The translations under genes and the position numbers were made by a program. From the NCBI GenBank assembly GCA_019637435.1, contig JAHBVO010000003.1, positions 620,001-684,000 of the forward strand: 64,000 nt of DNA, written 5' to 3'. Source of the DNA: Candidatus Obscuribacterales bacterium. Its GTDB lineage: Bacteria > Cyanobacteriota > Vampirovibrionia > Obscuribacterales > Obscuribacteraceae. Each line of letters starts with the position of its first letter. Within the stretch, counting starts at the first letter, position 1. Positions 1 through 64,000 of the stretch are shown here, piece after piece. The notes beneath the pieces were generated by a model. It saw nothing but the letters and a program-made list of their open reading frames with translations. It ran no database searches and was not told where the DNA came from.

Positions 1-2
1 AC

Positions 3-2480
3 CTTGAGATAATTCCTCCGCGTCTGGTTGAATACAAAGGCGCGGTCCTCAGAGAGCTAGATATCGATGCTATCTTGATGCGAAAACCGCAAGTAGTTCT
101 AGTAGACGAGGCTGCGCACACGAATGCGCCCGGTTGCCGGCACGAGAAGCGCTGGCAAGATATACAGGAGTTACTCGCCAACGGAATCGATGTATTCACG
201 ACCTTAAACACCCAGCATGTTGAAACTCTCAACGACCGTGTTGCTCAGATTACTAATATCGAAGTAAGAGAACGTGTGCCGGATTCATTCATCGAAGACG
301 CTTTCGAAATTGAACTTGTTGATCTGCCGGTGGATGAACTTGTACAGCGGCTGCGCGAAGGCAAAGTTTACATTCACGAACAAGCGTCCACTGCCCTTGA
401 GCATTTTTTCCGCAAAGGCAATCTGATTGCCCTGCGCGAGATTGCGCTTCTGTTCGTTGCTCAGCGGGTGGATGCTCAGATGGAGCGTTATCGAGAGGCG
501 CACAGAATCGGCTCTGTCTGGCCGGCAGCCGAGCGCATTCTCGTATGCGTCAGTCCAAGCCCGCTTTCCGTCAAACTGGTCAGGGGCGCGAAGCGCATGG
601 CGACTGCCTTGCGAGCGGAGTGGTTGGTTGCATATGTTCAGACTCCAAGGCAAGCTCACCAGTCTGATGCCGATAAGTCTAGAGTCATTCAAACGCTGAG
701 ACTGGCAGAACAACTGGGTGCGGAGATAATCGAGCTGACTGGTGACAACATCGCTGACGAGTTGATTGGCTGCGCTCGGAAAAATAACGTTTCTAAAATT
801 ATCATCGGCAAGCCAGCGCTGCCGCGTTGGAAGGAGGTCTTATTCGGCTCGGTCGTCGATGACACGATTAGGAAAAGTGGTGCAATCGATGTTTATGTAA
901 TTACCGGGGAAGAGGGAATGCCATCGCAGACAGTGGCATTTGCCTGGAAGCGAACGACCAAAAGCTCTCATTACTGGACTGCGACCTTTATCGTGGCAGG
1001 TTGTAGCGGGCTTGCTTACTTGCTGTCGCACTATCTTGAACCGACTAACCTGGTGATGATTTACTTGTTAGGTGTATTCTTCGTGGCACTGAGATTAGGG
1101 CGTGGTCCGAGTATTCTCGCCTCGATTTTAAGTGTGGCCGTATTTGACTATTGTTTCGTTCCACCTTTTCTCACATTTGCAGTGAGCGATAGTCAGTATG
1201 TGCTTACGTTTTTCGTGATGTTGATGGTGGCGCTTTCGATTAGCACCCTTGCTACCCGTGTGAAGCAGCAGGCCGAATTTTCCTCATTGAAAGAGCGTCG
1301 AACTGCGTCTCTGTACTCTCTGAGCAAGGAACTGGCGTCGACCGATGATCCAGCCAAGCTCCTGCGAATTGGAGCTGAGCACCTGGCGGATGTTTTCGGC
1401 GCTAAAGTTTCGATTTTGACGCCGGACGAAAACGGGCAGCTAGCAATACCCGCTACCAAAGCGGACGATCGCGATCTGGAGATCTCCGACCTGGCGTTTG
1501 CGCAATGGGTTTTTCATAACAGGCAAATGGCGGGAGTGGGCACGAATACTTTGCCGGGCGCCGATGCCCTATACCTGCCTATCGCCGCCACTGAAAGAAC
1601 GATTGGCGTAGTAGGAATAAAACCGGAAGAACTTGATAGCTTTTCGAGACCTGAACAGATTCAGCTTTTGCAGACTTTCGTGAATCAGCTTGCTCAGGCT
1701 TGCGAGCGAGCCTATTTGTCGGAGGAGAACAAGCGCGCCCAGGTCCAAATGAAAACGGAGCAACTGAGAAGTTCTCTTCTAAGTTCGGTTTCGCATGACT
1801 TACGTACCCCGCTTGCCACCATAACTGGTGCGGCAAGCAGCATAATGGAGGCGCCGGAGACTCTCAGCATCGAAGCTTGCAAGGAGCGCGCCGCCGAGAT
1901 TTTTCATGAGTCCGTGCGGCTGAACAGGCTGGTCATTAATCTTCTGGAAATGACAAAGTTGCAGGCCGGAACGCTCACCGTTAAGCGCGAATGGTGTCCG
2001 GTCGATGAGCTAGTCGGATCCGCCGTAAGTTGTATAGATGAGAAGTTGGAGGCTCGTAAACTCGATATTGAAATTGAGGACCCGACAATGGTCGTTCCTG
2101 TCGACGCTACGCTGGTTCAGCAAGTACTCGTCAACTTGCTTGAAAACGCTATAAAATATTCTCCGGTCGATTCACCTCTAGCAATCAGTGCGAAACGCGT
2201 CGGGGAGAATTTGCTCTTATCTGTTTCCGACCGTGGCCCGGGTATTCCGATTGAGCGCAGAAAGTTGATATTCGAGAAGTTCTATAGAGAAAATCCGGGA
2301 GAGTCTTTCGGCGCCGGTCTCGGTCTGGCAATATGCAGTGGGATCGTCGAAGCGCATGGTGGCGAAATATGGGTCGAAGACAACCCGGGCGGCGGCTCCA
2401 TATTTTGCGTCAGTTTGCCGGTTGAATCGGTCGATTTACCGATGCTGGACCCTCTCAAGTTCACGGAAACATCGCTATGA
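3..2480 (+). CDS. kdpD: Sensor histidine kinase KdpD, 5' end outside window
   Basis: Membrane sensor kinase that controls K+ uptake genes together with KdpE. The reading frame is open from base 3, so the N-terminal Walker A part is missing only because the window starts here; the visible part begins inside the KdpD N-terminal domain (VDEAAHTNAPG and KRWQD, typical of the family). In order: rest of the KdpD sensor domain (to about nt 480), a USP-like domain (about 525-900), four closely spaced membrane helices (about 975-1260), a GAF-like region (about 1300-1720), HisKA with an intact SHDLRTPL box (His codon 1794-1796), and a complete HATPase (NLLENAIKYS, DRGPGIP, GAGLGLAIC). The stop overlaps the kdpE start (ATGA), so the two are cotranslated. 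The kdpFABC genes are not in the window and may lie upstream. Confidence 0.96.
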   Translation, partial: LEIIPPRLVEYKGAVLRELDIDAILMRKPQVVLVDEAAHTNAPGCRHEKRWQDIQELLANGIDVFTTLNTQHVETLNDRVAQITNIEVRERVPDSFIEDAFEIELVDLPVDELVQRLREGKVYIHEQASTALEHFFRKGNLIALREIALLFVAQRVDAQMERYREAHRIGSVWPAAERILVCVSPSPLSVKLVRGAKRMATALRAEWLVAYVQTPRQAHQSDADKSRVIQTLRLAEQLGAEIIELTGDNIADELIGCARKNNVSKIIIGKPALPRWKEVLFGSVVDDTIRKSGAIDVYVITGEEGMPSQTVAFAWKRTTKSSHYWTATFIVAGCSGLAYLLSHYLEPTNLVMIYLLGVFFVALRLGRGPSILASILSVAVFDYCFVPPFLTFAVSDSQYVLTFFVMLMVALSISTLATRVKQQAEFSSLKERRTASLYSLSKELASTDDPAKLLRIGAEHLADVFGAKVSILTPDENGQLAIPATKADDRDLEISDLAFAQWVFHNRQMAGVGTNTLPGADALYLPIAATERTIGVVGIKPEELDSFSRPEQIQLLQTFVNQLAQACERAYLSEENKRAQVQMKTEQLRSSLLSSVSHDLRTPLATITGAASSIMEAPETLSIEACKERAAEIFHESVRLNRLVINLLEMTKLQAGTLTVKREWCPVDELVGSAVSCIDEKLEARKLDIEIEDPTMVVPVDATLVQQVLVNLLENAIKYSPVDSPLAISAKRVGENLLLSVSDRGPGIPIERRKLIFEKFYRENPGESFGAGLGLAICSGIVEAHGGEIWVEDNPGGGSIFCVSLPVESVDLPMLDPLKFTETSL

Positions 2481-3184
2481 CTCAGCCCGCCAGTAATGCC
2501 GCAGTCGTACTCGTAATAGAAGATGAGGCGCCGATTCGGCGGTTTTTGAAGGTATCTCTGACTGAACACGGTTTCGTTTTCAAAGAATCTCTGACTGGCA
2601 ACGATGGGATCAATAAGGCGGCATTGGAGGCTCCCGACTTGATCATTCTCGATCTCGGATTGCCGGACATGGATGGGCTTGAAGTGACCAGGCGCATACG
2701 GGAATGGTCGACGGTGCCGATTATAGTTCTGTCGGCGCGTGGCAGTGACAAGGACAAAGTCAATGTTCTGGACGCCGGCGCTGATGACTATTTGACCAAA
2801 CCGTTTAGCGTTCCTGAACTTCTAGCGCGTGTTCGTGTCGCCTTGCGCCATGCCGCCATGATCGCTCCGGAGCCGGATGGTGCCAAATTCTCGGTAGGAA
2901 ACATTCGTGTCGATCTGGTAAAGCGGCAGGTTTTCGTCGGCGATGTCGAGGTTCACCTTACACCTATCGAGTACCGATTGCTTGTTGCCATGATTCAACA
3001 TGCTGGAAAAGTGGTTACACACAATCAGCTTCTCCGCCAGATCTGGGGCGAAGGATATGGCGAAGAAAGCCATTACGTAAGAGTTTTTATGGCGCAGTTG
3101 CGGCGAAAGGTTGAGGAAGATCCGGCTAGACCAAAGTATTTAATTACTGAACCTGGAGTCGGATACAGGTTAAAGGTCGAATGA
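2477..3184 (+). CDS. kdpE: Response regulator KdpE, OmpR/PhoB family
   Basis: DNA-binding response regulator paired with KdpD. The 235-aa protein has a receiver domain (acidic pair in VIEDEAP, phospho-acceptor Asp59 in LIILDLGLPDMDG, Lys in DDYLTKPF) and a C-terminal winged helix of the trans_reg_C type (LTPIEYRLL, HNQLLRQIWG, YVRVFMAQLRRKVE, GVGYRL). All phosphorylation residues are present. The start overlaps the kdpD stop by four bases. It is followed after 30 bp by the convergent gene ending at 3215. The known family role is activation of the Kdp K+-ATPase operon; what it controls here cannot be seen. Confidence 0.96.
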   Translation: MTQPASNAAVVLVIEDEAPIRRFLKVSLTEHGFVFKESLTGNDGINKAALEAPDLIILDLGLPDMDGLEVTRRIREWSTVPIIVLSARGSDKDKVNVLDAGADDYLTKPFSVPELLARVRVALRHAAMIAPEPDGAKFSVGNIRVDLVKRQVFVGDVEVHLTPIEYRLLVAMIQHAGKVVTHNQLLRQIWGEGYGEESHYVRVFMAQLRRKVEEDPARPKYLITEPGVGYRLKVE

Positions 3185-3214
3185 GTTCGATTATCTGGTT
3201 TCGCTTTGCGGATT

Positions 3215-4369
3215 CTACAACTGCTTGGGAATCGGCGCGTTTGCGATAAAACGTTTATCGCCGTTCGTTACCATCTCAAGTTCCAAAAGCATGCGCTTCA
3301 TTTTGACGACTTCGGCTAGAAGCTGATCGAGCATAACCGTTCTCACGGTTAAGGATGAGATGGTAAGCCCCTTGCGTTGAGAGACGCTGGCGGTTATCAC
3401 GTCGAGTTGTTTTTTTGAGTTTCGATCTGTGAATCCTGGAATATTCGAATCGGCAATCCAGCGATCGATTAGCTGATCTATCCGCTTCTTCGAGTTTGGA
3501 ACGTCGGCCGGGACGCCGTTAAGATAGTCCCAAACCGACTTTGGATATTCGATTTCGCTGTTAGTCTGGTATTTGAAAATTTTTGCAAGCATGTTTGGTT
3601 CGACTTCGGAATCTTGTTTCTTGCCGTTTATTAGTTTGAGCGTGTACATCGAAGCCGCTGAGGGAACCATTCCGGCTGGAATCCCTACGATGCCGGCAGG
3701 GACGTTATAAATTGCATGCTTATACGTTGGAATCACGAATGCTTCTGTCACCGCCCATAGTGCACCGTTGCTGATGAACGCGAATGCGTTGGTTTTAGCA
3801 ATTGCTTTGTCTCGATCCTCTTTGAACTTTGTGAGAATCTCATTGTAGAGTTCTCTTTCAGCGCTAATCTCAGCTATAGTCGCGTCGACTTCGAGACCGG
3901 TTTTTTGAATAAGCATTCGAGCTTTTTGTCTTGTGTCGAGCAAATCTTGTTTGTTGGTGAGTGATTCGATTGAAACAATACCGGAGTTCGATGCTGCCTT
4001 ATCGCTAAGCAAATGAATTTGCTCCATCAACGGAGTCAACCCTATATTGTCGGCGAGCTGCATCGTGTTGGCCGATAGACCGGTGGAGGTGATGACAACG
4101 CCGGTTCGCAAGATTTGACTCGGCAACAGTTTGGTATTAGCGGTCGATTCTTTGGTACTGCTTGTGGTGCTAGTGGGTGCAGACTGGGCGATTGCTTTCT
4201 TCTGATTAGAATTCTGTTTTTGCGGATCAAGCCACGTGTGTGTCATCAGATAATTCGCGCCGACAGTGTTTGAATCTGCCGCCCGAGCCGGCGAAGCGAA
4301 ACACACGAGCGTAGCGGCGAGCAGTCCGGTAGAAATAATCTTTGTTTCCATCTCGATTTTATTTTCCAT
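3215..4369 (-). CDS. Secreted protein, paralog A of a three-member unknown family
   Basis: I do not recognise this family. The 384-aa protein starts with a Sec signal peptide ending near ASPARA; a second start at 4351 (METKII...) is equally possible. After a polar linker comes a region shared with the genes at 4383-5432 and 10105-11202: an (L)PSQILRTGV segment, a helical region with IQKTGLEVDATIAEI and DRDKAIAKTNAFAF, then SNGALWAV, a Gly/Pro-rich hydrophobic stretch (GIVGIPAGMVPSAASMYT) that could insert in a membrane, NGKK, EPNMLAK, DRNSKKQLDVITAS, and a C-terminal helix KMKRMLLELEM. It lies 13 bp downstream of paralog B on the same strand, so they are probably cotranscribed. Function unknown. 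Confidence 0.85.
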   Translation of the reverse strand: MENKIEMETKIISTGLLAATLVCFASPARAADSNTVGANYLMTHTWLDPQKQNSNQKKAIAQSAPTSTTSSTKESTANTKLLPSQILRTGVVITSTGLSANTMQLADNIGLTPLMEQIHLLSDKAASNSGIVSIESLTNKQDLLDTRQKARMLIQKTGLEVDATIAEISAERELYNEILTKFKEDRDKAIAKTNAFAFISNGALWAVTEAFVIPTYKHAIYNVPAGIVGIPAGMVPSAASMYTLKLINGKKQDSEVEPNMLAKIFKYQTNSEIEYPKSVWDYLNGVPADVPNSKKRIDQLIDRWIADSNIPGFTDRNSKKQLDVITASVSQRKGLTISSLTVRTVMLDQLLAEVVKMKRMLLELEMVTNGDKRFIANAPIPKQL

Positions 4370-4382
4370 GTTTAACTACTTA

Positions 4383-5432
4383 TCACCGCAACTTCGGCTG
4401 CTCACCGGAGTTTTCCCCGCTGGAAATTAGTTGCTTCTCGCTTTGCGCGGCCATTGCCAGTTCCAGTAAGAGTCGCTTCATTTTGCCGATCTCGGCTTCG
4501 AGCTGTTGAAGCATGACGCTGCGTGCGGTGAGCGTGCCGATCGACAGTCCTTTGCGTTGGGCGAAACTGGCCGTCAGTACATCAAGTTGCTTCTTCGACT
4601 GTCGGTCTGTAAACGCGGGCATATTTGCGTCTGTGATCCAGCGGTCGACAATCTGGTCGATTCGCTTTTTGCCATTTGTCTCAGTCGCCGGCACCTGATG
4701 GAGGAATTCCCAAACTGTCCGGGGATATTCGATTTCCGGATTTGTTGGATAGTCGAAGAGTTTAGCCAGCATATTGGGCTCTACTTCCGAGGTCATCTTT
4801 TTTCCGTTCATCTGCTTGAACGTGTACATCGAGGCAATGGAGGGTACTACGCCTGCCGGAATACCTATGATGCCGGAAGGGATGGCAAACCTCGCGTGTT
4901 TGTAGGCGGGAATTGCCAGCGCCTCGCATACCGCCCAGAGTGCACCATTGGCTATAAAGCCGGCCGCGTTCGTTCTTGCCACGGCTTTGTCTCTGTCACT
5001 CGTAAACGTGTTGAGAATTTCTTGATAAACTTCCTGTTCCGCGTTTATCTCAGCAATCGTGAAGTCGATTTCCAGGTTGGTGCGCTGGATTATCATCGCG
5101 ATCTTTTCGTTTAAATCATATAGTTCTTGCCTTGCAGACAGCAGCTCCAGGCTGTTTTGTTCGCCCATCGTCGAAATTCGCGATCGCAAGTTTTGACTTT
5201 GTTCAAGAAGCGGAGTCAACAGGATTGTGTCAGCGAGCTGCATACTGTTGGGGCTGATCCCGGGCGCCGTCAGATTTATACCGGTCTTCAAAATCTGGGT
5301 GGGGAATTGTGATGTGTTGGCTCCAGCCTCTCCTTTGGGCACCTGCGCGATTGCAGGCTGGTTGGTTTCGGCGTGAGCCGCGTGCAAGGACAGGCTCAAT
5401 AGGATGGAAAGAAGGGCGAGTTTACTTTTCAT
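4383..5432 (-). CDS. Secreted protein, paralog B of a three-member unknown family
   Basis: The 349-aa protein has a clear signal peptide (MKSKLALLSILLSLSLHAAHA, cleavage after AHA) and then the same conserved body as its neighbour at 3215-4369: FPTQILKTGINLTAPG, MQLADTILLTPLLEQ, IIQRTNLEIDFTIAEI, DRDKAVARTNAAGF, NGALWAVCEALAIP, GIIGIPAGVVPSIASMYT, EPNMLAKLFDYPTNPEIEYP, DRQSKKQLDVLTAS and KMKRLLLELAM. The conserved Gly/Pro-rich hydrophobic segment in the middle suggests membrane contact. It is the first gene of a two-gene minus-strand unit; an AGAGAG ribosome site precedes the ATG. No enzyme motif is visible. Function unknown. Confidence 0.85.
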   Translation of the reverse strand: MKSKLALLSILLSLSLHAAHAETNQPAIAQVPKGEAGANTSQFPTQILKTGINLTAPGISPNSMQLADTILLTPLLEQSQNLRSRISTMGEQNSLELLSARQELYDLNEKIAMIIQRTNLEIDFTIAEINAEQEVYQEILNTFTSDRDKAVARTNAAGFIANGALWAVCEALAIPAYKHARFAIPSGIIGIPAGVVPSIASMYTFKQMNGKKMTSEVEPNMLAKLFDYPTNPEIEYPRTVWEFLHQVPATETNGKKRIDQIVDRWITDANMPAFTDRQSKKQLDVLTASFAQRKGLSIGTLTARSVMLQQLEAEIGKMKRLLLELAMAAQSEKQLISSGENSGEQPKLR

Positions 5433-5753
5433 TGGAATCTCTCTTTGACCAGAGACGCAAATGCTATCAGTCGAGAGGTTGTAAAAGGGTCAAGAAACCA
5501 GGCTGACCGTATAAAGAAGTCATCAAGAATTTGCCTTGGCGAGTACCTGTACCGGCTTTTCTCGTGGAGTTTTGCTTGGTATCGTATATGGTGCTGGTTT
5601 TTACTCGTTCGTTTAACAGCGAGGGTTTGCTCGTTCACGCTAAGCGTTTGCGAGGATATCGTCCCGTCCCAGGAGTCTTATCAGTCGCCCGCCTGAAAAA
5701 ATAGTACCGCTGAGATTCTGGGCATAATGCGCGTGTCACTAATACTATTAGTT
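5433..5753. other. Intergenic region between divergent genes
   Basis: About 320 bp between the divergent genes at 4383-5432 (-) and 5754-7673 (+). It must hold both promoters. I looked for a c-di-AMP (ydaO-type) or other K+-linked riboswitch before the permease and found no conserved core; short open frames here have no ribosome site and no recognisable product. Confidence 0.4.
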
Positions 5754-7673
5754 ATGTCGGAAACAGAAAGAGCGTTCGGATTCAAAGAGTGGTTTCTTGC
5801 TGGTGCCAAGCCAGGAAGCGCTCAGGTGCAACACCAGGACGAGTGGTGGCGGGTCATGTGCCTGACCGGGGTCGACTATTTCTCGACTCTGGGATACCAG
5901 CCCGGCATCGCCTTTCTTGCTGCCGGTGTTTTGTCGCCCTTTGCCACGATTATCCTCGTTCTCGTCACACTGTTCGGAGCTTTGCCTACTTATTGCATCG
6001 TCGCGCGAGAGAGTCCGCACGGACAGGGAAGTGTGGCGATGCTCGAGAAGATGCTACCTGGCTGGATCGGCAAGACGATGGTGCTTGCGCTTCTAGGATT
6101 CGCGGCGACGGCGTTCATCATCACGATCACGCTTTCTGCGGCGGACGCGACCGCTCATATCGTCGAGAACCCGATTATTCCCGAGACCTGGCGGCATCAT
6201 CGCGTCGAGGTCACGATTGTTTTAATCGCCGCGCTTGGCGCACTTTTCTTGAAAGGCTTTCACGAAGCGATTGGCGTCTCTCTCATAATAGTGGTCGCCT
6301 ATCTCGGTTTAAACGCAATCGTTTTAGGACGGTCGGCGTATGAGCTCGCATTCGTGCAAAGTCATCTGATGGGCGAGTGGTACACATCGATGTTTAAACA
6401 GTACAGTTCGCCGGCGGTTATTTTTGGAATTTCACTATTGATGTTTCCCAAACTCGCTTTGGGTTTATCAGGATTTGAAACTGGTGTAGCAGTCTTGCCT
6501 CTCGTCAAGGGCGATTCCACAGATACTGAGGAATCGCCCACAGGACGTATTCGCAATGGAAAGAAACTGCTCGTGGCTGCCGGTGCGATTATGAGCTTGT
6601 TTCTCATTCCGAGCAGTATCGTGACGACGATGCTTATACCGGCCAATGAGTTTCAAGAGGGCGGCGAAGCTAATGGTCGTGCTTTAGCTTATCTTGCCCA
6701 CGAGTATCTCGGTCCGCAATTTGGCACCGTATATGATGTCAGTACGATCAGTATTTTGTGGTTCGCTGGCGCATCCGCTATCGCCGGGCTCTTGAGTTTA
6801 GTTCCGAAATACTTGCCGAGATATGGCATGGCGCCGAGCTGGGCTGCTGCGATTAGACCGCTGGTGGTCTTTTTCGTATCGGTCGCGTTCGGTGTTACCT
6901 GCATGTTTAAAGCGGGAGTTGATGAGCAAGCCGGAGCTTATGCGACAGGCGTTTTAGTACTGATCACATCAGCAGCAATTGCGGCGACTATCTCGATCTG
7001 GCCCACAGCGCGCCGCTCTGTCAGGATTTACTTCGCAGTTATTTGCTTTATCTTCGTCTACACCTGCTTCGCAAATATGTCCGAGCGACCGGAAGGTGTT
7101 CAAATAGCGTTGTTTTTCATTGCGAGTGTTCTCGTGGCGAGTGTCTTGTCGAGAGCGATGCGGGCGACCGAGTTGCGCGTGGAGCGCGTGACTTTTGATG
7201 ACACTGCTCATGCGTTCTTCCACGAAGCGCTCACTACATACATGGGCGAGATTAGGATTCTGGCTCATAAAGCCGGAATGAAAGATTTCCGTGAGGATGA
7301 GGCTCGTTCGAGATTCGTCCACAGCATTCAGCCTAACGAAGGCAATTTTATTTTGCTGGAAGTAAAACTGTCCGATGCGTCCGAGTTTTCCGAGGATTTG
7401 CTGGAGGTGACCGGGCACGTGGAAAACGGTTATCGTATCCTGCGATGCTCGAATCCGGCTGTTCCTAACGCAATTGCCGCAATTCTACTTGAGATCAGAG
7501 ACTTAACTCAGAAAATTCCGAACGCCTATTTCACATGGACGGAAGGGCACCCTGTGGCTTACGCCATCAAATACATTTTTCTCGGTGAGGGGGAAACAGC
7601 TACGCTGACTCGCGAAATCTTGCGAGTGGCAGAGCCGTACGAAGAACGACGACCGATTATCCACGTCGGTTAG
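5754..7673 (+). CDS. APC-superfamily permease with C-terminal cytosolic domain
   Basis: Polytopic transporter of the amino acid-polyamine-cation superfamily, 639 aa from the ATG at 5754 (a longer frame from 5727 only adds a hydrophobic run before MSETERAF). The early segment [17 protein letters not shown] carries the broken-helix Gly motif typical of APC helix 1. About twelve hydrophobic helices follow up to residue 470, including [17 protein letters not shown] and [20 protein letters not shown]. The last 150 residues are soluble (from [19 protein letters not shown] to the end). Proximity to kdpDE makes a K+ transporter (KUP/KimA-like role) possible, but amino acid transport is equally allowed by the sequence. 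Confidence 0.85.
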
Positions 7674-7685
7674 CGAGGTTGAACA

Positions 7686-8462
7686 GTGGCCGAAATTGAG
7701 AAAGAAAACCAGGGTAGTCCAGACGGAAAACAAACGCCGCCGTCCAGTAACGCGAAAAAGAAAAAGCCCAAAACCAAGCGCGATGTTGTCGAAAAGACTT
7801 CATCTTCGAAACCAATAGAAGCTGTAATTGTGGACCCCGACTCTTCCGAATCTCAAGCAACGGCTCAGGAAGAGGTGTCGGCTGACCGCCTGGAGAAACC
7901 CAAGATCGAATTGCCTCCACATCCGACACCGGCGCCGGAAGTAACAGTGGCGGTCGAAGAAGGCACAATCGTGGAAGTGGTTCAGCGTGAGCATAACCTT
8001 TCACAGACAGCGCCACCATATACGATGCCGAGACCGCATCGGGGCAGTCCGGACTCCTCACCATGTGAAGATGAAGAGCGTGCACCGGAGCCGGCCTACG
8101 AGGACGAAGCTCGAAAGGACGTGATCACGTCCGTTCAAAACATGTTGAAGCCCCATGAAGGGTTTCTCACCCGCGCACAGTTGGTGCAGGCGTCGCGAGA
8201 GCTGCGGCGTGTTACCCCCTACAACTTCGAAGCCTGGCGCCTGCACGCGGATGTGCTTTTAAATGCGCTCAAGCAACTTGAAACGCGGCAGATCCAGCCC
8301 GATGAGAATTTTAGAATTTTGACGATTCCGTTGCGCGAGGCCGAAGTCAGAGATGCAGCTGAGGCTGCGTTAAGGCAATGCGCGCATTACGCGGAGAGTG
8401 AAGAAAAGCGCATCGCCTTGATTGACGAGGCAAACAGCGTGCGCAGGAAAACTTGGTTTTAA
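7686..8462 (+). CDS. Acidic linker-rich protein of unknown function
   Basis: 258 aa from a GTG start 12 bp after the permease stop. The first 145 residues are low in complexity, with a Lys-rich patch (NAKKKKPKTKR) and then Pro/Glu-rich disorder. The last 110 residues (ARKDVITSVQNMLKPHEGFLTRAQLVQASRELRR... to the end) look like a folded helical domain resembling TPR-type helices (YNFEAWRLHADVLLNAL). No signal peptide or membrane helix, so probably cytoplasmic. Close spacing to the genes before and after suggests one transcript with the permease and the membrane protein at 8477. I do not recognise a family. Confidence 0.7.
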   Translation: MAEIEKENQGSPDGKQTPPSSNAKKKKPKTKRDVVEKTSSSKPIEAVIVDPDSSESQATAQEEVSADRLEKPKIELPPHPTPAPEVTVAVEEGTIVEVVQREHNLSQTAPPYTMPRPHRGSPDSSPCEDEERAPEPAYEDEARKDVITSVQNMLKPHEGFLTRAQLVQASRELRRVTPYNFEAWRLHADVLLNALKQLETRQIQPDENFRILTIPLREAEVRDAAEAALRQCAHYAESEEKRIALIDEANSVRRKTWF

Positions 8463-8476
8463 CAGGGGTGAAGACC

Positions 8477-9889
8477 GTGGTCAGCGACACTAAGCGAGAA
8501 CCAGTTACATCAATAGTGCTTTCAGTCTTCAGGGACGTCACACCAGCGCGCCTCCGTCTGTTTCTAATTGGGAATTGCGGTCTGGCAATACTTTTTGCTG
8601 TGCTTGCAAACAATACCGTTGCGGATCACAGACATGCGCTGGATACGGTTGGTCGCTTCGCTGCACCATCGGTAGTGGCGGCTCATCAGATTCAGTCCGG
8701 CATCATGCTTATGGATCGCGGCTTGACGGATGAATTGATGTCGGACGATGATGAGATTGAGGGATTGATGGCCGCAGATTTCGATCGCGGCAGAATAATC
8801 GCCAGTCGAAATCTAATTCTAGCAGCGAAAAATATCACCTACGGCGATTCGGAACAGAAGCCGATCGAGGCTATGCAGCTCGGATTGGGCCGGTTTTTAA
8901 CGCATGCCCAGAAGGCGAGAGACCTGGACTCTTCCGGATCGAGCGAAGATGCTCGCGAGGTCTATAGAACCGCATACGATACCGTGAGCAAAGACCTTGT
9001 GCCCAATGCCAGAGCACTGTTGCAAGCGAACGTCGATGCTTTGGAAGAAACATACGCCAATGAGAAAGCTCGATCGGCGTTGATCTGTGGGCTCGTTTTG
9101 CTGCTCGGAATATTTTTGATTTGTGGTCTTACGACCGCGCACATTTACATGAGCGGTAAATTTCGCCGCCGCGTAAATCTGCCTCTACTCATCGCCATCT
9201 TCCTGACGGTAGCATTTGTTCAGCACTTGTACTCAGAGGTCAGGCAGAGCGCCGAGAGCCTCAAAAATGCCAAGGAAGATTCGTACGATTCGATTCTGGC
9301 AATTATGACTGCGCGAAGCGGTATTTATTCAGCAAATGCTGCACAAAGCAGGTTCATGTACGATCGCGAAAACGCTGCTGATTACGAGAAAGAATTTCAG
9401 AGTGAAGTAGATACAATCGCTAAATTTACTCCCGGACACAACTTTGCGTCAGCCATCGCAGTTGCTCAGAAAGAACTCAAAGATGACACTCAGAGGATAA
9501 ATATCCCCGGGCTAAGTGGCGCATTGGCTGTGGAGTTCGCCAATCTTGAATACGATGGCGAGGCGAAGTCGGCGCTGGAAAGTCTTCTTGCGATGAATGA
9601 TTTTTTGCTAACCGATCAGCGCATGCGCAAACTTGCTTTGGAGGGCAAAGAGGACGATGCGAGGCAGGTCTGTTTGGGCTATGAGCCGACGCGTTTGAAA
9701 TTTGCTTTCACCAGGCTGGATGACAGCCTCAATCGCGGATTGAAAATCAATCAGGAGCATTTCGAACAGTTAATTGTCGATGCCAATAGTGACCTCGCCG
9801 GTTTGGCGTCTTTGTCGCAGCTGTTCGCGCTGGTCATAGTAGTTCTGGTTTACACAGGCGTCACACCGAGGCTCCGGGAGTATCTGTAA
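8477..9889 (+). CDS. Membrane protein with two sensor-like helical domains
   Basis: Start uncertain: TTG 8453 (overlapping the previous stop), GTG 8468 or GTG 8477; AGGGG at 8464-8468 is best spaced for 8477. About 470 aa. A membrane helix (LFLIGNCGLAILFAVLA) is followed by an extracytoplasmic helical region, a second helix (ALICGLVLLLGIFLICGLTTAHIYM), a third (LPLLIAIFLTVAFVQHLY), another helical region, and a last helix near the C-terminus (LFALVIVVLVYTGV). The two soluble parts resemble four-helix-bundle sensor domains of chemoreceptors and kinases, but there is no HAMP, kinase or methyl-accepting domain. It may be a partner sensor subunit; this is inference. Confidence 0.7.
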   Translation: MVSDTKREPVTSIVLSVFRDVTPARLRLFLIGNCGLAILFAVLANNTVADHRHALDTVGRFAAPSVVAAHQIQSGIMLMDRGLTDELMSDDDEIEGLMAADFDRGRIIASRNLILAAKNITYGDSEQKPIEAMQLGLGRFLTHAQKARDLDSSGSSEDAREVYRTAYDTVSKDLVPNARALLQANVDALEETYANEKARSALICGLVLLLGIFLICGLTTAHIYMSGKFRRRVNLPLLIAIFLTVAFVQHLYSEVRQSAESLKNAKEDSYDSILAIMTARSGIYSANAAQSRFMYDRENAADYEKEFQSEVDTIAKFTPGHNFASAIAVAQKELKDDTQRINIPGLSGALAVEFANLEYDGEAKSALESLLAMNDFLLTDQRMRKLALEGKEDDARQVCLGYEPTRLKFAFTRLDDSLNRGLKINQEHFEQLIVDANSDLAGLASLSQLFALVIVVLVYTGVTPRLREYL

Positions 9890-9967
9890 ACACGGACGTT
9901 TGCCGATGTTTGTAGGGGATGAGCTGGATAAGCAGATTCTCAGTTTGTCCCAGTGTTTAGCAATCAA

Positions 9968-10004
9968 CTCTCGCTTCGCGGTGTTTCGATGCGAAGTGCG
10001 GGAG
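9968..10004. other. Hairpin upstream of paralog C
   Basis: An imperfect inverted repeat (CTCTCGCTTCGC ... GCGAAGTGCGGGAG) with an 11-base loop lies between the stop at 9889 and the start at 10105. There is no clear T-tract, so it could be a weak terminator of the permease unit or a leader structure of the downstream gene. Confidence 0.3.
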
Positions 10005-10104
10005 TGCTGTCTTTCAACAAATGTTCTCCCCGTGCGATAGGTGTTAAAATCCAGGCGCTCAGGTGTTTTCTTCTGAATCTTAGATAAAGTCGCTCTTCGG
10101 ATTG

Positions 10105-11202
10105 ATGAAAAGGGAATCTTTAAATACCGCCAGAAAGGCGCTTATTGCCGTGAGTACCGCGCTGATTTGTCTGACTGCGTGCTGCGGGTCTGAAGCGGTT
10201 GCCCAGAATATAGTTCAAAAGCTTGTGCAGCGTGAGAGCAGCTCCAACACTGTTTCCGAACCTAAGCAGATGTTGCGGACTGGTGTCGATTTGTGCGAAC
10301 CAGGGCTATCAGTCAATTCGATTCAACTGGCGACCTCCCTGGGACTACTGCCGATACTCAAGGATATCGAGGTTCTCCGCCAGCGCGTTGCTGGCATGCC
10401 GAATGATGGAAGTCTGGAGCGTCTAAATGTCCGGCAAGATCTGACCGAGGCGACTCAAAAGGCGATGTTGATAGTACAGAAAACCAATCTTGATGCCGAT
10501 TTCACGATTGCGGAAATTCAAGCAGAGCAGATGGTTTATACCGAAATTTTAGATTCGTACTATGATGATCGTGACCGCGCGCTTGCGAGAACAAACGCCC
10601 TGAGCTTTATGAGCAATGGTGCGCTCTGGGCGGTTTGCGAGGGCTTGGCGATTCCGACTTACAAGCACTCACAGTATGCAATTTCATCGGGCATCACCGG
10701 TATTCTGGCAGGAATTGTGCCTTCCATCGCCTCGATGTACACTCTCAAACAGGTTAACGGGAAGAAGAAGATGTCGGAGACCGAGCCTAATATGCTCGCT
10801 AAGCTTTTCGACTATCCCACGAACATCGATATCGATTATCCGAAATCAATCTGGGAATTCCTGAACGAGGTCCCTGCAAATGAGCCAGGCAAGAAGACGC
10901 GCCGAGAGCAGTTGATCGACGGTTGGGTAGCGGACGCTAACATTCACACATTTAACGACAGAAATTCAAGAAGGCAGCTCGATATTATTACGGCTAGCGC
11001 TCCTCACAAAAAGGGTCTAACGATTGAAACTTTAGAAGTGCGCACTGTAATGCTTCAGAAGCTGACCGGCGAAATTATGAAAATGAAAAGGATGTTGCTC
11101 GAACTCGACATGGCCATCATCGGAGAGAAGCAATGCGTGGCATATGACGAAGGAAAACGCAAGCACGTGAGCAGCACTGCCGGTGGTGGCAAGCTGCAAT
11201 AG
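10105..11202 (+). CDS. Putative lipoprotein, paralog C of a three-member unknown family
   Basis: 365 aa from the ATG at 10105. The N-terminus is hydrophobic and ends in LICLTACCGSE, where LTAC fits a lipobox, so this member may be lipid-anchored whereas its two paralogs at 3.2-5.4 kb are not. The body keeps the family signature in the same order: MLRTGVDLCEPGLSVNSIQLA, VQKTNLDADFTIAEIQAEQ, DRDRALARTNALSF, SNGALWAVCEGLAIPTYKH, GITGILAGIVPSIASMYT, NGKKKMSETEPNMLAKLFDYPTN, DRNSRRQLDIITAS and KMKRMLLELDM. Three copies within 8 kb point to local duplication. Function unknown. Confidence 0.85.
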   Translation: MKRESLNTARKALIAVSTALICLTACCGSEAVAQNIVQKLVQRESSSNTVSEPKQMLRTGVDLCEPGLSVNSIQLATSLGLLPILKDIEVLRQRVAGMPNDGSLERLNVRQDLTEATQKAMLIVQKTNLDADFTIAEIQAEQMVYTEILDSYYDDRDRALARTNALSFMSNGALWAVCEGLAIPTYKHSQYAISSGITGILAGIVPSIASMYTLKQVNGKKKMSETEPNMLAKLFDYPTNIDIDYPKSIWEFLNEVPANEPGKKTRREQLIDGWVADANIHTFNDRNSRRQLDIITASAPHKKGLTIETLEVRTVMLQKLTGEIMKMKRMLLELDMAIIGEKQCVAYDEGKRKHVSSTAGGGKLQ

Positions 11203-11210
11203 CGCGATGT

Positions 11211-11366
11211 CTAGCGAAGTTTCGCTCTCTCGTTTCCGCGTGGGTGGTTTTTAACCGTGGATGGTCGCAGATCATGCTCCATCCAGTGCTCTATTAGTCC
11301 GTCTATGAGCCTGCCCATCAGGTACGCGAATGGAAGGTACAGTAACAGAATCAAGTAAACATCCAT
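11211..11366 (-). CDS. Small membrane protein (51 aa)
   Basis: A 51-aa frame from the ATG at 11366 (MDVYLILLLYLPFAYLMGRLI...), preceded by a strong ribosome site GGGAGGTGTGCC. The N-terminal half is one membrane helix, the C-terminal half is polar (HDLRPSTVKNHPRGNERAKLR). A longer frame from 11450 has no ribosome site and a different character, so I reject that start. Convergent with paralog C (8 bp gap). Function unknown. Confidence 0.55.
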   Translation of the reverse strand: MDVYLILLLYLPFAYLMGRLIDGLIEHWMEHDLRPSTVKNHPRGNERAKLR

Positions 11367-11492
11367 GGCACACCTCCCTCTACGCCTTGTCCTCTCATTA
11401 GACGACAATCCGTGTACGGGTGGTGTCAAAACGAAACGGCTGTGCATCAAGATAAGATTAAGATCTGACTACAGCCCTTCCGGTCGGTCTAG

Positions 11493-12395
11493 CTAATTCT
11501 GTCCGACCCAACTCTCTTTAGCTGTTTTGTCCCAGCGATCGCGAATCTTCGCGAATTTGCTCTTACTGATTTCGCCTGACGCGAGCAGATTTGCATTGGT
11601 TTTCCATCTGCCGGGCTTGGCTGTGCCTACGATTGCCGTGTGGACACCAGGAACGGTGAGTGTGAATTTCAGCGCGACCTCGACTGCATGCTCGGTATCT
11701 CCGTTTACAAAATCGTATTTCAACTCCTGGAGCCGCTCCCAGTATTCCTGATGATAGCTGTTGTCAGGTTTGGCTTTGTAGCGCCAGGCGACATTGGCAA
11801 TCGGTCGTTTAGCGATCACGCCCATACCGCGCGCCATTGCTTTGGGCAGTGTCAGCTCGAGCGCCTCCTGGTCTGCGATATTCACTGATGTTTGTAAGGT
11901 GTCGAACTCGCCGCTCTCTATGGCATAAACAGCAGCAGTCGAATCGCCGCTATAGCCGACGAAGCGTGTTTTGCCTTTTGCCTTTGCATCTTGCAATGCG
12001 CGAATCACATCGCCTTTTCTCAGAATATCTTCCCCGCAGCTGTGCAGCTGAACGAGATCGAGGTATTCGACTTTCAAACGCTTCAAGCTTTGTTCGATGG
12101 ACGCGGTAACTTCCTCGTAAGTCCAGGCCGGTATCGAAGGGTCCTTTCCGTGTCCCGCCTTGGTAAACAGATAAAAGTCATCGCGGCGGTGCGAAACAGC
12201 TTTTCCGATCAGTTCTTCGCTTCCCAGGTAACATTCGGCGGTGTCGATAATGTTTAACCCCTGGTCGAGTGCTGCCATGAGCAGGCGCTCGACGTTGTCC
12301 GCCGATGCATCTTCAAAACCGATTTCAGCGCCGCCGAAGCCCAGCACGCTGACTTCCATGCCGGTATTTCCGAGCATACGTTTTTCCATGGACAT
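11493..12395 (-). CDS. Aldo/keto reductase family oxidoreductase
   Basis: NAD(P)H-dependent reductase with the TIM-barrel aldo/keto reductase fold, about 300 aa. The usual tetrad is visible: Asp and Tyr in NIIDTAECYLGSEE, Lys in YLFTKAGHG, His in DLVQLHSCG. The N-terminal MLGNTGMEVSVLGFGGAEIGF is the family's opening strand. Start set at the ATG at 12395 (MSMEKRM, GAGG upstream); 12389 is also possible, and the longer frame to 12467 adds sequence not seen in the family. Cytoplasmic; substrate cannot be deduced. Divergent from the secreted-module gene at 12544. Confidence 0.9.
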   Translation of the reverse strand: MSMEKRMLGNTGMEVSVLGFGGAEIGFEDASADNVERLLMAALDQGLNIIDTAECYLGSEELIGKAVSHRRDDFYLFTKAGHGKDPSIPAWTYEEVTASIEQSLKRLKVEYLDLVQLHSCGEDILRKGDVIRALQDAKAKGKTRFVGYSGDSTAAVYAIESGEFDTLQTSVNIADQEALELTLPKAMARGMGVIAKRPIANVAWRYKAKPDNSYHQEYWERLQELKYDFVNGDTEHAVEVALKFTLTVPGVHTAIVGTAKPGRWKTNANLLASGEISKSKFAKIRDRWDKTAKESWVGQN

Positions 12396-12543
12396 TAAAA
12401 GCAACCTCGCGGCTTGAAGGGGATCCAGCAATTCACGAACGATATACTCTTGGAAAACGCCTGACAATACTTCTCTAACTTCGGAGGCGAGTGTTCATGA
12501 GTGCTAAAATCTACTATTCTTCGACCTCAATAAAGGCAGTACT

Positions 12544-13116
12544 GTGAATTCCAGGCTTTTCGCGGCGTTGCTTCTATTGGTTTTAACCGGGACAAATGAT
12601 TGTTTCGCGAAAGAAACCGATAGCAGCTCCGGAGCAATTTCGAGCGATGCTTCCTCCACAGGCACTGTCAGCCAAGCTGTCGGTAGGAAATTGCGGAAAG
12701 TGTCCTTCCCGAAGGATAGCTTCTCAGTTCTGATGCCGGGCGACTTTACCACCGTGGAGAAAGCCGGTGTTCGGACCTACACGTGTGCGGACTATCCTCA
12801 TGGGCTGATCACTGCGATTTGCGCGACTTCCTCTGAGAATTCGCCCTTTACTCCTGTAGTTTTAAAAGAGCTTGTGGAGAAGCTAACTCCTAATAAGAAA
12901 CAAATCGACAAAGAATCTACCGTCAAAGTGAACGGCATCGAGGGCACGCAGTGGGACATAACAAATAATGGTGATGCCCCGCAGGACGGCTGTCAGGTGC
13001 GGGGCTTTATCGTGGGGCGCCGGTTGTACATTTTGATGGTTTACGGGACAAAACCATGGATCGAATCTGATGCTATTAAGCAGTTCATGAATTCCCTGGA
13101 AGTCGCGAGCGAATAG
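12544..13116 (+). CDS. Secreted single-module protein related to C-termini of the next two genes
   Basis: 190 aa from a GTG start with a signal peptide (MNSRLFAALLLLVLTGTNDCFA). The mature part is one domain: FPKDSFSVLMPGDFTTVEKAG, a Cys-containing strand region (TYTCADYPHGLITAICATS), a long helix (LKELVEKLTPNKKQ), VNGIEGTQWDITN, then GFIVGRRLYILMVYGTKPWIESDAIKQFMNSLEV. The same pattern (F-x-V-x-x-P ... GYPGR/NGIEG ... V-G-R-x-L-Y-x-L ... KxFxxSL) recurs at the C-terminus of the TraB proteins at 13129 and 14789, so this gene looks like a free-standing copy of that module. Function unknown; periplasmic or exported. Confidence 0.75.
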   Translation: MNSRLFAALLLLVLTGTNDCFAKETDSSSGAISSDASSTGTVSQAVGRKLRKVSFPKDSFSVLMPGDFTTVEKAGVRTYTCADYPHGLITAICATSSENSPFTPVVLKELVEKLTPNKKQIDKESTVKVNGIEGTQWDITNNGDAPQDGCQVRGFIVGRRLYILMVYGTKPWIESDAIKQFMNSLEVASE

Positions 13117-13128
13117 GAAAAGTCGGAG

Positions 13129-14757
13129 TTGGCTGTAATAAGTTTTAGTAAATTTGGTCTGATACTGTCAGCGGTGCTGCTTTCGCTGCAGCTGATTGTG
13201 CTGCCTGCACTTGCCGCGGACGACCCGATTGGAACTGGGGATGAACCTGCGGCTTCCGCAGGCGAGACTGATGGTAAGGGCTCGTCCACAAATAACACGA
13301 CATCATCCGAAGCCGGCGATGAAACTGCACCTGCTGCTAAACCAACATTTCTTTGGAAAGCAACCAAGGGTGGTGACACGATTTATCTTCTTGGTACCAT
13401 TCACGGTGCTATGTCCCAGTTTTACCCCTTGCCGAGCGCAATCGATCAGGCTCTCGACGAGTCCAAGCATCTCATGGTAGAGATAGCGATCGATAAAGTC
13501 GATCCGTCCAGGGTCTCGAAAACCGTTCACGAGCTCGGTCAATACACACCTCCGGACCATTTGTCGAAACATCTCACGCCGGAAACGAAGAAGATCTTCG
13601 AGCAGTTTCTCGACTGGTCGGGCGGCACCTGGGAAATGTATGAAAAATACAAGCCCTTTTATGCGGCGAGCATGGCATCGCAGTCGAAAAGATGGGTAAC
13701 GGAGTCGACAAAGTTTCGTTCTTCCCTGGGTCTGGACCTTTACTTCCTTGCTCGTGCGCGCGAGGCCGGTAAGGCGATTTCTGATCTGGAGACTGTCGAG
13801 CAGCAGCTGCATATCGATGCAGATTTGTCGGAAGCCGCCCAGGATAGACTTCTTCGGACGTCGATATTGCACATGAGTGAAGTCGAATCACAGCTCAAAG
13901 GCTATCTTGATGCCTGGAAAGCAGGTGATACCGAGAAGATGGAGGCACTGGCCAAGGCGCGGACAAAAGATTATCCAGAACTACGCGAATACGAAAAGGC
14001 GTTGCTCGACGATCGCAACATTGGAATGATGAACAAGATCAAGCTACTGGCGAAGACTAAGCCTGGTCCGCATTTTGTAGCTGTCGGGGCGGCGCATCTC
14101 GTGGGACCGGCCGGATTGGTGTCGCTGTTTGAAAATGACGGATACAAAGTTGAACGTGTCACCTCTGACGCGATGAATAGCACGAATAGTGCGGTTCCGA
14201 AGCTCGATAACAAAATCTATCAGGAGCGTTTCAAGATTTGGTTCCCGGTCGAGCCGCGTCGTTTGTCCGAGAAAGATACCGTTCGATACGAAGCTTATGA
14301 GCCGCCCAACGGTGCATATCTGGTTTGTGTTTTCACTTCTCCGACCGAGCCCCGCGATTGGCCGGTGCCACCACCGCTGATGCTTGATAAACTGGTGACG
14401 ATTTTTAAACCAGATCCGGGTACGCGCAAGTCTTTTGCACTCCAGGGTTATCCCGGGCGGGAAATCGAGTGCTCTGGTCCGGCGTTGACGCAGAAGCCGG
14501 GCGGGACTGCGAAGACCAGCTCCGAGCGTGGTTCTCAGGCAGGAGCTGCCAGTGAGAAAAAGAGTGGTATGCCGGGCCAGGGATTTGGTTTAGGAGCTGC
14601 ATTTTCAAAGGTCCAGGCGAAAGATGTAAAGGCAAAGATTCGGGTTTATCTTGCCGGAAGAAGGTTCTATTTGTTATGCGCTGTTGGCGGTAAGCCGTTC
14701 CTCGCCTCTGATAATGTCTCGAAGTTTTTCGATTCACTGGAGCTTCTATCCAATTGA
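13129..14757 (+). CDS. TraB/GumN (Tiki-type) family protein with C-terminal extra module
   Basis: 542 aa from TTG 13129, 12 bp after the previous stop. A signal peptide (ILSAVLLSLQLIVLPALAA) and polar linker lead to a TraB/GumN domain at about residues 72-345: FLWKATKGGDTIYLLGTIHG opens it. The two GX2H motifs of the Tiki/TraB metalloprotease-like family are both intact (G89-T-I-H92 and G320-A-A-H323). After residue 360 comes the module also found alone at 12544 (FKIWFPVEPRRL, GYPGREIE, YLAGRRFYLLCAVGGKPFLASDNVSKFF). Likely periplasmic. Known family members are putative metal-dependent hydrolases; substrate unknown. Confidence 0.85.
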   Translation: MAVISFSKFGLILSAVLLSLQLIVLPALAADDPIGTGDEPAASAGETDGKGSSTNNTTSSEAGDETAPAAKPTFLWKATKGGDTIYLLGTIHGAMSQFYPLPSAIDQALDESKHLMVEIAIDKVDPSRVSKTVHELGQYTPPDHLSKHLTPETKKIFEQFLDWSGGTWEMYEKYKPFYAASMASQSKRWVTESTKFRSSLGLDLYFLARAREAGKAISDLETVEQQLHIDADLSEAAQDRLLRTSILHMSEVESQLKGYLDAWKAGDTEKMEALAKARTKDYPELREYEKALLDDRNIGMMNKIKLLAKTKPGPHFVAVGAAHLVGPAGLVSLFENDGYKVERVTSDAMNSTNSAVPKLDNKIYQERFKIWFPVEPRRLSEKDTVRYEAYEPPNGAYLVCVFTSPTEPRDWPVPPPLMLDKLVTIFKPDPGTRKSFALQGYPGREIECSGPALTQKPGGTAKTSSERGSQAGAASEKKSGMPGQGFGLGAAFSKVQAKDVKAKIRVYLAGRRFYLLCAVGGKPFLASDNVSKFFDSLELLSN

Positions 14758-14788
14758 TAAAATACTTGAACACTACTGGAAGAGATTG

Positions 14789-16972
14789 ATGCTTTTGCGC
14801 AGGGCTGTATCGGTAATTTGTCTGTCGCTCATGATTGTGAGCGCATCCGGTTGTCCATGTCTAAATTCTCAGTCCGCCGTGCAAGCCGCAACCGAGTTCT
14901 CTTCGGAAGCAGCGCTATTGGACGATGTTCACACCAGGCTTTCAGCTCTTATTCGCGAGTGCTATCCAAAAACCAAGGTAGTTAAAACTGGAAATAAACT
15001 TCGTATCGAGTATAAAGTTCGACCATTCATAACGGTCGGCAATAAGACTGAGATGGCGCCTGACTTTGGAGGTCTGGCGTGTGATATCGAGTTGCGACCT
15101 GGGAAATATTCCGGAAGAACTCGTCTGCCGCAACAGTACAACGAATACAATTTCTATTCTGTCATTTTGATGGCTCCGTACTCAAAGGCGCTCAATGCTC
15201 ACCTGTACACCAAACTGCTCTATCCATCTGATACGCCGCAGGAGTTTCAAGATCGATTCAAGGACTTGATGAATGAGTACGATGATGTCGCGATGGAGGT
15301 TTCCAAACCGCCTCTTTCCGCTCCCGTGAGCGCCAGTGTAACAACGCCTGCGCCGGATCAACCAGCACCGGCTATCGAGGAGCCTGCGTCGAACCAGGTC
15401 CCCAAAACGAAACAGATCTTTTGGAAAGCGCAACGCGGAGATGATGTTGCATACATTGTCGGTACGATTCCGTTCCGCCAGACAAGCGGCAAAGCGCTTA
15501 CGATGGCGCCCGAAATCAAGGAGGCGTATAAGAACGCGAAGTCAGTAATAGTAGATACGATAAACTTGCCGACAAGCTTGCCCTATTCCGATAAGAGTAT
15601 TCGATATGAAAGTGGAGACAAGCTGTCCAAGCACCTCTCGCCGGAATCGACCAGAGCTATGAAACAATATCTCGAATGGTCCGGTGAAACCATGGAGATG
15701 TATGAGTTTTGGAAGCCCTGGCTGGCAGCAGTAGCATTCGAGAATTCGGCGTTTCGACTCAACGGCTTCGAGCGTGTAGATTGGCAGCGGTTTATAGCTG
15801 AAAGAGCCAAAAAAGATTCGAAGCTCGTTCATGAAATGGAGTCGGCGGACGAGAAAGTCAAATTATTCGAAAGTCTACCTGCTGAAAAGCAAGATAAGCT
15901 ACTCACGCTATCCATCAAAGAATTGATGAAATTTGATACGGCACAGCAGGAGATTGAGTCTGCCTGGCGTGCAGGTGATGTTGAGAAGTTAGAGCAAGCG
16001 GAAAATCGTGAGCTCGTTGGAGACGCGCCACTAAAGGCAGTATTCGATGAATTGAAAACTGCTCGTGTCAGTCGGCTCACCGAAAAAATTCAGACCTCTC
16101 TGAAAGATGGTTCTCCTATTTTCGTGGCTGCGGATGCGCGAAAGCTGCTTGGTGACGGCGGTTTGATAAGTCGTTTGGCGGAGAGCGGCTTTTCTGTAAC
16201 TCAGGGAAGTAGTGACATCGTCATGACACCTCCCGGTATATCGCCTTCAGTGTCATCGCAGAAAGAACTGCCCATGCCGTCTTTCGGCGGTGCGCGCTTA
16301 TCGCGTTATACGTATCCGGAAGGCAAGTTCAGCGTGTTGCTTCCGGGAAAACCCGACACCCGTTACACGACGAAAACTGGAATGCGGCAAGTGGAGTACA
16401 TCTACCAGGATAATCAAGGCGCATACTGTGTCGGTTACATAATATTGCCTGGCGTTCCCCAAGCGGCTGCGATTCCATCGGCGCTCGATGCAACTGCAAA
16501 CGGTTTAAAAGCGTCGTATAGGACGATAGAGTCAAAAGAAGGTCCGGTAAGCCTTCAGGGTTATCCGGGTCGATTCATAAACATCACCAAGATTAAGGAT
16601 AAGAGTGACTGGGGCGTCAACATTCGCATGTACGTTGTGGGAAAGATGTTGTACATTCTGGCTGCAGAAGGCACTCCGGCCTGGTTGCGTTCGCCGGCGG
16701 TTCAACAAGTTAGCAGCTCATTGACAGTTGTAACTCCCGAGGAAGAAGCGCGGGCGAAGCTGAGAAGCAGTCCGGCACCCTCGTGGCCTGCGACTGCGAA
16801 GCCGCCTGTTGCGAATTCGTCAACTCCGACAGTGACTCCTCCAGTATTTGATCCGAATGCTAAGAACCGAGGCGAGGTGGTTTCCCCTCGCAAGAAGAAC
16901 TGGGGAGCAGACCCCTACGGACCTGTGTCTCCGTATCAACGAAGTCGCCATACATGGGGAGGTAATAATTGA
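14789..16972 (+). CDS. Lipoprotein with inactive-looking TraB domain and C-terminal module
   Basis: 727 aa from ATG 14789 (GGAAGAGATTG before it; the longer frame from 14651 overlaps the previous gene). MLLRRAVSVICLSLMIVSASGC is a lipoprotein signal. A unique domain (about residues 30-175) precedes a TraB-like domain (about 207-480) that aligns with the neighbour, including IFWKAQRGDDVAYIVGTI and LSKHLSPES...YLEWSGETMEMYE. Both GX2H motifs are lost: GTIH becomes G225-T-I-P228, and VGAAHLVG becomes ADARKLLG (Gly to Asp, His to Lys). The shared module follows (YPEGKFSVLLPGKP, GYPGRFINI, YVVGKMLYILAAEGTPAW), then a Pro-rich tail. Probably a paralog turned non-enzymatic partner. Confidence 0.8.
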   Translation: MLLRRAVSVICLSLMIVSASGCPCLNSQSAVQAATEFSSEAALLDDVHTRLSALIRECYPKTKVVKTGNKLRIEYKVRPFITVGNKTEMAPDFGGLACDIELRPGKYSGRTRLPQQYNEYNFYSVILMAPYSKALNAHLYTKLLYPSDTPQEFQDRFKDLMNEYDDVAMEVSKPPLSAPVSASVTTPAPDQPAPAIEEPASNQVPKTKQIFWKAQRGDDVAYIVGTIPFRQTSGKALTMAPEIKEAYKNAKSVIVDTINLPTSLPYSDKSIRYESGDKLSKHLSPESTRAMKQYLEWSGETMEMYEFWKPWLAAVAFENSAFRLNGFERVDWQRFIAERAKKDSKLVHEMESADEKVKLFESLPAEKQDKLLTLSIKELMKFDTAQQEIESAWRAGDVEKLEQAENRELVGDAPLKAVFDELKTARVSRLTEKIQTSLKDGSPIFVAADARKLLGDGGLISRLAESGFSVTQGSSDIVMTPPGISPSVSSQKELPMPSFGGARLSRYTYPEGKFSVLLPGKPDTRYTTKTGMRQVEYIYQDNQGAYCVGYIILPGVPQAAAIPSALDATANGLKASYRTIESKEGPVSLQGYPGRFINITKIKDKSDWGVNIRMYVVGKMLYILAAEGTPAWLRSPAVQQVSSSLTVVTPEEEARAKLRSSPAPSWPATAKPPVANSSTPTVTPPVFDPNAKNRGEVVSPRKKNWGADPYGPVSPYQRSRHTWGGNN

Positions 16973-18546
16973 GTTCTATGCGTAACCCTCGTTTTACTCG
17001 CTTCGGATTGAAGAACCGACTTCTGATTGCGTCACTGTTTTTCTTTACACAAAGCGGATTCTCTGCGGCTCTTGCGGATGAACTGGCCTGGCAAACTTAT
17101 AACGACGCCGGAGAATCTTTTGTAAAACAGCAAAAGTTCTCGGAAGCAGAGGAGATACTCGCATTGGCTGTCAGTGCGGCGCGCGATATGAATTCGAACG
17201 AGAAATTGCGCATCAGTTTAACTCTCCTAGTGCAGGTTTTTGAAAAATTGAATCAGGCTGAGAAGGCTGAAGCTGTGCGCAAGGAATTGCAAGCTCTTGG
17301 TGGTCCCGTGCCGGTTGCGGTTTCCCCGTCAGAGAGCACCGGTGCACCTGTTGCAGTTTACCCCCCAGCCTCAGAGAGTTCTACCGAACCCGTTTCGAAA
17401 ACTCCCGAGTCGGTGTCTGATGCCTCAGTGCCTGCGTCCGCGACTGAAACGTCTACAAAGTCGAAATCACCTGACAGCAGCATGCAGGAGGTAAAAACTG
17501 AAGACGGGGATGTCGATAAGTTGATTCAACAACTGTCGAGTGAACGTGAGGGCTTGCGACAGTCAGATGGCGCCGGTGTCTCGAGTTTAACGTCAGCCTC
17601 TCGACCTGACCAGATTGCTTCGACACTACCCCCGGTGGCAGCATCGGGAACTACAATTACTGCAACAGAAGTGAAACAGTTGACGGGACCTTTTGATTTT
17701 GCAATTTCAATCTGTTTTGCTCCGAATTCCAATTATGCAGCGTCGAGCGGCGGCGACCAGATCGCGCGTTACTGGGACATTTCTTCAGGTAAGGAAATTT
17801 CGCAATGCGCCGGTCACAAGGGAAACGTAAATTCGGTTTCGTTCTCCAAGGATGGTCTGAGAATAGTTACCGGAGGCGATGACCAGACTGTTCGCATATT
17901 CGCTGCCGGTAGCGGTCAGCAAGAGAAGCTGATGGAGGGGCACAAGAATACTGTTCTATGCGCTACTTTCTCGCAGGACATGAGGCGCGTTGCCTCTGGT
18001 TCTTTTGATGGAGCGATTATTATTTGGGATGCGGAAACCGGCTCCAGGGTTGGAACACTGGAAGGGCACACCCGACCGGTGAGAAGCGTTATGTTCTCGC
18101 CATCCGGTGATAAGCTGGTCTCCGCGAGCGACGACCATACATTGATTATTTGGGATGCGAACTCGCTTAAGCCTTTAAATACGCTGAAGGGGCACACTGA
18201 CTATGTCCTCAGTCTCGATATCTCGCCGGATGGTAGTCGCATAATCAGCGGTGGCCGCGACCTCAAGGTTCGCGTGTGGGATATGAATAACGGCAGCGAA
18301 CTGCAGGTCATGGAAGGTCATAAAAATTGGGTTCAGCGAGTGCGCTTTATGAATAGTGGTAACCAGGCCATGACCGGAAGCCTGGACAAAACGGTGCGAA
18401 TCTGGGATGTTTCATCCGGTGCATTGCAAACCACCGTTGAAGGTTTTGAGTGGGGACTGTGGGCAGAGGACTTTGCTCCTGATTCCAGGCAAGTCTTGAC
18501 GGGAAGCAATGATAAGACCATTAGAGTTTGGTCGCTGCCAAACTAG
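16969..18546 (+). CDS. Exported TPR-WD40 repeat protein
   Basis: 525 aa. The TTG at 16969 overlaps the previous stop and sits 5 bases after GGGGAGGT; ATG 16978 is the alternative. A signal peptide/anchor (IASLFFFTQSGFSAALA) is followed by TPR-like helices (about residues 40-110), a Ser/Pro/Thr-rich linker (about 115-225) and seven WD40 repeats (about 235-525) with typical GH...WD spacing (GHKGNVNSVSFSKDG, GHTRPVRSVMFSPSG, DDHTLIIWD, GHTDYVLSLDISPDG). This forms one seven-bladed propeller, a protein-binding scaffold, here probably outside the cytoplasm. Same-strand continuation of the TraB cluster. Confidence 0.9.
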   Translation: MSSMRNPRFTRFGLKNRLLIASLFFFTQSGFSAALADELAWQTYNDAGESFVKQQKFSEAEEILALAVSAARDMNSNEKLRISLTLLVQVFEKLNQAEKAEAVRKELQALGGPVPVAVSPSESTGAPVAVYPPASESSTEPVSKTPESVSDASVPASATETSTKSKSPDSSMQEVKTEDGDVDKLIQQLSSEREGLRQSDGAGVSSLTSASRPDQIASTLPPVAASGTTITATEVKQLTGPFDFAISICFAPNSNYAASSGGDQIARYWDISSGKEISQCAGHKGNVNSVSFSKDGLRIVTGGDDQTVRIFAAGSGQQEKLMEGHKNTVLCATFSQDMRRVASGSFDGAIIIWDAETGSRVGTLEGHTRPVRSVMFSPSGDKLVSASDDHTLIIWDANSLKPLNTLKGHTDYVLSLDISPDGSRIISGGRDLKVRVWDMNNGSELQVMEGHKNWVQRVRFMNSGNQAMTGSLDKTVRIWDVSSGALQTTVEGFEWGLWAEDFAPDSRQVLTGSNDKTIRVWSLPN

Positions 18547-18559
18547 CAAGCAGGGCATC

Positions 18560-18991
18560 ATGTTTCCAACAAATTTAGAGGCGATCAATATTCTTGTGGC
18601 GGGTAAAAGTCAGGCTAACGTTGACCTGGCGAAGGCTGCTTATCAGGGAATGGACTATCAAGTAATTCCTGCGCCGGGTACGTCACTTGCCTTGTTTCTC
18701 GCGCAGAAGAATTACCCCGATTTGATCATTTGCGATGGCACACTCACTGACGGAGATGGAATCACGTTTCTAAGTGAGCTCAAGGCTGATCCGGAGTTAG
18801 CGGAGATTCCGTTTGTATTCTTAGTGGATAAACTGCATGGCGGTTTAGATGAAAACCTTGCCATCACATCCGGTGCCGTCAATGTTTTCTATCATCCTAT
18901 AGAAGCTGCCTGGCTGAAGGAATGTACGGTACCGATCATTACGCACCGTTCTCAAACCAAAGAAAAGCGAGCTGAACAAACGCCTGAGTAG
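18560..18991 (+). CDS. Degenerate receiver-domain protein
   Basis: 143 aa from ATG 18560, 13 bp after the WD40 gene. The fold is a response-regulator receiver: strand EAINILVAG, PDLIICDGTLTDGDGITFLSEL and IPFVFLVD match receiver strands 1, 3 and 4. The phospho-acceptor Asp59 is present, but the acidic pair after strand 1 is replaced (VAGKSQ) and the conserved Lys after strand 5 is His (FYHPIEA). Mg2+-dependent phosphorylation is therefore doubtful. There is no output domain, so it probably acts by protein contact. Confidence 0.8.
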   Translation: MFPTNLEAINILVAGKSQANVDLAKAAYQGMDYQVIPAPGTSLALFLAQKNYPDLIICDGTLTDGDGITFLSELKADPELAEIPFVFLVDKLHGGLDENLAITSGAVNVFYHPIEAAWLKECTVPIITHRSQTKEKRAEQTPE

Positions 18992-19029
18992 CAGGTCCGA
19001 AGAAAGTTTCTTCTCATTGCAAACGAAAA

Positions 19030-19104
19030 GCGCCCGGCTTCCGCAAACCGAGCGCCCATCGTTGTTTTGCCCAATCCTGCATTCGGCTTCCGCAAACCGA
19101 ATGC
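19030..19104. terminator. Twin hairpins with identical loops between convergent genes
   Basis: Two hairpins stand in tandem: GCGCCCGG/CCGAGCGC (19030-19055, one mismatch) and GCATTCGG/CCGAATGC (19079-19104, perfect). Both enclose the same 10-base loop CTTCCGCAAA while the outer stem bases differ in a pairing-preserving way. They lie between the stops of convergent genes (18991 + and 19129 -), so a bidirectional terminator or RNA-binding element is likely. No long T-tract is present. Confidence 0.55.
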
Positions 19105-19128
19105 TCTTCCTTGTGGCCCACTAAACTC

Positions 19129-20754
19129 CTATTTTTGTTGTTCCGGTTTCACGTACATCGTATACAGCTCATTGGCTTTAGCTGCTTGACGCAAGCTTTC
19201 CATTGATATGGTGCTGTTTGCTACTTCTCGTGTGCTGCGAATTGTGCCGCGAGGACCGTAGTTGTCTTGTACGGTGTAGGTTCCTCTCAGGCGTCTGACA
19301 TCCTGGCTATCCCAGTTGTTGATCAGGTCTTGAATGTAAGCTCTATTTTGCGGCGTGAATTGACCGCTGCCGACGTCACCGTTGCGCGAACGCCAGTCGT
19401 ATTCTTCAACGTAGCGTTTCAAATCCTTCTTACTGACTTCACCATCGATATCACCCCTGATACCGTCGAGCACATTGAAAAGTGAGTCGTTGGGATGACC
19501 GCTTGCGGTTTCGAACATTGGCGCCATGATGTCTCTCGAGTGCGCGGTGGCGAGGTCCTGCGTGAGGCGCGCCTGACGTCCGGCTTCGTTGGTCTCGAAT
19601 GTCGATTGCGCGTTGCGAACGTTTCTGTCGAGATCTTTTTGATTTACGACTTTTCCGTTTCCTGACAGGGTATCGAATTCATTTTGAATCTGGTGCAGTT
19701 TATGGAAACTGTCTTTGTCTCTGGTTGTGCGGATACCGAGATCGGTTTCGCCGCGATTGACCGCATCATCGCCGGTGATGTCATAGCGTTTGAGGTTGTT
19801 GCGTCCCCAACCGCTCAAGTCGGCTGCCGATGAGATTCTTTCGGCTTCTGCGTCACGAGCCATTTTGTCTTCGAGACGCGGATCGGCTACTGCTTTACTG
19901 AAGTGTTTCGGAGGTGTGACTTCGAGAACCATCTCGGAACGCACTGTCGGAGCTTCTTTGCGTGGTGCCATTTTGGCGTCGACGAAGCGACCGAACAGCT
20001 GTTCTTGTCCAACACCGCCGGCTTGAGCGAGGCTCTCCATGCTGATTGTGCTGTTGGTGACTTCCCGATCGTCGGATGTGGTCCAGTGTCCACGAAGGTT
20101 CTTAACTTCAGGACTGTTCCAGTTCTCCAATAGGTTTTGAACGACTTGACGCGATTTATCGTTAAACTGTCCCGAATTGACATCGCCGTAGCGTGCGCGT
20201 CGGTCGTACTCATCCATATATTTTTCGAGGTCGCGCTTGCTGATTTCTCCATCCGGCTTGCGGTCTCTCATCGTGTCCAATACGCGGAACAGCGAGCCGT
20301 CGGGGTTGCCGTCCGGTGTAGCAAACAGTGGTTTCATCATGCCGCGAGCGTGGGCTTGCTGCTTTTCGAGCATCTCTTGCTGTTGGCGTGCCATCTCGTT
20401 TTCCTGAGCTTGCTTTACTTCGCTCTCGAAGTTTCTTTGCAGGTCTTTGACAGAGATCGCGTCCTTTCTTCCTTTGAGGTGAGGGAACTGTTCTTCCATG
20501 AGCGTGAGCATCTCACGGTCCTGTTTCGATCCGCTTGTGCGCAGTCCGAGGTCGATCTCTCCGAGATTGACGCGGTCGTCTCCTGAAACATCGAAGCGGT
20601 TGAGATTGTTTGTGCCCCAGTTAAGCAATTTGCCTGCCTGGTCGACTCTGGCGTCGTCTTGGAGTCTAGCTAGTGTGCGCGGATCGGAATTTTGGGCATC
20701 AGGTTTGCTGGCGTCGGGTTTAACCCGGACGTCAAAGTCTTCATATCCAGACAT
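19129..20754 (-). CDS. Duplicated EF-hand-like protein
   Basis: 541 aa, ATG at 20754 preceded by AGGAGAGAG. The protein is an internal duplication of about 240 residues. Each half has a canonical 12-residue EF-hand loop (DVSGDDRVNLGE and DITGDDAVNRGE, with Asp/Ser/Asp ligands and a Glu at position 12) after LLNWGTNNLNRF/LSGWGRNNLKRY, and then a helical region (LFRVLDTMRDRKPDGEISKRDLEKYMDEYDRR / LFNVLDGIRGDIDGEVSKKDLKRYVEEYDWR) that looks like a second, weaker EF-hand. Each half ends in REVTNSTISMESL/REVANSTISMESL. No signal peptide. Ca2+ binding is expected from the loops; role unknown. Confidence 0.8.
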   Translation of the reverse strand: MSGYEDFDVRVKPDASKPDAQNSDPRTLARLQDDARVDQAGKLLNWGTNNLNRFDVSGDDRVNLGEIDLGLRTSGSKQDREMLTLMEEQFPHLKGRKDAISVKDLQRNFESEVKQAQENEMARQQQEMLEKQQAHARGMMKPLFATPDGNPDGSLFRVLDTMRDRKPDGEISKRDLEKYMDEYDRRARYGDVNSGQFNDKSRQVVQNLLENWNSPEVKNLRGHWTTSDDREVTNSTISMESLAQAGGVGQEQLFGRFVDAKMAPRKEAPTVRSEMVLEVTPPKHFSKAVADPRLEDKMARDAEAERISSAADLSGWGRNNLKRYDITGDDAVNRGETDLGIRTTRDKDSFHKLHQIQNEFDTLSGNGKVVNQKDLDRNVRNAQSTFETNEAGRQARLTQDLATAHSRDIMAPMFETASGHPNDSLFNVLDGIRGDIDGEVSKKDLKRYVEEYDWRSRNGDVGSGQFTPQNRAYIQDLINNWDSQDVRRLRGTYTVQDNYGPRGTIRSTREVANSTISMESLRQAAKANELYTMYVKPEQQK

Positions 20755-20960
20755 GGTGTGTCTCTCTCCTAAAATAGAATCAACACGCCGAGAGCGGATC
20801 GGTCGCGTGATATTGAGTGGATGTGAGCAGCGATAAATTTCTTAAGTGCAGAGCGTACTAAGTATTATGCAAACTGCCCGGCAGCTTGTCAGCAGGGAAA
20901 ATACGTGTTCACAAAAAAGATCCATTTGGCTTTTGTAGAAACTATGGATATTGTTGAGTT

Positions 20961-22919
20961 TTAAGGCTTTTGCCCCGGTTTTGCGACTTGATTTGAGGAC
21001 GAAACCAACCGCGATTCTGTCCTCCTTATCAGGTCGCGCAACTCCGACGGTTTAAGAGGCGGTAATTGATGTTTAGAGGCGTTTTCGGAACGATACTTTG
21101 ATAGTTGAGCCAGGGCGGAACCTGTTGCTCCGCCATCAGGAGCAATCTGCCGGTAGCGCTCCAGGTCTTTAGCGGCGTCCTCGAATTTGCCTAAACCGAA
21201 ATAGGCGATTCCTCTTATAAAGTACGGTTTGGATTTGTCCGGGTCCTTTTCGATTTGGCGTGTGGCAACCATGATGCAATCCAGGAGGTCCTGCGCGCTC
21301 AAGCGCTGATACTTTCCGTCAGCGGTTGCGAAGGTTGTTGCAATGTTCGTTTTTCGCGGAGGCGGCAAGGGCTTGGACGCGGGAGCCTCCGGTGAAGATA
21401 GTTTTGTTACTCGCAACGTTTTTCCGGAGTCTGCATCGTTGCGGGTAGATAGAGATCGTGTTGCGGAATCTACTGTCAATTTAGGCGATGGCGACCTGGT
21501 TCTCAGCTGTCTGGTCAACACACGAACACCTCTATCCGGAGCGGTTTTTCTTGCATCATAAGTGCCGTTCTTCAACATAATAAGTGCAAGATCCGGAGCG
21601 AGTCTAATCGCTTCATCCAGATGATTGTTCGCGGTCTGGTCGCCGAGCTCTTTAAGAGTAGCTCCCAAATTGAATTCCGCCATTGCGAGTGAATCGGGGC
21701 TGGCTGAAGATTTGTATCTGAAAGATTCATCGAGCGCTTTTTTGGCCTCCGGGAACCGGCGTGCTCGGCGAAGCGCTGCGCCCAGAGCTTGATAGCCGTA
21801 TGGACTGGAGGGCGCAAGCGCGTATGCTTTTCGTGCGTCTTTGATTGAGTCATCGAAGCGTCCAACGCGGGACAAGGCTGCCGAGCGATTTATGTACGCG
21901 TCCACGTAGTCGGGATTGAGCTGTATCAGAAGATCGAAGTCGCGTATTGCTTCAAAGGGTCGGTCGCTGTCGAGGTTGGCTATGGCTCGCGCATTGAGTG
22001 CTTCTGCGGAGCGCGGCTCTATGAGGAACGCTCGCGTAGCATCAGCGAGTTCTAAGTCTGTTTTTTTCAACAATGCATAGATCTTTGACCTCACGCGATA
22101 TCCGCCGGCGAAAGTGGGGTCTAGCAGCACCGCCACGTTTGCGTAATTGAGCGCTTCCTCGTGTTTGCCAACGGCGCTGAGGTTTTCCGAGTAGCTTTTA
22201 AGTGCAAAAACGTCGCGCGGAAATTCTGTAAGCAGTTCGAGGTCTGCGGCTAGAGCTTCGTCTGTCCTCTTGCTCTCCTGAAGTTTTTCGATCTTCTCCC
22301 ACAGCGAATCCAGTAATTTTTGACGGGCGGCGAGAAGCGTTTTCCCTCTGGTTAGAAACTTTTGCGAATCTATTCGTTGTCCGTGATCCTGGTAGTATGC
22401 CGCCTTCGCGAGGTAGGCGTCGGGGACGTTGGCGTTTAAAATCAAAGCTCGGTCAATTTCAGCCAGCCCTTCTTTGGACCGTTTCATCCGCAAGTACAAA
22501 CGGCCGATCGTATTGTGCAGGTGCGCGTGCTCAGGGCAAAGCGCCAGCGCGCGCTTCATGTCGGCCAGGGCAGCTGCTTGCTGTTTCAGGTGAAAACGGC
22601 TCAGCGCCCTAATTTCCAGAGCCTCTGCATAGAGCTGTTTCTGTAAGTCACCACATTTAGTATCAGTGCGCAGCAGGGGTATAAATTTCGAAGAGCTTTG
22701 AACCGGCTCTTTATCCAGTCTCTTCAAGAGCTCAGACATTCGCGCATTGGCTTGTTTGAAGAAACCGGTCTCTTGCAAATAAATACCGTAGCCAAAATCT
22801 GTGAGATTCTGAAACAGTACATCGTCTGAAGTCGCCGCTGCTGCCGGCTTACACGCAGACGAAAAAACAACTAGAGTTGTAGCGAAAGATTGAAAGACTC
22901 GTTTGGAAAACGAATTCAA
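20961..22919 (-). CDS. TPR-repeat lipoprotein
   Basis: 652 aa from a TTG one base after the stop of the TetR gene, so the two are translationally linked. The N-terminal hydrophobic segment ends in VFSSACKP, a possible lipobox. Many TPR units cover about residues 90-420 (ALADMKRALALCPEHAHLHNTIGRLYLRMKRSKEGLAEIDRALILNANVPDAYLAKAAYY and others), a Ser/Pro/Arg-rich linker (about 470-530), and another TPR pair near 555-615 (PYFIRGIAYFGLGKFEDAAKDLERYRQIAPDGG). A periplasm-facing protein-interaction scaffold is likely. Its link to a NemR-like repressor suggests expression under electrophile or oxidant stress. Confidence 0.85.
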   Translation of the reverse strand: MNSFSKRVFQSFATTLVVFSSACKPAAAATSDDVLFQNLTDFGYGIYLQETGFFKQANARMSELLKRLDKEPVQSSSKFIPLLRTDTKCGDLQKQLYAEALEIRALSRFHLKQQAAALADMKRALALCPEHAHLHNTIGRLYLRMKRSKEGLAEIDRALILNANVPDAYLAKAAYYQDHGQRIDSQKFLTRGKTLLAARQKLLDSLWEKIEKLQESKRTDEALAADLELLTEFPRDVFALKSYSENLSAVGKHEEALNYANVAVLLDPTFAGGYRVRSKIYALLKKTDLELADATRAFLIEPRSAEALNARAIANLDSDRPFEAIRDFDLLIQLNPDYVDAYINRSAALSRVGRFDDSIKDARKAYALAPSSPYGYQALGAALRRARRFPEAKKALDESFRYKSSASPDSLAMAEFNLGATLKELGDQTANNHLDEAIRLAPDLALIMLKNGTYDARKTAPDRGVRVLTRQLRTRSPSPKLTVDSATRSLSTRNDADSGKTLRVTKLSSPEAPASKPLPPPRKTNIATTFATADGKYQRLSAQDLLDCIMVATRQIEKDPDKSKPYFIRGIAYFGLGKFEDAAKDLERYRQIAPDGGATGSALAQLSKYRSENASKHQLPPLKPSELRDLIRRTESRLVSSSNQVAKPGQKP

Positions 22920-22920
22920 A

Positions 22921-23541
22921 TCAGGCTTTCAGAACGTTGTTGAACATCACTTCAATAAACATATCGAGCGGTCCGCAGCACTTGGTAGTCTTAGCGCGCA
23001 TCATCGCGCCTTCCCAGCCGGAGAGAAACAGTTCCGCCATCGAATGAGGCGAAAACGACTTGTTGATTTCTCCGCGGTTTTGACCCTCTTCAATGCAGCT
23101 TGCGAACAGATCTCTCCACTTGGACATTACTTGACCGAGTGCCTGGCGCAACGATTCGCTCTGATCCGCCATCTCCTGCGAGAGGTTTCCAACCAGGCAC
23201 CCGCGTCTACACTCATTTGAATAGAACTTTTCTTTCGATTGCTCGCAGTGTTGGCGCAGTCGCTCAAGCGGTGACACGTCGGGATTGCGCAGTGTACGAA
23301 GTAGATTTGCCGTGTTCGCCTGATCAAAATGAGCGATGATCTGCAAAGCAAAATCTTCTTTGCTATCGAAATAGTGATAGAACGAGCCTTTTGGTACGCC
23401 GATCCTGGAAAGAACTTCCTGAATTCCGGTGTTCGTGTAACCTTTCTCGATCATCACATCCATGCCGGTTTCGAGGAGGGCGGTTTTAGTGTCCTGTTTC
23501 GTAGATGCTCTTGGTGTCATGGGTTGTTGAACTTGGCTCAT
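22921..23541 (-). CDS. TetR-family repressor, NemR-like
   Basis: 206 aa. N-terminal TetR helix-turn-helix (residues 18-65: LLETGMDVMIEKGYTNTGIQEVLSRIGVPKGSFYHYF). The ligand domain contains ECRRGCLVGNLSQEMADQSESLRQAL; Cys115 aligns by eye with the redox/electrophile-sensing Cys106 of E. coli NemR (SGCLTVKLSAEVCDLSEDMRSAM, from memory). Three copies of TAGACCGGTCG lie upstream at 23579, 23781 and 24032, one in its own promoter region, so autoregulation is likely. It is followed one base later by the TPR lipoprotein gene. Confidence 0.9.
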   Translation of the reverse strand: MSQVQQPMTPRASTKQDTKTALLETGMDVMIEKGYTNTGIQEVLSRIGVPKGSFYHYFDSKEDFALQIIAHFDQANTANLLRTLRNPDVSPLERLRQHCEQSKEKFYSNECRRGCLVGNLSQEMADQSESLRQALGQVMSKWRDLFASCIEEGQNRGEINKSFSPHSMAELFLSGWEGAMMRAKTTKCCGPLDMFIEVMFNNVLKA

Positions 23542-23577
23542 AGTTAAGACTCGCTTTCTATTTTAACATATTCCCAA

Positions 23578-23724
23578 CTAGACCGGTCGTATATCGTCAC
23601 TGGCGATTTGTTTAACTGTGGCGTGTGCAGTACGTCTCCGCATAGTGATAGCGAGGAACTCGTCTGCGAAAAGCCAGAGGACTATGCCGCTCAGTAGTAT
23701 TTCCCAGAAGTTTTCGAATAACAT
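23578..23724 (-). CDS. Small membrane protein (48 aa)
   Basis: A short frame: ATG at 23724, eight bases after GGAG (GGAGAAACTGCC), stop TAG at 23578-23580. It encodes an N-terminal membrane helix (FWEILLSGIVLWLFADEFLAIT) and a basic/polar tail (MRRRTAHATVKQIAS). It lies between two operator copies, one just upstream (23781) and one overlapping its own stop codon (23579). The ribosome site, helix and placement support a real gene in the TetR unit. Function unknown. Confidence 0.5.
   Translation of the reverse strand: MLFENFWEILLSGIVLWLFADEFLAITMRRRTAHATVKQIASDDIRPV
23579..23589. promoter_or_regulatory. Operator O1, TAGACCGGTCG
   Basis: First of three identical 11-base sites (palindromic core GACCGGTC). 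It lies 38 bp before the TetR start, next to a possible -10 (TAAAAT), where a bound repressor would block transcription. The site also overlaps the stop codon of the 48-aa gene. Confidence 0.7.
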
Positions 23725-23757
23725 GGCAGTTTCTCCAGTAGTGGTGGTTTTGTCGGC

Positions 23758-23991
23758 TCAGGCTACCCGATCGGTGTAATTAGACCGGTCGACTAACTTA
23801 GAGGCAAAAAATTTGGGACCAAATTTCATTTCCAGGCTGTGCGTCTTTGCGTAGGCCGTTTCGGACGCGATTTGCCTGCTGCGCAGCTGGCGCTTCCAGA
23901 TTTGTCCAAGAATAGCAGGGCATTCAGTTTTGCCCGAATCGTCGCCGTCGCATTCGATAATCTGTAGAGGGAGTTGTTCGTCATTAAACAT
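23758..23991 (-). CDS. Small protein of unknown function (77 aa)
   Basis: 77 aa from ATG 23991 (AAGGGG about ten bases before); an upstream in-frame start at 24057 would cross the promoter and operator, so I reject it. The sequence is polar with two cysteines near the N-terminus (IECDGDDSGKTECPAILGQIW) and a basic helix (KRQLRSRQIASETAYAKT). No signal peptide or membrane helix. The promoter TTGACA-N18-TATTCT upstream contains operator O3 in the spacer, and operator O2 lies inside the 3' end of the gene. Probably first gene of the mini-gene/TetR/TPR unit. Confidence 0.6.
   Translation of the reverse strand: MFNDEQLPLQIIECDGDDSGKTECPAILGQIWKRQLRSRQIASETAYAKTHSLEMKFGPKFFASKLVDRSNYTDRVA
23781..23791. 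promoter_or_regulatory. Operator O2, TAGACCGGTCG
   Basis: Second copy of the 11-base site, inside the 3' end of the 77-aa gene and 57 bp before the 48-aa gene. It keeps the same palindromic core GACCGGTC even though it is constrained to code for protein. Confidence 0.65.
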
Positions 23992-24027
23992 TGGAGTTAC
24001 CCCTTGAGTGGTGGCGTTGACATTACT

Positions 24028-24057
24028 AGAATAGACCGGTCGTCTACTAATTGTCAA
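24028..24057 (-). promoter_or_regulatory. Promoter with operator O3 in the spacer
   Basis: Minus-strand TTGACA (24057-24052), an 18-base spacer and TATTCT (24033-24028). The spacer ends in the operator GACCGGTC (24034-24041; full TAGACCGGTCG site 24032-24042). A repressor bound here would cover the -10. On the plus strand a TTGACA at 24017-24022 may be part of the divergent yceI promoter, so one site could control both directions. Confidence 0.65.
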
Positions 24058-24273
24058 CCCACCCCGTTAATGTTTTCATGATCGCTCGGATCCGCCCTCA
24101 ACAACAAACGGAGAGCGAGGTTGGGATTAGCGAGATCGATTGATGGTTTAACTATCCCTTTCAAATGCGGGAAACATATTTCGCGTAACTTTTGTCTTCT
24201 GGCTACGTATGTGGAGGTGGCAGGTGTGGTTGAATTGTCTGCTGCTCAGCAGGAGTGTTTTAAGGAGGTCACG

Positions 24274-24948
24274 ATGTTAGGTTCAGTTCGTAACGCATTT
24301 ATAGGTACGGTAGCTTTCGGCGTCATGCTTGGTTCGCCGACTGTTGTTCAAGCGGCTGATTACACGCTTGACCCTTATCATTCAAAAGCCGAATTCTCAG
24401 TTCGCCACATGATGATTTCAAACGTGAGCGGTGAATTCGCCAAAGTCACGGGAACCGCTCAGTACGACGGTAAGGATGTGAAGTCTATCAAAGTCGATGC
24501 GACTATCGACGCAAACTCGATAGACACTGGTAATGAAGACCGTGATAAGCATTTGCGCAACAAGGATTTCTTCGATACCGAAAAGTATCCGACCATCAAG
24601 TTCGTTTCCAAATCTGCTAAGCCTGCGGGCAAGGGGCAATTCAAACTGACAGGCGATCTAACCATGCACGGCGTTACCAAACCGGTAACGCTGGACGTTG
24701 AGGGACCGACTCCTGAGATAAACGATAAGCATGGCAACATGAAGCTTGGCGCGGAAGCTAAGACTGTTATCAACCGCAAGGATTTTGGAATCAGCTACGG
24801 CGGCTTGATGGATAATGGCGGCGCTGCTGTTTCGGACGAAGTCAAAATCACGCTGAACATCGAACTCGCGCGTCCGGCTGAGAAGAAAGCCGAAGGCAGC
24901 GATAAGAAAACGGAAGGCGCTGAGAAGAAAGCTCAAGCTACTAAGTAG
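24274..24948 (+). CDS. YceI-family periplasmic protein
   Basis: 224 aa from ATG 24274, preceded by a perfect TAAGGAGGT; the longer frame to 24121 has no ribosome site. The signal peptide ends at VVQAA, followed at once by the YceI lipocalin-like fold: ADYTLDPYHSKAEFSVRHMMISNVSGEFAKVTGTAQYD, NSIDTGNEDRDKHLRNKDFFDTEKYPTIKFVS and DLTMHGVTKPVTLDVE. The family binds isoprenoid or other hydrophobic chains in the periplasm and is often stress-regulated. A Lys/Glu-rich tail (about residues 200-224) is extra. Divergent from the TetR unit and probably under operator O3. Confidence 0.93.
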   Translation: MLGSVRNAFIGTVAFGVMLGSPTVVQAADYTLDPYHSKAEFSVRHMMISNVSGEFAKVTGTAQYDGKDVKSIKVDATIDANSIDTGNEDRDKHLRNKDFFDTEKYPTIKFVSKSAKPAGKGQFKLTGDLTMHGVTKPVTLDVEGPTPEINDKHGNMKLGAEAKTVINRKDFGISYGGLMDNGGAAVSDEVKITLNIELARPAEKKAEGSDKKTEGAEKKAQATK

Positions 24949-24972
24949 AAGATCGATCTGGAAAGTTGATGA

Positions 24973-24998
24973 GAAGCGCGCTCGCATGGGCGCGCTTC
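24973..24998. terminator. Hairpin after yceI
   Basis: GAAGCGCGC and GCGCGCTTC form a perfect 9-bp stem with an 8-base loop, 24 bp after the yceI stop and followed by CTTGT. It lies between convergent genes and can serve both. Confidence 0.75.
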
Positions 24999-25018
24999 CT
25001 TGTAGGAGCGTTCTAGAC

Positions 25019-27223
25019 TTACGAGGGTAGCGTGATTGCAAAACCGTCTCTGCCGTTTCTGGATTCAATGCTGAGAGTTCCCCGATGCCCTTCAACTGTG
25101 GCTCTTGCTAGCGCAAGACTCAGCCCACTGACCGTCCAGGTGTCGTGCTGAGCAAGGTCTACGATTGCGTATCGCTTCAAGCATGTCTCTCGAGTTTGTT
25201 CGGGGATTATGCAGCCTGTTGAAGTAATGAATAGCGAAACCCGCCCTGGTGTGCGCTCAACGTTGACTGAAACATCATTGGAATTATCACTGAAGCGGAG
25301 TATTGCGAGCGCGAAGCTCACGACAGCAAGAACCAGTCTCTCGACATCGGCTCGGAATGGCATGTGTGCATCCGGTGTATCGCAAGTGATCGTGCGGTTT
25401 TTGTCGGGGCACATCTCGTTTAAACTATCATTCGCTAGTGAGACCAGTTTCAACGCGGTCGTTTCTTGCGTTTCAAATGCGAATGCGCCCGACTCAATTT
25501 TTTCCAGGTCAAGGAAGTCGTTGATGAGGCAAACGAGTTTGCCGATTTTATTTTCAGCTTCGACAAGCGTTTCGATTTCAACCTGCTCCTCGGCAGTTTT
25601 AGACTTTTCTTTCCGGTCTCCCATCTGCGCTGCCATCATGCCGAGAGTGCCATGAAGTGATGTTAGCGGAGAACGCAAATCGTGGCTGATCATGGAGATG
25701 AAGTCACGTTTTACGTTTTCAATCTCGCGCCGCGTCGTGATGTCTTGGAGAACCGCAAGAGAGTATTCTTTGCCATGATTGAAGTATCGGTTTGCCATAA
25801 ATGACACCGCCAGCGGTGACCCATCTTTTCGATATGACTGCAGCTCAAGTGAATGTGTTTCCGCCGCTTTGACGATTGCAGCGTCATCTGCGCCTCCTGT
25901 GGAGCTGCCGGTAAACAGGATGCTAAACTCTCGACCGAGCAATTCATTGACGTGGTACTGAAACATTTTTGTTGTAGTCGGATTTGCGGAGGTGATCTGA
26001 AATGCGTTGTTTAGCGATAGAACTGAAAGCGGCAAGCTATCAATTATTTTTCTGAATCGCTCTTCGCTTTCGCGCATCAACCGCCGAACCCGATTTCTTT
26101 CAGTAATGTCGTGCGCAATTAAGACTGCCGAGCTGTGATCTTCCCCCGGCTGCGCTGACCATAACAAGTCCAGATGCTCGCCATCTTTTTTTCGAATTGT
26201 GTTTTCAAATGAAACTGATTGCCCCTGATAGAAAAGCCGGTCGATCGCTTCGAGCGTTCGCTCAGTACTTTCCGCTTGAGTAAGTGAGCTGAGACGTCTT
26301 CCAATAAGGTCATCAGGACTGTATCCCCAGAGTCCACTGCTTGCCTGATTTACCTCTGTAAAAACACCTTTGTCGTTCAATGAGCAGATAAACTCGGCTG
26401 CGTTTTCCAGAATCGTTCGTTCCTTACTTTTATAGTCGTCCAGAATGTGTCCGAGATCGCGAATGGCGTTGTCGAGCTGGGCAATTTCGTCATCGCCGGT
26501 GATTGGCGCAGCAAGCGGTTTTCCCATTGCAAGATTGACGGTATTGTCGGCGACGATTTTGAGACGCTTCGTCACTTGCACGAATACGTATCGGAAAAGC
26601 AAGAGTGCAATTCCTAGATTGATCGATACGCCAATCGCCAGTGTGAACACAATCATTCCAACTGATTGTGTTTTGAGTTCATCACTTGCGGCCTGTTCAG
26701 TCCGTGAGAATTTGACAAGAAGTTTTTCAAGTCGCTCTGTCGTTGAATTCGACGCTTCTTGAAGTTTATACAACAGAAAATAATGTTCACGAGACTCGGT
26801 GAGTTTGTTCCTCAGCTTTTGCATGAGGTCAACTCCCTCTTGATAGTTATCCAGGAGTTCTTCAAAGTCTTTTCTGACTTCAGGGTAGTCTCGAAAGTCA
26901 CGTTTCAATTGCGTGAATTCCTTCGGATAGCTGGCAGCGATATCCGTAAGGCCCTGTGTGTATTTTTCCGGATTGCGCTGATGCGAGTGGGTCGTCACGT
27001 TTTCCAGAACTTCAAGTGTCATGCTTTGGGTCAGATTCGACAATCGACTGAGTCTTCCGACGATATTTTTTGCGCGCTTGACCTTTTCCATCTGCGAGAA
27101 AGTGTCGTTGATCATCAAGCCGAGATAGCCTGCAAAAGCCGTTTGCAGCAGTGCGATTGTGCCGCAGAGAATCAGCATTCTTTTGCTTAGATTCGAAGTG
27201 GGTTTTCGCACAGCGGTGCTCAT
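25019..27223 (-). CDS. Histidine kinase with intact phospho-acceptor box but degenerate ATPase
   Basis: 734 aa; the ATG overlaps the stop of the upstream kinase gene (ATGA at 27220-27223). Membrane helix near residues 15-35, an outer helical sensor (about 36-185), second helix (about 190-212), HAMP-like linker, two PAS domains (about 265-375 and 385-500), then HisKA with FISMISHDLRSPLTSLHG (His514). The C-terminal ATPase region keeps the fold but not the residues: the N-box Asn is Ala (VSFALAILRFS), DxGxG is TSTGCIIP, and GTGLGL is VSGLSL. It may accept phosphate from another kinase, most obviously the upstream partner, which has the opposite defect. Confidence 0.88.
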   Translation of the reverse strand: MSTAVRKPTSNLSKRMLILCGTIALLQTAFAGYLGLMINDTFSQMEKVKRAKNIVGRLSRLSNLTQSMTLEVLENVTTHSHQRNPEKYTQGLTDIAASYPKEFTQLKRDFRDYPEVRKDFEELLDNYQEGVDLMQKLRNKLTESREHYFLLYKLQEASNSTTERLEKLLVKFSRTEQAASDELKTQSVGMIVFTLAIGVSINLGIALLLFRYVFVQVTKRLKIVADNTVNLAMGKPLAAPITGDDEIAQLDNAIRDLGHILDDYKSKERTILENAAEFICSLNDKGVFTEVNQASSGLWGYSPDDLIGRRLSSLTQAESTERTLEAIDRLFYQGQSVSFENTIRKKDGEHLDLLWSAQPGEDHSSAVLIAHDITERNRVRRLMRESEERFRKIIDSLPLSVLSLNNAFQITSANPTTTKMFQYHVNELLGREFSILFTGSSTGGADDAAIVKAAETHSLELQSYRKDGSPLAVSFMANRYFNHGKEYSLAVLQDITTRREIENVKRDFISMISHDLRSPLTSLHGTLGMMAAQMGDRKEKSKTAEEQVEIETLVEAENKIGKLVCLINDFLDLEKIESGAFAFETQETTALKLVSLANDSLNEMCPDKNRTITCDTPDAHMPFRADVERLVLAVVSFALAILRFSDNSNDVSVNVERTPGRVSLFITSTGCIIPEQTRETCLKRYAIVDLAQHDTWTVSGLSLALARATVEGHRGTLSIESRNGRDGFAITLPS

Positions 27224-29403
27224 TTGAGATTCTCATTCGACGGTTTATACAGGGGAACTGTGAACCAGAAGCGACTGCCTGAGCCCTCTTCGCTCTCCAC
27301 GCCGATTGAGCCTCCATGAGCTTCGACAATTGATTTGCAAATTGACAAGCCTAAGCCGGTGCCTTTACCACGCCGTCCGTCGGCGGCTGACGTCTGAATG
27401 TATTGTTCGAAGATCGAGGCGCGCATATTTTCGGGAATGCCTCTTCCTCTATCGACGATGCTAAACTCGACATGCTCCGCATGCTCCTCGACCTTGAGTG
27501 AAACAGTTGAGTTTCTGGGAGAAAATTTGATTGCGTTGCCGGTCAAGTTTACAATCACCTGCACCAGCCGTTCTCGGTCACCAGATATGGTGCTTGTGGA
27601 TTCTTCGTGCTCTAGAGATATGCCCTGTTGTTCGGCGTGGTCGCTGATGGCTTCGACGGCGCCGCGTATCACGTCGTGAACTTGCACAGGTTTTAACGAG
27701 CCGACCAATCGACCTGCACCCAGCTTCTGTATGCTGAGTAGTTCATCGATAAGTCGCAACAAACGTTCGATGTTAGTGCAAACCCGAGCGAGTCTATCAA
27801 GCTTTTTCGATTCGAGGTTGTTTCTCTGCAAGAGAGCAGAGACTCTCATCCGAGTGTCGTTGAGCGGTTCGCGCAGGTTGCGACCGAGGATGTTGACGAA
27901 ATCCGCTTTCATCGTTTCCAGCTTCACGCGTTCGCTTACATCGTCCAGGACGAGTAACCGGTCGTATTTCTCTTCTTCCAAGTTTGCGGAGGTTATTTCA
28001 ACAGGTAGATTGTGACCGTCAGGTAGTTTCAACGAGCAGCGACTTGTCAGGTTGGTCGACTTTGATTCAAGAGCTTGTAGAAGATCTTCGGCAACACCGT
28101 CGTCGGCTTCCAGCACCGAGAGCACCGGTCTGAAGGTCAAATCCTGACGAGTTCGCCCAGTCATCCTTTCTGCTGTTGCATTGACCGATTGAATGAAACC
28201 ATCTCGATTAATCGCGATCAATCCAACCGGGATGTTTTCGGTAGCGTTGCGAACCTGCTCTTCCTGTGCGGCTAGCAGAGCCTCCATATTTTTCAGTTCA
28301 GTCATGTTGTGAACGAAGCAGAACAGCGATTCGGCCGTTGTCGACCAATAAACGGACCAGGTTGTATCTATGTGTTCCTCAGTGCCGGTTAAAACGAACG
28401 CTTCGAAATTCGATCGCTTGCCGGAAGACATCAGTTGTTTAACTTCTGCAGAAACTCTTTCTGCGTCTTCAGCGCGCAAGATTGAGCTGAAGTGTTTTCC
28501 GATCAGATAATCAGGTTCGTAATGCCATTGCGATCTGACTGATGGGCTCAGTGATATGAACATTCCATCCGAGTCGAGTTGACAGATTACTTCCGAAGCA
28601 TTTTCAATTAAAGCCGCTTCGTTACGCCGTGCTGTTTGAATTGCGGTTGTCATCTCGTGGAACAGAGAGTCGATCATACCAATTTCATCGGTGTATGGAA
28701 TACGCTCATTCAAGGGTTCTTCTCTGGAAAAACGGTCGACATTGTCTGAGAGCGTCGCGATTCGCCCGGTGATTCTCTTGACTAAAACCATCGCGACGAA
28801 TACAGCACCGAGGAGATTTACGAGGGCGGCTGTGATGAGAACTACCTGTGCGTCGCTGAGTGCTTTCACTGTATCGGATGGTTTTGTTTGTTCCGTATTC
28901 CGGTATCGCTTGATCAATTCTTGAGATAGTCGCGTGACGTTTGACGACAGACGGAACATAGTTTTATTGAACGTCTCAAACCCTTCCGGCGATTGACGAA
29001 AAGTTGATTGCTGCGAATCATAGTAATTACAAGTAGCCGAAGCAGCGCGTTCTAACTCGTCCAGTTTGCGCTGTGATTCGGGATCATTTCGCACCAGATC
29101 CTTAAGGCGAGTGATTTCGCGGTTTAACTGTCCCAGAAATCCGTGATAATCGGTTGAACTTTCGACGAATTGAAGTAGTTCCGGTGGCGACGCGGAGCGA
29201 ATCATAGCGATGCCGATCTTCTGCGAGATGTTGGCAAGATTATTGAGACCGACGGCTACTTCGCGGTCGTGTTGCTCCTGATCGAGAAGGTCTTTGGTTT
29301 TAAAAAGCAATCCAGCAAGCGTTCCAATGAACAAAAACTCGACGGCGAGTAACAGGCAAATGCCTATTAAACCTTGCTTGGTAATCGTGATTCTTCTGAG
29401 CAT
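27220..29403 (-). CDS. Histidine kinase with intact ATPase but no phospho-acceptor His
   Basis: 727 aa with the same layout as the downstream gene: membrane helix (about residues 13-35), outer helical sensor, second helix (about 185-207), HAMP-like segment (about 208-260), two PAS domains (about 262-375 and 382-495), HisKA-like and HATPase domains. The H-box reads FVNILGRNLREPLNDTR, with Arg508 where SHELRTPL has His. The ATPase is complete: DRERLVQVIVNLTGNAIKFS, VDRGRGIP, FEQY, GKGTGLGLSICKSIVEAHGG. It can bind ATP by sequence but cannot autophosphorylate in the usual way. Overlap with the next gene supports a complex of the two. Confidence 0.88.
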   Translation of the reverse strand: MLRRITITKQGLIGICLLLAVEFLFIGTLAGLLFKTKDLLDQEQHDREVAVGLNNLANISQKIGIAMIRSASPPELLQFVESSTDYHGFLGQLNREITRLKDLVRNDPESQRKLDELERAASATCNYYDSQQSTFRQSPEGFETFNKTMFRLSSNVTRLSQELIKRYRNTEQTKPSDTVKALSDAQVVLITAALVNLLGAVFVAMVLVKRITGRIATLSDNVDRFSREEPLNERIPYTDEIGMIDSLFHEMTTAIQTARRNEAALIENASEVICQLDSDGMFISLSPSVRSQWHYEPDYLIGKHFSSILRAEDAERVSAEVKQLMSSGKRSNFEAFVLTGTEEHIDTTWSVYWSTTAESLFCFVHNMTELKNMEALLAAQEEQVRNATENIPVGLIAINRDGFIQSVNATAERMTGRTRQDLTFRPVLSVLEADDGVAEDLLQALESKSTNLTSRCSLKLPDGHNLPVEITSANLEEEKYDRLLVLDDVSERVKLETMKADFVNILGRNLREPLNDTRMRVSALLQRNNLESKKLDRLARVCTNIERLLRLIDELLSIQKLGAGRLVGSLKPVQVHDVIRGAVEAISDHAEQQGISLEHEESTSTISGDRERLVQVIVNLTGNAIKFSPRNSTVSLKVEEHAEHVEFSIVDRGRGIPENMRASIFEQYIQTSAADGRRGKGTGLGLSICKSIVEAHGGSIGVESEEGSGSRFWFTVPLYKPSNENLK

Positions 29404-29597
29404 CTAATTCGTTATATCGGTCTGTATGCACGATATGAAACTGTGCGAAAACACAGAGAATTTGCCTGAATAAACAATATCACAAGTGCTGTCCGGAAAT
29501 GCCCATCTAATGGCGTTTTCTGGGACGCGAATATTGTCGAGAAATCGTCCAACCTCGATATATACGCTTGCGATGGTTGGAAGTTTTCGCAGTTACT

Positions 29598-32500
29598 ATG
29601 GTGAAGAGCATGGGTATGACAGCAGGTCTAGACTTTCCGACTCCGATGGGCGGAGAAGATGGCGATAAGCAGAATCCCTGGGTGAATGAGGTTTTCTCTG
29701 CGCCGAAATCCGAGCCGAAGCAAGCGGAACAGGCATCCACTCAGGCGGCAGGAGAAACTGCTGACGGCAAGAAAAATGTGTCGGGTCAACCTGAGGCACA
29801 GGAGCCTGTAGACGTTTCGAGAGCCGGTTCCGACAAGCCTGTTTCAAAGAATGAGAATGCAACAGCCGTCGAGGAACGGGCGGATAAAAGTGCGCAGTAT
29901 GTTTCGCCGGATATGGGTCCTAAAGTTGATGGTCTGATTTCTGTCGAGCAAAATACTGTCCGAAAAGATGTGCTGGAAAGATTGAAAGGAGAAAAATCCA
30001 ACGCGGCGCGAATCGAGCTTATTGAAAGTCTTTTGAACGGCAAGCTCGACAATCAGACGCGTCAAGAAATTCTGGCTCCTGAAGCCAATCCCGAGAGACG
30101 CAAAATTCTCGAGGATTTGATGTCTGTCGAAAAACAGATCGAATTACGCTATCGCAACATGCGTGAGACGGTTATGAAAACATTGCCCGACTACAAAGAA
30201 TTCTTCCTGAGCGGAGACCGCGATCAAGAGCGCCAGTCGGTTTATCTTGCTTTGATAAAAGAAGACGGTGCAAGCAGTTCCAGAAAATTGAAAGAGACGC
30301 TTGGTCTTGAAACCGACGCGAAGAGACAAGAGAAACTCAATTCATTGATTAATGATAAAGGTGATCTGGATCGTATTTCCATAATCAAAGAGTTGATGAA
30401 CAGTGAAACTGATGCGCGGAAGAAGCAGCTTTTGAGCGAGATCTTGAAGCATGAAACCAACATCGGCGCTTTTGGCAAGATGATTGACGAGCAGCCTTCT
30501 GAATCGTCGATTAAAACGGTCACCGATATTTTTAGCCAGAAAGAGCAAGCGGCGCGTTTGACTGAAATTGTGAAGACTACGAATGAGAGCCGCTCTCGAT
30601 TGCTCGATCAGCTTGGTAATCAGGCGGAGAAACCTGAGTTCAAAGCTGAAGTCGAGAAACTCAAAAAGGAGGAACGCCCTGAAGAGCGCGTTAAAGTTCT
30701 CAACCAGCTTCTTTCGGATTGTACTGATGGTCCCACCCAAGGTCGGCTTCGTCAGCTGCTTTCCCTGGAGAGAAAGCTGGGAGTGATGTCAGACCTTCCT
30801 GCGGAGGAAGCGCGACGCAAGGATTTGTATGCTGCGCTCGATAAGGTGAGCACTGGTGATTACGACTCCGTGATGAAGGCTTATCCGCTTTGTGCTGAAT
30901 GGCTCAAGAGTGCGGTGCCCGATGCTTTTGTAGAGGCTGGCTACCAAATGGGGATGGCGATTAAGCCTGGATGTCCGCTCAAACTGCCGATCGAGCACGG
31001 CAGACCGATTCCGCCTCGACTGATGGAGATGTATGCAAAAGAAGGGCGCATCAAGCTTGATATGGAGATGAGTGCGGAGAAGTTGCTCAATCCTGCAGAG
31101 AATTTAGAGAATGTCGCCAGGTTGAAAAATGCGGTTGACTGGCTCTATCCGACTAAAGCTGAGATTCGAGAAGAGCAGCTCAAGTACGAAGCGAAGACTC
31201 TGGTTGATACTTTGAAGTTGAGTTTCGGACCTGAAGGTGTCGCTAAATATGGTCCGGACGGAATACCAAAAGGTTGGATGCCGCCTGAAAAGGTGGAGGA
31301 TATTCCAGCCTGGCGCGACCGCGTACTCAATGTCGTCAATCTCGGAAATCGTCTGCGCAATTATGCGCAGGCAATGAAAACAATAAGTGGTATTCAGGAC
31401 GCGGATCAAGGACTTGAAGAGCTCAAACAGTTAGGTGTGCAGTTTGAGTTCGGAAAAAATAATCAGCTGATCAAGTTTGTTGTCCCGCAGCTCGATGGAT
31501 TAGATTTGCGTTTGGGCATGCCGGCAAATGGCGCTCAGGTGAAGGGACTTGAATCCTGGCTGTCGAAGCACACTAAGGAAGTCGACAAAGCGCTCGATCC
31601 ATATAGAGACGCTATGGAGCAGTTGCTCGCCGACAAAAATCCCGGAGCGTTCTTACGTCATGGTGATTTCCCGTTCAATGAAGGATTGCACAAAGACATT
31701 GGTGTCCCATATGACTTGATCAGTCAGCGTGTGACTAAGGTCGAACAGAAGGGCGGAAACATCGTTATTGAAGGGACAATCTCTTATCAAACTTCGAGCT
31801 GGTACAGTTACAACTACTGGATGGGTTGTGAGCCTGTTTCGCGCAATATGAGCGACGCCGACTTCCGGCAATTGAACGGTATCGCCCCTGGTGTGGAGCC
31901 TAAAGAAGGAGAGAAGTACAAAATCACTGGTGCCGACGGCAAAGAGCACGCTGGTTGGACCTTCCGAGGAAAAAATCCGGACGGCAGTTTGAAGTTCGAT
32001 CATGAGGAAACATTCCGGATCGAAAAGCCGGCAGGAGACTATGTCCCAGCGATGTCCGCCATGGGCAACATTCAACTGATCAAAGGTGACGATGTTAATC
32101 GATGGCTGTACGGTGCCAAGATAGACAGCGTAAACCCGGCTAACTGGGAGCTTCCGCAAGTGGGCTTCTGGCACCACGGCTTGAAATACGGCAAACTGGT
32201 GATGGATGTAGGTCTCACCGTATATGGTGGCGCCGGTATTGCTGCCAGAGGCGCCAGCTGGGGAGCGCGGGCTATGTCTCTCGGTCGTGTGGCTGTTGGG
32301 ACAGCCGGATTGACACATCATATTATCGATACGAAATTGCCGAAAGAATGGCGCGATGGAATTCACATGGCGAGCCATGCTTTCATTCTTGCGGACGTGG
32401 GTCTTGGACTTGGTGTCGGAACCTTTAAGAAGGCGTTCGGTATAGGTGCGGCGGCGAAAGAATCAGCTAATTTGTTGAACACGCTCGGACACGGGGCCCT

Positions 32501-35500
32501 GGCTGTAGATGGTATCGCTATCTTCGGTCCTGTGGTTGCGGCTGATATCAAAAATGTGGTGGACAATCATATGGGGTGGACCACGCAGCAAGTTCTCGAG
32601 CGTGCCTTGAACGATAGAGGCACGCCGGACCGTTTAGTTTCCAAAGAGATAAATGACAAACCGGCCGCGTTCAATTTAAAAGATAGAGCAATCCGCGATT
32701 CAATGGAAGTGATGGTCGAACGGCTCGGTAAGACGGTCTTGACCGAAACCACGGACGAAGCAACTAAAGCGCGCGTTGAAAAACTGATAACTGACGGCAA
32801 GGCGGTGATGGGATTGGATCGCAACGATCCAAAACGTCAGAAGTTCGTCTCCGACCTGTCCAAACTGTTTACTCCTTCGGATGCTGCTGTTCTGTGGAAC
32901 CACATCTCAGGTCAGCCCGGCAAGTTCGAAGCGCAATTCCGCAGAGACGCGCAGGCAAAAGTTGGAGTCGATCAATCCAGCCCCAGCTCGCAGGAGAAAC
33001 TTATAGCATCGGCTCTGGCTCTCGTTCTTCAGGCTAACGAGAAGGGCGAGTTGCCTGAAACGGTTTTGAAGCGCGAGGTAGTGATTCCTGCACACAAAGA
33101 ATATCGCGACGGTAAACTGGTTGATGTTGCGCAATCGTCGAGGGAAGTGTCAGTTTCCCGCGATGAGATTGCCGGGCTGGCGCAGCGATTGGCAGAGACA
33201 TCGGATCTGCCGTCGATCAAGATGGCGGCATCCAAGATGTTGTGGCGCATGGGTAAACTTGACCATAACGGACTGGCCGGAGTGCTTCTCGAGGTCGCAC
33301 AAAAGTCCAACAATCGCGAACTTGCTGGAATGGCGCTAATCGACAATCAGGACGTCTCGCTTGGTTTTCTCCTCAATGATATTACTCATAGAGAAGTGGT
33401 GGCGGCGAGTGGCGGTTATGTTTCCTTGCAAGAATACCGCGCTAGAAATTACGGTTTAACTTCGGACGATCTGAAGCGGGATCTCAAAGCTCTCATCAGT
33501 GATGGCGCGAGAAGTGCCGATGTTCGTGCGATGGCTACGGAGCTTTTGATGGCAAATGACCTCGACAAGGTCGAGGATCGCAAGCGTGCTTTAGTAGATT
33601 GCGACCAGCGCTGGCAGCGTCAACATTCCAGGGAAGGAGGATACGCAGCTGATTTCGTGAAGTCGTTGAAATACCAGGCGCAACAAGAAGTGACCGACAA
33701 GCCGGTCGAGCGTAAAGTGAAGGTAATGGAAAAGGGCGTTGAGAAGGAAGTTACGCTCTCACTTTCTCCGGAAGAAATTAAGCTGGAGAAGTTCCGTGCT
33801 CTGTCCGCACTTAAGAACATCGGCGTCATCAAAGTCGATGGCGAAGATTACAGAATGCCCGTTGAGCAACTTAATGGACAGTTTTTGAAGTGTCTGTCTG
33901 TTAGTAACATTGACCTCACCCTTGGTGTCATCAAAAATATCGACTTTGCCAAACTCAGTCAATCGGAACGTAAGCAGCTACTAGGAGTGCTTGGTTGGCC
34001 GACTACGGAGCAGAGTGTTCAGGCTAAAGTTGAAGTGCTGAAAGCTGTACGTGATATCGTCGGTGGTGACGCAGAGGTCGCCAGAGAAACGAAGTCGCGT
34101 CTCCTTGATATGCTGAATCCTGCGAGTACGCGGCGCGGTTCCGAAGACTACTCGTGGGTTGGAGCCTATCCCGATTTGCACGCCGGTGCATTGACTGCGC
34201 TGGCCTCTTTTGGCTGCCAGTACCATACTGAGGCGGTGAAAGCAACGAACTTGTCCAGAGCCGATTTCGAGTCGAAGCTTGCGCCCGGCGAGTCGAAAGA
34301 ATTGATACGCGGAAAGTACTACCAGCTCAAAGAGGGTGATAGCACCGTCTGGTATCGGTATTCCGGAACTGCGCAGGATGGTTCGGAGCGCTTCATCAAA
34401 CAGGGCGATCCGACTGTTGCAGTTTTGGTTCAACACCTCAAAGGTGGTGATCGAATCGGTTCTGCGCAGGTAAGATTGGCTGCTATTCAAGCTGCCGGTG
34501 ATTTGCAAATTCCCGGTTTGCGGGAGTTGATGGTTGATGCGATCAAGCAGGAAACCGATCCGCGTGTTGCAAAACGCCTGCGCGAAGTGCGCTTTCCTGA
34601 AGAGCCTCCCTTGGATCCAAAATCTGATGCCAGCATCGACAAGTTGAACGAGTATATGACGCAGGTTCTGCAAAATAAGCAGTTCAGTGATCTCGACCAT
34701 TATGGAAAATGGATGAAGGCGACTTATCCGCTATTGTTCGACCATAAATTTGGAGACGAGTTGAGCGCTGCTATTAAGGGAGTGTACGGAGATGGCTTCT
34801 TCAGTGGTGTTCCATTTATGTGGGACAAGACCTTTGGTTCCAAGTCCCCCGATCAATACTGGGATGAGGCGGTTAAGGGCGTCGACGACCGGTACGAAGC
34901 GGATTTGAAGAAGCTGATCGACGGAGCAAAGAGTTCGCCTGATGCGGCGACGCGGGAAAACTCGATCATGTCGCTACTGTTCATCATCACCACCCGTGGT
35001 GCCGGTACCGCGGCTACCGACAGTCAAGGGATGCCGTTCCGTTGGAAGGACGTCACAATTGCAAGATCTGTCGTCGCATTCAGCGAGATGGCCGATAAGG
35101 GTGCTAAAGAAAGAGGCGGCGCTGCTAAGTGGGCGGTCGAAAAGCTGCTTACGCAACAACCCGACCTTCATCCCGATTACAAACAGGTTCTCCTTACCGC
35201 CGCGATTAAGATGGCGAAAGCTGACGAGGGGCAGACCGGCGATCAGGCTATGACCAAAGAGCATCTATCTAAAGTCCTTTACTTGGCGCTCAAGGCCACC
35301 GCTGGTTTTCCTAAACCTGCTGACAGCGAACGATACAACAAGGAAGTTGAATATCACAAAGACTTGATCTATTTCATGACAGCAATGTGTCGTGACGCCG
35401 GTGCCACCGAATTGCTCGAAGCCGTCGCGAAGGAGCATCCGGCAAAGGAAGTTCGTGAACAAGCTGAGTGGGGCGTTCGATTCATGCGTGATGGCATCAG

Positions 35501-37325
35501 TCGCAATCTCAATGACGCGTTCAAGAATCCTGACACTCTCTCGACCGCCAGTCAGCGTCGCGATGCGATTCTGTCTAACCTGACGAATCCGGAAAAATCA
35601 ACTGAGGAGGTTGTGCGCGCGATTGCAAAGGCTGTGGCTGGTTACGACTGGAGAAAGCCGGAGAATGCCGGAGCTAACAACGAGGCGATGAGATCCGCTC
35701 TTAGAAAGGCAATGAGCGATCCGCGCGTTCGCGTCAAAATGGTGGCAAGCACGTTTTTGTTGGAAACCGGAGATGGATTCGATATCGCGATGGCTGCAGA
35801 AACCTTGCAAACCATTTCGACGACGCCTTACAAATACGGCAGCAGCGATCGCGAGTTGAAGTATTACAAGATTGAAGCAGACGAGGTAATGAACAGATTC
35901 CTGAGGGGCATCGAGAAAGCCCCCAAGGAGATTCGAGACAAGCGCGTTGCGCTGGTTGAGCGCGGCAAGGAGCTGTCGCGCGAGAAACAAGATGGTGTGA
36001 TGGCGTATTCGTTTATCCATCCGGACAACAAATCGTTGGCCAGTGCGCAGCAAGAGCTGGAGAGTGTTTTGGAGAGTCCCAATTCAAACGAAATTGATAT
36101 AGTCAAAGCGCTTTTTTATGCAAATGGTAAACATCAGGATCGCGTACTCGGTCCGACCGAGCCGCTTCTCGGCTTATACAGAACCGCAATGGAACATCGT
36201 AGCGAAAAGGTGCGCGCTGCTGCTGCCGACTGCGTAATCCGATCTGCAACGAATGAAGCGGATTTATTGAAAGCAACACGAGTGTTGAAAGAGATTGTTG
36301 AGAAGAGCGGCAATGTTCAGTTGAAAAAGGAAGCGAGCGCACGCTTGAGTAGAATTGCAGACTTTGGTAATTTCGATGTGAGTGGCGTAACTGCCGCTGC
36401 TGATGCGACTCTTCCGTCGGCAGATCGGGCGAAAACCCTTGCTTCTGTTTCCACTTTGCTCAAAGATGGAAAAGAGGACCAAGTGCTGCAGACCGCTAAA
36501 GAGGTACTTTCCATCCGCTCCAACGGAATGCTGAAGTCCGATGATCCGGCGCTAAATGTTTTGCGCGACGCGCTAAACAGCAAATATGCAATTCTGCAAC
36601 TTGCAGCTGCAGTGCGTCTTGTAGAACAAAGTCCGAACGCAGCAGATTTGAAACGAGTCGCAGATAGGCTTGTTGATCTACAGAAATCCAATCTTCCTCA
36701 GGTTTTTCGCAAGGACGCGGCGAATATTTTGAAGAAACTGTCCGATTCAAGTTTGGAAAACGCGAAGATGGTCAGTGACGTTCAAGCCGCAGCCGATAAG
36801 AGTCTTGGAATGATAATCGATGTGGTCAGGGATTTACCGGCGCAAACAAACGGCGACCTGAAAGTCAACGCGGAAAAACTTGCAGCGCTTCTCTCCGCTG
36901 CCAAAGACGCTCCGAGCAAACGCACCTCAGATGATGCAATTAAATCGATTTACAGTAACGCTCTGAATGCAGCTACATGGGGCGCAAATAGTGAAGTTAC
37001 TGCTCAAATTCGTGATGCCGCATTGTCTCATCCGGACGAGCGTGTGCGTTTGACGGCGGCATGGATGCTCGCCCAAGTCGCTCCAGGACAAGATGATGCA
37101 TCGACTGGTTATATGGCGCTTGCGAAATTGTCTCAGCAATCCAAAGATAACGCGGTGAAAATTGAGTCGATGGACATTCTGAATGCAGTGATCGGCGGAC
37201 AACAGCAAATTATCGACAGCAGTGACGCGGCGGTGACAATTCAGCAAAAGACTCGCGCGCGCTGGGCTCTTGGTGAGATTGCGCGTCATCGTGATGCTGT
37301 ACTCAAAGCAGCGTCGATGAAGTAA
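29598..37325 (+). CDS. Giant alpha-solenoid protein of unknown function
   Basis: About 2575 aa. Start uncertain: TTG 29568, ATG 29598, 29610 or 29616 are in frame. No signal peptide. A disordered, Lys/Glu/Gln-rich start (to about residue 110) leads into long charged helices (ILEDLMSVEKQIELRYR and similar; to about 430). A mixed region (about 430-860) follows, then a Gly/Ala-rich hydrophobic stretch (about 855-1000: TVYGGAGIAARGASWG, ADVGLGLGVGTFKKAFGIGAAAK) resembling a glycine-zipper membrane segment. The second half (about 1150 to the end) is HEAT-like repeats (VRAAAADCVIRSATNEADLLKATRVLKEIVE; VRLTAAWMLAQVAPG). A scaffold or surface/secreted effector is possible; I recognise no catalytic site. 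Confidence 0.85.
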   Translation: MVKSMGMTAGLDFPTPMGGEDGDKQNPWVNEVFSAPKSEPKQAEQASTQAAGETADGKKNVSGQPEAQEPVDVSRAGSDKPVSKNENATAVEERADKSAQYVSPDMGPKVDGLISVEQNTVRKDVLERLKGEKSNAARIELIESLLNGKLDNQTRQEILAPEANPERRKILEDLMSVEKQIELRYRNMRETVMKTLPDYKEFFLSGDRDQERQSVYLALIKEDGASSSRKLKETLGLETDAKRQEKLNSLINDKGDLDRISIIKELMNSETDARKKQLLSEILKHETNIGAFGKMIDEQPSESSIKTVTDIFSQKEQAARLTEIVKTTNESRSRLLDQLGNQAEKPEFKAEVEKLKKEERPEERVKVLNQLLSDCTDGPTQGRLRQLLSLERKLGVMSDLPAEEARRKDLYAALDKVSTGDYDSVMKAYPLCAEWLKSAVPDAFVEAGYQMGMAIKPGCPLKLPIEHGRPIPPRLMEMYAKEGRIKLDMEMSAEKLLNPAENLENVARLKNAVDWLYPTKAEIREEQLKYEAKTLVDTLKLSFGPEGVAKYGPDGIPKGWMPPEKVEDIPAWRDRVLNVVNLGNRLRNYAQAMKTISGIQDADQGLEELKQLGVQFEFGKNNQLIKFVVPQLDGLDLRLGMPANGAQVKGLESWLSKHTKEVDKALDPYRDAMEQLLADKNPGAFLRHGDFPFNEGLHKDIGVPYDLISQRVTKVEQKGGNIVIEGTISYQTSSWYSYNYWMGCEPVSRNMSDADFRQLNGIAPGVEPKEGEKYKITGADGKEHAGWTFRGKNPDGSLKFDHEETFRIEKPAGDYVPAMSAMGNIQLIKGDDVNRWLYGAKIDSVNPANWELPQVGFWHHGLKYGKLVMDVGLTVYGGAGIAARGASWGARAMSLGRVAVGTAGLTHHIIDTKLPKEWRDGIHMASHAFILADVGLGLGVGTFKKAFGIGAAAKESANLLNTLGHGALAVDGIAIFGPVVAADIKNVVDNHMGWTTQQVLERALNDRGTPDRLVSKEINDKPAAFNLKDRAIRDSMEVMVERLGKTVLTETTDEATKARVEKLITDGKAVMGLDRNDPKRQKFVSDLSKLFTPSDAAVLWNHISGQPGKFEAQFRRDAQAKVGVDQSSPSSQEKLIASALALVLQANEKGELPETVLKREVVIPAHKEYRDGKLVDVAQSSREVSVSRDEIAGLAQRLAETSDLPSIKMAASKMLWRMGKLDHNGLAGVLLEVAQKSNNRELAGMALIDNQDVSLGFLLNDITHREVVAASGGYVSLQEYRARNYGLTSDDLKRDLKALISDGARSADVRAMATELLMANDLDKVEDRKRALVDCDQRWQRQHSREGGYAADFVKSLKYQAQQEVTDKPVERKVKVMEKGVEKEVTLSLSPEEIKLEKFRALSALKNIGVIKVDGEDYRMPVEQLNGQFLKCLSVSNIDLTLGVIKNIDFAKLSQSERKQLLGVLGWPTTEQSVQAKVEVLKAVRDIVGGDAEVARETKSRLLDMLNPASTRRGSEDYSWVGAYPDLHAGALTALASFGCQYHTEAVKATNLSRADFESKLAPGESKELIRGKYYQLKEGDSTVWYRYSGTAQDGSERFIKQGDPTVAVLVQHLKGGDRIGSAQVRLAAIQAAGDLQIPGLRELMVDAIKQETDPRVAKRLREVRFPEEPPLDPKSDASIDKLNEYMTQVLQNKQFSDLDHYGKWMKATYPLLFDHKFGDELSAAIKGVYGDGFFSGVPFMWDKTFGSKSPDQYWDEAVKGVDDRYEADLKKLIDGAKSSPDAATRENSIMSLLFIITTRGAGTAATDSQGMPFRWKDVTIARSVVAFSEMADKGAKERGGAAKWAVEKLLTQQPDLHPDYKQVLLTAAIKMAKADEGQTGDQAMTKEHLSKVLYLALKATAGFPKPADSERYNKEVEYHKDLIYFMTAMCRDAGATELLEAVAKEHPAKEVREQAEWGVRFMRDGISRNLNDAFKNPDTLSTASQRRDAILSNLTNPEKSTEEVVRAIAKAVAGYDWRKPENAGANNEAMRSALRKAMSDPRVRVKMVASTFLLETGDGFDIAMAAETLQTISTTPYKYGSSDRELKYYKIEADEVMNRFLRGIEKAPKEIRDKRVALVERGKELSREKQDGVMAYSFIHPDNKSLASAQQELESVLESPNSNEIDIVKALFYANGKHQDRVLGPTEPLLGLYRTAMEHRSEKVRAAAADCVIRSATNEADLLKATRVLKEIVEKSGNVQLKKEASARLSRIADFGNFDVSGVTAAADATLPSADRAKTLASVSTLLKDGKEDQVLQTAKEVLSIRSNGMLKSDDPALNVLRDALNSKYAILQLAAAVRLVEQSPNAADLKRVADRLVDLQKSNLPQVFRKDAANILKKLSDSSLENAKMVSDVQAAADKSLGMIIDVVRDLPAQTNGDLKVNAEKLAALLSAAKDAPSKRTSDDAIKSIYSNALNAATWGANSEVTAQIRDAALSHPDERVRLTAAWMLAQVAPGQDDASTGYMALAKLSQQSKDNAVKIESMDILNAVIGGQQQIIDSSDAAVTIQQKTRARWALGEIARHRDAVLKAASMK

Positions 37326-37638
37326 CCCGGAAAGTCACCCTTCTCCAGCCAGCACAAAAGAGATTGTCGGTTGGCATTGCATGCTTACCTTGTCGTTGTC
37401 CTGTCTGCGAACCGCATGCTTACCTTGTCGTTGTCCTGTCTGCGAACCATACGCTCGGGTCATGTAGGTCTTTTTGCGGTCTTAAGTTAGTTCCGCTATT
37501 AGGTGAACCTAACTACTGGGTTTTCGGGATCGGAAAAGCGGTCAAAATCCCGGAAACGCCCATCGGAACGTGATTCTGGCGAATTCCCCTATTGGCGGAC
37601 ATTCTTGAACGAGTTCGTTTGAGGTATGGGACCCTCGG
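37326..37638. other. Intergenic region between two convergent giant genes
   Basis: Non-coding as far as I can see. It holds a perfect 35-bp tandem duplication (37379-37448) and an inverted repeat CGGGAT...ATCCCG (37525-37552) that may be a weak terminator. A short open frame from 37364 consists largely of the repeat and is not supported as a gene. Confidence 0.5.
37379..37448. repeat. 35-bp perfect tandem repeat, two copies
   Basis: Copy 1 at 37379-37413 and copy 2 at 37414-37448 are identical and directly adjacent. The unit begins GCATGCTTACC and ends CTGCGAACC. The identity indicates a recent duplication or selection on the element. Confidence 0.9.
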
Positions 37639-40600
37639 CTATTTGTCTTTTTTAAATTCGACTTGAATTCGGTCTTGGTATTTCGAGGTGTCACGCTGCA
37701 TCATGTGACGGAGAACGGCAGAAGATAGGATGCCGATGGCCAGGACGCCGCCTCCGATTGCTAGAGTTCGTCCAACGCGGTTTGTTCGTCCGCGTTCGGC
37801 TTCGGTGGTCTCTGTTTTTAAGCCAAGTTGCGTTCGCAGGTTTGCGAAGAATTCAGCTTTGCATTCTTCTTTTGCTTCCGGTGGGAGTTGCTCGTAGCGC
37901 GTCTTCAGTTCGCGGAGTTCCTTTTGCTCCTCATCAGAGCGAGTTTTATCGGAGAGCATTTCGTCAATTACTTTTCCGAAGTCACTGGTCTTGAACTCTT
38001 TTTCGACCCTGTCGAGGAATCGTGGAGCGTCGGCTTTTGCCATTCTAGCCTTGATTCCGCCCGGAAGAGCGATTTCGATCATCTTGCCGGCTTCCATTGC
38101 GGTGGCTGGACGTTCAACTTTCGGCTGCGCCTGCGAGCCTTGCTCAAAGGGAGAAGTCTCGATTGGTATTTCATCTATGTTGCCACCAGAAGTGGTGCGA
38201 AGTAGGGGATCAGGTTTCGCGGGAGCCGGCCTCGGAGCATCTGGTTTCGCGGCATCTGGTTTCGCGGCATCAGGTCTCGACGCATCGGGTTTCGGAGCAT
38301 CTGGTTTCGAGGCATCAGGCTTCGCGGCATCCGATTTAGGTGGCTCCGCTATTGCGGAGGGCGCATTCTGCGAGCCAGGTCTGGACGTTTCTGTCGCAGA
38401 GCCGGCTCGGTTGGTTTCACTTCCAGAGGGTCGGGGCTTAGATAAGTCCAGCTTGTCTTGTTCGCTAAACTCATGTTCTCCGCCGATTTCAATTTCCAGT
38501 GCACCATAGTCAAAGGTGCGAACTTCGACACGTCCGTCGGGTGTGACGTAGTTTCCTACCTGGCGTGATGCGGCGTCCACGGCGCGACCGAAGTCGCCTG
38601 TGTTCCCTTGCGCGCGTTTGACTGCTTTGATGAAATCTTGAACTCTTGCAGGATCTGGTGTTTCGCCGAACGGTTGGCGATAGACTATCCACTGCTTTCC
38701 TTCTGGACCGATGAGCATCGGGCGCGGCTCTCCGCTATCGATCGATAAGAGAGGCATGTCCAATTGTCGGTGTCCCCAGCTGGCGTCCCATTCGGTATTC
38801 GGTCGGAATTTCAAAATGGTGCCATCGTTGAGGCGCACGGCCAGACCTTCTGAGCCTGCAAACACCTCTGTCGCTTCGACACCCGGGAAATACTTTTCCA
38901 GGATTTTGTTTGTGTATTCCTTCGCGTTTTTCGTCATTGCGCTTTGATCGTACTGGCGAATCGCTTCGTTAGCCTGGTTGAATGCAGAGTCGGTGGCAGC
39001 GGTTCGTTGCTCGGCCGAAATTGGTGGACGCTGCATAGCTTCCGTCGGTTGAGCCGTCTTGGGCTTCATGTTTTCGACGTGGTCCTGAAGAGCCTCGACG
39101 CCATCGCTGTCCAGGAATGAAACCATTTCCTTCTTCAGGTATGCCTTCATTGTCGAGTCGAGTTTCCCTGTTTTGTCGAGCTCAATCAGATCGTTGACGA
39201 GACGGTCGTAGTGCTTGTTACGGTTTTCTGGAGATCGAGCCAGCTTATACAATTTCTTGAGACCGGGTTGAATCTCTTCCGATGCAGTTTTGATCCGCTC
39301 GGACATCGGCAGTTTGTCGGTTTCAGCGGATTTTGGTTTTGCCACGGCGGGCATGAAGTCACTGGTCGAATCAGCCGGTTTCGCAGTGCCGGGCGGGGCG
39401 TCACTGGACGGAGCAGCGGGTTTAGCAGTGGCAGGTGAGGCGTCACTGGACGGAGCAGCGGGTCTAGCAGTGGCAGGCGGGGCGTCGCTGGAAGCCGTGC
39501 CTGGTTTGGCGACACCAGTTTTATTTGCCTCCGAAAGCTGCTCTGTTTTGGATTCTCCGGGTTGCAGTGCAGGTTTGGCTGTGGTATCGCTGGCAGTGCC
39601 TGTTTCGTTTCTGGTTCCGCCATTAGTGCCGGTTTCCGTTTTGCTTTCGGTGGTGGGGGTGTTGGTTTCGCTTGCGCTGGAAGCTGCGGCTCTTCGTGCT
39701 CGGATGGCTTCCAGTCTTCCTTTTGCAACTTTGTATCCCAGATAGAGGCAAGCTGCTGTCAGCACTGGACCGGTCACCACGTCGGATGTATAGGAGACGA
39801 CCTTTTTGTCCTTCTCGAGATCTGTGGCGGCCTTTCCTAAATCTCTGGTCTCGAACTTTTTATAACCGACCTGGAATTTGTCCATTGGTTTGTTTGGACT
39901 GTCGCTGGCGGGTTTCATCTCTCCACCTGGACGCTCACGCTCAGCTACCGGTAATGGAGGTGTTGGATTGCGCGAGTCAAGACCCGGTATTTGCAAGCCA
40001 GGTTGATTCGGCGCGAGTGGATTTCGTAATGGCTCGCCTGGTTTGTCAGGCGGTGCCGCTGGTTTGTCGGACCTACCGTCTGGTGATGCAGGTTGCGGTT
40101 TGTTCTGGTGGTGAGCTTCAAACGCTTTCTTCAGATGATTCGCATAGTCAACGCTGAATTCGAGCTCCGGCCGTTTGGTAATCGCTTCTGTGAGAATTGC
40201 TTTGCCGCGTTTGAGCATTTCGGCGTCGCCCGACGCGATCATTGCCAGACCGCAATTGATGCGAGCAGAACCAGGCGCGAGATGCTCTCTGTATTTGTTC
40301 CATTCGGTTTCCTTCGCAGCTTTATGTTCTGCGAGCAGTTTATCAACGTTCTCCTCGCGAAGTTCTTTCGCGATGATTGAACGCTCTATGACAATCCGCT
40401 TACGGAAGAGTTCGGTCAGTTCTTCTGTAATCTTGTCCTGTGGCAGCCGGTCTGCCTCTCGTATAGCTGTTTCGAAGTGGGGAATTGCAGCTTTAATGCC
40501 GGTATCCGCATACGCCTCGTTGGCTTTGTCCATGGCGGCGTCGATAGTGGTGGTATCGGTGGTGCCACCTCCAGGCGTGGTCGTTTTAACCTCCCCGTCC

Positions 40601-41529
40601 CAGGCTGGCAGTCCGCTGGACTTTCTGGAAGTTTCCATCTTGTGATAAGCGGAGAGAATCTTGCGGTTGAATGCTGCGTCAACCTGGAGTTCCGGCCGGC
40701 GCGCAACCGCCTCCAGCAAAGTTTTTTCGCCTTCCGCTATTTGCTTGTCCTCACCTGAGCTGATTTTGGCTAGAGCAAGTTCTGCTCGGGCTAATGCAGG
40801 ATCGAGGTATTTTGCGTAGTCTTGAAATTTCTCTGCATGGATTCTTAGATTCATTTCTGCAAGAGCTTCTCTCCGACCTTCGCCGACGGTCGGATTGGTG
40901 AGAAGTTCTATCAGGTCCAGACTCGCAGCCTGTCCCTGGGCAAGATGAGTTGTCGCACTCCGCGTATCTGTTCTATCCGAGAGTTCAACGGCTTTCTCCA
41001 GCCAGGTTAGCGACTTTGAAAGTTCGGCATTGTCTGTGCGTAGATCCGCTCGTGGTGCGGGCGATGCTGGTTTGTCCGACTTCGTTTGAGCGAGTCGTGG
41101 ATTTTCGGTGTTGTCGGCGCCTGGCGGGGTGGGTGCAGCTGGTTTGTCCGACTTCGTTTGAGCGAGTAATGGATTTTCGGAGGTGTTGCTGTTCGCCGAT
41201 TCTGGTGGCGTGGCGTCAAACGCTTCCGTGGACTTCCGCTGCTCATTTCGTTGAGGCGGAGCCCAGGCTTCTCTCGCCGAAATTTCCCAGGCCGTAGGAG
41301 TTTCGGTCTGAGTCCCGTCTGCGCGGTCTCCAGTTGAAAGGGGTGTATCTGCATGAAGCGAACCGGCACCGTCTCCTGATGGGAGGGGTGTATCCGCATG
41401 AGAGACACCGGCACGGTCTGGCACCGCTAGAGAGAACGTACCGACATGGTCCGCAGCCAGTGGCGAATATTTAGTTTCAGCTGGATCACTAGTAAGTTTC
41501 TGTTTTGGTGCCAAGTCTGAAAGATCCAT
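37639..41529 (-). CDS. Giant repeat-rich membrane protein of unknown function
   Basis: About 1296 aa from ATG 41529, preceded by AGGAG (six bases); the frame to 41601 is longer but lacks a site. The N-terminal 150 residues carry degenerate repeats (HADTPLPSGDG/LHADTPLSTGD; two copies of NPLLAQTKSDKPA-like text). Helical TPR-like regions (about 150-480) are followed by a Pro-rich stretch, a membrane helix (about 585-600, VLTAACLYLGYKV), a long Thr/Ala/Pro linker with 16-residue repeats, a folded segment (about 850-1010), a KPDA-type five-residue repeat (about 1065-1110), and a C-terminal membrane helix (GRTLAIGGGVLAIGILSSAVL) near the end. No catalytic motif recognised. Confidence 0.8.
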   Translation of the reverse strand: MDLSDLAPKQKLTSDPAETKYSPLAADHVGTFSLAVPDRAGVSHADTPLPSGDGAGSLHADTPLSTGDRADGTQTETPTAWEISAREAWAPPQRNEQRKSTEAFDATPPESANSNTSENPLLAQTKSDKPAAPTPPGADNTENPRLAQTKSDKPASPAPRADLRTDNAELSKSLTWLEKAVELSDRTDTRSATTHLAQGQAASLDLIELLTNPTVGEGRREALAEMNLRIHAEKFQDYAKYLDPALARAELALAKISSGEDKQIAEGEKTLLEAVARRPELQVDAAFNRKILSAYHKMETSRKSSGLPAWDGEVKTTTPGGGTTDTTTIDAAMDKANEAYADTGIKAAIPHFETAIREADRLPQDKITEELTELFRKRIVIERSIIAKELREENVDKLLAEHKAAKETEWNKYREHLAPGSARINCGLAMIASGDAEMLKRGKAILTEAITKRPELEFSVDYANHLKKAFEAHHQNKPQPASPDGRSDKPAAPPDKPGEPLRNPLAPNQPGLQIPGLDSRNPTPPLPVAERERPGGEMKPASDSPNKPMDKFQVGYKKFETRDLGKAATDLEKDKKVVSYTSDVVTGPVLTAACLYLGYKVAKGRLEAIRARRAAASSASETNTPTTESKTETGTNGGTRNETGTASDTTAKPALQPGESKTEQLSEANKTGVAKPGTASSDAPPATARPAAPSSDASPATAKPAAPSSDAPPGTAKPADSTSDFMPAVAKPKSAETDKLPMSERIKTASEEIQPGLKKLYKLARSPENRNKHYDRLVNDLIELDKTGKLDSTMKAYLKKEMVSFLDSDGVEALQDHVENMKPKTAQPTEAMQRPPISAEQRTAATDSAFNQANEAIRQYDQSAMTKNAKEYTNKILEKYFPGVEATEVFAGSEGLAVRLNDGTILKFRPNTEWDASWGHRQLDMPLLSIDSGEPRPMLIGPEGKQWIVYRQPFGETPDPARVQDFIKAVKRAQGNTGDFGRAVDAASRQVGNYVTPDGRVEVRTFDYGALEIEIGGEHEFSEQDKLDLSKPRPSGSETNRAGSATETSRPGSQNAPSAIAEPPKSDAAKPDASKPDAPKPDASRPDAAKPDAAKPDAPRPAPAKPDPLLRTTSGGNIDEIPIETSPFEQGSQAQPKVERPATAMEAGKMIEIALPGGIKARMAKADAPRFLDRVEKEFKTSDFGKVIDEMLSDKTRSDEEQKELRELKTRYEQLPPEAKEECKAEFFANLRTQLGLKTETTEAERGRTNRVGRTLAIGGGVLAIGILSSAVLRHMMQRDTSKYQDRIQVEFKKDK
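38206..38340 (-). repeat. 15-bp coding repeat (KPDA-type)
   Basis: About eight imperfect 15-bp units encode a run of KPDA(S/A/P) pentapeptides inside the 1296-aa protein. The run probably forms an extended polyproline-like spacer; unit number is likely to vary between strains. Confidence 0.8.
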
Positions 41530-41987
41530 TGGATATCTCCTGAAGTGTGCGCGCAAAGGCAAAACCGTGATTGACCGGTTTTGGGTGAGGTGGGACGTCA
41601 TCTTTGGACGTAATGGATCAGGACGGCAACATTTTCAGCTTGCGTTGCTTCAGGGTATATACAGCCGACGTCGAACTTGGACAGCTTTTTCCGCTTATTT
41701 TGCTCGAAACTTGGGATATTGCGCCGTTTTGCATGTTTGTCGGATATGCGATTCGGGTTGCCGTGGCGCCGTATCTGGTATCTGTTCGATATAACAGAGA
41801 GAAGTGCAAGACCGGTGAACCGGATGTGGTATCACTGTCACTTGTCAAACTTCTAGTGTATGATGTAGGTCGAATTCGGCTCTAACTGTCACTTTTATTA
41901 GATCGCGTTCACTCGGAAACTTTACCGATATTGCGAACGACTAGAGCTTGGTGAAACTACCGGTGATATCATCAGCGAGGTTGGATT
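41530..41987. other. Intergenic region between divergent genes
   Basis: About 458 bp between the starts of the 1296-aa gene (-) and the gene at 41988 (+). It must contain both promoters. Open frames on each strand (41604-41885 + and 41618-41848 -) lack ribosome sites and look like chance frames. No RNA structure was recognised. Confidence 0.4.
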
Positions 41988-42992
41988 TTGGACGACTATT
42001 ATTACAGCGACCAGGACGAAAGCGTTTCCGAGACTCGTGAAACAGTGCCTGCTCAAATGGAAGACGGAGTTTCATACAACCTCCAGGTCGAAACAAAAGT
42101 TGAAAACTTCGTTTCAAGAACTTTCCATCTGGATCCGCTTGGCGATGCTGGTATTGCAAAAGGTTTCCGTTCGGATATCTTCGAGAAGCTAAAGAGTGTA
42201 AAATTCCCTTCGGAAGTCGCCCAAATGGCAGACGCTGAATGCTCCGGTGAGGTCGACCTCGCCGAGGATGGCGAGGATGACGCCCATTCTCCTGCCGGAG
42301 AAGACAGAATCCGCCCCGGAATTAACTCCCCGCAAGTCAGATACGAAACCCTCTGTAACGTGACCACCCGTAACAATCAGAAATCCTTTCTCGACCTCTT
42401 TCCAAACCGGTTTGCTTCGTGCATCAAACGAGGCAAAGATGGCGACTGGAGGGAGACTAGCCAGTTTCATCACCTGTCCGATGAAGAGATGATCGAGTCG
42501 ATTGAGGGAAGAGCGCCGTTTCTTCGCGCTTGCATGGCTGACAAGGAGACCAGGCTTATCGTCGTGATGATTGAGCGAGATAGCTACTACCGCACAGTGG
42601 AAGGGCTTGCCAAGATTCGCGATTGCTTGCAGTGTATCGGCGTCAATCAGCTTAAGCTGTTCGTCTCGGATGAATCAGAACAGTGGCAACTGTTCGGTTT
42701 CTTCTCCAAGCCAGTGAGCTCCACCAGAATTTCCTCTTTACTGTCGTCGTGGTTGCGCCGTAACGGAATTGTCCCCGGAACCGCCGGAGTGAGCCTGTTT
42801 CCGGGACCGGACCCGTTCTGTTTCCCGCTGCAGAAGGGCTTTGCCTGGATAAATGACAGCGGTCACACGATTGTTGCACGCAACGAAGTTTCACCGGAAG
42901 CTGCTCTGGCATTATTTATCGCGGACATGGAGAGAACCGAGATTGATGGTGAAGAGCTGATCGAGAGGCTCGATCAGGTTCTCAACCAATAG
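41988..42992 (+). CDS. Protein resembling a degenerate archaeo-eukaryotic primase (TOTE-type) domain
   Basis: 334 aa from TTG 41988 (GAGG seven bases upstream). Residues 1-115 are acidic and probably disordered. Residues 132-292 resemble by eye the primase-like domain of TOTE-type proteins: KSFLDLFPNRFASCIKRG, HHLSDEEMIESIEGR, a strand LIVVMIERD, then LKLFVSDESEQWQLFGFFSKPVSSTRISSLLSSWLRRNG and SLFPGPDPFCFPLQKGFAWIND (family pattern: FFxEPVP...RLFPNQD...ALPLQ). The DxD, sxH and final Asp catalytic motifs are not kept intact, so nucleotidyl transfer is doubtful. The gene ends in three 48-bp tandem repeats. Family call is tentative. Confidence 0.5.
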   Translation: MDDYYYSDQDESVSETRETVPAQMEDGVSYNLQVETKVENFVSRTFHLDPLGDAGIAKGFRSDIFEKLKSVKFPSEVAQMADAECSGEVDLAEDGEDDAHSPAGEDRIRPGINSPQVRYETLCNVTTRNNQKSFLDLFPNRFASCIKRGKDGDWRETSQFHHLSDEEMIESIEGRAPFLRACMADKETRLIVVMIERDSYYRTVEGLAKIRDCLQCIGVNQLKLFVSDESEQWQLFGFFSKPVSSTRISSLLSSWLRRNGIVPGTAGVSLFPGPDPFCFPLQKGFAWINDSGHTIVARNEVSPEAALALFIADMERTEIDGEELIERLDQVLNQ

Positions 42993-43116
42993 CATTCGAA
43001 GGAGCTGGTAAAAGGCTTCCATCAGGTTCTCAATCAGTAGGCATTCGAGGGACTGGTAAAAGGCTTCCATCAGGTTCTCAATCAGTAGGCATTCGAGGGA
43101 CTGGTAAGAGGCTCCC
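42973..43116 (+). repeat. Three 48-bp tandem repeats over a stop codon
   Basis: Units at 42973-43020, 43021-43068 and 43069-43116. The first includes the last codons and TAG stop of the upstream gene (QVLNQ-stop). Copies 2 and 3 are almost identical. Because 48 is a multiple of three, each copy repeats QVLNQ-TAG in the same frame, with an open frame between the stops. Confidence 0.9.
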
Positions 43117-43296
43117 AAATGACTCAATCGATAAACTTCGGCAAGGTGCGAACGCTTCCCCGTTTTGACAAATGATTTCAAGTGATGGGCATAAATGAAC
43201 CAGCACTGATAAACTTGGTTTGTTGCAAACGACCGGTGAAAGACTTCTTTCCCACCTTAAATCTGGAAACCGCCGCAAGCCTGCGTCGAGGAAACA
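42993..43296. other. Gene-free stretch with tandem repeats
   Basis: About 300 bp before the GGDEF-like gene. The first part is the 48-bp repeat array; the rest (43117-43296) should contain the promoter of the gene at 43297, but I see no convincing coding or RNA feature. Confidence 0.4.
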
Positions 43297-43995
43297 ATGA
43301 CCCAGCAAGACCTGACACCGCCCGCTGATTTCAGCATGTACGACAAAGTCCGCGAGGATCTGAAAAAGCGCCGGCCACTATTGGCTGCCACCTTCCAGGG
43401 AGATCCGGAAATACTTGCTCGAGTGCGCGAATACGAGCAGCGCTCGGCAGATGTGGCGCAACAAGTGGGTCTTGTCGCCGCCAAAGGTGAAGATATAGAG
43501 CGACTGGCGCTGCTCGATCCGGTCACGGAGTTGTATAACCACAGAACTTTCGTTAAGGAACTGAAGGCTGAGATGGCACGTTCGCGGCGCTACAGTCAGC
43601 GCGTGTCGGTTTGCACCCTGATCGTCGATGAGTTTGAACAGATTGGCGCCGACTACGGACCGCTCACTCAGGATGCGGTATTGAAAGTGGTGGCGCTTGT
43701 GATTCGCAATTCCACTCGCGAAGTCGATATCCCCGCGCGTTATGCGCCCTGGCAGTTCGCTATCGTGCTTCCCCAAACAAATGCTGCCGGCGCAGCGCTT
43801 GTTGCGGAACGCATCCGTCAACGTGTGGCCAGTCAGGTCTTCTCGCACAACTGGAAGAACTTCTCGATCACAGCAAGCATAGGGGTTGCGACCTTTCCGG
43901 AGCATGCTCCCGAGTATGATGAACTGGTCGCGCGCTCGATTGAAGCAATGGAATGCGCTGTCGATCGAGGCGGCGATCGCGTATTTTCGTTCTAA
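43297..43995 (+). CDS. GGDEF-fold protein with altered active site
   Basis: 232 aa, ATG 43297 after GAGGAAAC. Residues 1-75 are a helical N-terminal part; residues 76-232 have the diguanylate cyclase fold (LLDPVTELYNHRTFVKEL, VCTLIVDEFEQIGADYG, ITASIGVATFPEHAPEYDELVARSIEAMECAVDRGGDRVF). The signature GGDEF is replaced by APWQF (ARYAPWQFAIVLP), so c-di-GMP synthesis is not expected. Such proteins can act by binding GTP or partners. No membrane helix. Confidence 0.85.
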   Translation: MTQQDLTPPADFSMYDKVREDLKKRRPLLAATFQGDPEILARVREYEQRSADVAQQVGLVAAKGEDIERLALLDPVTELYNHRTFVKELKAEMARSRRYSQRVSVCTLIVDEFEQIGADYGPLTQDAVLKVVALVIRNSTREVDIPARYAPWQFAIVLPQTNAAGAALVAERIRQRVASQVFSHNWKNFSITASIGVATFPEHAPEYDELVARSIEAMECAVDRGGDRVFSF

Positions 43996-44015
43996 TTAGG
44001 CTTGCGCATCGCGTT

Positions 44016-45707
44016 CTAATTCTTCTTGCCGTCAGTTGTTTCATCAATTGTCGACGCGGGAGTCTTCAGATCCTCCGCGTCTTTCGGAGCGCCTGTCATG
44101 CGCTTCTTGAACAGATAAGAGCCCTCATCTTCTGCGACAACTTCCCAGAGTGCTTCTCGTTTCAGTGCCTCTGCAAACGCATAGGGGTCAAAGCCGACAC
44201 GTTTCGGAACGAGAATCCATTCCACTTTGATATCATCAAGACGCTTCTGCCATCCCGGTCTAAGCTGTACGATTGAACCGTAGCGATTGTAGAATTCTTC
44301 GCCAAAGAAATCGGCGCGATCATCTATGTAAACACGCTGATCCAATTTGTATCTCAATAAACCGCCCCAGTTGTCGTAATTGAAACCTTTGTCGTATGGC
44401 AGTTTTGCAGTCTTTATGTATTCCAGGGTCGTTGTTGGCATATCGACCGTGCTGAATCCTGACTTCAGAAGCTTGGTATCGCCGAAGCCACCACCGATTA
44501 ACGCTACCACAGAGAGAAAACTGACGTAGCAGATAGGCAGAATGCGCATCTTGCAAAACTGTTCTTGTGCAGCGAATTCGCGGAACGGTCTGGCGAATTG
44601 ATCGATAGGTTTTTTCAGCACCGGAAACACTTCCGAGAGTGGTAGATTTGTATCTTGCAATCGGGTTTTTGCAAACAGTAGACCGATTGCCGGGACCGAT
44701 ACAATTGCAAATAGCGGAATACTCCGTACTGCTGAAAGCGCCATATGCATGACGAAAAGGGTCACAGCAAAGTATGGAAGGCTCGGGCGTTTCTTCCCAA
44801 TAGCCAAACCTGCAAATAGAAAGGCAATCAGAATTTCGAAGCAGATCGAATGTATGTCATCTAAATGGAAGACCGGCGACCGAAACTCATCTGTGTTCGC
44901 TAGAATCGTGCTGCCCTTGAGATATTCGAGTATGTAGCCGTGGAGCTTTACTCCGTAAGGGTTTATAAGAGTAGTCAGTGAGGCGATTGCGCCACCGATG
45001 AAGAAGGTTTTTACCCGAACAAAGTTGGCTGCCTTCTGAGCGATTTCAGCGCGAAACCAGTTCACTAGCGCGCTCAGGAAATAAATCCCTATTAGAACTA
45101 TTCCGAGCGGGAATGCCGGATGGCAGTTGACCCACAGTAGCATGAGCAGGCCCAGGTAAAGCCAGAGTCTGGTACTACTTATGGTGCCTCTATAGTAATC
45201 TTCCAGTTTCTTCAGATAGAAGAAAACGCATAGAAGAGTGACTATGTGCGGTCGCGCCAGCCAGTGAATGGCAGATGCGAGGATGCCGAAAATTGAGACT
45301 GTCGTCGTCAGCCCGAGCGGACCGCCATCGGCGCGGGCACGATCGTACATTTTGACCAGCACAAATGCGATGGTAGTGGCAACGCCAATCGCCAGAAGGT
45401 TTAAGCCGCCGGCCATTGTAAGCAGGTAGGCGATCAGGTCGAAAAGCCATTCATAAGCGACCCAGGCCTTCTCAGGAAATGTGTATGAGAACAAATCGGT
45501 AGTCGGAATCGCGCGGTTCTCGAAGATCCACTTGCCGGCCGTCAGGTGCCAGCCTACAGAGGCATCTTGAAACATGAAGTCGGGACGTCCGAACAGGAGG
45601 ACGTGCATGATGCCGATGAAAAGCAGGTCTCCGACGTCCGGCAGCGGAAGCAACTTTGGCTTCTGCGGGATTGTGTCGGTTTGGGATGTGGTAGTTTCTT
45701 CGGTCAC
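44016..45707 (-). CDS. Polytopic membrane protein, possible glycosyltransferase-like
   Basis: 563 aa with about ten or eleven membrane helices and a soluble C-terminal part (about residues 430-563). The first outer loop has the pattern DASVGWHLTAGKWIFENRAIPTTDLFSYTFPEKAWVAYEWLFDL, like families of polytopic membrane proteins related to GT-C glycosyltransferases, whose first loop carries acidic catalytic residues. The C-terminal part (GFNYDNWGGLLRYKLDQRVYIDDRADFFGEEFYNRYGSI) is the typical ending of this bacterial family. Substrate unknown; lipid-linked sugar transfer is an inference. Confidence 0.7.
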   Translation of the reverse strand: MTEETTTSQTDTIPQKPKLLPLPDVGDLLFIGIMHVLLFGRPDFMFQDASVGWHLTAGKWIFENRAIPTTDLFSYTFPEKAWVAYEWLFDLIAYLLTMAGGLNLLAIGVATTIAFVLVKMYDRARADGGPLGLTTTVSIFGILASAIHWLARPHIVTLLCVFFYLKKLEDYYRGTISSTRLWLYLGLLMLLWVNCHPAFPLGIVLIGIYFLSALVNWFRAEIAQKAANFVRVKTFFIGGAIASLTTLINPYGVKLHGYILEYLKGSTILANTDEFRSPVFHLDDIHSICFEILIAFLFAGLAIGKKRPSLPYFAVTLFVMHMALSAVRSIPLFAIVSVPAIGLLFAKTRLQDTNLPLSEVFPVLKKPIDQFARPFREFAAQEQFCKMRILPICYVSFLSVVALIGGGFGDTKLLKSGFSTVDMPTTTLEYIKTAKLPYDKGFNYDNWGGLLRYKLDQRVYIDDRADFFGEEFYNRYGSIVQLRPGWQKRLDDIKVEWILVPKRVGFDPYAFAEALKREALWEVVAEDEGSYLFKKRMTGAPKDAEDLKTPASTIDETTDGKKN

Positions 45708-45774
45708 GCGAAAACTATGAGAAGTCGCCTCTCAAATCTTGTGCCCAGTATTGTGTTTAAGCAAGCTTTGGGTG

Positions 45775-48700
45775 TCAGGTAATTAAGCCCAGTGCTTGAG
45801 AATGGTAGATCACAGCATCGTTGCCCTCGGTCTCAGCCCAGATCCGACCGATAGATTTTAATTCCTTCTGACCGCGGTAGAAACCAATCTGACGCAGTAG
45901 AACTCTAAATGCCTCGCTGTTTTGCTCGTTGGTCATTTTCAGGAGGTCTATGATGACGTCACGGTTTGTTTTTTCTGATGTGACTATCTCTAACGCCACC
46001 GCTCCGAATGAATCCTGCAGATCGCGCGTCAGCAGAGAATTGCATAACGGTAAGAGTTGTCTGGCGAAACCGCAAGCAGAAAAACGTTTCGCGACCGAGA
46101 TTAACGGGCGAAGGTTACGAGTCGTGGAAATATGCAAGAGAAAACTTTCGAGCAGCTCCATGTTGTCTTCTTGAACCGCGTCACAGCAGATTTGTACGAG
46201 GCTCTCCAGGTCATTTTTCTGAGCAAGTTCGATTAGCCACGTTCTTGCAAACGAGACATATTCCTGTTTATTTAGCGTCTCAATAGCTGAGCGAACGCCG
46301 CTTCCATTTTGGAATAACGCCAGTCGCTTCAATGCTGCGATATTTAAGGTCGCCAGGGTGTTTAGATTTGGCTCCAGACCAGGTTTATTTTCGATGGTAT
46401 CGCGATAGGTGCCCAGTGCGCGATCGCAGAGAGAAACAGTTTCATTCAGAAGTGCTGTCCGAGCGGAGGCGGTGGTTCCAGCTGCAGCAAACTCAGCCAG
46501 GACTTTGACTAGTTCTTTGTCGTTAGACATGGCCGCGATGTGTATGAGTGCCGCGCCTGATCTGATATCACCTGTTCTTACAATCGAAGCAATCGTTTCC
46601 TTTGAAGGAAACATCTGACTGGCGTTTAAGACCGACAGTCCGCAATTGTCTACGAGACGATGGATGACATTTGTTTTGGAAAATGCTTTCAAGCTCTGTA
46701 GAACAACTGCTGCTGCGTCTGGATTGTCGAGTTCCATTATGGGGCGTGCTAATGCCGTTAACTCGTCATCGGATAAAGCTCTGACAAGTTGAATAATGAG
46801 CAGTCTCAAGGTCTCGGAATGTTCCGGCTTTGTGGCCAGCTCCTGTACTAGTGGTATCACAATTGGTGACTTGCCGCTTGCCAGTAGTTTTGTGAAGATT
46901 GGAATAATAAGCTCGGGCGGTAGACATGCGGCCATTCTTCTGAGTACGAGCGTGAGCGTGTCTGCATCGAACTCCAGCATTGCCAGGCTAACTTCGGATA
47001 AAAGTCTCGAATCGTCTTTCAGTTCAGGTTCGAGCAACAGCATGGCAAGTTTGGGAACGCGAGCCGGAGTATATGAGGCGCGAAGCAGGATCTCGAATTG
47101 TTTGCCTATTTGGGTTTCATTAGCGATGGTCCTTATGCACAGCAACGCCCGCAAATGCTTTGCGGCCTCCCTTAAGTTGCCGGACAACCTTCCATCGTTT
47201 TCCAAGATGCATGTGTCCAGTATCTCGATCAGTTTTTCCGAGCTTTCCTCTGCGGCTGGAAGCAGAAGGGCAATTAGCGTTTCCGGCTCCATGCCCCAGG
47301 TTCGTAAACTGCGCACAACTGCCTCGAGGTCGCTAAAGTCGTTGCTGCTTGCGAGGTTTAGAATAAACGTCTTTAGATCGTCTATGCTGCTGTATTCTAC
47401 GAACGTTCTCACGAAGTTCGACAGATGATGCACGTCTTGTTTGCGCATCCATTCAAGCAAGTGAGGGGCGATCTCGTCGCGCATCATCATCATGGCGACA
47501 GGACCAGTGTCTTCCAGATACTCACGGATACTGTTGATTGCGTCGAGATTTCTTATAATGCCTTCGGTGGTAGCACCCGATTTGCTCTTCTGAATTTCCT
47601 GCGTCAACTCTCTGTCCAGGCAATCTGCTGCGTGTAGCAGCGCTTGAATAGTTACGGGCGTCATTGTTTCATTTGCGGACTTCTGTTCTGCTTCCAATTT
47701 TGCGAAGAGCGTCAAAAACTGATGCGGCGCCTGAATTGCAACCGTTGTGAACACTAAAGATAAAGGCAGAAGTTTTTCTTCGTCCCTGAGACAACCGGCT
47801 ATCATTGTCAGAAGGCGAGCGTCTCTTTGAGCGATTAAGAATTCGAGCAAGATATGCGCGTTGAGTTTGTCCGGTGAAAAGAACGTTTCCGACAGTATAT
47901 TCCAAATCTGTTCATCACTAAACGAACTTATTGTGTCGAAAAGTTCTCGCTCCAGCTCGATGCCATGGTCCACAGAAAATCGAAGCGCTATTGAGTAACA
48001 GTTCAAAGCCGCATCCAGGCGCTTTCGTTTTTTCAGCAAGTCGGCAAGTTCGATTACAACCTCGCGCACACATTCTTTAGGAACGACGCCACTGGTAGTC
48101 GAGACTATCGGAGAGGATAAAATGCTTGAGATGTCCAGAGAAGACTCGATACAATCTGCCAGATAATTCAAATTCTTCAGGTGGTTCTGTTGGAGGGAGC
48201 CCCAATCGGCATGGTTATGTACAAGTCGCTCACTTCTTTTTATGGACGAGCCCGTCATGCGGTTTGTTTGCAAGCAGCACGCGCTGAATACGGCCTGAGA
48301 GCCGACACCTTTGATACCGGAAGTGATGGCATTTCGTCCGACCTCCTGAAACAGGGTCAGCGCTTGCCCGAAATCGCTATTCTTTAGGTAAAGACCAGCC
48401 AGTCCCAGCATCGCTTCCGAATGTTGCGGTGTCATCTCAATCGTTGTACGGTTGCTGGACCGGTCCAGCACAAGTTTGGCGCAGACCAGTACATCGCTCC
48501 AGCGAGATTCGTTCGCCTTTTGCATCTCGATTCCCAATGAAGCAAGCATTTCAAAAGTGCTGGTTCTTTGCAAAAAGACGTTTTTAAGCTCAGCTTCGAT
48601 AGCTTTGCCAAACTCAGCACCTGGCTTCCACAGATCCCTTATGAGCTTGAGGGCGCCAGTGACATCGCCGGTTTCGTAGCGAATAGCCGCAAGGCAAAGC

Positions 48701-50097
48701 GCGGCTCTCAATGCTCTGGTTTGGGTATTGGCTGTTTTACTCGCAAGCAAGAAATAGTTGCCCGCCAGGGGAATTCGATCTGATAGCGCTGAACAATAGC
48801 CCAGCCCCATCAGGCACGAGAAAAAGTTTTCATCCTTCTTCCAATCGTGTTTTTCAAGCACTTTATAGACTCTCAAGTATGTGTTGAGCGCTCCATCGTA
48901 GTTGCCTTTGTCGAATTGACCGAGCGCAACGTTAAGGTGCTGTCTTGTCCATGTATATGGAGAGAAAAACAAGTGGATGTCTTCTGCTACTTTTTGCCTG
49001 CGTTGGTTTAACTGTGCAAGTTGTTGCGTCGCTGTTTTCTTGTTCTTTCTTCGATTGCTTTTGGCAACGATGACCGCTTCATCGTCAATGAAGTCGAAAC
49101 GGTTCGGCGCTGATGGAGCGGATGTAAGCGTTAATGAGGGTTGAACCGGCTCGACAGTCTCTAAGCGGTTCTCGTTTCTGATTGTCGGAAGTAACTGAAG
49201 CATTTCTTCAGGGCAATCCAGAATTGGTATCGCTGTCGGTGCTGCCCAGAGCATCCTCATTATAAGCTGCGCGGAGTCACGGATCACTTCAGAGGAGTGT
49301 TCCATCAGGATTTTAAACAGTTGCGATTCTTCTGGTTTCGCCAGGTCTGTGCGTTTAAACAGCAAACAATCATCGCCGCCCAGATGTTTCTCGTAAAGCG
49401 ACGGATCGATCGCGATCATCAGCAGTGACTTGCTGATCAGCCAGCAGGAAAAATTGTCTACATCCGGATCGTAGAAGTATTCATTGCGATCCGGGTGTTG
49501 ATAGTTCGGATGTCCAAGCTCCAGACTTGTACGTCCAAGCAAAGCAGGAACGAACAACGCGTCGTAATCGACGAGACGCAAACCTTCCGCCGTTACGATG
49601 ATGTTGCCGTGTTGCAGATCGCCGTGTCCAATGCCGGCACATTCCATCTCATCCACCAGCTTGTGAAAGTCTTCGAGCAATCGTTTCATCGTTGCTGAAT
49701 CGCTATAGTGAGCGTTGACATATTGGTCTAGTGTTTGACCTTCCACCCATGGCATTTTTAGACACGGATACCAGACGCCCTTAACTTGTACGCCTTGCTC
49801 GACGTAGTGAAAATCGATCGTGCATTCGAGGGTGTCGAATAGCACGAAGTCACTAATGTGTTTATATCTATCCTTTTGGTCTAGTCGACTTGTTAGAAAG
49901 CATCTTACTGCCCAGCACTTGTCGTCGTTAACGATTTTGTAGACGCTTGCGAATGCCCCGGTCATTGCGCGCGGCAAGCCTAACATGTTGGTTTCAATTC
50001 GTCCGTTCTTTAAATCCGGGTCGGCGAAGCAGGCATGTGGATTTTGAACGGCTTCATTGTAATCTTGAGGTGTTGGCCAGAAGTTAATCGTCGACAT
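45775..50097 (-). CDS. Kinase-like domain fused to a long alpha-solenoid
   Basis: 1440 aa from ATG 50097 (MSTINFW; AAGG four bases upstream); the frame to 50220 would overlap the oxoprolinase gene. Residues about 40-290 are a protein-kinase-like fold: FASVYKIVNDDKCWAVRCF (usual Lys is Arg65), GHGDLQHGNIIV (His158, Asp160, Asn165 of the catalytic loop) and LVDYDALF (Asp177 for Mg). The remainder is helical: TPR-like units (about 380-700) and HEAT-like units (about 750-1420). No membrane helix or signal. The catalytic loop is intact but the ATP-Lys is changed, so activity is uncertain. Follows the oxoprolinase gene by 55 bp on the same strand. Confidence 0.8.
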   Translation of the reverse strand: MSTINFWPTPQDYNEAVQNPHACFADPDLKNGRIETNMLGLPRAMTGAFASVYKIVNDDKCWAVRCFLTSRLDQKDRYKHISDFVLFDTLECTIDFHYVEQGVQVKGVWYPCLKMPWVEGQTLDQYVNAHYSDSATMKRLLEDFHKLVDEMECAGIGHGDLQHGNIIVTAEGLRLVDYDALFVPALLGRTSLELGHPNYQHPDRNEYFYDPDVDNFSCWLISKSLLMIAIDPSLYEKHLGGDDCLLFKRTDLAKPEESQLFKILMEHSSEVIRDSAQLIMRMLWAAPTAIPILDCPEEMLQLLPTIRNENRLETVEPVQPSLTLTSAPSAPNRFDFIDDEAVIVAKSNRRKNKKTATQQLAQLNQRRQKVAEDIHLFFSPYTWTRQHLNVALGQFDKGNYDGALNTYLRVYKVLEKHDWKKDENFFSCLMGLGYCSALSDRIPLAGNYFLLASKTANTQTRALRAALCLAAIRYETGDVTGALKLIRDLWKPGAEFGKAIEAELKNVFLQRTSTFEMLASLGIEMQKANESRWSDVLVCAKLVLDRSSNRTTIEMTPQHSEAMLGLAGLYLKNSDFGQALTLFQEVGRNAITSGIKGVGSQAVFSACCLQTNRMTGSSIKRSERLVHNHADWGSLQQNHLKNLNYLADCIESSLDISSILSSPIVSTTSGVVPKECVREVVIELADLLKKRKRLDAALNCYSIALRFSVDHGIELERELFDTISSFSDEQIWNILSETFFSPDKLNAHILLEFLIAQRDARLLTMIAGCLRDEEKLLPLSLVFTTVAIQAPHQFLTLFAKLEAEQKSANETMTPVTIQALLHAADCLDRELTQEIQKSKSGATTEGIIRNLDAINSIREYLEDTGPVAMMMMRDEIAPHLLEWMRKQDVHHLSNFVRTFVEYSSIDDLKTFILNLASSNDFSDLEAVVRSLRTWGMEPETLIALLLPAAEESSEKLIEILDTCILENDGRLSGNLREAAKHLRALLCIRTIANETQIGKQFEILLRASYTPARVPKLAMLLLEPELKDDSRLLSEVSLAMLEFDADTLTLVLRRMAACLPPELIIPIFTKLLASGKSPIVIPLVQELATKPEHSETLRLLIIQLVRALSDDELTALARPIMELDNPDAAAVVLQSLKAFSKTNVIHRLVDNCGLSVLNASQMFPSKETIASIVRTGDIRSGAALIHIAAMSNDKELVKVLAEFAAAGTTASARTALLNETVSLCDRALGTYRDTIENKPGLEPNLNTLATLNIAALKRLALFQNGSGVRSAIETLNKQEYVSFARTWLIELAQKNDLESLVQICCDAVQEDNMELLESFLLHISTTRNLRPLISVAKRFSACGFARQLLPLCNSLLTRDLQDSFGAVALEIVTSEKTNRDVIIDLLKMTNEQNSEAFRVLLRQIGFYRGQKELKSIGRIWAETEGNDAVIYHSQALGLIT

Positions 50098-50152
50098 GAC
50101 CTTACATCCGTGAGAGGCGATTTTCTCGAATTCTTTGTCGCAACCGATGCCC

Positions 50153-53100
50153 TTAGCTGCATTGCTCTTCGTTCGATCCCCAGCCACCACCGCCAGGTGT
50201 TTCAATGACAAAGGTGTCACCGGCTTGCATTGCCATGGTCGCCGTGCCGGTCAGGTTTACGATCGAATTGTCGTGTCGGACAACGTAATTTTTACCGGTG
50301 AGTCCATCGCTACCGCCATTCATTCCAAACGGTCTTACGTTGCGTCTTTCAGATAAGATGGAAGCTTGCATAGCTTCTACGAATTCAATTTTTCGAATTA
50401 CTCCATCTCCTCCATTGTACTTGCCGGCGCCACCGCTTCCTTTTCTTATCGAGAATTCTTTTAGAATCACCGGAAAGCGCCACTCCAGCACCTCCGGGTC
50501 CGTCAAGCGTGAATTGGTCATGTGCGTTTGAACCGCCGAGCAACCGTCGTGGTTCGGACCAGCGCCACTGCCACCGGATATGGTTTCATAATATTGATAC
50601 CGGGCGTTGCCGAAGGTGAAGTTGTTCATAGTGCCCTGGCTCGCCGCCATCATGTTGAGCGCTCCGTAAACCGCATCTACAATGGCTTGCGATGTCTCGA
50701 CATTACCGGCAACTACGGCAGCCGGATATCGAGGATTTAGCATCGAGCCTTCGGGTACGGAGATGTTCAATGGAGCCAGACAACCATCGTTGAGAGGAAT
50801 GTTTGAATCTACGAGGGTCCGGAAAACGTAGAGAACGGCTGCTATCGTAATTGCGCGGGGCGCATTCATGTTGTTCTCAAGTTGCGGCGATGTGCCGTTG
50901 AAGTCGATGGCCGCTGAGCGAGTGAGTTTGTCCACTTTTATGTTGACACATATTTTGGCACCACTATCCATCGTCACGCTGAAAGAGCCATCTGATAGTT
51001 TGTCGATTGCTTCGCGCACGCAATCTTCGGCGTTCTTCCTGACAAAATTCATGTAAGCGTAAACGGTTTCCAGTCCATAATTTTCGATCAAACTGTTTAA
51101 ACTCAAAACGCCTCTGTTGTTCGCTGCGATTTGTGCTTTCAAGTCGGAAATATTTTGTTCGACATTGCGTGTCGGAAAACGGCAATTCGTGAGAATTTCG
51201 CGAATGTTCGTTTCTTCAAAAATACCGTCGCGGACGAGCAGCATCGGGTCGATTAGCGCTCCCTCTTCATCTATCGTTTTACTATTGGGTGGCATGGAAC
51301 CAGCTGTGATACCACCAATATCCGCGTGATGTCCTCGTGAAGCGGTGAAGAAGAGGGGCGACATACTGGAAGAATTGAAAACGGGCGTGACCACTGTTAT
51401 GTCTGGCAGGTGCGTTCCCCCTTCGTAAGGATTGTTGAGAACATAAGCGTCTCCCCTTCTCATCGAGCTGGAAAACTTGTTGATGATTGCGCGCACGCTC
51501 TCGCCCATGGAGCCCAGGTGTACAGGCATGTGCGGCGCGTTTGCGATAAGTTTGCCTTCTTGATCGAACAGCGCACATGAGAAATCGAGGCGCTCCTTGA
51601 TGTTGACGGACTGACTGGTGTGGCAGAGTGTGGCGCCCATCTCTTCAGCGATTGCCATGAATTTGTTATTGAACAATTCGAGCAGGATCGGGTCCGCTGT
51701 TTGTGCTGTGCCGTGGTGACGTTCCTCCTTGCCGTTTTTAGCAAAGCTAGATGCCCGTTGTTTCATTATCAGGCTGCCATCGGAAGCCATGACCGCGGAC
51801 CAGCCTGGCTCGACGATGTTCGTACTGGTTTCATCGAGAATCAGAGCCGGACCGTCGACAATTTGATCTATTTTTAAGTCGTCTCTATAAATAATTGGCG
51901 TATCAGCCCACCATCGACCTTTGCTGTAGAGCTTGATTAAACCGTTGTCGAAGAGATCCTTTTCTTTGGGTTGATGCTTGACCGAAACGTCCTTGAATTT
52001 TGTTTGATCGATTGAGTGCTGCGAGGCTGCGGTCGCTTCAAGTGCAATAGATTCGACGATTAGTTTTCGATCCGGAGAATGAAAACCGAAGCGCTGCAGA
52101 TGAAGGTCGTGAAACGCACTCGCCATCAGATGTTTTTCATCCAGAGCAACTGCCAGATTTGTGTCGGAACCGTCGTAGCGAATGAGAACATCGCGTTTGA
52201 ATTCATGCGTATTGCCCTTGGAGCCCTGTGCCTCGAGCTTCGAACTCGCAGAGTTGATGAGCTTCTCGAATTCGTCTTCTAAGTCTTCCGGTGGCAACTC
52301 GTCGAGCAATTTCTGAATTGCCTGGTGCTCTACAACCTTTATGCTGGATAGTCCGATGCCCATTGCTGAGAGGACACCTGCTAGCTTGTGTATCATGACC
52401 GTCTCAATACCGAGATTTTCGGCAAGTAAGCATGCGTGCTGCCCGCCCGCTCCCCCGAACGAGTTTAAAACAGCGTTCTTAACTTCGTATCCGCGTTCGA
52501 TCGTGATCTGTTTTATCGCTCTTGCCATTTTTTCGACCGCAATTTCAATGAACCCCCAGGCGATATCCTCGGTTCGATTGAAGTCGGAGACCTTGTTCAG
52601 TTGCAGTTTTAAGTCGAGAAATTTTTCTGCGACAGCATCGAGGTCGAGCGGTTGGTCTGCATTTTCTCCGAATACGCTTGGGAAATAGTCGGATTGAATT
52701 CGTCCTAGCAGTAAATTCGCATCAGTGATCGTTAGCGGACCACCATTGCGGTAACAGGCTGGTCCCGGGTCACTTCCGGCTGATTCCGGTCCTACGAGAA
52801 GACGATGACCATCGAAGTTGAGAATGGAGCCTCCACCTGCTGCTATTGTATGGATAGGCAGCATTGGAGCTCGAATCCTGACACCGCCGATGGTGGTAAG
52901 GTCTTGTCGATCGAATCGTCCATCGAAATACGAAACGTCGGTGGACGTGCCGCCCATGTCGAAACTTACGACTTTTTCAAAGCCCAGGTGCCGACTGGTT
53001 TCTACCGCGCCAACCAGACCACCGGCCGGACCAGACAACAAGCTGTCCTTGCCGCGAAAGTGGAGTTTGTCGGTTAGACCTCCGTTTGACTGCATGAAGT

Positions 53101-53842
53101 AAACGCTTGTTGATTTCAGCGGTTTGGCAAAACGATCGACGTAGCGGTGAAGAGGGGGTGATAAGTACGCGTCGGCGACGGTCGTGTCACCACGCATGAT
53201 CAGTTTTATCAGCGGACTGGTTTTATAAGAGACTGTCACGTGGTCGAAACCTGCGCGCCTGGCTATTTCTGCGCAGGTATCTTCGTGTTGGTTGTAGAGA
53301 TAGCTGTGCATAAACACAATTGCACACGAAGTGATACCACTTGCACGAGCGCTTCTCAGTTCGTTTTCGGCGATTGCAGTTTCAAATGCTTCCAACTCCA
53401 CCCCTGAAGCTGAGAATCGGCCGGGTAACTCAATCACCGACTGGTAAAGAGGCGACGGAAGTTTGATGGCGCGTGCAAAAATGTCTGGGCGATTCTGGTA
53501 TGCGATTCGCAGTGCGTCCTTGAAGCCTTTATTGACGACCAGAACTGTTGGTTCGCCTTTCCGCTCCAGCAGCGCGTTTGTCGCGACTGTAGTGCCAAGG
53601 CGAACTTCTTGAATGAGTTCGATCGGCAAGTCCTGAGTCTGGAACACTGCTCCATCTTGTCTAAGCAGGTCGCAGATACCTTGAACCGCAGCGTCTTCAT
53701 AATGGCGCGGGTTCACGGAAAGCAGTTTATGAACTCGGCGAACCCCGTCACTTCTGATTCCGACGACATCGGTGAATGTGCCGCCACGGTCGATGAAAAA
53801 TTGCCAGGTGTTTTGACTTGGTTGAGCTTGATATATGGGCAC
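50153..53842 (-). CDS. oplAH: 5-oxoprolinase / hydantoinase A-B fusion
   Basis: ATP-dependent 5-oxoprolinase-type enzyme that opens 5-oxo-L-proline to glutamate. About 1229 aa: the HyuA half (to about residue 690; FFIDRGGTFTDVVG, SFDMGGTSTDVSYFDG, SAGSDPGPACYRNGG, NSFGGAGGQHACLLAE) is followed by the HyuB half (about 700 to the end; IAEEMGATLCHTSQSVNIKERLDFSCALFD, NDPYEGG-type NNPYEGGTHLPDITVV, SRGHHADIGGITAGSMPPNSKTI, GGSGAGPNHDG). The frame runs to 53980 but overlaps the pilin gene, so I set the start at GTG 53842; no clear ribosome site is seen. Hydantoinase is an alternative substrate class. Confidence 0.92.
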   Translation of the reverse strand: MPIYQAQPSQNTWQFFIDRGGTFTDVVGIRSDGVRRVHKLLSVNPRHYEDAAVQGICDLLRQDGAVFQTQDLPIELIQEVRLGTTVATNALLERKGEPTVLVVNKGFKDALRIAYQNRPDIFARAIKLPSPLYQSVIELPGRFSASGVELEAFETAIAENELRSARASGITSCAIVFMHSYLYNQHEDTCAEIARRAGFDHVTVSYKTSPLIKLIMRGDTTVADAYLSPPLHRYVDRFAKPLKSTSVYFMQSNGGLTDKLHFRGKDSLLSGPAGGLVGAVETSRHLGFEKVVSFDMGGTSTDVSYFDGRFDRQDLTTIGGVRIRAPMLPIHTIAAGGGSILNFDGHRLLVGPESAGSDPGPACYRNGGPLTITDANLLLGRIQSDYFPSVFGENADQPLDLDAVAEKFLDLKLQLNKVSDFNRTEDIAWGFIEIAVEKMARAIKQITIERGYEVKNAVLNSFGGAGGQHACLLAENLGIETVMIHKLAGVLSAMGIGLSSIKVVEHQAIQKLLDELPPEDLEDEFEKLINSASSKLEAQGSKGNTHEFKRDVLIRYDGSDTNLAVALDEKHLMASAFHDLHLQRFGFHSPDRKLIVESIALEATAASQHSIDQTKFKDVSVKHQPKEKDLFDNGLIKLYSKGRWWADTPIIYRDDLKIDQIVDGPALILDETSTNIVEPGWSAVMASDGSLIMKQRASSFAKNGKEERHHGTAQTADPILLELFNNKFMAIAEEMGATLCHTSQSVNIKERLDFSCALFDQEGKLIANAPHMPVHLGSMGESVRAIINKFSSSMRRGDAYVLNNPYEGGTHLPDITVVTPVFNSSSMSPLFFTASRGHHADIGGITAGSMPPNSKTIDEEGALIDPMLLVRDGIFEETNIREILTNCRFPTRNVEQNISDLKAQIAANNRGVLSLNSLIENYGLETVYAYMNFVRKNAEDCVREAIDKLSDGSFSVTMDSGAKICVNIKVDKLTRSAAIDFNGTSPQLENNMNAPRAITIAAVLYVFRTLVDSNIPLNDGCLAPLNISVPEGSMLNPRYPAAVVAGNVETSQAIVDAVYGALNMMAASQGTMNNFTFGNARYQYYETISGGSGAGPNHDGCSAVQTHMTNSRLTDPEVLEWRFPVILKEFSIRKGSGGAGKYNGGDGVIRKIEFVEAMQASILSERRNVRPFGMNGGSDGLTGKNYVVRHDNSIVNLTGTATMAMQAGDTFVIETPGGGGWGSNEEQCS

Positions 53843-53856
53843 GTGGTTGGGAATTA

Positions 53857-54084
53857 CTAGCTGGAGGCCGCAGCCTGTTGGCACATATCGTTGAGCTGGT
53901 TGACCACGGTCGAAAACGTGGACGAGACAGCACCAGCAAACCCACTCGTTGTGGAGGCAAAAGCCAGAGCTATCAGGCAAGCAACGAAAGCAAGTATAGC
54001 GCCATATTCGGTGATTGCTTGCCCATCATCTCCACGACGTCTGCGTTTCCATCTTAAGTTGTTCTTCAAAAGCCGTCTGAGCAT
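53857..54084 (-). CDS. Flp/Fap-type pilin subunit
   Basis: 75 aa: a basic leader (LLKNNLRWKRRRRGDDG) followed by the class IVb pilin signature GQAITEYGAILAFVACLIALAFA, with Glu five residues into the helix and a hydrophobic core. After processing by a prepilin peptidase it would form a Flp-type pilus (tight adherence). No tad/cpa assembly genes are in the window. It is 14 bp upstream of the oxoprolinase start, on the same strand. Confidence 0.85.
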   Translation of the reverse strand: MLRRLLKNNLRWKRRRRGDDGQAITEYGAILAFVACLIALAFASTTSGFAGAVSSTFSTVVNQLNDMCQQAAASS

Positions 54085-54422
54085 ACGCGTTTCTCAATGC
54101 ACATCGCTGTGCGCGGGATAAAAATGGTAATTGAACAGGGATTCCGTCAACAAACAAATTGTCGACACCTCTCGGCGTCAGGACAAAATTTCAAATTGGA
54201 GCGATTCGGCATTGAACGTGGTTATTCTATCGTATCAAAACATGGCGATTTGCGTGAGGGTTCGAAGCTCGAAAGCGTGGCGGAATTAGTTTTCCGGTTG
54301 TTTAAAACAACAAGCGCTCTGAGTGAACAGAGCGCTTTGTTGTTGCAGCAGCACCGGCCGGGAACCGGTTTCTAGTAATGCTTTAACCAATCGTGTGCGG
54401 TGAACGGTGGATTCTTGAAAAC
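54085..54422. other. Intergenic region before the pilin gene
   Basis: About 338 bp between the radical SAM gene end and the pilin start. It holds a strong hairpin (54312-54337), and should contain the pilin promoter. No coding frame with a ribosome site was seen. Confidence 0.4.
54312..54337. terminator. Strong hairpin downstream of the radical SAM gene
   Basis: AAGCGCTCTG and CAGAGCGCTT form a perfect 10-bp stem with a 6-base loop (AGTGAA), extendable with ACAAC/TGTTGT after a one-base bulge. The right arm is followed by TGTTGTTG. Likely Rho-independent or stabilising structure. Confidence 0.7.
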
Positions 54423-55313
54423 CTAAACATTGGTTAACAGAAGCCGCAGTTGCTGGTTTTCATCCGCGCTTTTCCCTCCTTGTTCTTGTGTGGTTTGAGT
54501 CTGGTGTAGTCGAGCGGCAACATCGTAATTCGATTTTTTTGCAGCCGATTTGTGTGTGTGTGGTCGGTTGGTAATTTCGTTAAAAAGCCATTCTTGAACC
54601 CGTGCGTAAGATGAGGGTTCGAAAAATTGTGCGTGCTTGTCCAGCAAGTCTTTGCGGTTATTGATTTCCAGGTTGCGCATCGAATCGATCCAGATCGAGT
54701 TCACAACCGGTTTTAACAGCGCGGCGAGCCGCTCTGGATTGCATGGAAGGAGTGGTGAGAGCGATGCATGAGTCCTTACGCCAGCGTCCTTCAGGCTTCT
54801 AAGAACCTGCAATCGACGAGCTATGCTCGGTGCTCCCGGCTCGAAATCTCTTCGAATCTGTTCGTCGTCGGTCGTGAAGCTGACGCCGACGCTCAACTTA
54901 TCGCCGAACTGTTTCAAGAGTTCCAGGTCTTGAAGGATAAGGTGACTGCGAGTGTGCATTGTCAATTTCGCAGGTCTGTAATTCAACAACTCCTTCAAGC
55001 ATTGCCGAGTAAGACGATACTTCAATTCCAGATACTGATAAGGGTCAGTCGCCGAGCTGAAGAATATCGAGCTTCCAAAAACCTGAGCACGCTGTTTCCG
55101 AATCAAGTCTGGAGCATTGACCTTAACCTCGACCCATTTTCCCCACTGCCTGAAATCATCATGCCGCTTGCTTGGGAACTTGGGAACGTAACAATAGCTA
55201 CAGCGAAAAGCGCAGCCAGCATAGGGATTTAGTGAATAATCATAGTGGCCTGCTAGCGAGCCGACCTTCTGAGGCGTTAGTATTGAGGTTGCTTGGATCT
55301 CGGTCACTTCCAT
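54423..55313 (-). CDS. Radical SAM protein of the SplB-like (COG1533) type
   Basis: 296 aa from ATG 55313. The [4Fe-4S] cluster motif is C34-AFR-C38-SY-C41 (GCAFRCSYCYVPKFPS). Later strands (FFSSATDPYQYLE, LTMHTRSHLILQDLELL, LSVGVSFTTDD, GVRTHASLSPLLP) match the radical SAM barrel of Rv2578c/SplB-like proteins, often linked to DNA damage or repair, though the exact reaction is unknown. A promoter TTGCGT-N17-TATAAT lies directly before the ATG, so the mRNA is probably leaderless. The Pro/Gln-rich C-terminal tail (about 250-296) is not part of the fold. Confidence 0.85.
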   Translation of the reverse strand: MEVTEIQATSILTPQKVGSLAGHYDYSLNPYAGCAFRCSYCYVPKFPSKRHDDFRQWGKWVEVKVNAPDLIRKQRAQVFGSSIFFSSATDPYQYLELKYRLTRQCLKELLNYRPAKLTMHTRSHLILQDLELLKQFGDKLSVGVSFTTDDEQIRRDFEPGAPSIARRLQVLRSLKDAGVRTHASLSPLLPCNPERLAALLKPVVNSIWIDSMRNLEINNRKDLLDKHAQFFEPSSYARVQEWLFNEITNRPHTHKSAAKKSNYDVAARLHQTQTTQEQGGKSADENQQLRLLLTNV

Positions 55314-55320
55314 GAGATTC

Positions 55321-55349
55321 ATTATACATACGTACGTATGTATACGCAA
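55321..55349 (-). promoter_or_regulatory. Promoter covered by a perfect 22-bp palindrome
   Basis: Minus-strand -35 TTGCGT (55349-55344), 17-base spacer, -10 TATAAT (55326-55321). A perfect 22-bp palindrome (55323-55344, half site TATACATACGT) spans the spacer and the -10. Transcription would start close to the ATG at 55313. The palindrome also lies 34 bp before the divergent gene at 55378, so it could control both. Confidence 0.8.
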
Positions 55350-55377
55350 GTAGTCACTAATTTCTTTTGGAGCAAGG

Positions 55378-56019
55378 ATGACAATGGTCACTTCCACCAC
55401 ATCGGACAGCACCGAAGCCCGTTCGGATAAAGACGATTCAGTTTCTGCGCGCGAAGCGGAATGGAAGGAGCTTGTCGAGAGCGGCATGAACGCCTTTGAA
55501 AAAGAGCGTTATACGGTCGCGGAAATCAGTTTTAAGTCAGCATTAGAGCTGGCTGAGAAGGTCGTGGAAGAGTTTAAAGGCGAGGGTGCGGACGAATCCA
55601 AGGTGGCGTCGGAAGCGGCTTCAAAACAGGAGTTGGACGAAGCACGCGTGCGACTCGCTAAGAGTCTGAATAATCTCGCTGCTCTTTATCACGTCCAGGG
55701 CAAGTATGGACTGGCCGAAGAGTTGTACGAGAAATGTCTGGACCTGAAGCTGGACATGTACGGCGAAGAGCACATTGAAGTCGCAATCAACTTGCATAAT
55801 CTGGGAGTTCTTCACAGCGCCAAGCGCAAATTTCCAAAAGCAGAACTGCTCTACAAGCGAGCAATCGAGATAAGAGAAAAGCTTCTTGGTGCAGACCACA
55901 AAGAGCTTATACCTGTGCTCAAGAACTACGCATTGCTATTGAAGAAAACCAATCGCGCCGATGAAAGTGCGGCGGTCGAAGCTCGCGTGGCGGATATGGA
56001 AGGAAAGCAGTCCGAGTAA
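55378..56019 (+). CDS. TPR protein of kinesin-light-chain type
   Basis: 213 aa, ATG 55378 six bases after GGAG. Acidic start, then TPR repeats in the kinesin-light-chain style: AEISFKSALELAEKVVEEF, LNNLAALYHVQGKYGLAEELYEKCLDLKLDMYGEEHIEVAINLHNLGVLHSAKRKFPKAELLYKRAIEIREKLLGADHKELIPVLKNYALLLKK. Cytoplasmic adaptor. Divergent from the radical SAM gene across the 22-bp palindrome. Confidence 0.85.
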   Translation: MTMVTSTTSDSTEARSDKDDSVSAREAEWKELVESGMNAFEKERYTVAEISFKSALELAEKVVEEFKGEGADESKVASEAASKQELDEARVRLAKSLNNLAALYHVQGKYGLAEELYEKCLDLKLDMYGEEHIEVAINLHNLGVLHSAKRKFPKAELLYKRAIEIREKLLGADHKELIPVLKNYALLLKKTNRADESAAVEARVADMEGKQSE

Positions 56020-56047
56020 CTAATCGGTTCAGCGCGCTCTGCTGTGT

Positions 56048-58483
56048 CTATCTCGTGGTGGTCTCGATGTGCGCTGGTAGCGTGAAGTAGATGCTCGTGC
56101 CGCGTCCAGCCTCGGACTCCGCCCAGATTTTTCCGCCCAGCCTCTCGACGTTGTTGCGCGCCAGGTACATCGATAGTCTTAAACTGTAAGTGTCTTCCGA
56201 ATGTTTGCCCGCAATGAAACCGGCAAACATGTCTTCGATCTCGACGGGGGGAAGCGCAGGTCCGGAGCTGGATACGGTGATTCTCATCTCGTCTCCGCGA
56301 ATCGCGCTCTCTACCCTGACTCTGCCACCAGCGGCGGTGATGACGATGAGATGATGGAGAACCTGTACGAGGATTCCACGAACGGCATCCTTGTTGCCGG
56401 TAATTGAAGGCAGACCGGTAACCGTTTTGTAATCGAGCAAAAGCTGCCGTTCTCTCGCGAGCGGCGTCACTTCTTCTAAGCAGTCCGCAACCAGTCGGGT
56501 GATTATGATTTGTTCGCGCGGCACTACCGGCGGTGGTATGAAGCCGCCGTACATCATCAGGTAACTATCGACGACATGCAAAAGCTGTTCGTATTGTCCG
56601 TGAAGTTCCGTCAGAGACTGCGCTACTTGAGGGTGCATCGATGTGCCGGCGTTCGATAAAATCGAGTGCCAGCGCGATTCTCCTTGCGCAAGATTGGCGC
56701 GGATAGCGTCCTGGAGCATCGCAACTATTTCTTGCCGCAGCTGCGCGTTTTCGGTTCTCAAAGACTTGTCGCGCAAAACCATTACGTATCCCTGGATGTT
56801 ATTGTCCTCACCGCAGATCGGCTGCAGGTGTGCAAGGACCTCGACAAATTTCGATTCTTCGCGAGTGTTGTAGACGACAGCTTCCGGATAGAACCTGTTC
56901 AAAACTGCGTTTGGATCGCCTCCGTGCCTTGCGAATGCCTGTCCAAATATGGTTCTCGTTCGAGCCTCACCGGGTTTCTTAACCAGATCGAAACAGAGCC
57001 GTCCTGCGATCTCACCCTCGGAGCAACCGGCCCAATTCAAGAACACCGGATTGGCCGACAAAATATTTCCGTAACCATCGAGAATCAAAAATCCCTCGGT
57101 TGATGACTGCATAACAGCGTCGAGCTTATGCTGAACAACGATCGCCTGTTTGTTAGCCTGATTTATCTGCTTCGAGACTTCGCTTAGTTGTCTCGATTGC
57201 GTTGATATCTGGCGGTTCAAACTCTCAATCTTGGTCGTCGAACTCTCTACCAGCTTCGTCTTCTCTTCGATTTCTTCGTTTTGGCGGCTGACCTTTTGTT
57301 TCAAATTCACCATGCTCGAACGCATGGTGCTGACGGCCGTGTCGATCAATTCTCCCAGTTCAAGCCATTCTCCGGATAGTCCCTCCAGTGGTGGAATTCT
57401 CTTTTTCTGCTCCGCGATATCTTCGGTTCTCAAAATCAAGAACTCCAGTGGCTCATCGACACTGGCTTTAATTCGCTGAGTCAAGACGAAACCGACAAGC
57501 AGAGCAATACCGCCAAAGATACCGGATACGAGGAAGACCGTGAAAATCTTGCCGGTCAAATCCGGTACAGGAGTGGATACCAGCATTACGGCTAGCTCCT
57601 GGTGCGGGCGATTTGGAAATTTTATGCCGGTAAAGACTTGTTTGTACCAGAGGCGTCCGTTCTTCTCGAAGCTGCCATCGGCAATTTCGGGGTCCAGCGG
57701 TACCAACGCTTTGGTAAGTGCATTGGGAAAAGGAGGAAACATATCCTTCGGAATCACGGAGGTGCCCTTGCGTCCCAGCTCTTGAACAAATGGACCGCCG
57801 TCTCCACCGGTCAAACCCGGCGTTGCTGCGACTACTTTTTTGGCGGTGTTTGAAAATACAAGAAGGTCGATGCCCTGAACCGGCTGCGGCTCTTCGAGTC
57901 CAAACTTAGTCACTTCGCCAATCAAGTATTCGTTTGAAAATGGCTGACTAACGGCCACAAGACCTTTAAGACCGCCGGACGATTCCATGATCGGCAGAAT
58001 CGCCGACATGGTGAATGTTTGAGAGTTGGCTGCGTTAGCGGCGCCGTAGTAAATGTTGTGATGTTGCGGATACTGCATCATAAACTGCACGGCTTCATTG
58101 TTAGCCGCCGCAGAAGAGCCGAACTTTGCCGGCGTCTCCGAGCTGTAAAATACGTTGCCTTTTTCGTCAATGATTACAACGAACCCCGGAAAGTGACCTT
58201 CCTTGATTGCGCTGTTCAATGCTTCAGCAAGCGCGCGCCGGTCCTTCCGTCCGTACGCTTGCATGATCGACTGGTTTCCGATAATAACTTTGGCAAATGC
58301 TTCCGAAGAGGCTTTCAATGCGTCGTTGTCACGACCGAGCTTCTTATAAGCCATCGCCACTTTGACTCCGGCTGCCTGTCTGGTCGTTCGGAACTCGGTG
58401 TACAACGAAAAAACGGAAAGACTAGCCACCATGATTGCGATCACGACGACAAAAGCAAAAATCAGTTTTGAACCTAGACCCAA
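56048..58483 (-). CDS. Double-Cache sensor with PAS and degenerate kinase domains
   Basis: 811 aa from TTG 58483 (GGAGAGCCG before it). A membrane helix (about residues 6-27), a large double-Cache-like outer region (about 45-310; FPGFVVIIDEKGNVFYSSETP, GLKGLVAVSQPFSNEYLIGEV), second helix (about 313-335), HAMP (about 336-395), a coiled coil (about 400-465), and a PAS domain (about 470-585; GFLILDGYGNILSANPVFLNWAG). The kinase part lacks an H-box and has lost N-box (VLHHLIVITAAGG), DxGxG (SSSGPAL) and G-box residues, while the ending GGKIWAESEAGRGTSIYFTLP keeps the HATPase fold. A signalling pseudo-kinase. Confidence 0.85.
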   Translation of the reverse strand: MGLGSKLIFAFVVVIAIMVASLSVFSLYTEFRTTRQAAGVKVAMAYKKLGRDNDALKASSEAFAKVIIGNQSIMQAYGRKDRRALAEALNSAIKEGHFPGFVVIIDEKGNVFYSSETPAKFGSSAAANNEAVQFMMQYPQHHNIYYGAANAANSQTFTMSAILPIMESSGGLKGLVAVSQPFSNEYLIGEVTKFGLEEPQPVQGIDLLVFSNTAKKVVAATPGLTGGDGGPFVQELGRKGTSVIPKDMFPPFPNALTKALVPLDPEIADGSFEKNGRLWYKQVFTGIKFPNRPHQELAVMLVSTPVPDLTGKIFTVFLVSGIFGGIALLVGFVLTQRIKASVDEPLEFLILRTEDIAEQKKRIPPLEGLSGEWLELGELIDTAVSTMRSSMVNLKQKVSRQNEEIEEKTKLVESSTTKIESLNRQISTQSRQLSEVSKQINQANKQAIVVQHKLDAVMQSSTEGFLILDGYGNILSANPVFLNWAGCSEGEIAGRLCFDLVKKPGEARTRTIFGQAFARHGGDPNAVLNRFYPEAVVYNTREESKFVEVLAHLQPICGEDNNIQGYVMVLRDKSLRTENAQLRQEIVAMLQDAIRANLAQGESRWHSILSNAGTSMHPQVAQSLTELHGQYEQLLHVVDSYLMMYGGFIPPPVVPREQIIITRLVADCLEEVTPLARERQLLLDYKTVTGLPSITGNKDAVRGILVQVLHHLIVITAAGGRVRVESAIRGDEMRITVSSSGPALPPVEIEDMFAGFIAGKHSEDTYSLRLSMYLARNNVERLGGKIWAESEAGRGTSIYFTLPAHIETTTR

Positions 58484-58669
58484 CGGCTCTCCACTAGTTT
58501 TGAGGCTTCAAAGAGATCTCTACCTGAAGTTCATTACTACTTCTTTCTATGTGAACTCTAGGTTGATATTCCACAAAAGTAAAATAGGTTTAACCCTGGT
58601 TTCCACCGTCGGATAAACGTTCTCTTCGCTCTTGCGCTGAATTAATTGTCGAAATGCTGTTGTCGGAGC

Positions 58670-58948
58670 CTATTCAGACTCTTTCTCTTTGAGCTTGCGC
58701 AATTCCGCCTGGACCTGAATAGCGCGGATAAGTTGGTTTGGTCCGCAGAAGCCTAACTCCAGGAGAATCTGTCCCAGCGGCTTGCGTTCTTTGCCTGCTT
58801 CTTCGTCCGACCGCTGGATGTGAAGCGCCTCATCCAACTGATAAATAGTGATATAGCCCAGATCTACGAGAATCTGACCCAACAGGTACTTGTTCTCTTC
58901 GGAAGTTTGCGCGTCTTGCGACTTTGTCGTCGTATCTTCTTTTGTCAT
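58670..58948 (-). CDS. Stand-alone MshEN-like domain protein
   Basis: 92 aa. Two copies of the pattern LGQILxxLGxxxxxQLxxAxxxQ (LLGQILVDLGYITIYQLDEALHIQ and PLGQILLELGFCGPNQLIRAIQVQ) form the N-terminal domain found in type II secretion/type IV pilus ATPases, which in MshEN proteins binds c-di-GMP. Here it is alone, without the ATPase. The first Arg of the RLG motif is replaced in both halves (L and P), so c-di-GMP binding is uncertain. It begins 27 bp after the SRP RNA, same strand. Confidence 0.75.
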   Translation of the reverse strand: MTKEDTTTKSQDAQTSEENKYLLGQILVDLGYITIYQLDEALHIQRSDEEAGKERKPLGQILLELGFCGPNQLIRAIQVQAELRKLKEKESE

Positions 58949-58975
58949 GTGCCTGTCGTGTAGTTATCTGAGTTG

Positions 58976-59072
58976 AAAAAATGACCGCTGGACGCACCCG
59001 TAGGTTACAACTTATGGCTGCTGGGTTTCCCCCCTGACCAGGTTCGTCGGCCTCCGCCGCGCCCAACGATCA
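58976..59072 (-). ncRNA. ffs: Small bacterial SRP RNA (4.5S type)
   Basis: About 97 nt on the minus strand. The SRP core is visible: GAACCUGGUCAGG, a GGG-GAAA-CCC apical stem loop, then AGCAGCCAUAAG. The ends pair over 14 bp (UGAUCGUUGGGCGC with GCGUCCAGCGGUCA), all mismatches being G-U pairs. A TATAAT -10 (59083-59078) precedes the 5' end, and a run of six U ends the RNA (58981-58976). It binds Ffh and targets membrane proteins to the translocon. The GAAA tetraloop is a GNRA variant of the usual GGAA. Confidence 0.92.
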
Positions 59073-59077
59073 CTCAA

Positions 59078-59083
59078 ATTATA
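59078..59083 (-). promoter_or_regulatory. -10 box of the SRP RNA gene
   Basis: A perfect TATAAT on the minus strand, six or seven bases before the SRP RNA 5' end. No good -35 was seen at the usual distance. Confidence 0.65.
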
Positions 59084-59263
59084 GACGATTAGTGCTTGGA
59101 ACCGTAAAGACCCTCGGTTGTCATTCCGTAACTTCTTAAGTTTTGCGGTTTTAAGGAGATCAGTGGTTTTATTCTTTGGTTTAATTTAGGCCTTGAGGCA
59201 TCTGGTCATTAAACCGATGTCCGCTTTTGCAAAAGTCACCGAATATGGTGGCTAAATATTTCG

Positions 59264-60307
59264 ATGGATTCAACAGGTGTTCTGATGCATGGACTCTCAA
59301 CTAAGTCGTTAAATCCTCCGGGCGTAATCCATAATCTTATGCGGGCGCAATGGGCCGGGGCGATTATCGCGAACTCCACCCAGTTGAAAATCTTCGATGC
59401 AGTTGATCTCGGGTTTCGCTCGGCCGATGAGGTGGCTCGTGAAACCGGCATTCAGCCTCGTGCGGCGGAAATACTTTTGAACGCTCTTGTCTCGCTGGAG
59501 CTTCTGACAAAAGACGAGAAGGGGTACAGTACCACGGAAGAGTCGCACTACTACATGGTTAGCACCAGCCCACTCTTTGTAGGAGGATATTTTCAGGCAC
59601 GACCAGCTTTCGCCAGGGCGTGGCAAAACATGGCAGAGATCGTCACTACCGGTAAACCTGGAGCCGAGATTAATAAAGACGAGACGGCGCAAGAGTTTTT
59701 CCCGGACCTTGCAGCTGCGCTATTTCCCATGAATTTCGCATATGGTCAGCGACTTGCCGAGTATCTCAAAATTGCTGAGAGAACAGAAAAGGTTCGTGTT
59801 CTCGACTTAGCCTGCGGTAGCGCAGTCTGGAGTATTCCGCTTGCCAGGGCAAATAAGAATGTTCACGTCGATGCGCTGGACTTCGCGCCTGTTTTAGATG
59901 TCGCCAGAAAGTTCACCGAAAAGGCAGGAGTCAAGGAGCAGTACTCCTATCTCTCCGGAAACTGGCAAGACATCGCTTTGTCCGAGAGTACCTACGATGT
60001 CGTGATCCTGGGTCACATTCTGCACTCAGAGGGAAAGGTGCGAAGCGTAGAACTCCTGTCGCATGTTTACGGAGCGCTGAAGAAGGGTGGAACTGTAGCG
60101 ATTGCCGAGTTTCTCGTCGACTCATCGCGGACGAGCCCTGCTTTTGCCGCGATGTTCGCGTTGAACATGTATCTAGTCACGACTGACGGTTGCGTCTTTT
60201 CGCACGACGAACTTGGCGACATGCTCAACGATAGTGGCTTTGTGCATGTTCGAGAAATGCCTAAAAATCAGCACGACTCAGACGTGATGCTCGCCGACAA
60301 GGTTTGA
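59264..60307 (+). CDS. SAM-dependent O-methyltransferase (COMT-like)
   Basis: 347 aa. The N-terminal winged-helix dimerisation domain (about residues 20-110: AIIANSTQLKIFDAVDLGFRSADEVARETGIQPRAAEILLNALVSLELL) is followed by a Rossmann methyltransferase domain with SAM motif VLDLACGSAVWSIPLA, VDALDFAPVLDVARKF and YDVVILGHILHSEG. Typical of plant/bacterial O-methyltransferases that act on small phenolic or polyketide-like hydroxyls. Start at ATG 59264 or ATG 59285 (AGGTG six bases upstream). Substrate unknown. Confidence 0.9.
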   Translation: MDSTGVLMHGLSTKSLNPPGVIHNLMRAQWAGAIIANSTQLKIFDAVDLGFRSADEVARETGIQPRAAEILLNALVSLELLTKDEKGYSTTEESHYYMVSTSPLFVGGYFQARPAFARAWQNMAEIVTTGKPGAEINKDETAQEFFPDLAAALFPMNFAYGQRLAEYLKIAERTEKVRVLDLACGSAVWSIPLARANKNVHVDALDFAPVLDVARKFTEKAGVKEQYSYLSGNWQDIALSESTYDVVILGHILHSEGKVRSVELLSHVYGALKKGGTVAIAEFLVDSSRTSPAFAAMFALNMYLVTTDGCVFSHDELGDMLNDSGFVHVREMPKNQHDSDVMLADKV

Positions 60308-60314
60308 AATCTCG

Positions 60315-60328
60315 CACCGTAGGTGGTG
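60315..60328. repeat. 14-base motif CACCGTAGGTGGTG, copy 1
   Basis: An identical 14-base motif recurs at 62163-62176, in another intergenic region. It contains the small inverted repeat CACC-GTA-GGTG. Significance unknown. Confidence 0.4.
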
Positions 60329-60332
60329 GCGC

Positions 60333-60800
60333 CTAGTCCTGGCTTCCAGTGGCGAAGTCGTTGCCGTTGTCGGCCATGTTCCACTTAAGCAACTCTCGCC
60401 GCCACTCGAGGTCGGCTTGAGCTTCTTTGATCAGACCCGCCAGACCCTGGTAGTCTGCGAAGGACAAGTCGATTGCCACTCCAAGATCGAACGTCAGTTT
60501 GACTCGCTCGCAGTTGGGCACGCATGACATGCACACGATATGGTCGGGACCACAGACCTCGAACATCTGTGTATCTTCGCATTGTAGCGGGTCGCGCTCC
60601 CAGCTCAAATACTCCATGAACTGTTCGTCTTCCACACTTTGTTGGACGAGCAGTACCAGCGCCTGATACTGGGTGTGATTCAAATAAATCGTGACTTCCT
60701 GACGACGGTAGTCGAGGGCGAACTCGCCGGTTTCCTTGTCTAGATACAGGTCCGCAAAGGCGTTGGCGAAACTGATCTGATTGCCGGTGCTTGTCTTCAT
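60333..60800 (-). CDS. Conserved-looking protein of unknown function
   Basis: 155 aa from ATG 60800. Two alpha/beta regions with similar ends (ALDYRRQEVTIYLNHTQYQALVLLVQQS and RVKLTFDLGVAIDLSFADYQGLAGLIKEA) hint at an internal repeat. A central Cys cluster (EVCGPDHIVCMSCVPNCERV) could bind a metal. No signal peptide. It lies 54 bp downstream of hemB on the same strand and may be cotranscribed with it. No family recognised. Confidence 0.7.
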   Translation of the reverse strand: MKTSTGNQISFANAFADLYLDKETGEFALDYRRQEVTIYLNHTQYQALVLLVQQSVEDEQFMEYLSWERDPLQCEDTQMFEVCGPDHIVCMSCVPNCERVKLTFDLGVAIDLSFADYQGLAGLIKEAQADLEWRRELLKWNMADNGNDFATGSQD

Positions 60801-60853
60801 GAACTCAGGTTCCTCTTACCAATTCATTTATGCCACTGAAGCGACTGTTGTTG

Positions 60854-61894
60854 TCACTGATCCAACCAAGCTGCCATATCTTTAGCATGATAGGTGATGA
60901 TCAAGTCCGCTCCGGCTCTGGTGATTGATGTGAGCACTTCGGTCACAACTCGGCGTTCGTCAAGCCAGCCCTTTTCGGCTGCTGCTTTCACCATCGCGTA
61001 CTCTCCGGACACATTATAGGCTGCAATCGGAAGTTTATACAGCTGTCTGGCTTCTTTGATCAGGTCAAGATATGGTAGCGCCGGCTTTACCATAATCATA
61101 TCCGCGCCCTCCTGGATGTCGAGCGCAATCTCGCGCATTGCTTCTCGGGCATTGGCGGGATCCATCTGATACCCGTTGCGGTCGCCGAATTGCGGCGCCG
61201 ATTCGGCAGCCTCGCGGAAGGGACCGTACATGCCTGAGGCGAACTTGGCGCTGTAAGCCATAATCGGCGTGTTCGCATAGCCGGCCTGGTCAAGACCGTT
61301 CCGGATAGCTTGAATTCTGCCGTCCATCATGTCCGACGGTGCGATGATATCGGCGCCGGCTTGCGCTTGTGCGATTGCCGATTTTGCCAGAACAGTCAAA
61401 CTCGGGTCGTTCAAAATCTTTCCATCGGCGACTAAGCCGCAATGACCATGGTCCATGTACTCGCACAGGCAGGTGTCGGCCACTACGACAATGTGCGGAA
61501 ACCGTTTTTTAATCTCGCGGATTGCTTTCTGGATGATTCCGTCTTCAGACCAGGCTGCAGTTGCTTGCGAATCCTTAGTCTCGGGAATCCCGAACAAAAT
61601 TATCGAGGTCAAACCCAGTTTGGCGACTTCTTCAATTTCCTTGAGCGCCTCATCGATACTTTGCTGATGAATACCGGGCATCGAGCTGATTGGAATTTTG
61701 CGTCCCTTGCCTTCGACGATGAAGAGGGGGTAAATCATCTGCTCTTTGCGAACATGCGTCTCGCGAACCATCGAGCGTAATTGCGGAGTCGCTCTCAGCC
61801 TGCGCATTCTGACGTGCGGATAGTTCGGCGACGTCGTTTCCAAAAGGTTGCTTTCGGCTGCTGAATTGGGATGCGTAAGCACTGGCTTCTCCAT
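60854..61894 (-). CDS. hemB: Porphobilinogen synthase (delta-aminolevulinate dehydratase)
   Basis: Condenses two 5-aminolevulinates to porphobilinogen in tetrapyrrole synthesis. 346 aa. Zinc-type active site Cys142-x-Cys144 ... Cys152 ([14 protein letters not shown]), substrate-binding lysines Lys217 (YSAKFAS) and Lys270 (MVKPA), and family strands ([42 protein letters not shown]). ATG 61894 follows AGGAG. Start and length match the family (about 330 aa). Confidence 0.97.
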
Positions 61895-62073
61895 CGGTGG
61901 CGGACTCCTCTTGGGCGATGCGCGTTTTATGTGATTTGAAAACTATATCGCTTGTATACGCCTATTAATTGAATAGCTCCATTTGTTTTATAGAATTAAT
62001 GATGCCAAGCGGGCTGTGTTCCCAGGGGATGGCTCGTTTGGGGTTCATGACAATCTGGTTTCATAAGTTCACA

Positions 62074-62104
62074 CACCTGACCCTTCACCCACACTCGTCA
62101 GGTG
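62074..62104. other. Inverted repeat CACCTGAC...GTCAGGTG
   Basis: Perfect 8-bp arms with a 15-base loop, about 180 bp upstream of hemB and 140 bp after the stop of the response-regulator gene. May be an operator or RNA hairpin; no T-tract. Confidence 0.45.
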
Positions 62105-62162
62105 GAGATCGGGATGGTTTTCAGTCAAAACGAGGCGCTGACCGATGACGCTGATTTGTTGC

Positions 62163-62176
62163 CACCGTAGGTGGTG
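62163..62176. repeat. 14-base motif CACCGTAGGTGGTG, copy 2
   Basis: Identical to the motif at 60315-60328; both lie in intergenic DNA. Confidence 0.4.
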
Positions 62177-62243
62177 CCGCGTTCATCGAGACGAAAACCT
62201 GGATAATGTCATCTAGACCGCTATCTTCGTGCAACTCGAACGA

Positions 62244-63947
62244 TTACATGAGTACAACCTGGTTTTGTCCGAGAGCTTTTGCTCGCGCCAGTGCTCCACT
62301 CGAACGTTCCAGTAACATCTGAAGACTGCCGTCGGAAGTGACTTGCGAGACTCCGGCGCTGGCGGTAACTTTGAATATTTGCCCGGCGGCTTTATGTGGA
62401 ACAGCTGCAAATTGTTCGAGTAAACCGTTCACAATCTCGACGGTTTCCTGGGCGGACAGGCTATCGTCGAGGATTGCAATTTCGTCTCCGCCGATTCGCC
62501 CGATAATTTCGGTGTGTCGGAAAGTCCATTTTATAATTTGCACGAGTGCGAGAATGGTGCGGTCGCCAACCGCATAACCGTAAGAGTCATTGACTCTGCT
62601 CAGTCCATCTATGTCGAATATGGTTAGAACCTGAGCGAATTTCTTGGAGCGGATCCGAACCGATCGCTGAGCGTACTCCATAAAGTGGCTGTGGTTGAGG
62701 ATCTGGGTCAATCCATCATTACGCAGGAGTCGCTGGAAAATTCGATAGCGTTCCAACTTTCCAGCTATTGTCGCGACCAGAAGTTGCGGGTTGACGGGCT
62801 TGATAAGGTGGTCGTCACCGCCGGCGCGGGCGCTCTCGATATGCGCTTCCAACTGGTTTTGAGTTGTTAGAAATAAAATCGGAATTGCGGCGAAGCGCTC
62901 GTTCTGCCTGACGAATCGCGCGAGTTCGAAACCGTTGATTTCTCCCATGACGATGTCCAGAAGAATCAAGTCGGGCACGAAAGTCAAAAGTGCTTCTTCG
63001 AACTTCTTCGGATCCTGAACCCAGGCAAGGTGGTAGCCGGCGTTCTCCAGCGTGGTGACAATGTAATTGGCTTGGTCCGGATCGTCCTCTACCGAGAGAA
63101 TTCTGTAGCGTTCCGGTTTATGTCTTTCGAACAGGAATCGCAACTTCTGCACGATCGTGTCGACTTCAACAGGCAATTCGAAGAAGGCATCCGCGCCTGC
63201 TTTAATGGCGGCTATTTTGTCGAGGAAGCCGGGTTCTTCGCTTAAAAGTACGATGGATACCTGGTCTCCGCCAGGCAGAGAACGGCAACCGGTAATCAAT
63301 TCATAGCCGTTGCCATCACGAAGGGGAACGCAAAGCAGCATGCCTTGCGGAAATGCGGTCATGATTTGCGTTTTTGCTTCTTCGAAGCTCGCGCAAGGTC
63401 TGACGCTCATGCCAAGACTATCGAGTCTCTGAGCCAGAGATGAAAGACGACCCTGGTCGCTTGATACTACGATAACATCAGGACCGCCGTGCCCTGACAC
63501 CACATTCAGTGACTGGTCCGGTTTCCACAGAGCAGGCGCTGACTCCCCGGAAGTCATCGGCGGACCGGTCAAAGGACCGGGACTGCCGCCACCCATGCTC
63601 GCAGCCGGAGCACTAGTGCCTTTTGCTGCATCGAGTATTATGCGAAGCTGAGCGATCATGTCCCGGAAATGGCGCCAGTAAACAATAATATCGTCCGGTT
63701 GGCTTTCAAAAATGTTCAAGCAAAGGCGTTCGCCTGATTCCGCGATTTGCGAAATATCGCCCATGTTGTAAACGCCGGCTGAGCCGGCCATTTGATGAAA
63801 GTGCTCGTGTAGTTGGCGTAAATTGTCTACGTCCCATGGGCTCTGCGCAAACCGGTTGGCATGCTGCTCCATAGGCGCCAATCGTTCTAAACAACGGGTG
63901 ACGTAGTTGTCCCGTTGCGCTTCCATTTTGTCCGACCAACCTTGCAT
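62244..63947 (-). CDS. Hpt-receiver-receiver-GGDEF signalling protein
   Basis: 567 aa from ATG 63947 (or 63926). Hpt domain (about residues 10-115; EHFHQMAGSAGVYNM supplies the phospho-His), a receiver-like domain without its Asp (about 150-275; GMLLCVPLRDGNG), a normal receiver (about 290-405; RILSVEDDPDQ, PDLILLDIVMGEING, DDHLIKPV), and a GGDEF domain (about 420-567) with intact GGDEI (GRIGGDEIAIL) and ITASAGV-type strand. It is expected to make c-di-GMP when phosphorylated on the second receiver. It is the only diguanylate cyclase with intact catalytic motif in the window. Confidence 0.92.
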   Translation of the reverse strand: MQGWSDKMEAQRDNYVTRCLERLAPMEQHANRFAQSPWDVDNLRQLHEHFHQMAGSAGVYNMGDISQIAESGERLCLNIFESQPDDIIVYWRHFRDMIAQLRIILDAAKGTSAPAASMGGGSPGPLTGPPMTSGESAPALWKPDQSLNVVSGHGGPDVIVVSSDQGRLSSLAQRLDSLGMSVRPCASFEEAKTQIMTAFPQGMLLCVPLRDGNGYELITGCRSLPGGDQVSIVLLSEEPGFLDKIAAIKAGADAFFELPVEVDTIVQKLRFLFERHKPERYRILSVEDDPDQANYIVTTLENAGYHLAWVQDPKKFEEALLTFVPDLILLDIVMGEINGFELARFVRQNERFAAIPILFLTTQNQLEAHIESARAGGDDHLIKPVNPQLLVATIAGKLERYRIFQRLLRNDGLTQILNHSHFMEYAQRSVRIRSKKFAQVLTIFDIDGLSRVNDSYGYAVGDRTILALVQIIKWTFRHTEIIGRIGGDEIAILDDSLSAQETVEIVNGLLEQFAAVPHKAAGQIFKVTASAGVSQVTSDGSLQMLLERSSGALARAKALGQNQVVLM

Positions 63948-64000
63948 CGACTAACCGCTTCCTTAATTTGCCGCCGTCAATAGTAGCTCAACTTGCTTGG

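Follow-up and report, generated by a model that had tools for sequence, protein, structure and literature searches.

The window, a stretch of 64,000 nucleotides (G000:C3:620001-684000), comes from a host genome of 7.66 Mb in 6 contigs. Four close-packed genes on its + strand lie in the order C, E, P and a gene for a WD40-repeat protein. Their coordinates, with those of the domains and motifs of E and P, are given in the table.

Genes, domains and motifs of the C-E-P locus (window coordinates)
Feature	Position	Strand	Description or basis
Gene C	12544..13116	+	190 aa, exported-looking; one C-type domain (PsbP/Mog1-like, via homology to the P C domain)
Gene E	13129..14757	+	Intact TraB-domain protein, T + C architecture
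E first GX2H motif GTIH, residues 89-92 (H92)	13393..13404	+	Sequence, alignment
E second GX2H motif GAAH, residues 320-323 (H323)	14086..14097	+	Sequence, alignment
Gene P	14789..16972	+	Very probable TraB-fold pseudoenzyme, N + T + C architecture
P N domain, ~125 aa	14924..15307	+	HMM 9.8e-57
P TraB domain, residues 211-472	15419..16204	+	PF01963
P GTIP replacing first GX2H, residues 225-228	15461..15472	+	Sequence, alignment
P DARK replacing second GX2H, residues 449-452	16133..16144	+	Sequence, alignment
P C domain, PsbP/Mog1/DcrB-like fold	16295..16729	+	HMM 9.6e-56; model vs 2xb3
WD40-repeat protein, immediately 3' of P	16969..18546	+	Pfam, synteny

A sequence-only reading of this DNA had described an intact TraB/Tiki enzyme next to a relative without its motifs, and both genes were confirmed, E with its two GX2H motifs and P with GTIP and DARK in the corresponding alignment columns. 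The Pfam TraB domain (PF01963) covers residues 74-343 of E (E-value 1.2e-59) and was found in P with an E-value of 3.3e-36. The P match scored 125.9 bits against a curated cut-off of 26.8 and ran from position 2 to 263 of the 263-position profile, which makes P a member of the TraB/PrgY/GumN family. E and P aligned with each other by BLASTP at E 2e-35, with 26% identity over 515 columns. E has the sequence features of TraB/Tiki-type proteins, that is, both GX2H motifs together with the family's conserved Glu and Arg (GTIH, VE, RN, GAAH); by this motif set E is a normal-looking TraB/Tiki-type enzyme, for which metal-dependent peptidase activity is predicted. P lacks the two GX2H motifs and so is not classed as an active TraB/Tiki enzyme. 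The earlier label of P as a lipoprotein was only partly upheld: a lipobox-like ASGC is present in the window's P, but that Cys is absent from the ortholog in genome G013, whose N-terminus on inspection resembles an ordinary signal peptide, so the label is weak. In E, residue Y205 (13741-13743) is a Tyr in the GIDxH stretch, as it is in the G013 ortholog; most intact relatives have His there.

Three recurrent modules were recognized in these proteins: N (~125 residues), T (the TraB domain) and C (~150 residues). Writing T* for a TraB domain with the motifs lost, the module order of the three genes is C, TC, NT*C in the window and C, NTC, NT*C in G013, where the E ortholog has an extra N domain. 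The protein of gene 12544 matched the C domain of P by BLASTP (E 5e-15) and by the C-domain HMM (E 4.7e-47). Outside the TraB domain, Pfam gave nothing in 12544, E or P at E-values up to 1, and an NCBIfam scan of the three returned 0 families. The C domain has no named Pfam family by sequence and is PsbP/Mog1-like by structural match only. The N domain lacked a Pfam match in P and in the other N-bearing proteins scanned, and it appears to be an undescribed module recurring in many proteins of the family. An N domain was also seen fused to a Sel1-repeat protein, and the domain is doubled in some proteins (window 14924-15307; L094 3586-5463; L093 5301-6059). Three genomes in which PF01963 has no match, G032-G034, have N + C proteins (L099, L100 and L101), and there these two modules would function independently of TraB. 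The N-domain tree was poorly resolved; the domain trees omit rows of 80 residues or fewer, namely 2 of 40 N rows and 1 of 30 C rows.

Of 50 host-family genomes, 22 gave a PF01963 match at an E-value threshold of 0.001 and 21 did so above the curated cut-off. Class-wide, 21 of 382 genomes gave matches above the cut-off, all within the host family. A search of named genomes using only E as the query gave no confirmed match. We aligned 27 of the 29 PF01963 rows, dropping L054 (below the cut-off) and L058 (57 profile positions). Both GX2H motifs are kept in 22 of the 27 aligned copies and neither is kept in five, here called dead copies: P and its G013 ortholog, which define locus A, and the copies at a second locus, B, in G000, G014 and G013. 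Locus B was thus found in all three genomes of the genus; its motif replacements are ATIN/DVRR in G000, PVIN/DLRR in G014 and GILE/DICC in G013. An intact TraB gene is present, too, in all three genomes that have a dead copy. Orthologs of P with intact GX2H motifs, which would have pointed to a recent loss or a sequence error, were not what we found: the G013 ortholog, 52% identical to P, also lacks both motifs, and in the TraB tree the intact homologues that have P's N-terminal domain join E and not P.

Conservation at the former active site was scored over a reference set of 39 columns, each conserved in at least 20 of the 22 intact homologues. The dead copies retain 104 of 195 cells (53%) of these columns and 0 of 15 cells at H92, G320 and H323. 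Seven of the 39 columns show zero retention and all three motif columns are among them, for which the probability is 35/9139 = 0.004; against the 53% retained overall, the loss at these three positions therefore exceeds chance. Residues F317, D331 and D449 are invariant in all five dead copies and particular to the dead clade, D331 standing where 21 of 22 intact copies have Gly and D449 where 22 of 22 do. The family-conserved E118 is replaced by Asp in 4 of 5 dead copies (D256 in P; Glu in one copy), and the position of R426 reads R, R, R, C and K across the five. At the former catalytic site, the conserved Asp residues may now form an altered binding site.

In a tree of the 27 aligned rows the five dead copies group as a single clade with support of 100/99. 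The same clade was recovered at 100/98 in a 38-row tree that included an outgroup and left out the motif columns, and it nests among copies with intact motifs, so the motif loss is derived. With the caveat that branches in the dead clade are long and fast, the trees show the loss as having occurred once, in an active-type ancestor, with the dead lineage later duplicated to two loci; separate losses at loci A and B are disfavoured by the single clade (100/99 and 100/98), under the same caveat. E itself groups with intact NT proteins of genera g21 and g23 (98/97; 99/95 in the 38-row tree). A clade of E plus P of the genus was rejected by the AU test with p 0.00064 and again with p 0.00084 when the motif columns were removed and the outgroup added, the long branches of the dead clade being a caveat for the trees and the AU results alike. 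These two tests rule out P as a recent tandem copy of E. The origin suggested by the sequence-only reading, that E was duplicated locally and one copy then converted, is thus not supported, and the dead lineage is found also at a second locus without E.

Between the P orthologs pS was 0.76 (saturated) and pN was 0.35; the corresponding values for the E orthologs were 0.79 and 0.32. Saturated synonymous change with limited non-synonymous change, near the values of E, argues that P is maintained. Sequencing artefact as the source of P is ruled out by the motif-less copies in other genomes together with the pS and pN values. P is accordingly a motif-less TraB-domain protein conserved in that state under purifying selection, on which point the sequence-only reading was borne out. 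Since a conserved catalytic motif is gone from a lineage still under selection, P is very probably a conserved pseudoenzyme, a status that derives from motif loss in a sequence compatible with a moved active site.

To see what accompanies the dead copies we compared their neighbourhoods. A C-only gene lies upstream of all five, directly at locus B (3/3) and with E intervening at locus A (2/2). E is beside a dead copy at 2 of the 5 places and a PsbP-like protein at 5 of 5; the constant companion of P is a small exported-looking PsbP/Mog1-like protein, not E. The C-only proteins of loci A and B form a clade (98/94) whose branching mirrors that of the dead TraB tree, as expected if C and T* were duplicated together. 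The locus B dead copies have no C domain and no adjacent E, so a role as partner of E is not general. Upstream at locus B is a GHL10-type hydrolase, matched in G000 by PF02638 at 1.4e-37; its counterparts in the remaining two genomes are 79-80% identical. The locus B spans are L064 7364-11822, L063 6498-11315 and L061 6929-11802, and rpsL- and rpsG-like genes, recognized by eye, lie within a few kb. In genera g21 and g23, an intact NT protein adjoins an NC protein without a TraB domain (six full pairs and a further one truncated where its contig stops), and in G004, G009 and G035 a C-only gene comes after an intact TC gene. For six T-only proteins, one of them truncated at a contig end, neither an N nor a C module was seen in the short stretches examined around them.

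Genome G014 is syntenic with the window: orthologs of 10102, the aldo/keto reductase, the WD40 protein, receiver-like 18509 and 19129 occur in the same order with 52-78% identity. The gap between reductase and WD40 genes in G014 is ~88 bases, with no N, T or C match; elsewhere that genome has an intact TC protein and the locus B dead copy. The empty site indicates that the C-E-P cassette is present in two of three species and absent from one as a unit, a pattern of co-presence and co-absence drawn from three genomes only and possibly reflecting one event. Membership of the WD40 protein in the module is disfavoured because G014 keeps WD40 without C-E-P, and this protein is probably a conserved neighbour outside the module.

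Structure prediction, proposed as a check with the original reading, gave two models of middling quality (mean pLDDT 76 and 74; pTM 0.59 and 0.57). The TraB domains of P and E both matched the same solved TraB-family chain, from Tetrahymena complex IV, with Z 10.2 over 210 aligned residues for the P T-domain model and Z 12.7 over 207 for the E model; at the level of these models, the TraB fold is shown to be kept in P. The P C-domain model matched 2xb3 (CyanoP) with Z 13.7, 139 aligned and an rmsd of 2.9, and Foldseek matched the domain to 9gnw_P at E 1.5e-5; a structural match that spans the domain assigns it a PsbP/Mog1-like fold. The best structural match of the N domain was weak (2zfd_B, Z 5.5). 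The VIA structure listings hold mostly C-domain matches, so a family missing from them may still be a structural relative. A sequence search for solved relatives gave no credible match at the limits used.

Several known systems bear on these proteins. According to a passage in PMC7117660, PrgY is believed to break down the pheromone that donor cells make themselves; E and P have the domain of this TraB/PrgY/GumN family (PF01963) above the curated threshold, but P is without both GX2H histidines and has extra N and PsbP-like C domains. Excerpts of PMC6254334 report that the four residues of a 2His/2Glu set were essential in one TIKI-superfamily endopeptidase, and that another member of the superfamily, lacking the catalytic motif, had no endopeptidase activity on KRas. 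H92, E118 and H323 of E probably correspond to part of the TIKI catalytic set; E keeps these residues, whereas P has P228, D256 and K452 there, a loss for which the motif-less member described in those excerpts is a precedent. A figure legend in PMC10060162 names "a TraB-family protein" among the accessory subunits of Tetrahymena complex IV, and from the structural match this protein would be the matched chain DQ (8B6H/8BQS; 7W5Z chain E). There the fold common to P and E serves as an assembly subunit, although that subunit is mitochondrial and has no known link to an active paralog. The C domain of P is similar in fold to PsbP/CyanoP, Mog1 and DcrB-like domains, but it has no Pfam match and is fused to or paired with TraB domains, not with a photosystem.

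The reading we favour, with a probability of roughly one half, is that P is exported, has a TraB fold that binds without hydrolysing, and forms a complex with the PsbP-like protein, joined at locus A by E. P in the envelope would bind a peptide or protein ligand of the type that TraB enzymes process and, as predicted from the motif loss, would not hydrolyse it. The N domain and the PsbP-like C domain of P would hold the complex together, joining C and, here, E. Where E exists, P would present, protect or meter substrate for it, and at locus B the dead TraB would act with the PsbP-like protein alone. Going further, and tentatively, the TraB/Tiki active site may have become a conserved acidic pocket, the dead protein being an envelope receptor or sensor paired with the PsbP-like protein, to which an active TraB was added at one locus; by its fold, the PsbP-like protein would be a cousin of the protein that assembles photosystems in the sister cyanobacteria.

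The sequence-only reading took P for a non-catalytic regulator or chaperone of the active enzyme; in the form of a prozyme-like heterodimer, P would be a subunit on which E depends for activation or folding. E and P are adjacent in both cassette genomes and jointly missing from the third, the presence of an intact TraB in 3 of 3 dead-copy genomes agrees with such a role, and catalytically dead paralogs that activate an enzyme are known (PMC5201418, PMC3663545). However, three of the five dead copies, those at locus B, have no adjoining E, so that the proposal fits locus A only; E and P are not sister paralogs; and E-type enzymes of other genera adjoin N + C proteins that carry no dead TraB domain. 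An obligate activator is on these grounds rather unlikely.

P might instead retain another catalysis, for example as a different metal-dependent hydrolase, with a site moved to or rebuilt on D256, D331 and D449. The invariance of D331 and D449 in all five dead copies, in place of glycines (21/22 and 22/22 intact copies), is consistent with this, and pseudoenzymes may have migrated catalytic residues (PMC10211241). We consider it improbable because neither lost position is His and no other metal-ligand set is conserved alongside, while D256 is Glu in one copy and R426 varies (R, R, R, C, K). That P is a functionless decaying gene or a sequence error is very hard to credit: the dead clade does have longer branches than most intact copies, but the frames are open in 5 of 5 copies, orthologs exist in independent genomes, and saturated synonymous against limited non-synonymous change (pN 0.35), with the invariant new residues, largely refutes decay. 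A natural intact and dead pair sharing partner domains offers a way into bacterial TraB-family function: the dead copy could be put to use directly for trapping substrates, and its PsbP-like companion is a pointer to the assembly within which TraB-family proteins operate.

In the open-licence literature searched on the TraB, GumN and PrgY families we found no report of a TraB pseudoenzyme, and PMC9513094 contained nothing pertinent on enzymes. In the phylum outgroup both motifs were kept in 10 of 11 copies. The exception, without either motif, is L083 (G412:C7, 1444-2295, + strand), a 283-aa exported-looking TraB-domain protein from another family of the phylum with GITP and NINN, which may, to judge from its sequence, be a second, independent case of a TraB pseudoenzyme.

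What the first reader, a model, noticed from the sequence alone, without database searches (positions are those of the whole stretch)
25019..29403. Two overlapping histidine kinases with opposite catalytic losses
Seen: both genes share helix-sensor-helix-HAMP-PAS-PAS-HisKA-HATPase layout and overlap by ATGA. The upstream protein has Arg508 instead of the H-box His (GRNLREPL) but a complete ATPase (NAIKFS, DRGRGIP, GTGLGLSI). The downstream one keeps SHDLRSPL (His514) but lost the N-box Asn, DxGxG and GTGLGL. Inference: a split kinase in which one subunit binds ATP and phosphorylates the other in trans, as known for CheA3/CheA4 of Rhodobacter sphaeroides. I do not know of a sensor-kinase pair of this kind arranged as one operon.
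Basis: partly seen in the sequence, partly recalled or inferred. Interest (0 to 1): 0.78.

Follow-up and report, generated by a model that had tools for sequence, protein, structure and literature searches.

The report
Sensor kinase split into two proteins
Two overlapping bacterial genes encode twin sensor kinases, one keeping only the ATP-using half and the other only the phosphate-accepting histidine; this division of labour has been kept by evolution in 13 of 13 related gene pairs, so the two proteins probably work as one obligate two-part sensor.

Summary
Gene A (27220-29403, minus) has Arg508 in place of the H-box His and intact N/G1/G2 boxes. Gene B (25019-27223, minus) has His514 (SHDLRSPL) and no working N/G1/G2 boxes; they overlap by ATGA. 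Genome searches found 13 A-type and 13 B-type proteins in 9 genomes of one family (4 of 24 genera): 12 pairs adjacent and overlapping, the 13th apparently cut by contig ends. Four pairs lie in the window's own genome. His is lost in 13/13 A and kept in 13/13 B; the ATP boxes are intact in 13/13 A and lost in 13/13 B. A and B each form one clade with matching branching, so the pair was inherited and duplicated as a unit. Constraint is reciprocal: B's H-box helix and A's ATPase domain are the conserved parts. One OmpR-type regulator clade sits divergently beside four pairs. A second, reversed, apparently independent case occurs in G021. Best reading: an obligate heterodimeric histidine kinase in which A phosphorylates B's His and B donates to a regulator. 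Dimerisation and phosphotransfer were not tested.

The parts
27220..29403 (-). Gene A (upstream): ATP-binding, His-less sensor kinase, 727 aa; two TM helices, two PAS domains, HisKA-like DHp without His, intact HATPase_c
27862..27885 (-). A residues 507-514 GRNLREPL: H-box with Arg508 in place of His
   Evidence: His absent in 13/13 A homologues (R, E, Q, T or S instead)
27520..27549 (-). A N-box NLTGNAIKFS (619-628), intact
27433..27453 (-). A G1 box DRGRGIP (651-657), intact
27340..27363 (-). A G2 box GTGLGLSI (681-688), intact
27220..27223 (-). ATGA overlap of the stop of A and the start of B (4 to 14 base overlaps kept in all 12 intact pairs)
25019..27223 (-). Gene B (downstream): phospho-acceptor sensor kinase without working ATP site, 734 aa; two TM helices, two PAS domains, HisKA with His514, degenerate HATPase_c that keeps its fold in the model
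25664..25687 (-). B residues 513-520 SHDLRSPL: intact H-box with His514; HDLRSPL invariant in the aligned B homologues, Ser at H+4 in 13/13
25289..25318 (-). B degenerate N-box SFALAILRFS (636-645); catalytic Asn position is Ala640
25208..25222 (-). B degenerate G1 box STGCI (668-672), expected DxGxG
25115..25132 (-). B degenerate G2 box VSGLSL (698-703), expected GTGLGL

Best explanation
A and B are the two obligate subunits of one heterodimeric membrane sensor histidine kinase. The overlapping genes give coupled expression; A and B pair through their DHp helices, so the complex has exactly one productive active site: A's CA domain binds ATP and phosphorylates His514 of B in trans. B then donates the phosphoryl group to a response regulator (in several paralogous copies an OmpR/PhoB-type regulator encoded divergently next to the pair) and, holding the only His-Asp-x-x-Ser motif, also carries any phosphatase activity. 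Because each subunit has its own periplasmic and PAS sensor regions, output requires both proteins and can integrate two inputs. Shown here: sequence anatomy, reciprocal losses, conserved pairing, co-inheritance, purifying selection, one co-localised regulator clade. Inferred: heterodimer, trans phosphorylation, phosphatase role, two-input logic, the partner regulator of the window's own pair.
For: Same losses in 13/13 A and 13/13 B. Profile searches of the order's genomes separate exactly 13 A (325-368 bits; next 270) and 13 B (226-304 bits; next 178), one to one in 9 genomes, adjacent and overlapping in 12 pairs. A and B are each one clade (SH-aLRT 100) with matching topologies. Reciprocal constraint: mean pairwise identity, A DHp helix 1 0.39 and CA 0.51; B DHp helix 1 0.60 and CA 0.26; dN/dS far below 1 in all domains with data, about 0.10 in B's dead CA. 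Pfam: HATPase_c in 13/13 A, HisKA in 13/13 B, the opposite domain in 5/13 and 6/13. A also lost the H+4 phosphatase residue; B keeps Ser there 13/13. Regulator clade of 6 (100/100), four of them divergently beside A. Models keep the DHp and CA folds. Operon-encoded heterodimeric precedent: FasBC (PMC12675982).
Against: No direct evidence of dimerisation or phosphotransfer. The window pair and its G014 orthologue have no adjacent response regulator, and G014 has no member of the pair-linked regulator clade. B keeps a folded, selected CA domain, so B may have a role beyond being a phospho-acceptor. Both A and B differ from most relatives in the DHp hairpin loop, so the geometry of phosphorylation cannot be assumed.
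Confidence: 0.8

Rival explanations
1. Allosteric pair: A is an ATP-binding regulatory pseudokinase and B a phosphatase-only or docking protein; phosphate reaches the regulator from some other kinase, and A gates B as RetS gates GacS or DivL gates CckA.
For: Both proteins are pseudokinases on their own; DivL, RetS and HK853 are among the closest folds; the genome holds more than 100 candidate kinases; most pairs have no adjacent regulator.
Against: Strict conservation of exactly the complementary halves, including all ATP boxes of A and the H-box of B, in 13 pairs; obligate 1:1 pairing and co-duplication. A purely allosteric A would not need perfect N, G1 and G2 boxes.
Confidence: 0.13
2. A and B form homodimers; A phosphorylates B by collision between dimers (a relay between two kinase homodimers rather than one heterodimer).
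For: Homodimers are the default for HisKA kinases; sequence alone does not distinguish this.
Against: Overlapping genes and co-inheritance fit a stoichiometric complex; CA-to-DHp phosphorylation in HisKA kinases normally needs the dimer; FasB and FasC gave hetero- but not homodimer signals in two-hybrid tests (PMC12675982).
Confidence: 0.05
3. Ordinary decay: two tandem kinases drifting to pseudogenes, with complementary losses by coincidence.
For: Degenerate kinases do occur, e.g. a doubly dead one at window 56048-58483.
Against: Open frames and conserved motifs in 13 pairs across 4 genera, purifying selection, mirrored trees.
Confidence: 0.02

Closest known systems
FasB/FasC (FasBCA) of group A Streptococcus (PMC12675982)
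   Same: Two membrane sensor kinase-like proteins from one operon; FasB kinase domain necessary, FasC kinase domain dispensable, FasC His246 required; hetero- but not homodimer in two-hybrid assays; output to one regulator.
   Different: Regulator FasA is in the same operon. FasB still has DHp histidines (H241, H284), H284 not excluded as phospho-site, so reciprocal loss is not established there. Homology beyond general kinase domains was not tested.
CheA3/CheA4 split kinase of Rhodobacter sphaeroides (PMC3591291)
   Same: ATP site and phospho-acceptor His on separate proteins; neither is active alone, the mixture is.
   Different: Chemotaxis CheA built on whole-domain loss (CheA3 lacks P3 and P4, CheA4 lacks P1). 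Here both proteins keep the full sensor, PAS, DHp and CA layout and lost only function in one part each.
Hik36/Hik43 (PilL-N/PilL-C) of Synechocystis (PMC7656254)
   Same: Called a split histidine kinase; the two proteins interact in two-hybrid assays.
   Different: A CheA-like protein divided between domains, genes at distant loci.
HK1-HK2-TcrA, Rv0600c-Rv0601c-Rv0602c of M. tuberculosis
   Same: Neighbouring genes for an ATP-binding kinase and a His-carrying protein plus one regulator (gene set in PMC8965865; biochemistry from memory, not read here).
   Different: From memory, a kinase divided between its domains, not two complete twin sensors.
Pseudokinases in kinase complexes: DivL, RetS, evolved ChrS (PMC9491836)
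   Same: Inactive kinase-like proteins that act through partner kinases, in some cases by heterodimers.
   Different: Partner kinase is itself complete; the relation is regulatory, not a division of one catalytic cycle.

Membership tests
Split histidine kinase (CheA3/CheA4 as type case) | ATP-binding and phospho-accepting functions reside on two different polypeptides | tested here: met
   Reciprocal loss in window and in 13 A / 13 B proteins
Split histidine kinase (CheA3/CheA4 as type case) | Neither protein is phosphorylated alone; the mixture is | not testable with these tools
   needs in vitro kinase assay
Split histidine kinase (CheA3/CheA4 as type case) | CheA architecture (P1 Hpt acceptor, P3/P4) | tested here: not met
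   HisKA/HATPase_c sensor kinases with PAS; no Hpt or CheW domain in the Pfam results. Works like it, is not a CheA.
HisKA/HATPase_c sensor histidine kinase | H-box with phospho-acceptor His | tested here: inconclusive
   Met by B (13/13), not met by A (0/13)
HisKA/HATPase_c sensor histidine kinase | Intact N, G1 and G2 boxes | tested here: inconclusive
   Met by A (13/13), not met by B (0/13)
HisKA/HATPase_c sensor histidine kinase | DHp plus CA fold | tested here: met
   AlphaFold2 models of both transmitters (pLDDT 82 and 80) match kinase cores in PDB
FasBC-type heterodimeric sensor kinase | Two sensor kinase-like genes in one operon, one giving CA, the other His | tested here: met
   operon inferred from 4-14 base gene overlaps
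FasBC-type heterodimeric sensor kinase | Heterodimer, no homodimers | not testable with these tools
   two-hybrid or co-purification needed
FasBC-type heterodimeric sensor kinase | Dedicated response regulator at the locus | tested here: inconclusive
   Divergent OmpR-type regulator beside 4 of 13 pairs, none beside the window pair
FasBC-type heterodimeric sensor kinase | Common descent with FasB/FasC | not tested
   no Fas sequences were compared

The most novel reading that the evidence does not exclude
A clade of obligate two-protein sensor kinases made by reciprocal degeneration of two full-length kinases, inherited and multiplied as a unit (four divergent copies in one genome), each copy a two-input sensor with a single active site across the dimer; the same outcome arose a second time, in the opposite gene order, in genome G021 from a tandem pair whose G027 relatives are both intact.
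Probability: 0.5. Interest if true: 0.8.

Novelty: new variant of a known kind. Interest (0 to 1): 0.7.

Why it matters
Sensor histidine kinases are treated as homodimers. A clade in which the catalytic cycle is irreversibly divided between two complete sensors gives a natural obligate heterodimer: phosphorylation direction, cis versus trans geometry, dimer specificity and signal integration can be read without engineered mutants. Four diverged pairs in one genome also pose an insulation question: does each A recognise only its own B? Theory predicts ultrasensitivity or bistability for bifunctional split kinases (PMC3591291); these pairs would be a non-CheA test of it. The G021 case suggests that tandem kinase duplicates can repeatedly become split pairs by reciprocal loss.

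Tried and rejected
(1) Pseudogene decay: rejected by 13/13 conservation and low dN/dS. (2) Relatives outside the family: class (382 genomes, 7 candidates scored each) and phylum (386 genomes, 2 scored each) searches found no B-type protein outside family f1; genome contigs with the single A query gave only one distant relative (28% identity over its C-terminal half). These are limited searches. (3) A response regulator next to the window pair: none found; the only HK/regulator system found nearby is KdpD/KdpE-like at 3-3184. (4) HAMP domain: not confirmed by Pfam in the window proteins. (6) Fused or mutated sequences were not submitted, as the tool forbids them. (9) Paper searches for heterodimeric sensor kinases with exact phrases found nothing; broader terms found FasBC.

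Full report
What is there. The window holds two genes on the minus strand. A (27220-29403, 727 aa) is upstream, B (25019-27223, 734 aa) downstream, overlapping by ATGA. Both have two hydrophobic helices flanking a periplasmic-size region, two PAS domains, a DHp region and a CA region. A has GRNLREPL with Arg508 where the phospho-accepting His should be, and complete N (NLTGNAIKFS), G1 (DRGRGIP) and G2 (GTGLGLSI) boxes. B has SHDLRSPL with His514, and degenerate N (SFALAILRFS), G1 (STGCI) and G2 (VSGLSL) boxes.

Is it conserved? Whole-genome searches of the family (50 genomes) and order (53) with the two proteins and then with transmitter profiles give a clear break: 13 A-type transmitters at 325-368 bits with the next at 270, and 13 B-type at 226-304 bits with the next at 178. 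They occur one to one in nine genomes: four pairs in the window's own genome (this one; C3:1102k; C6:145k; C4:765k), one in G014 (same genus, 59% identity in both proteins), two in G025, one each in G044, G004, G005, G006, G007 and G008. Twelve pairs are adjacent, in the order A then B, with overlaps of 4 to 14 bases. The thirteenth, in G025, has A and B at the ends of two contigs in compatible orientation (C78 and C157), so its adjacency is inferred. That is 4 of 24 genera in one family; no B-type protein was found elsewhere in the class or phylum samples, though those searches scored few candidates per genome.

The losses are reciprocal in every member. Against a profile of ordinary relatives, the His is absent in 13/13 A (R, E, Q, T or S instead) and present in 13/13 B; all six scored ATP-site residues are present in 13/13 A, and at most three remain in any B. 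Of the 83 other kinase domains in the fetched loci, 76 have both. The residue four after the His, used by HisKA kinases for phosphatase activity, is lost in A (E, D, S, A or K) and is Ser in 13/13 B, whereas 65 of 83 others have Thr. Pfam finds HATPase_c in 13/13 A and HisKA in 13/13 B, and the complementary domain in only 5/13 A and 6/13 B.

Is it selected? Mean pairwise identity among A proteins is 0.39 in DHp helix 1 and 0.51 in the CA domain; among B proteins it is 0.60 and 0.26. Only the G007/G008 comparison is free of saturation, and it rests on few changes. The dead CA domain of B is therefore retained by selection. Its AlphaFold2 model (pLDDT 82) keeps the kinase fold, with DivL, HK853 and RetS among the PDB matches; the A model also matches kinase cores.

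How did it arise? In a tree of 40 full-length kinases, A is one clade and B another (SH-aLRT 100 each), and the branching inside the two matches: window with G014; G025, G025x, G000b, G000c, G000d together; G044 with the g5 genomes. So the pair existed before these lineages and duplicated as a unit. A route is visible elsewhere: overlapping tandem pairs with both kinases intact occur in G013 and G027 (L079, L080). In G021 (L081) two kinases that group one by one with the G027 pair (support 96 and 99) show the opposite arrangement: the upstream gene keeps SHDLRTPL and has lost N, G1 and G2, the downstream gene has SEDLATPL and intact ATP boxes. A stretch of about 2.2 kb with other open frames now separates them, and only one genome shows this, so this second origin is suggestive.

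What does it talk to? Beside four pairs (G044, G006, G025x, G000d) an OmpR-type regulator is encoded divergently near A. These four, an unpaired copy in the window's genome (C4:754k) and one copy in G013 next to an ordinary kinase form one clade with 100/100 support among 28 regulators. This supports a conventional output: B to a DNA-binding regulator. The window pair and its G014 orthologue lack an adjacent regulator; their shared neighbours are a convergent YceI-domain gene (62% identity) and a TetR gene (79%), so their partner is unknown.

Mechanism. A cannot be phosphorylated on the canonical His and B cannot bind ATP in the canonical way. If they pair through DHp helices, one functional site remains: A's CA acting on B's His in trans. 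B alone carries phosphotransfer and any phosphatase activity. Both A and B have lost the GxxGxL-like DHp hairpin loop of many relatives (0/13 A and 2/13 B against 55/83), which may reflect a changed dimer geometry; that is speculation. Dimerisation, phosphorylation and output were not tested.

Against the literature. Functionally it is like CheA3/CheA4 (PMC3591291), whose authors estimated from domain counts that up to 1.7% of kinases could be split and bifunctional; it is not a CheA. Hik36/Hik43 (PMC7656254) is a CheA divided between domains. What I did not find described is a clade of twin full-length sensors with fixed reciprocal loss on both sides, multiplied within one genome. The literature search covered open-licence papers only.

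Limits.

Noticed in passing
window 56048-58483 (-): 811-aa sensor with coiled coil, PAS and a kinase-like C-terminus in which both the H-box (QDAIRANL) and the N/G1/G2 boxes are degenerate: a doubly dead pseudokinase.
   Followed up: partly
L081 (G021:C217:38000-55000), genes 9792-11960 and 5316-7529 (-): Probable second, independent reciprocal-loss kinase pair in reversed order, separated by about 2.2 kb with other open frames; G027 relatives (L080) are both intact.
   Followed up: partly
L079 (G013:C249) 4512-8983 and L080 (G027:C21) 5040-9487: Overlapping tandem full-length sensor kinases with all catalytic boxes intact in both, a possible starting state for split pairs.
   Followed up: partly
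L114 (G020:C24): Kinase with SHDLRTPL and partly eroded G1 and G2 boxes (DSGIAV, GAGVAL).
   Followed up: no
G000:C4:754172-754837 (L147 7173-7850, +): Unpaired OmpR-type regulator of the clade that sits beside split pairs, about 10 kb from the C4 pair; candidate shared partner.
   Followed up: partly
window 3-3184 (+): KdpD-like sensor kinase overlapping an OmpR-type regulator (KdpD/KdpE-like).
   Followed up: partly
window 62244-63947 (-): Hpt, two receiver domains and GGDEF in one 567-aa protein.
   Followed up: no
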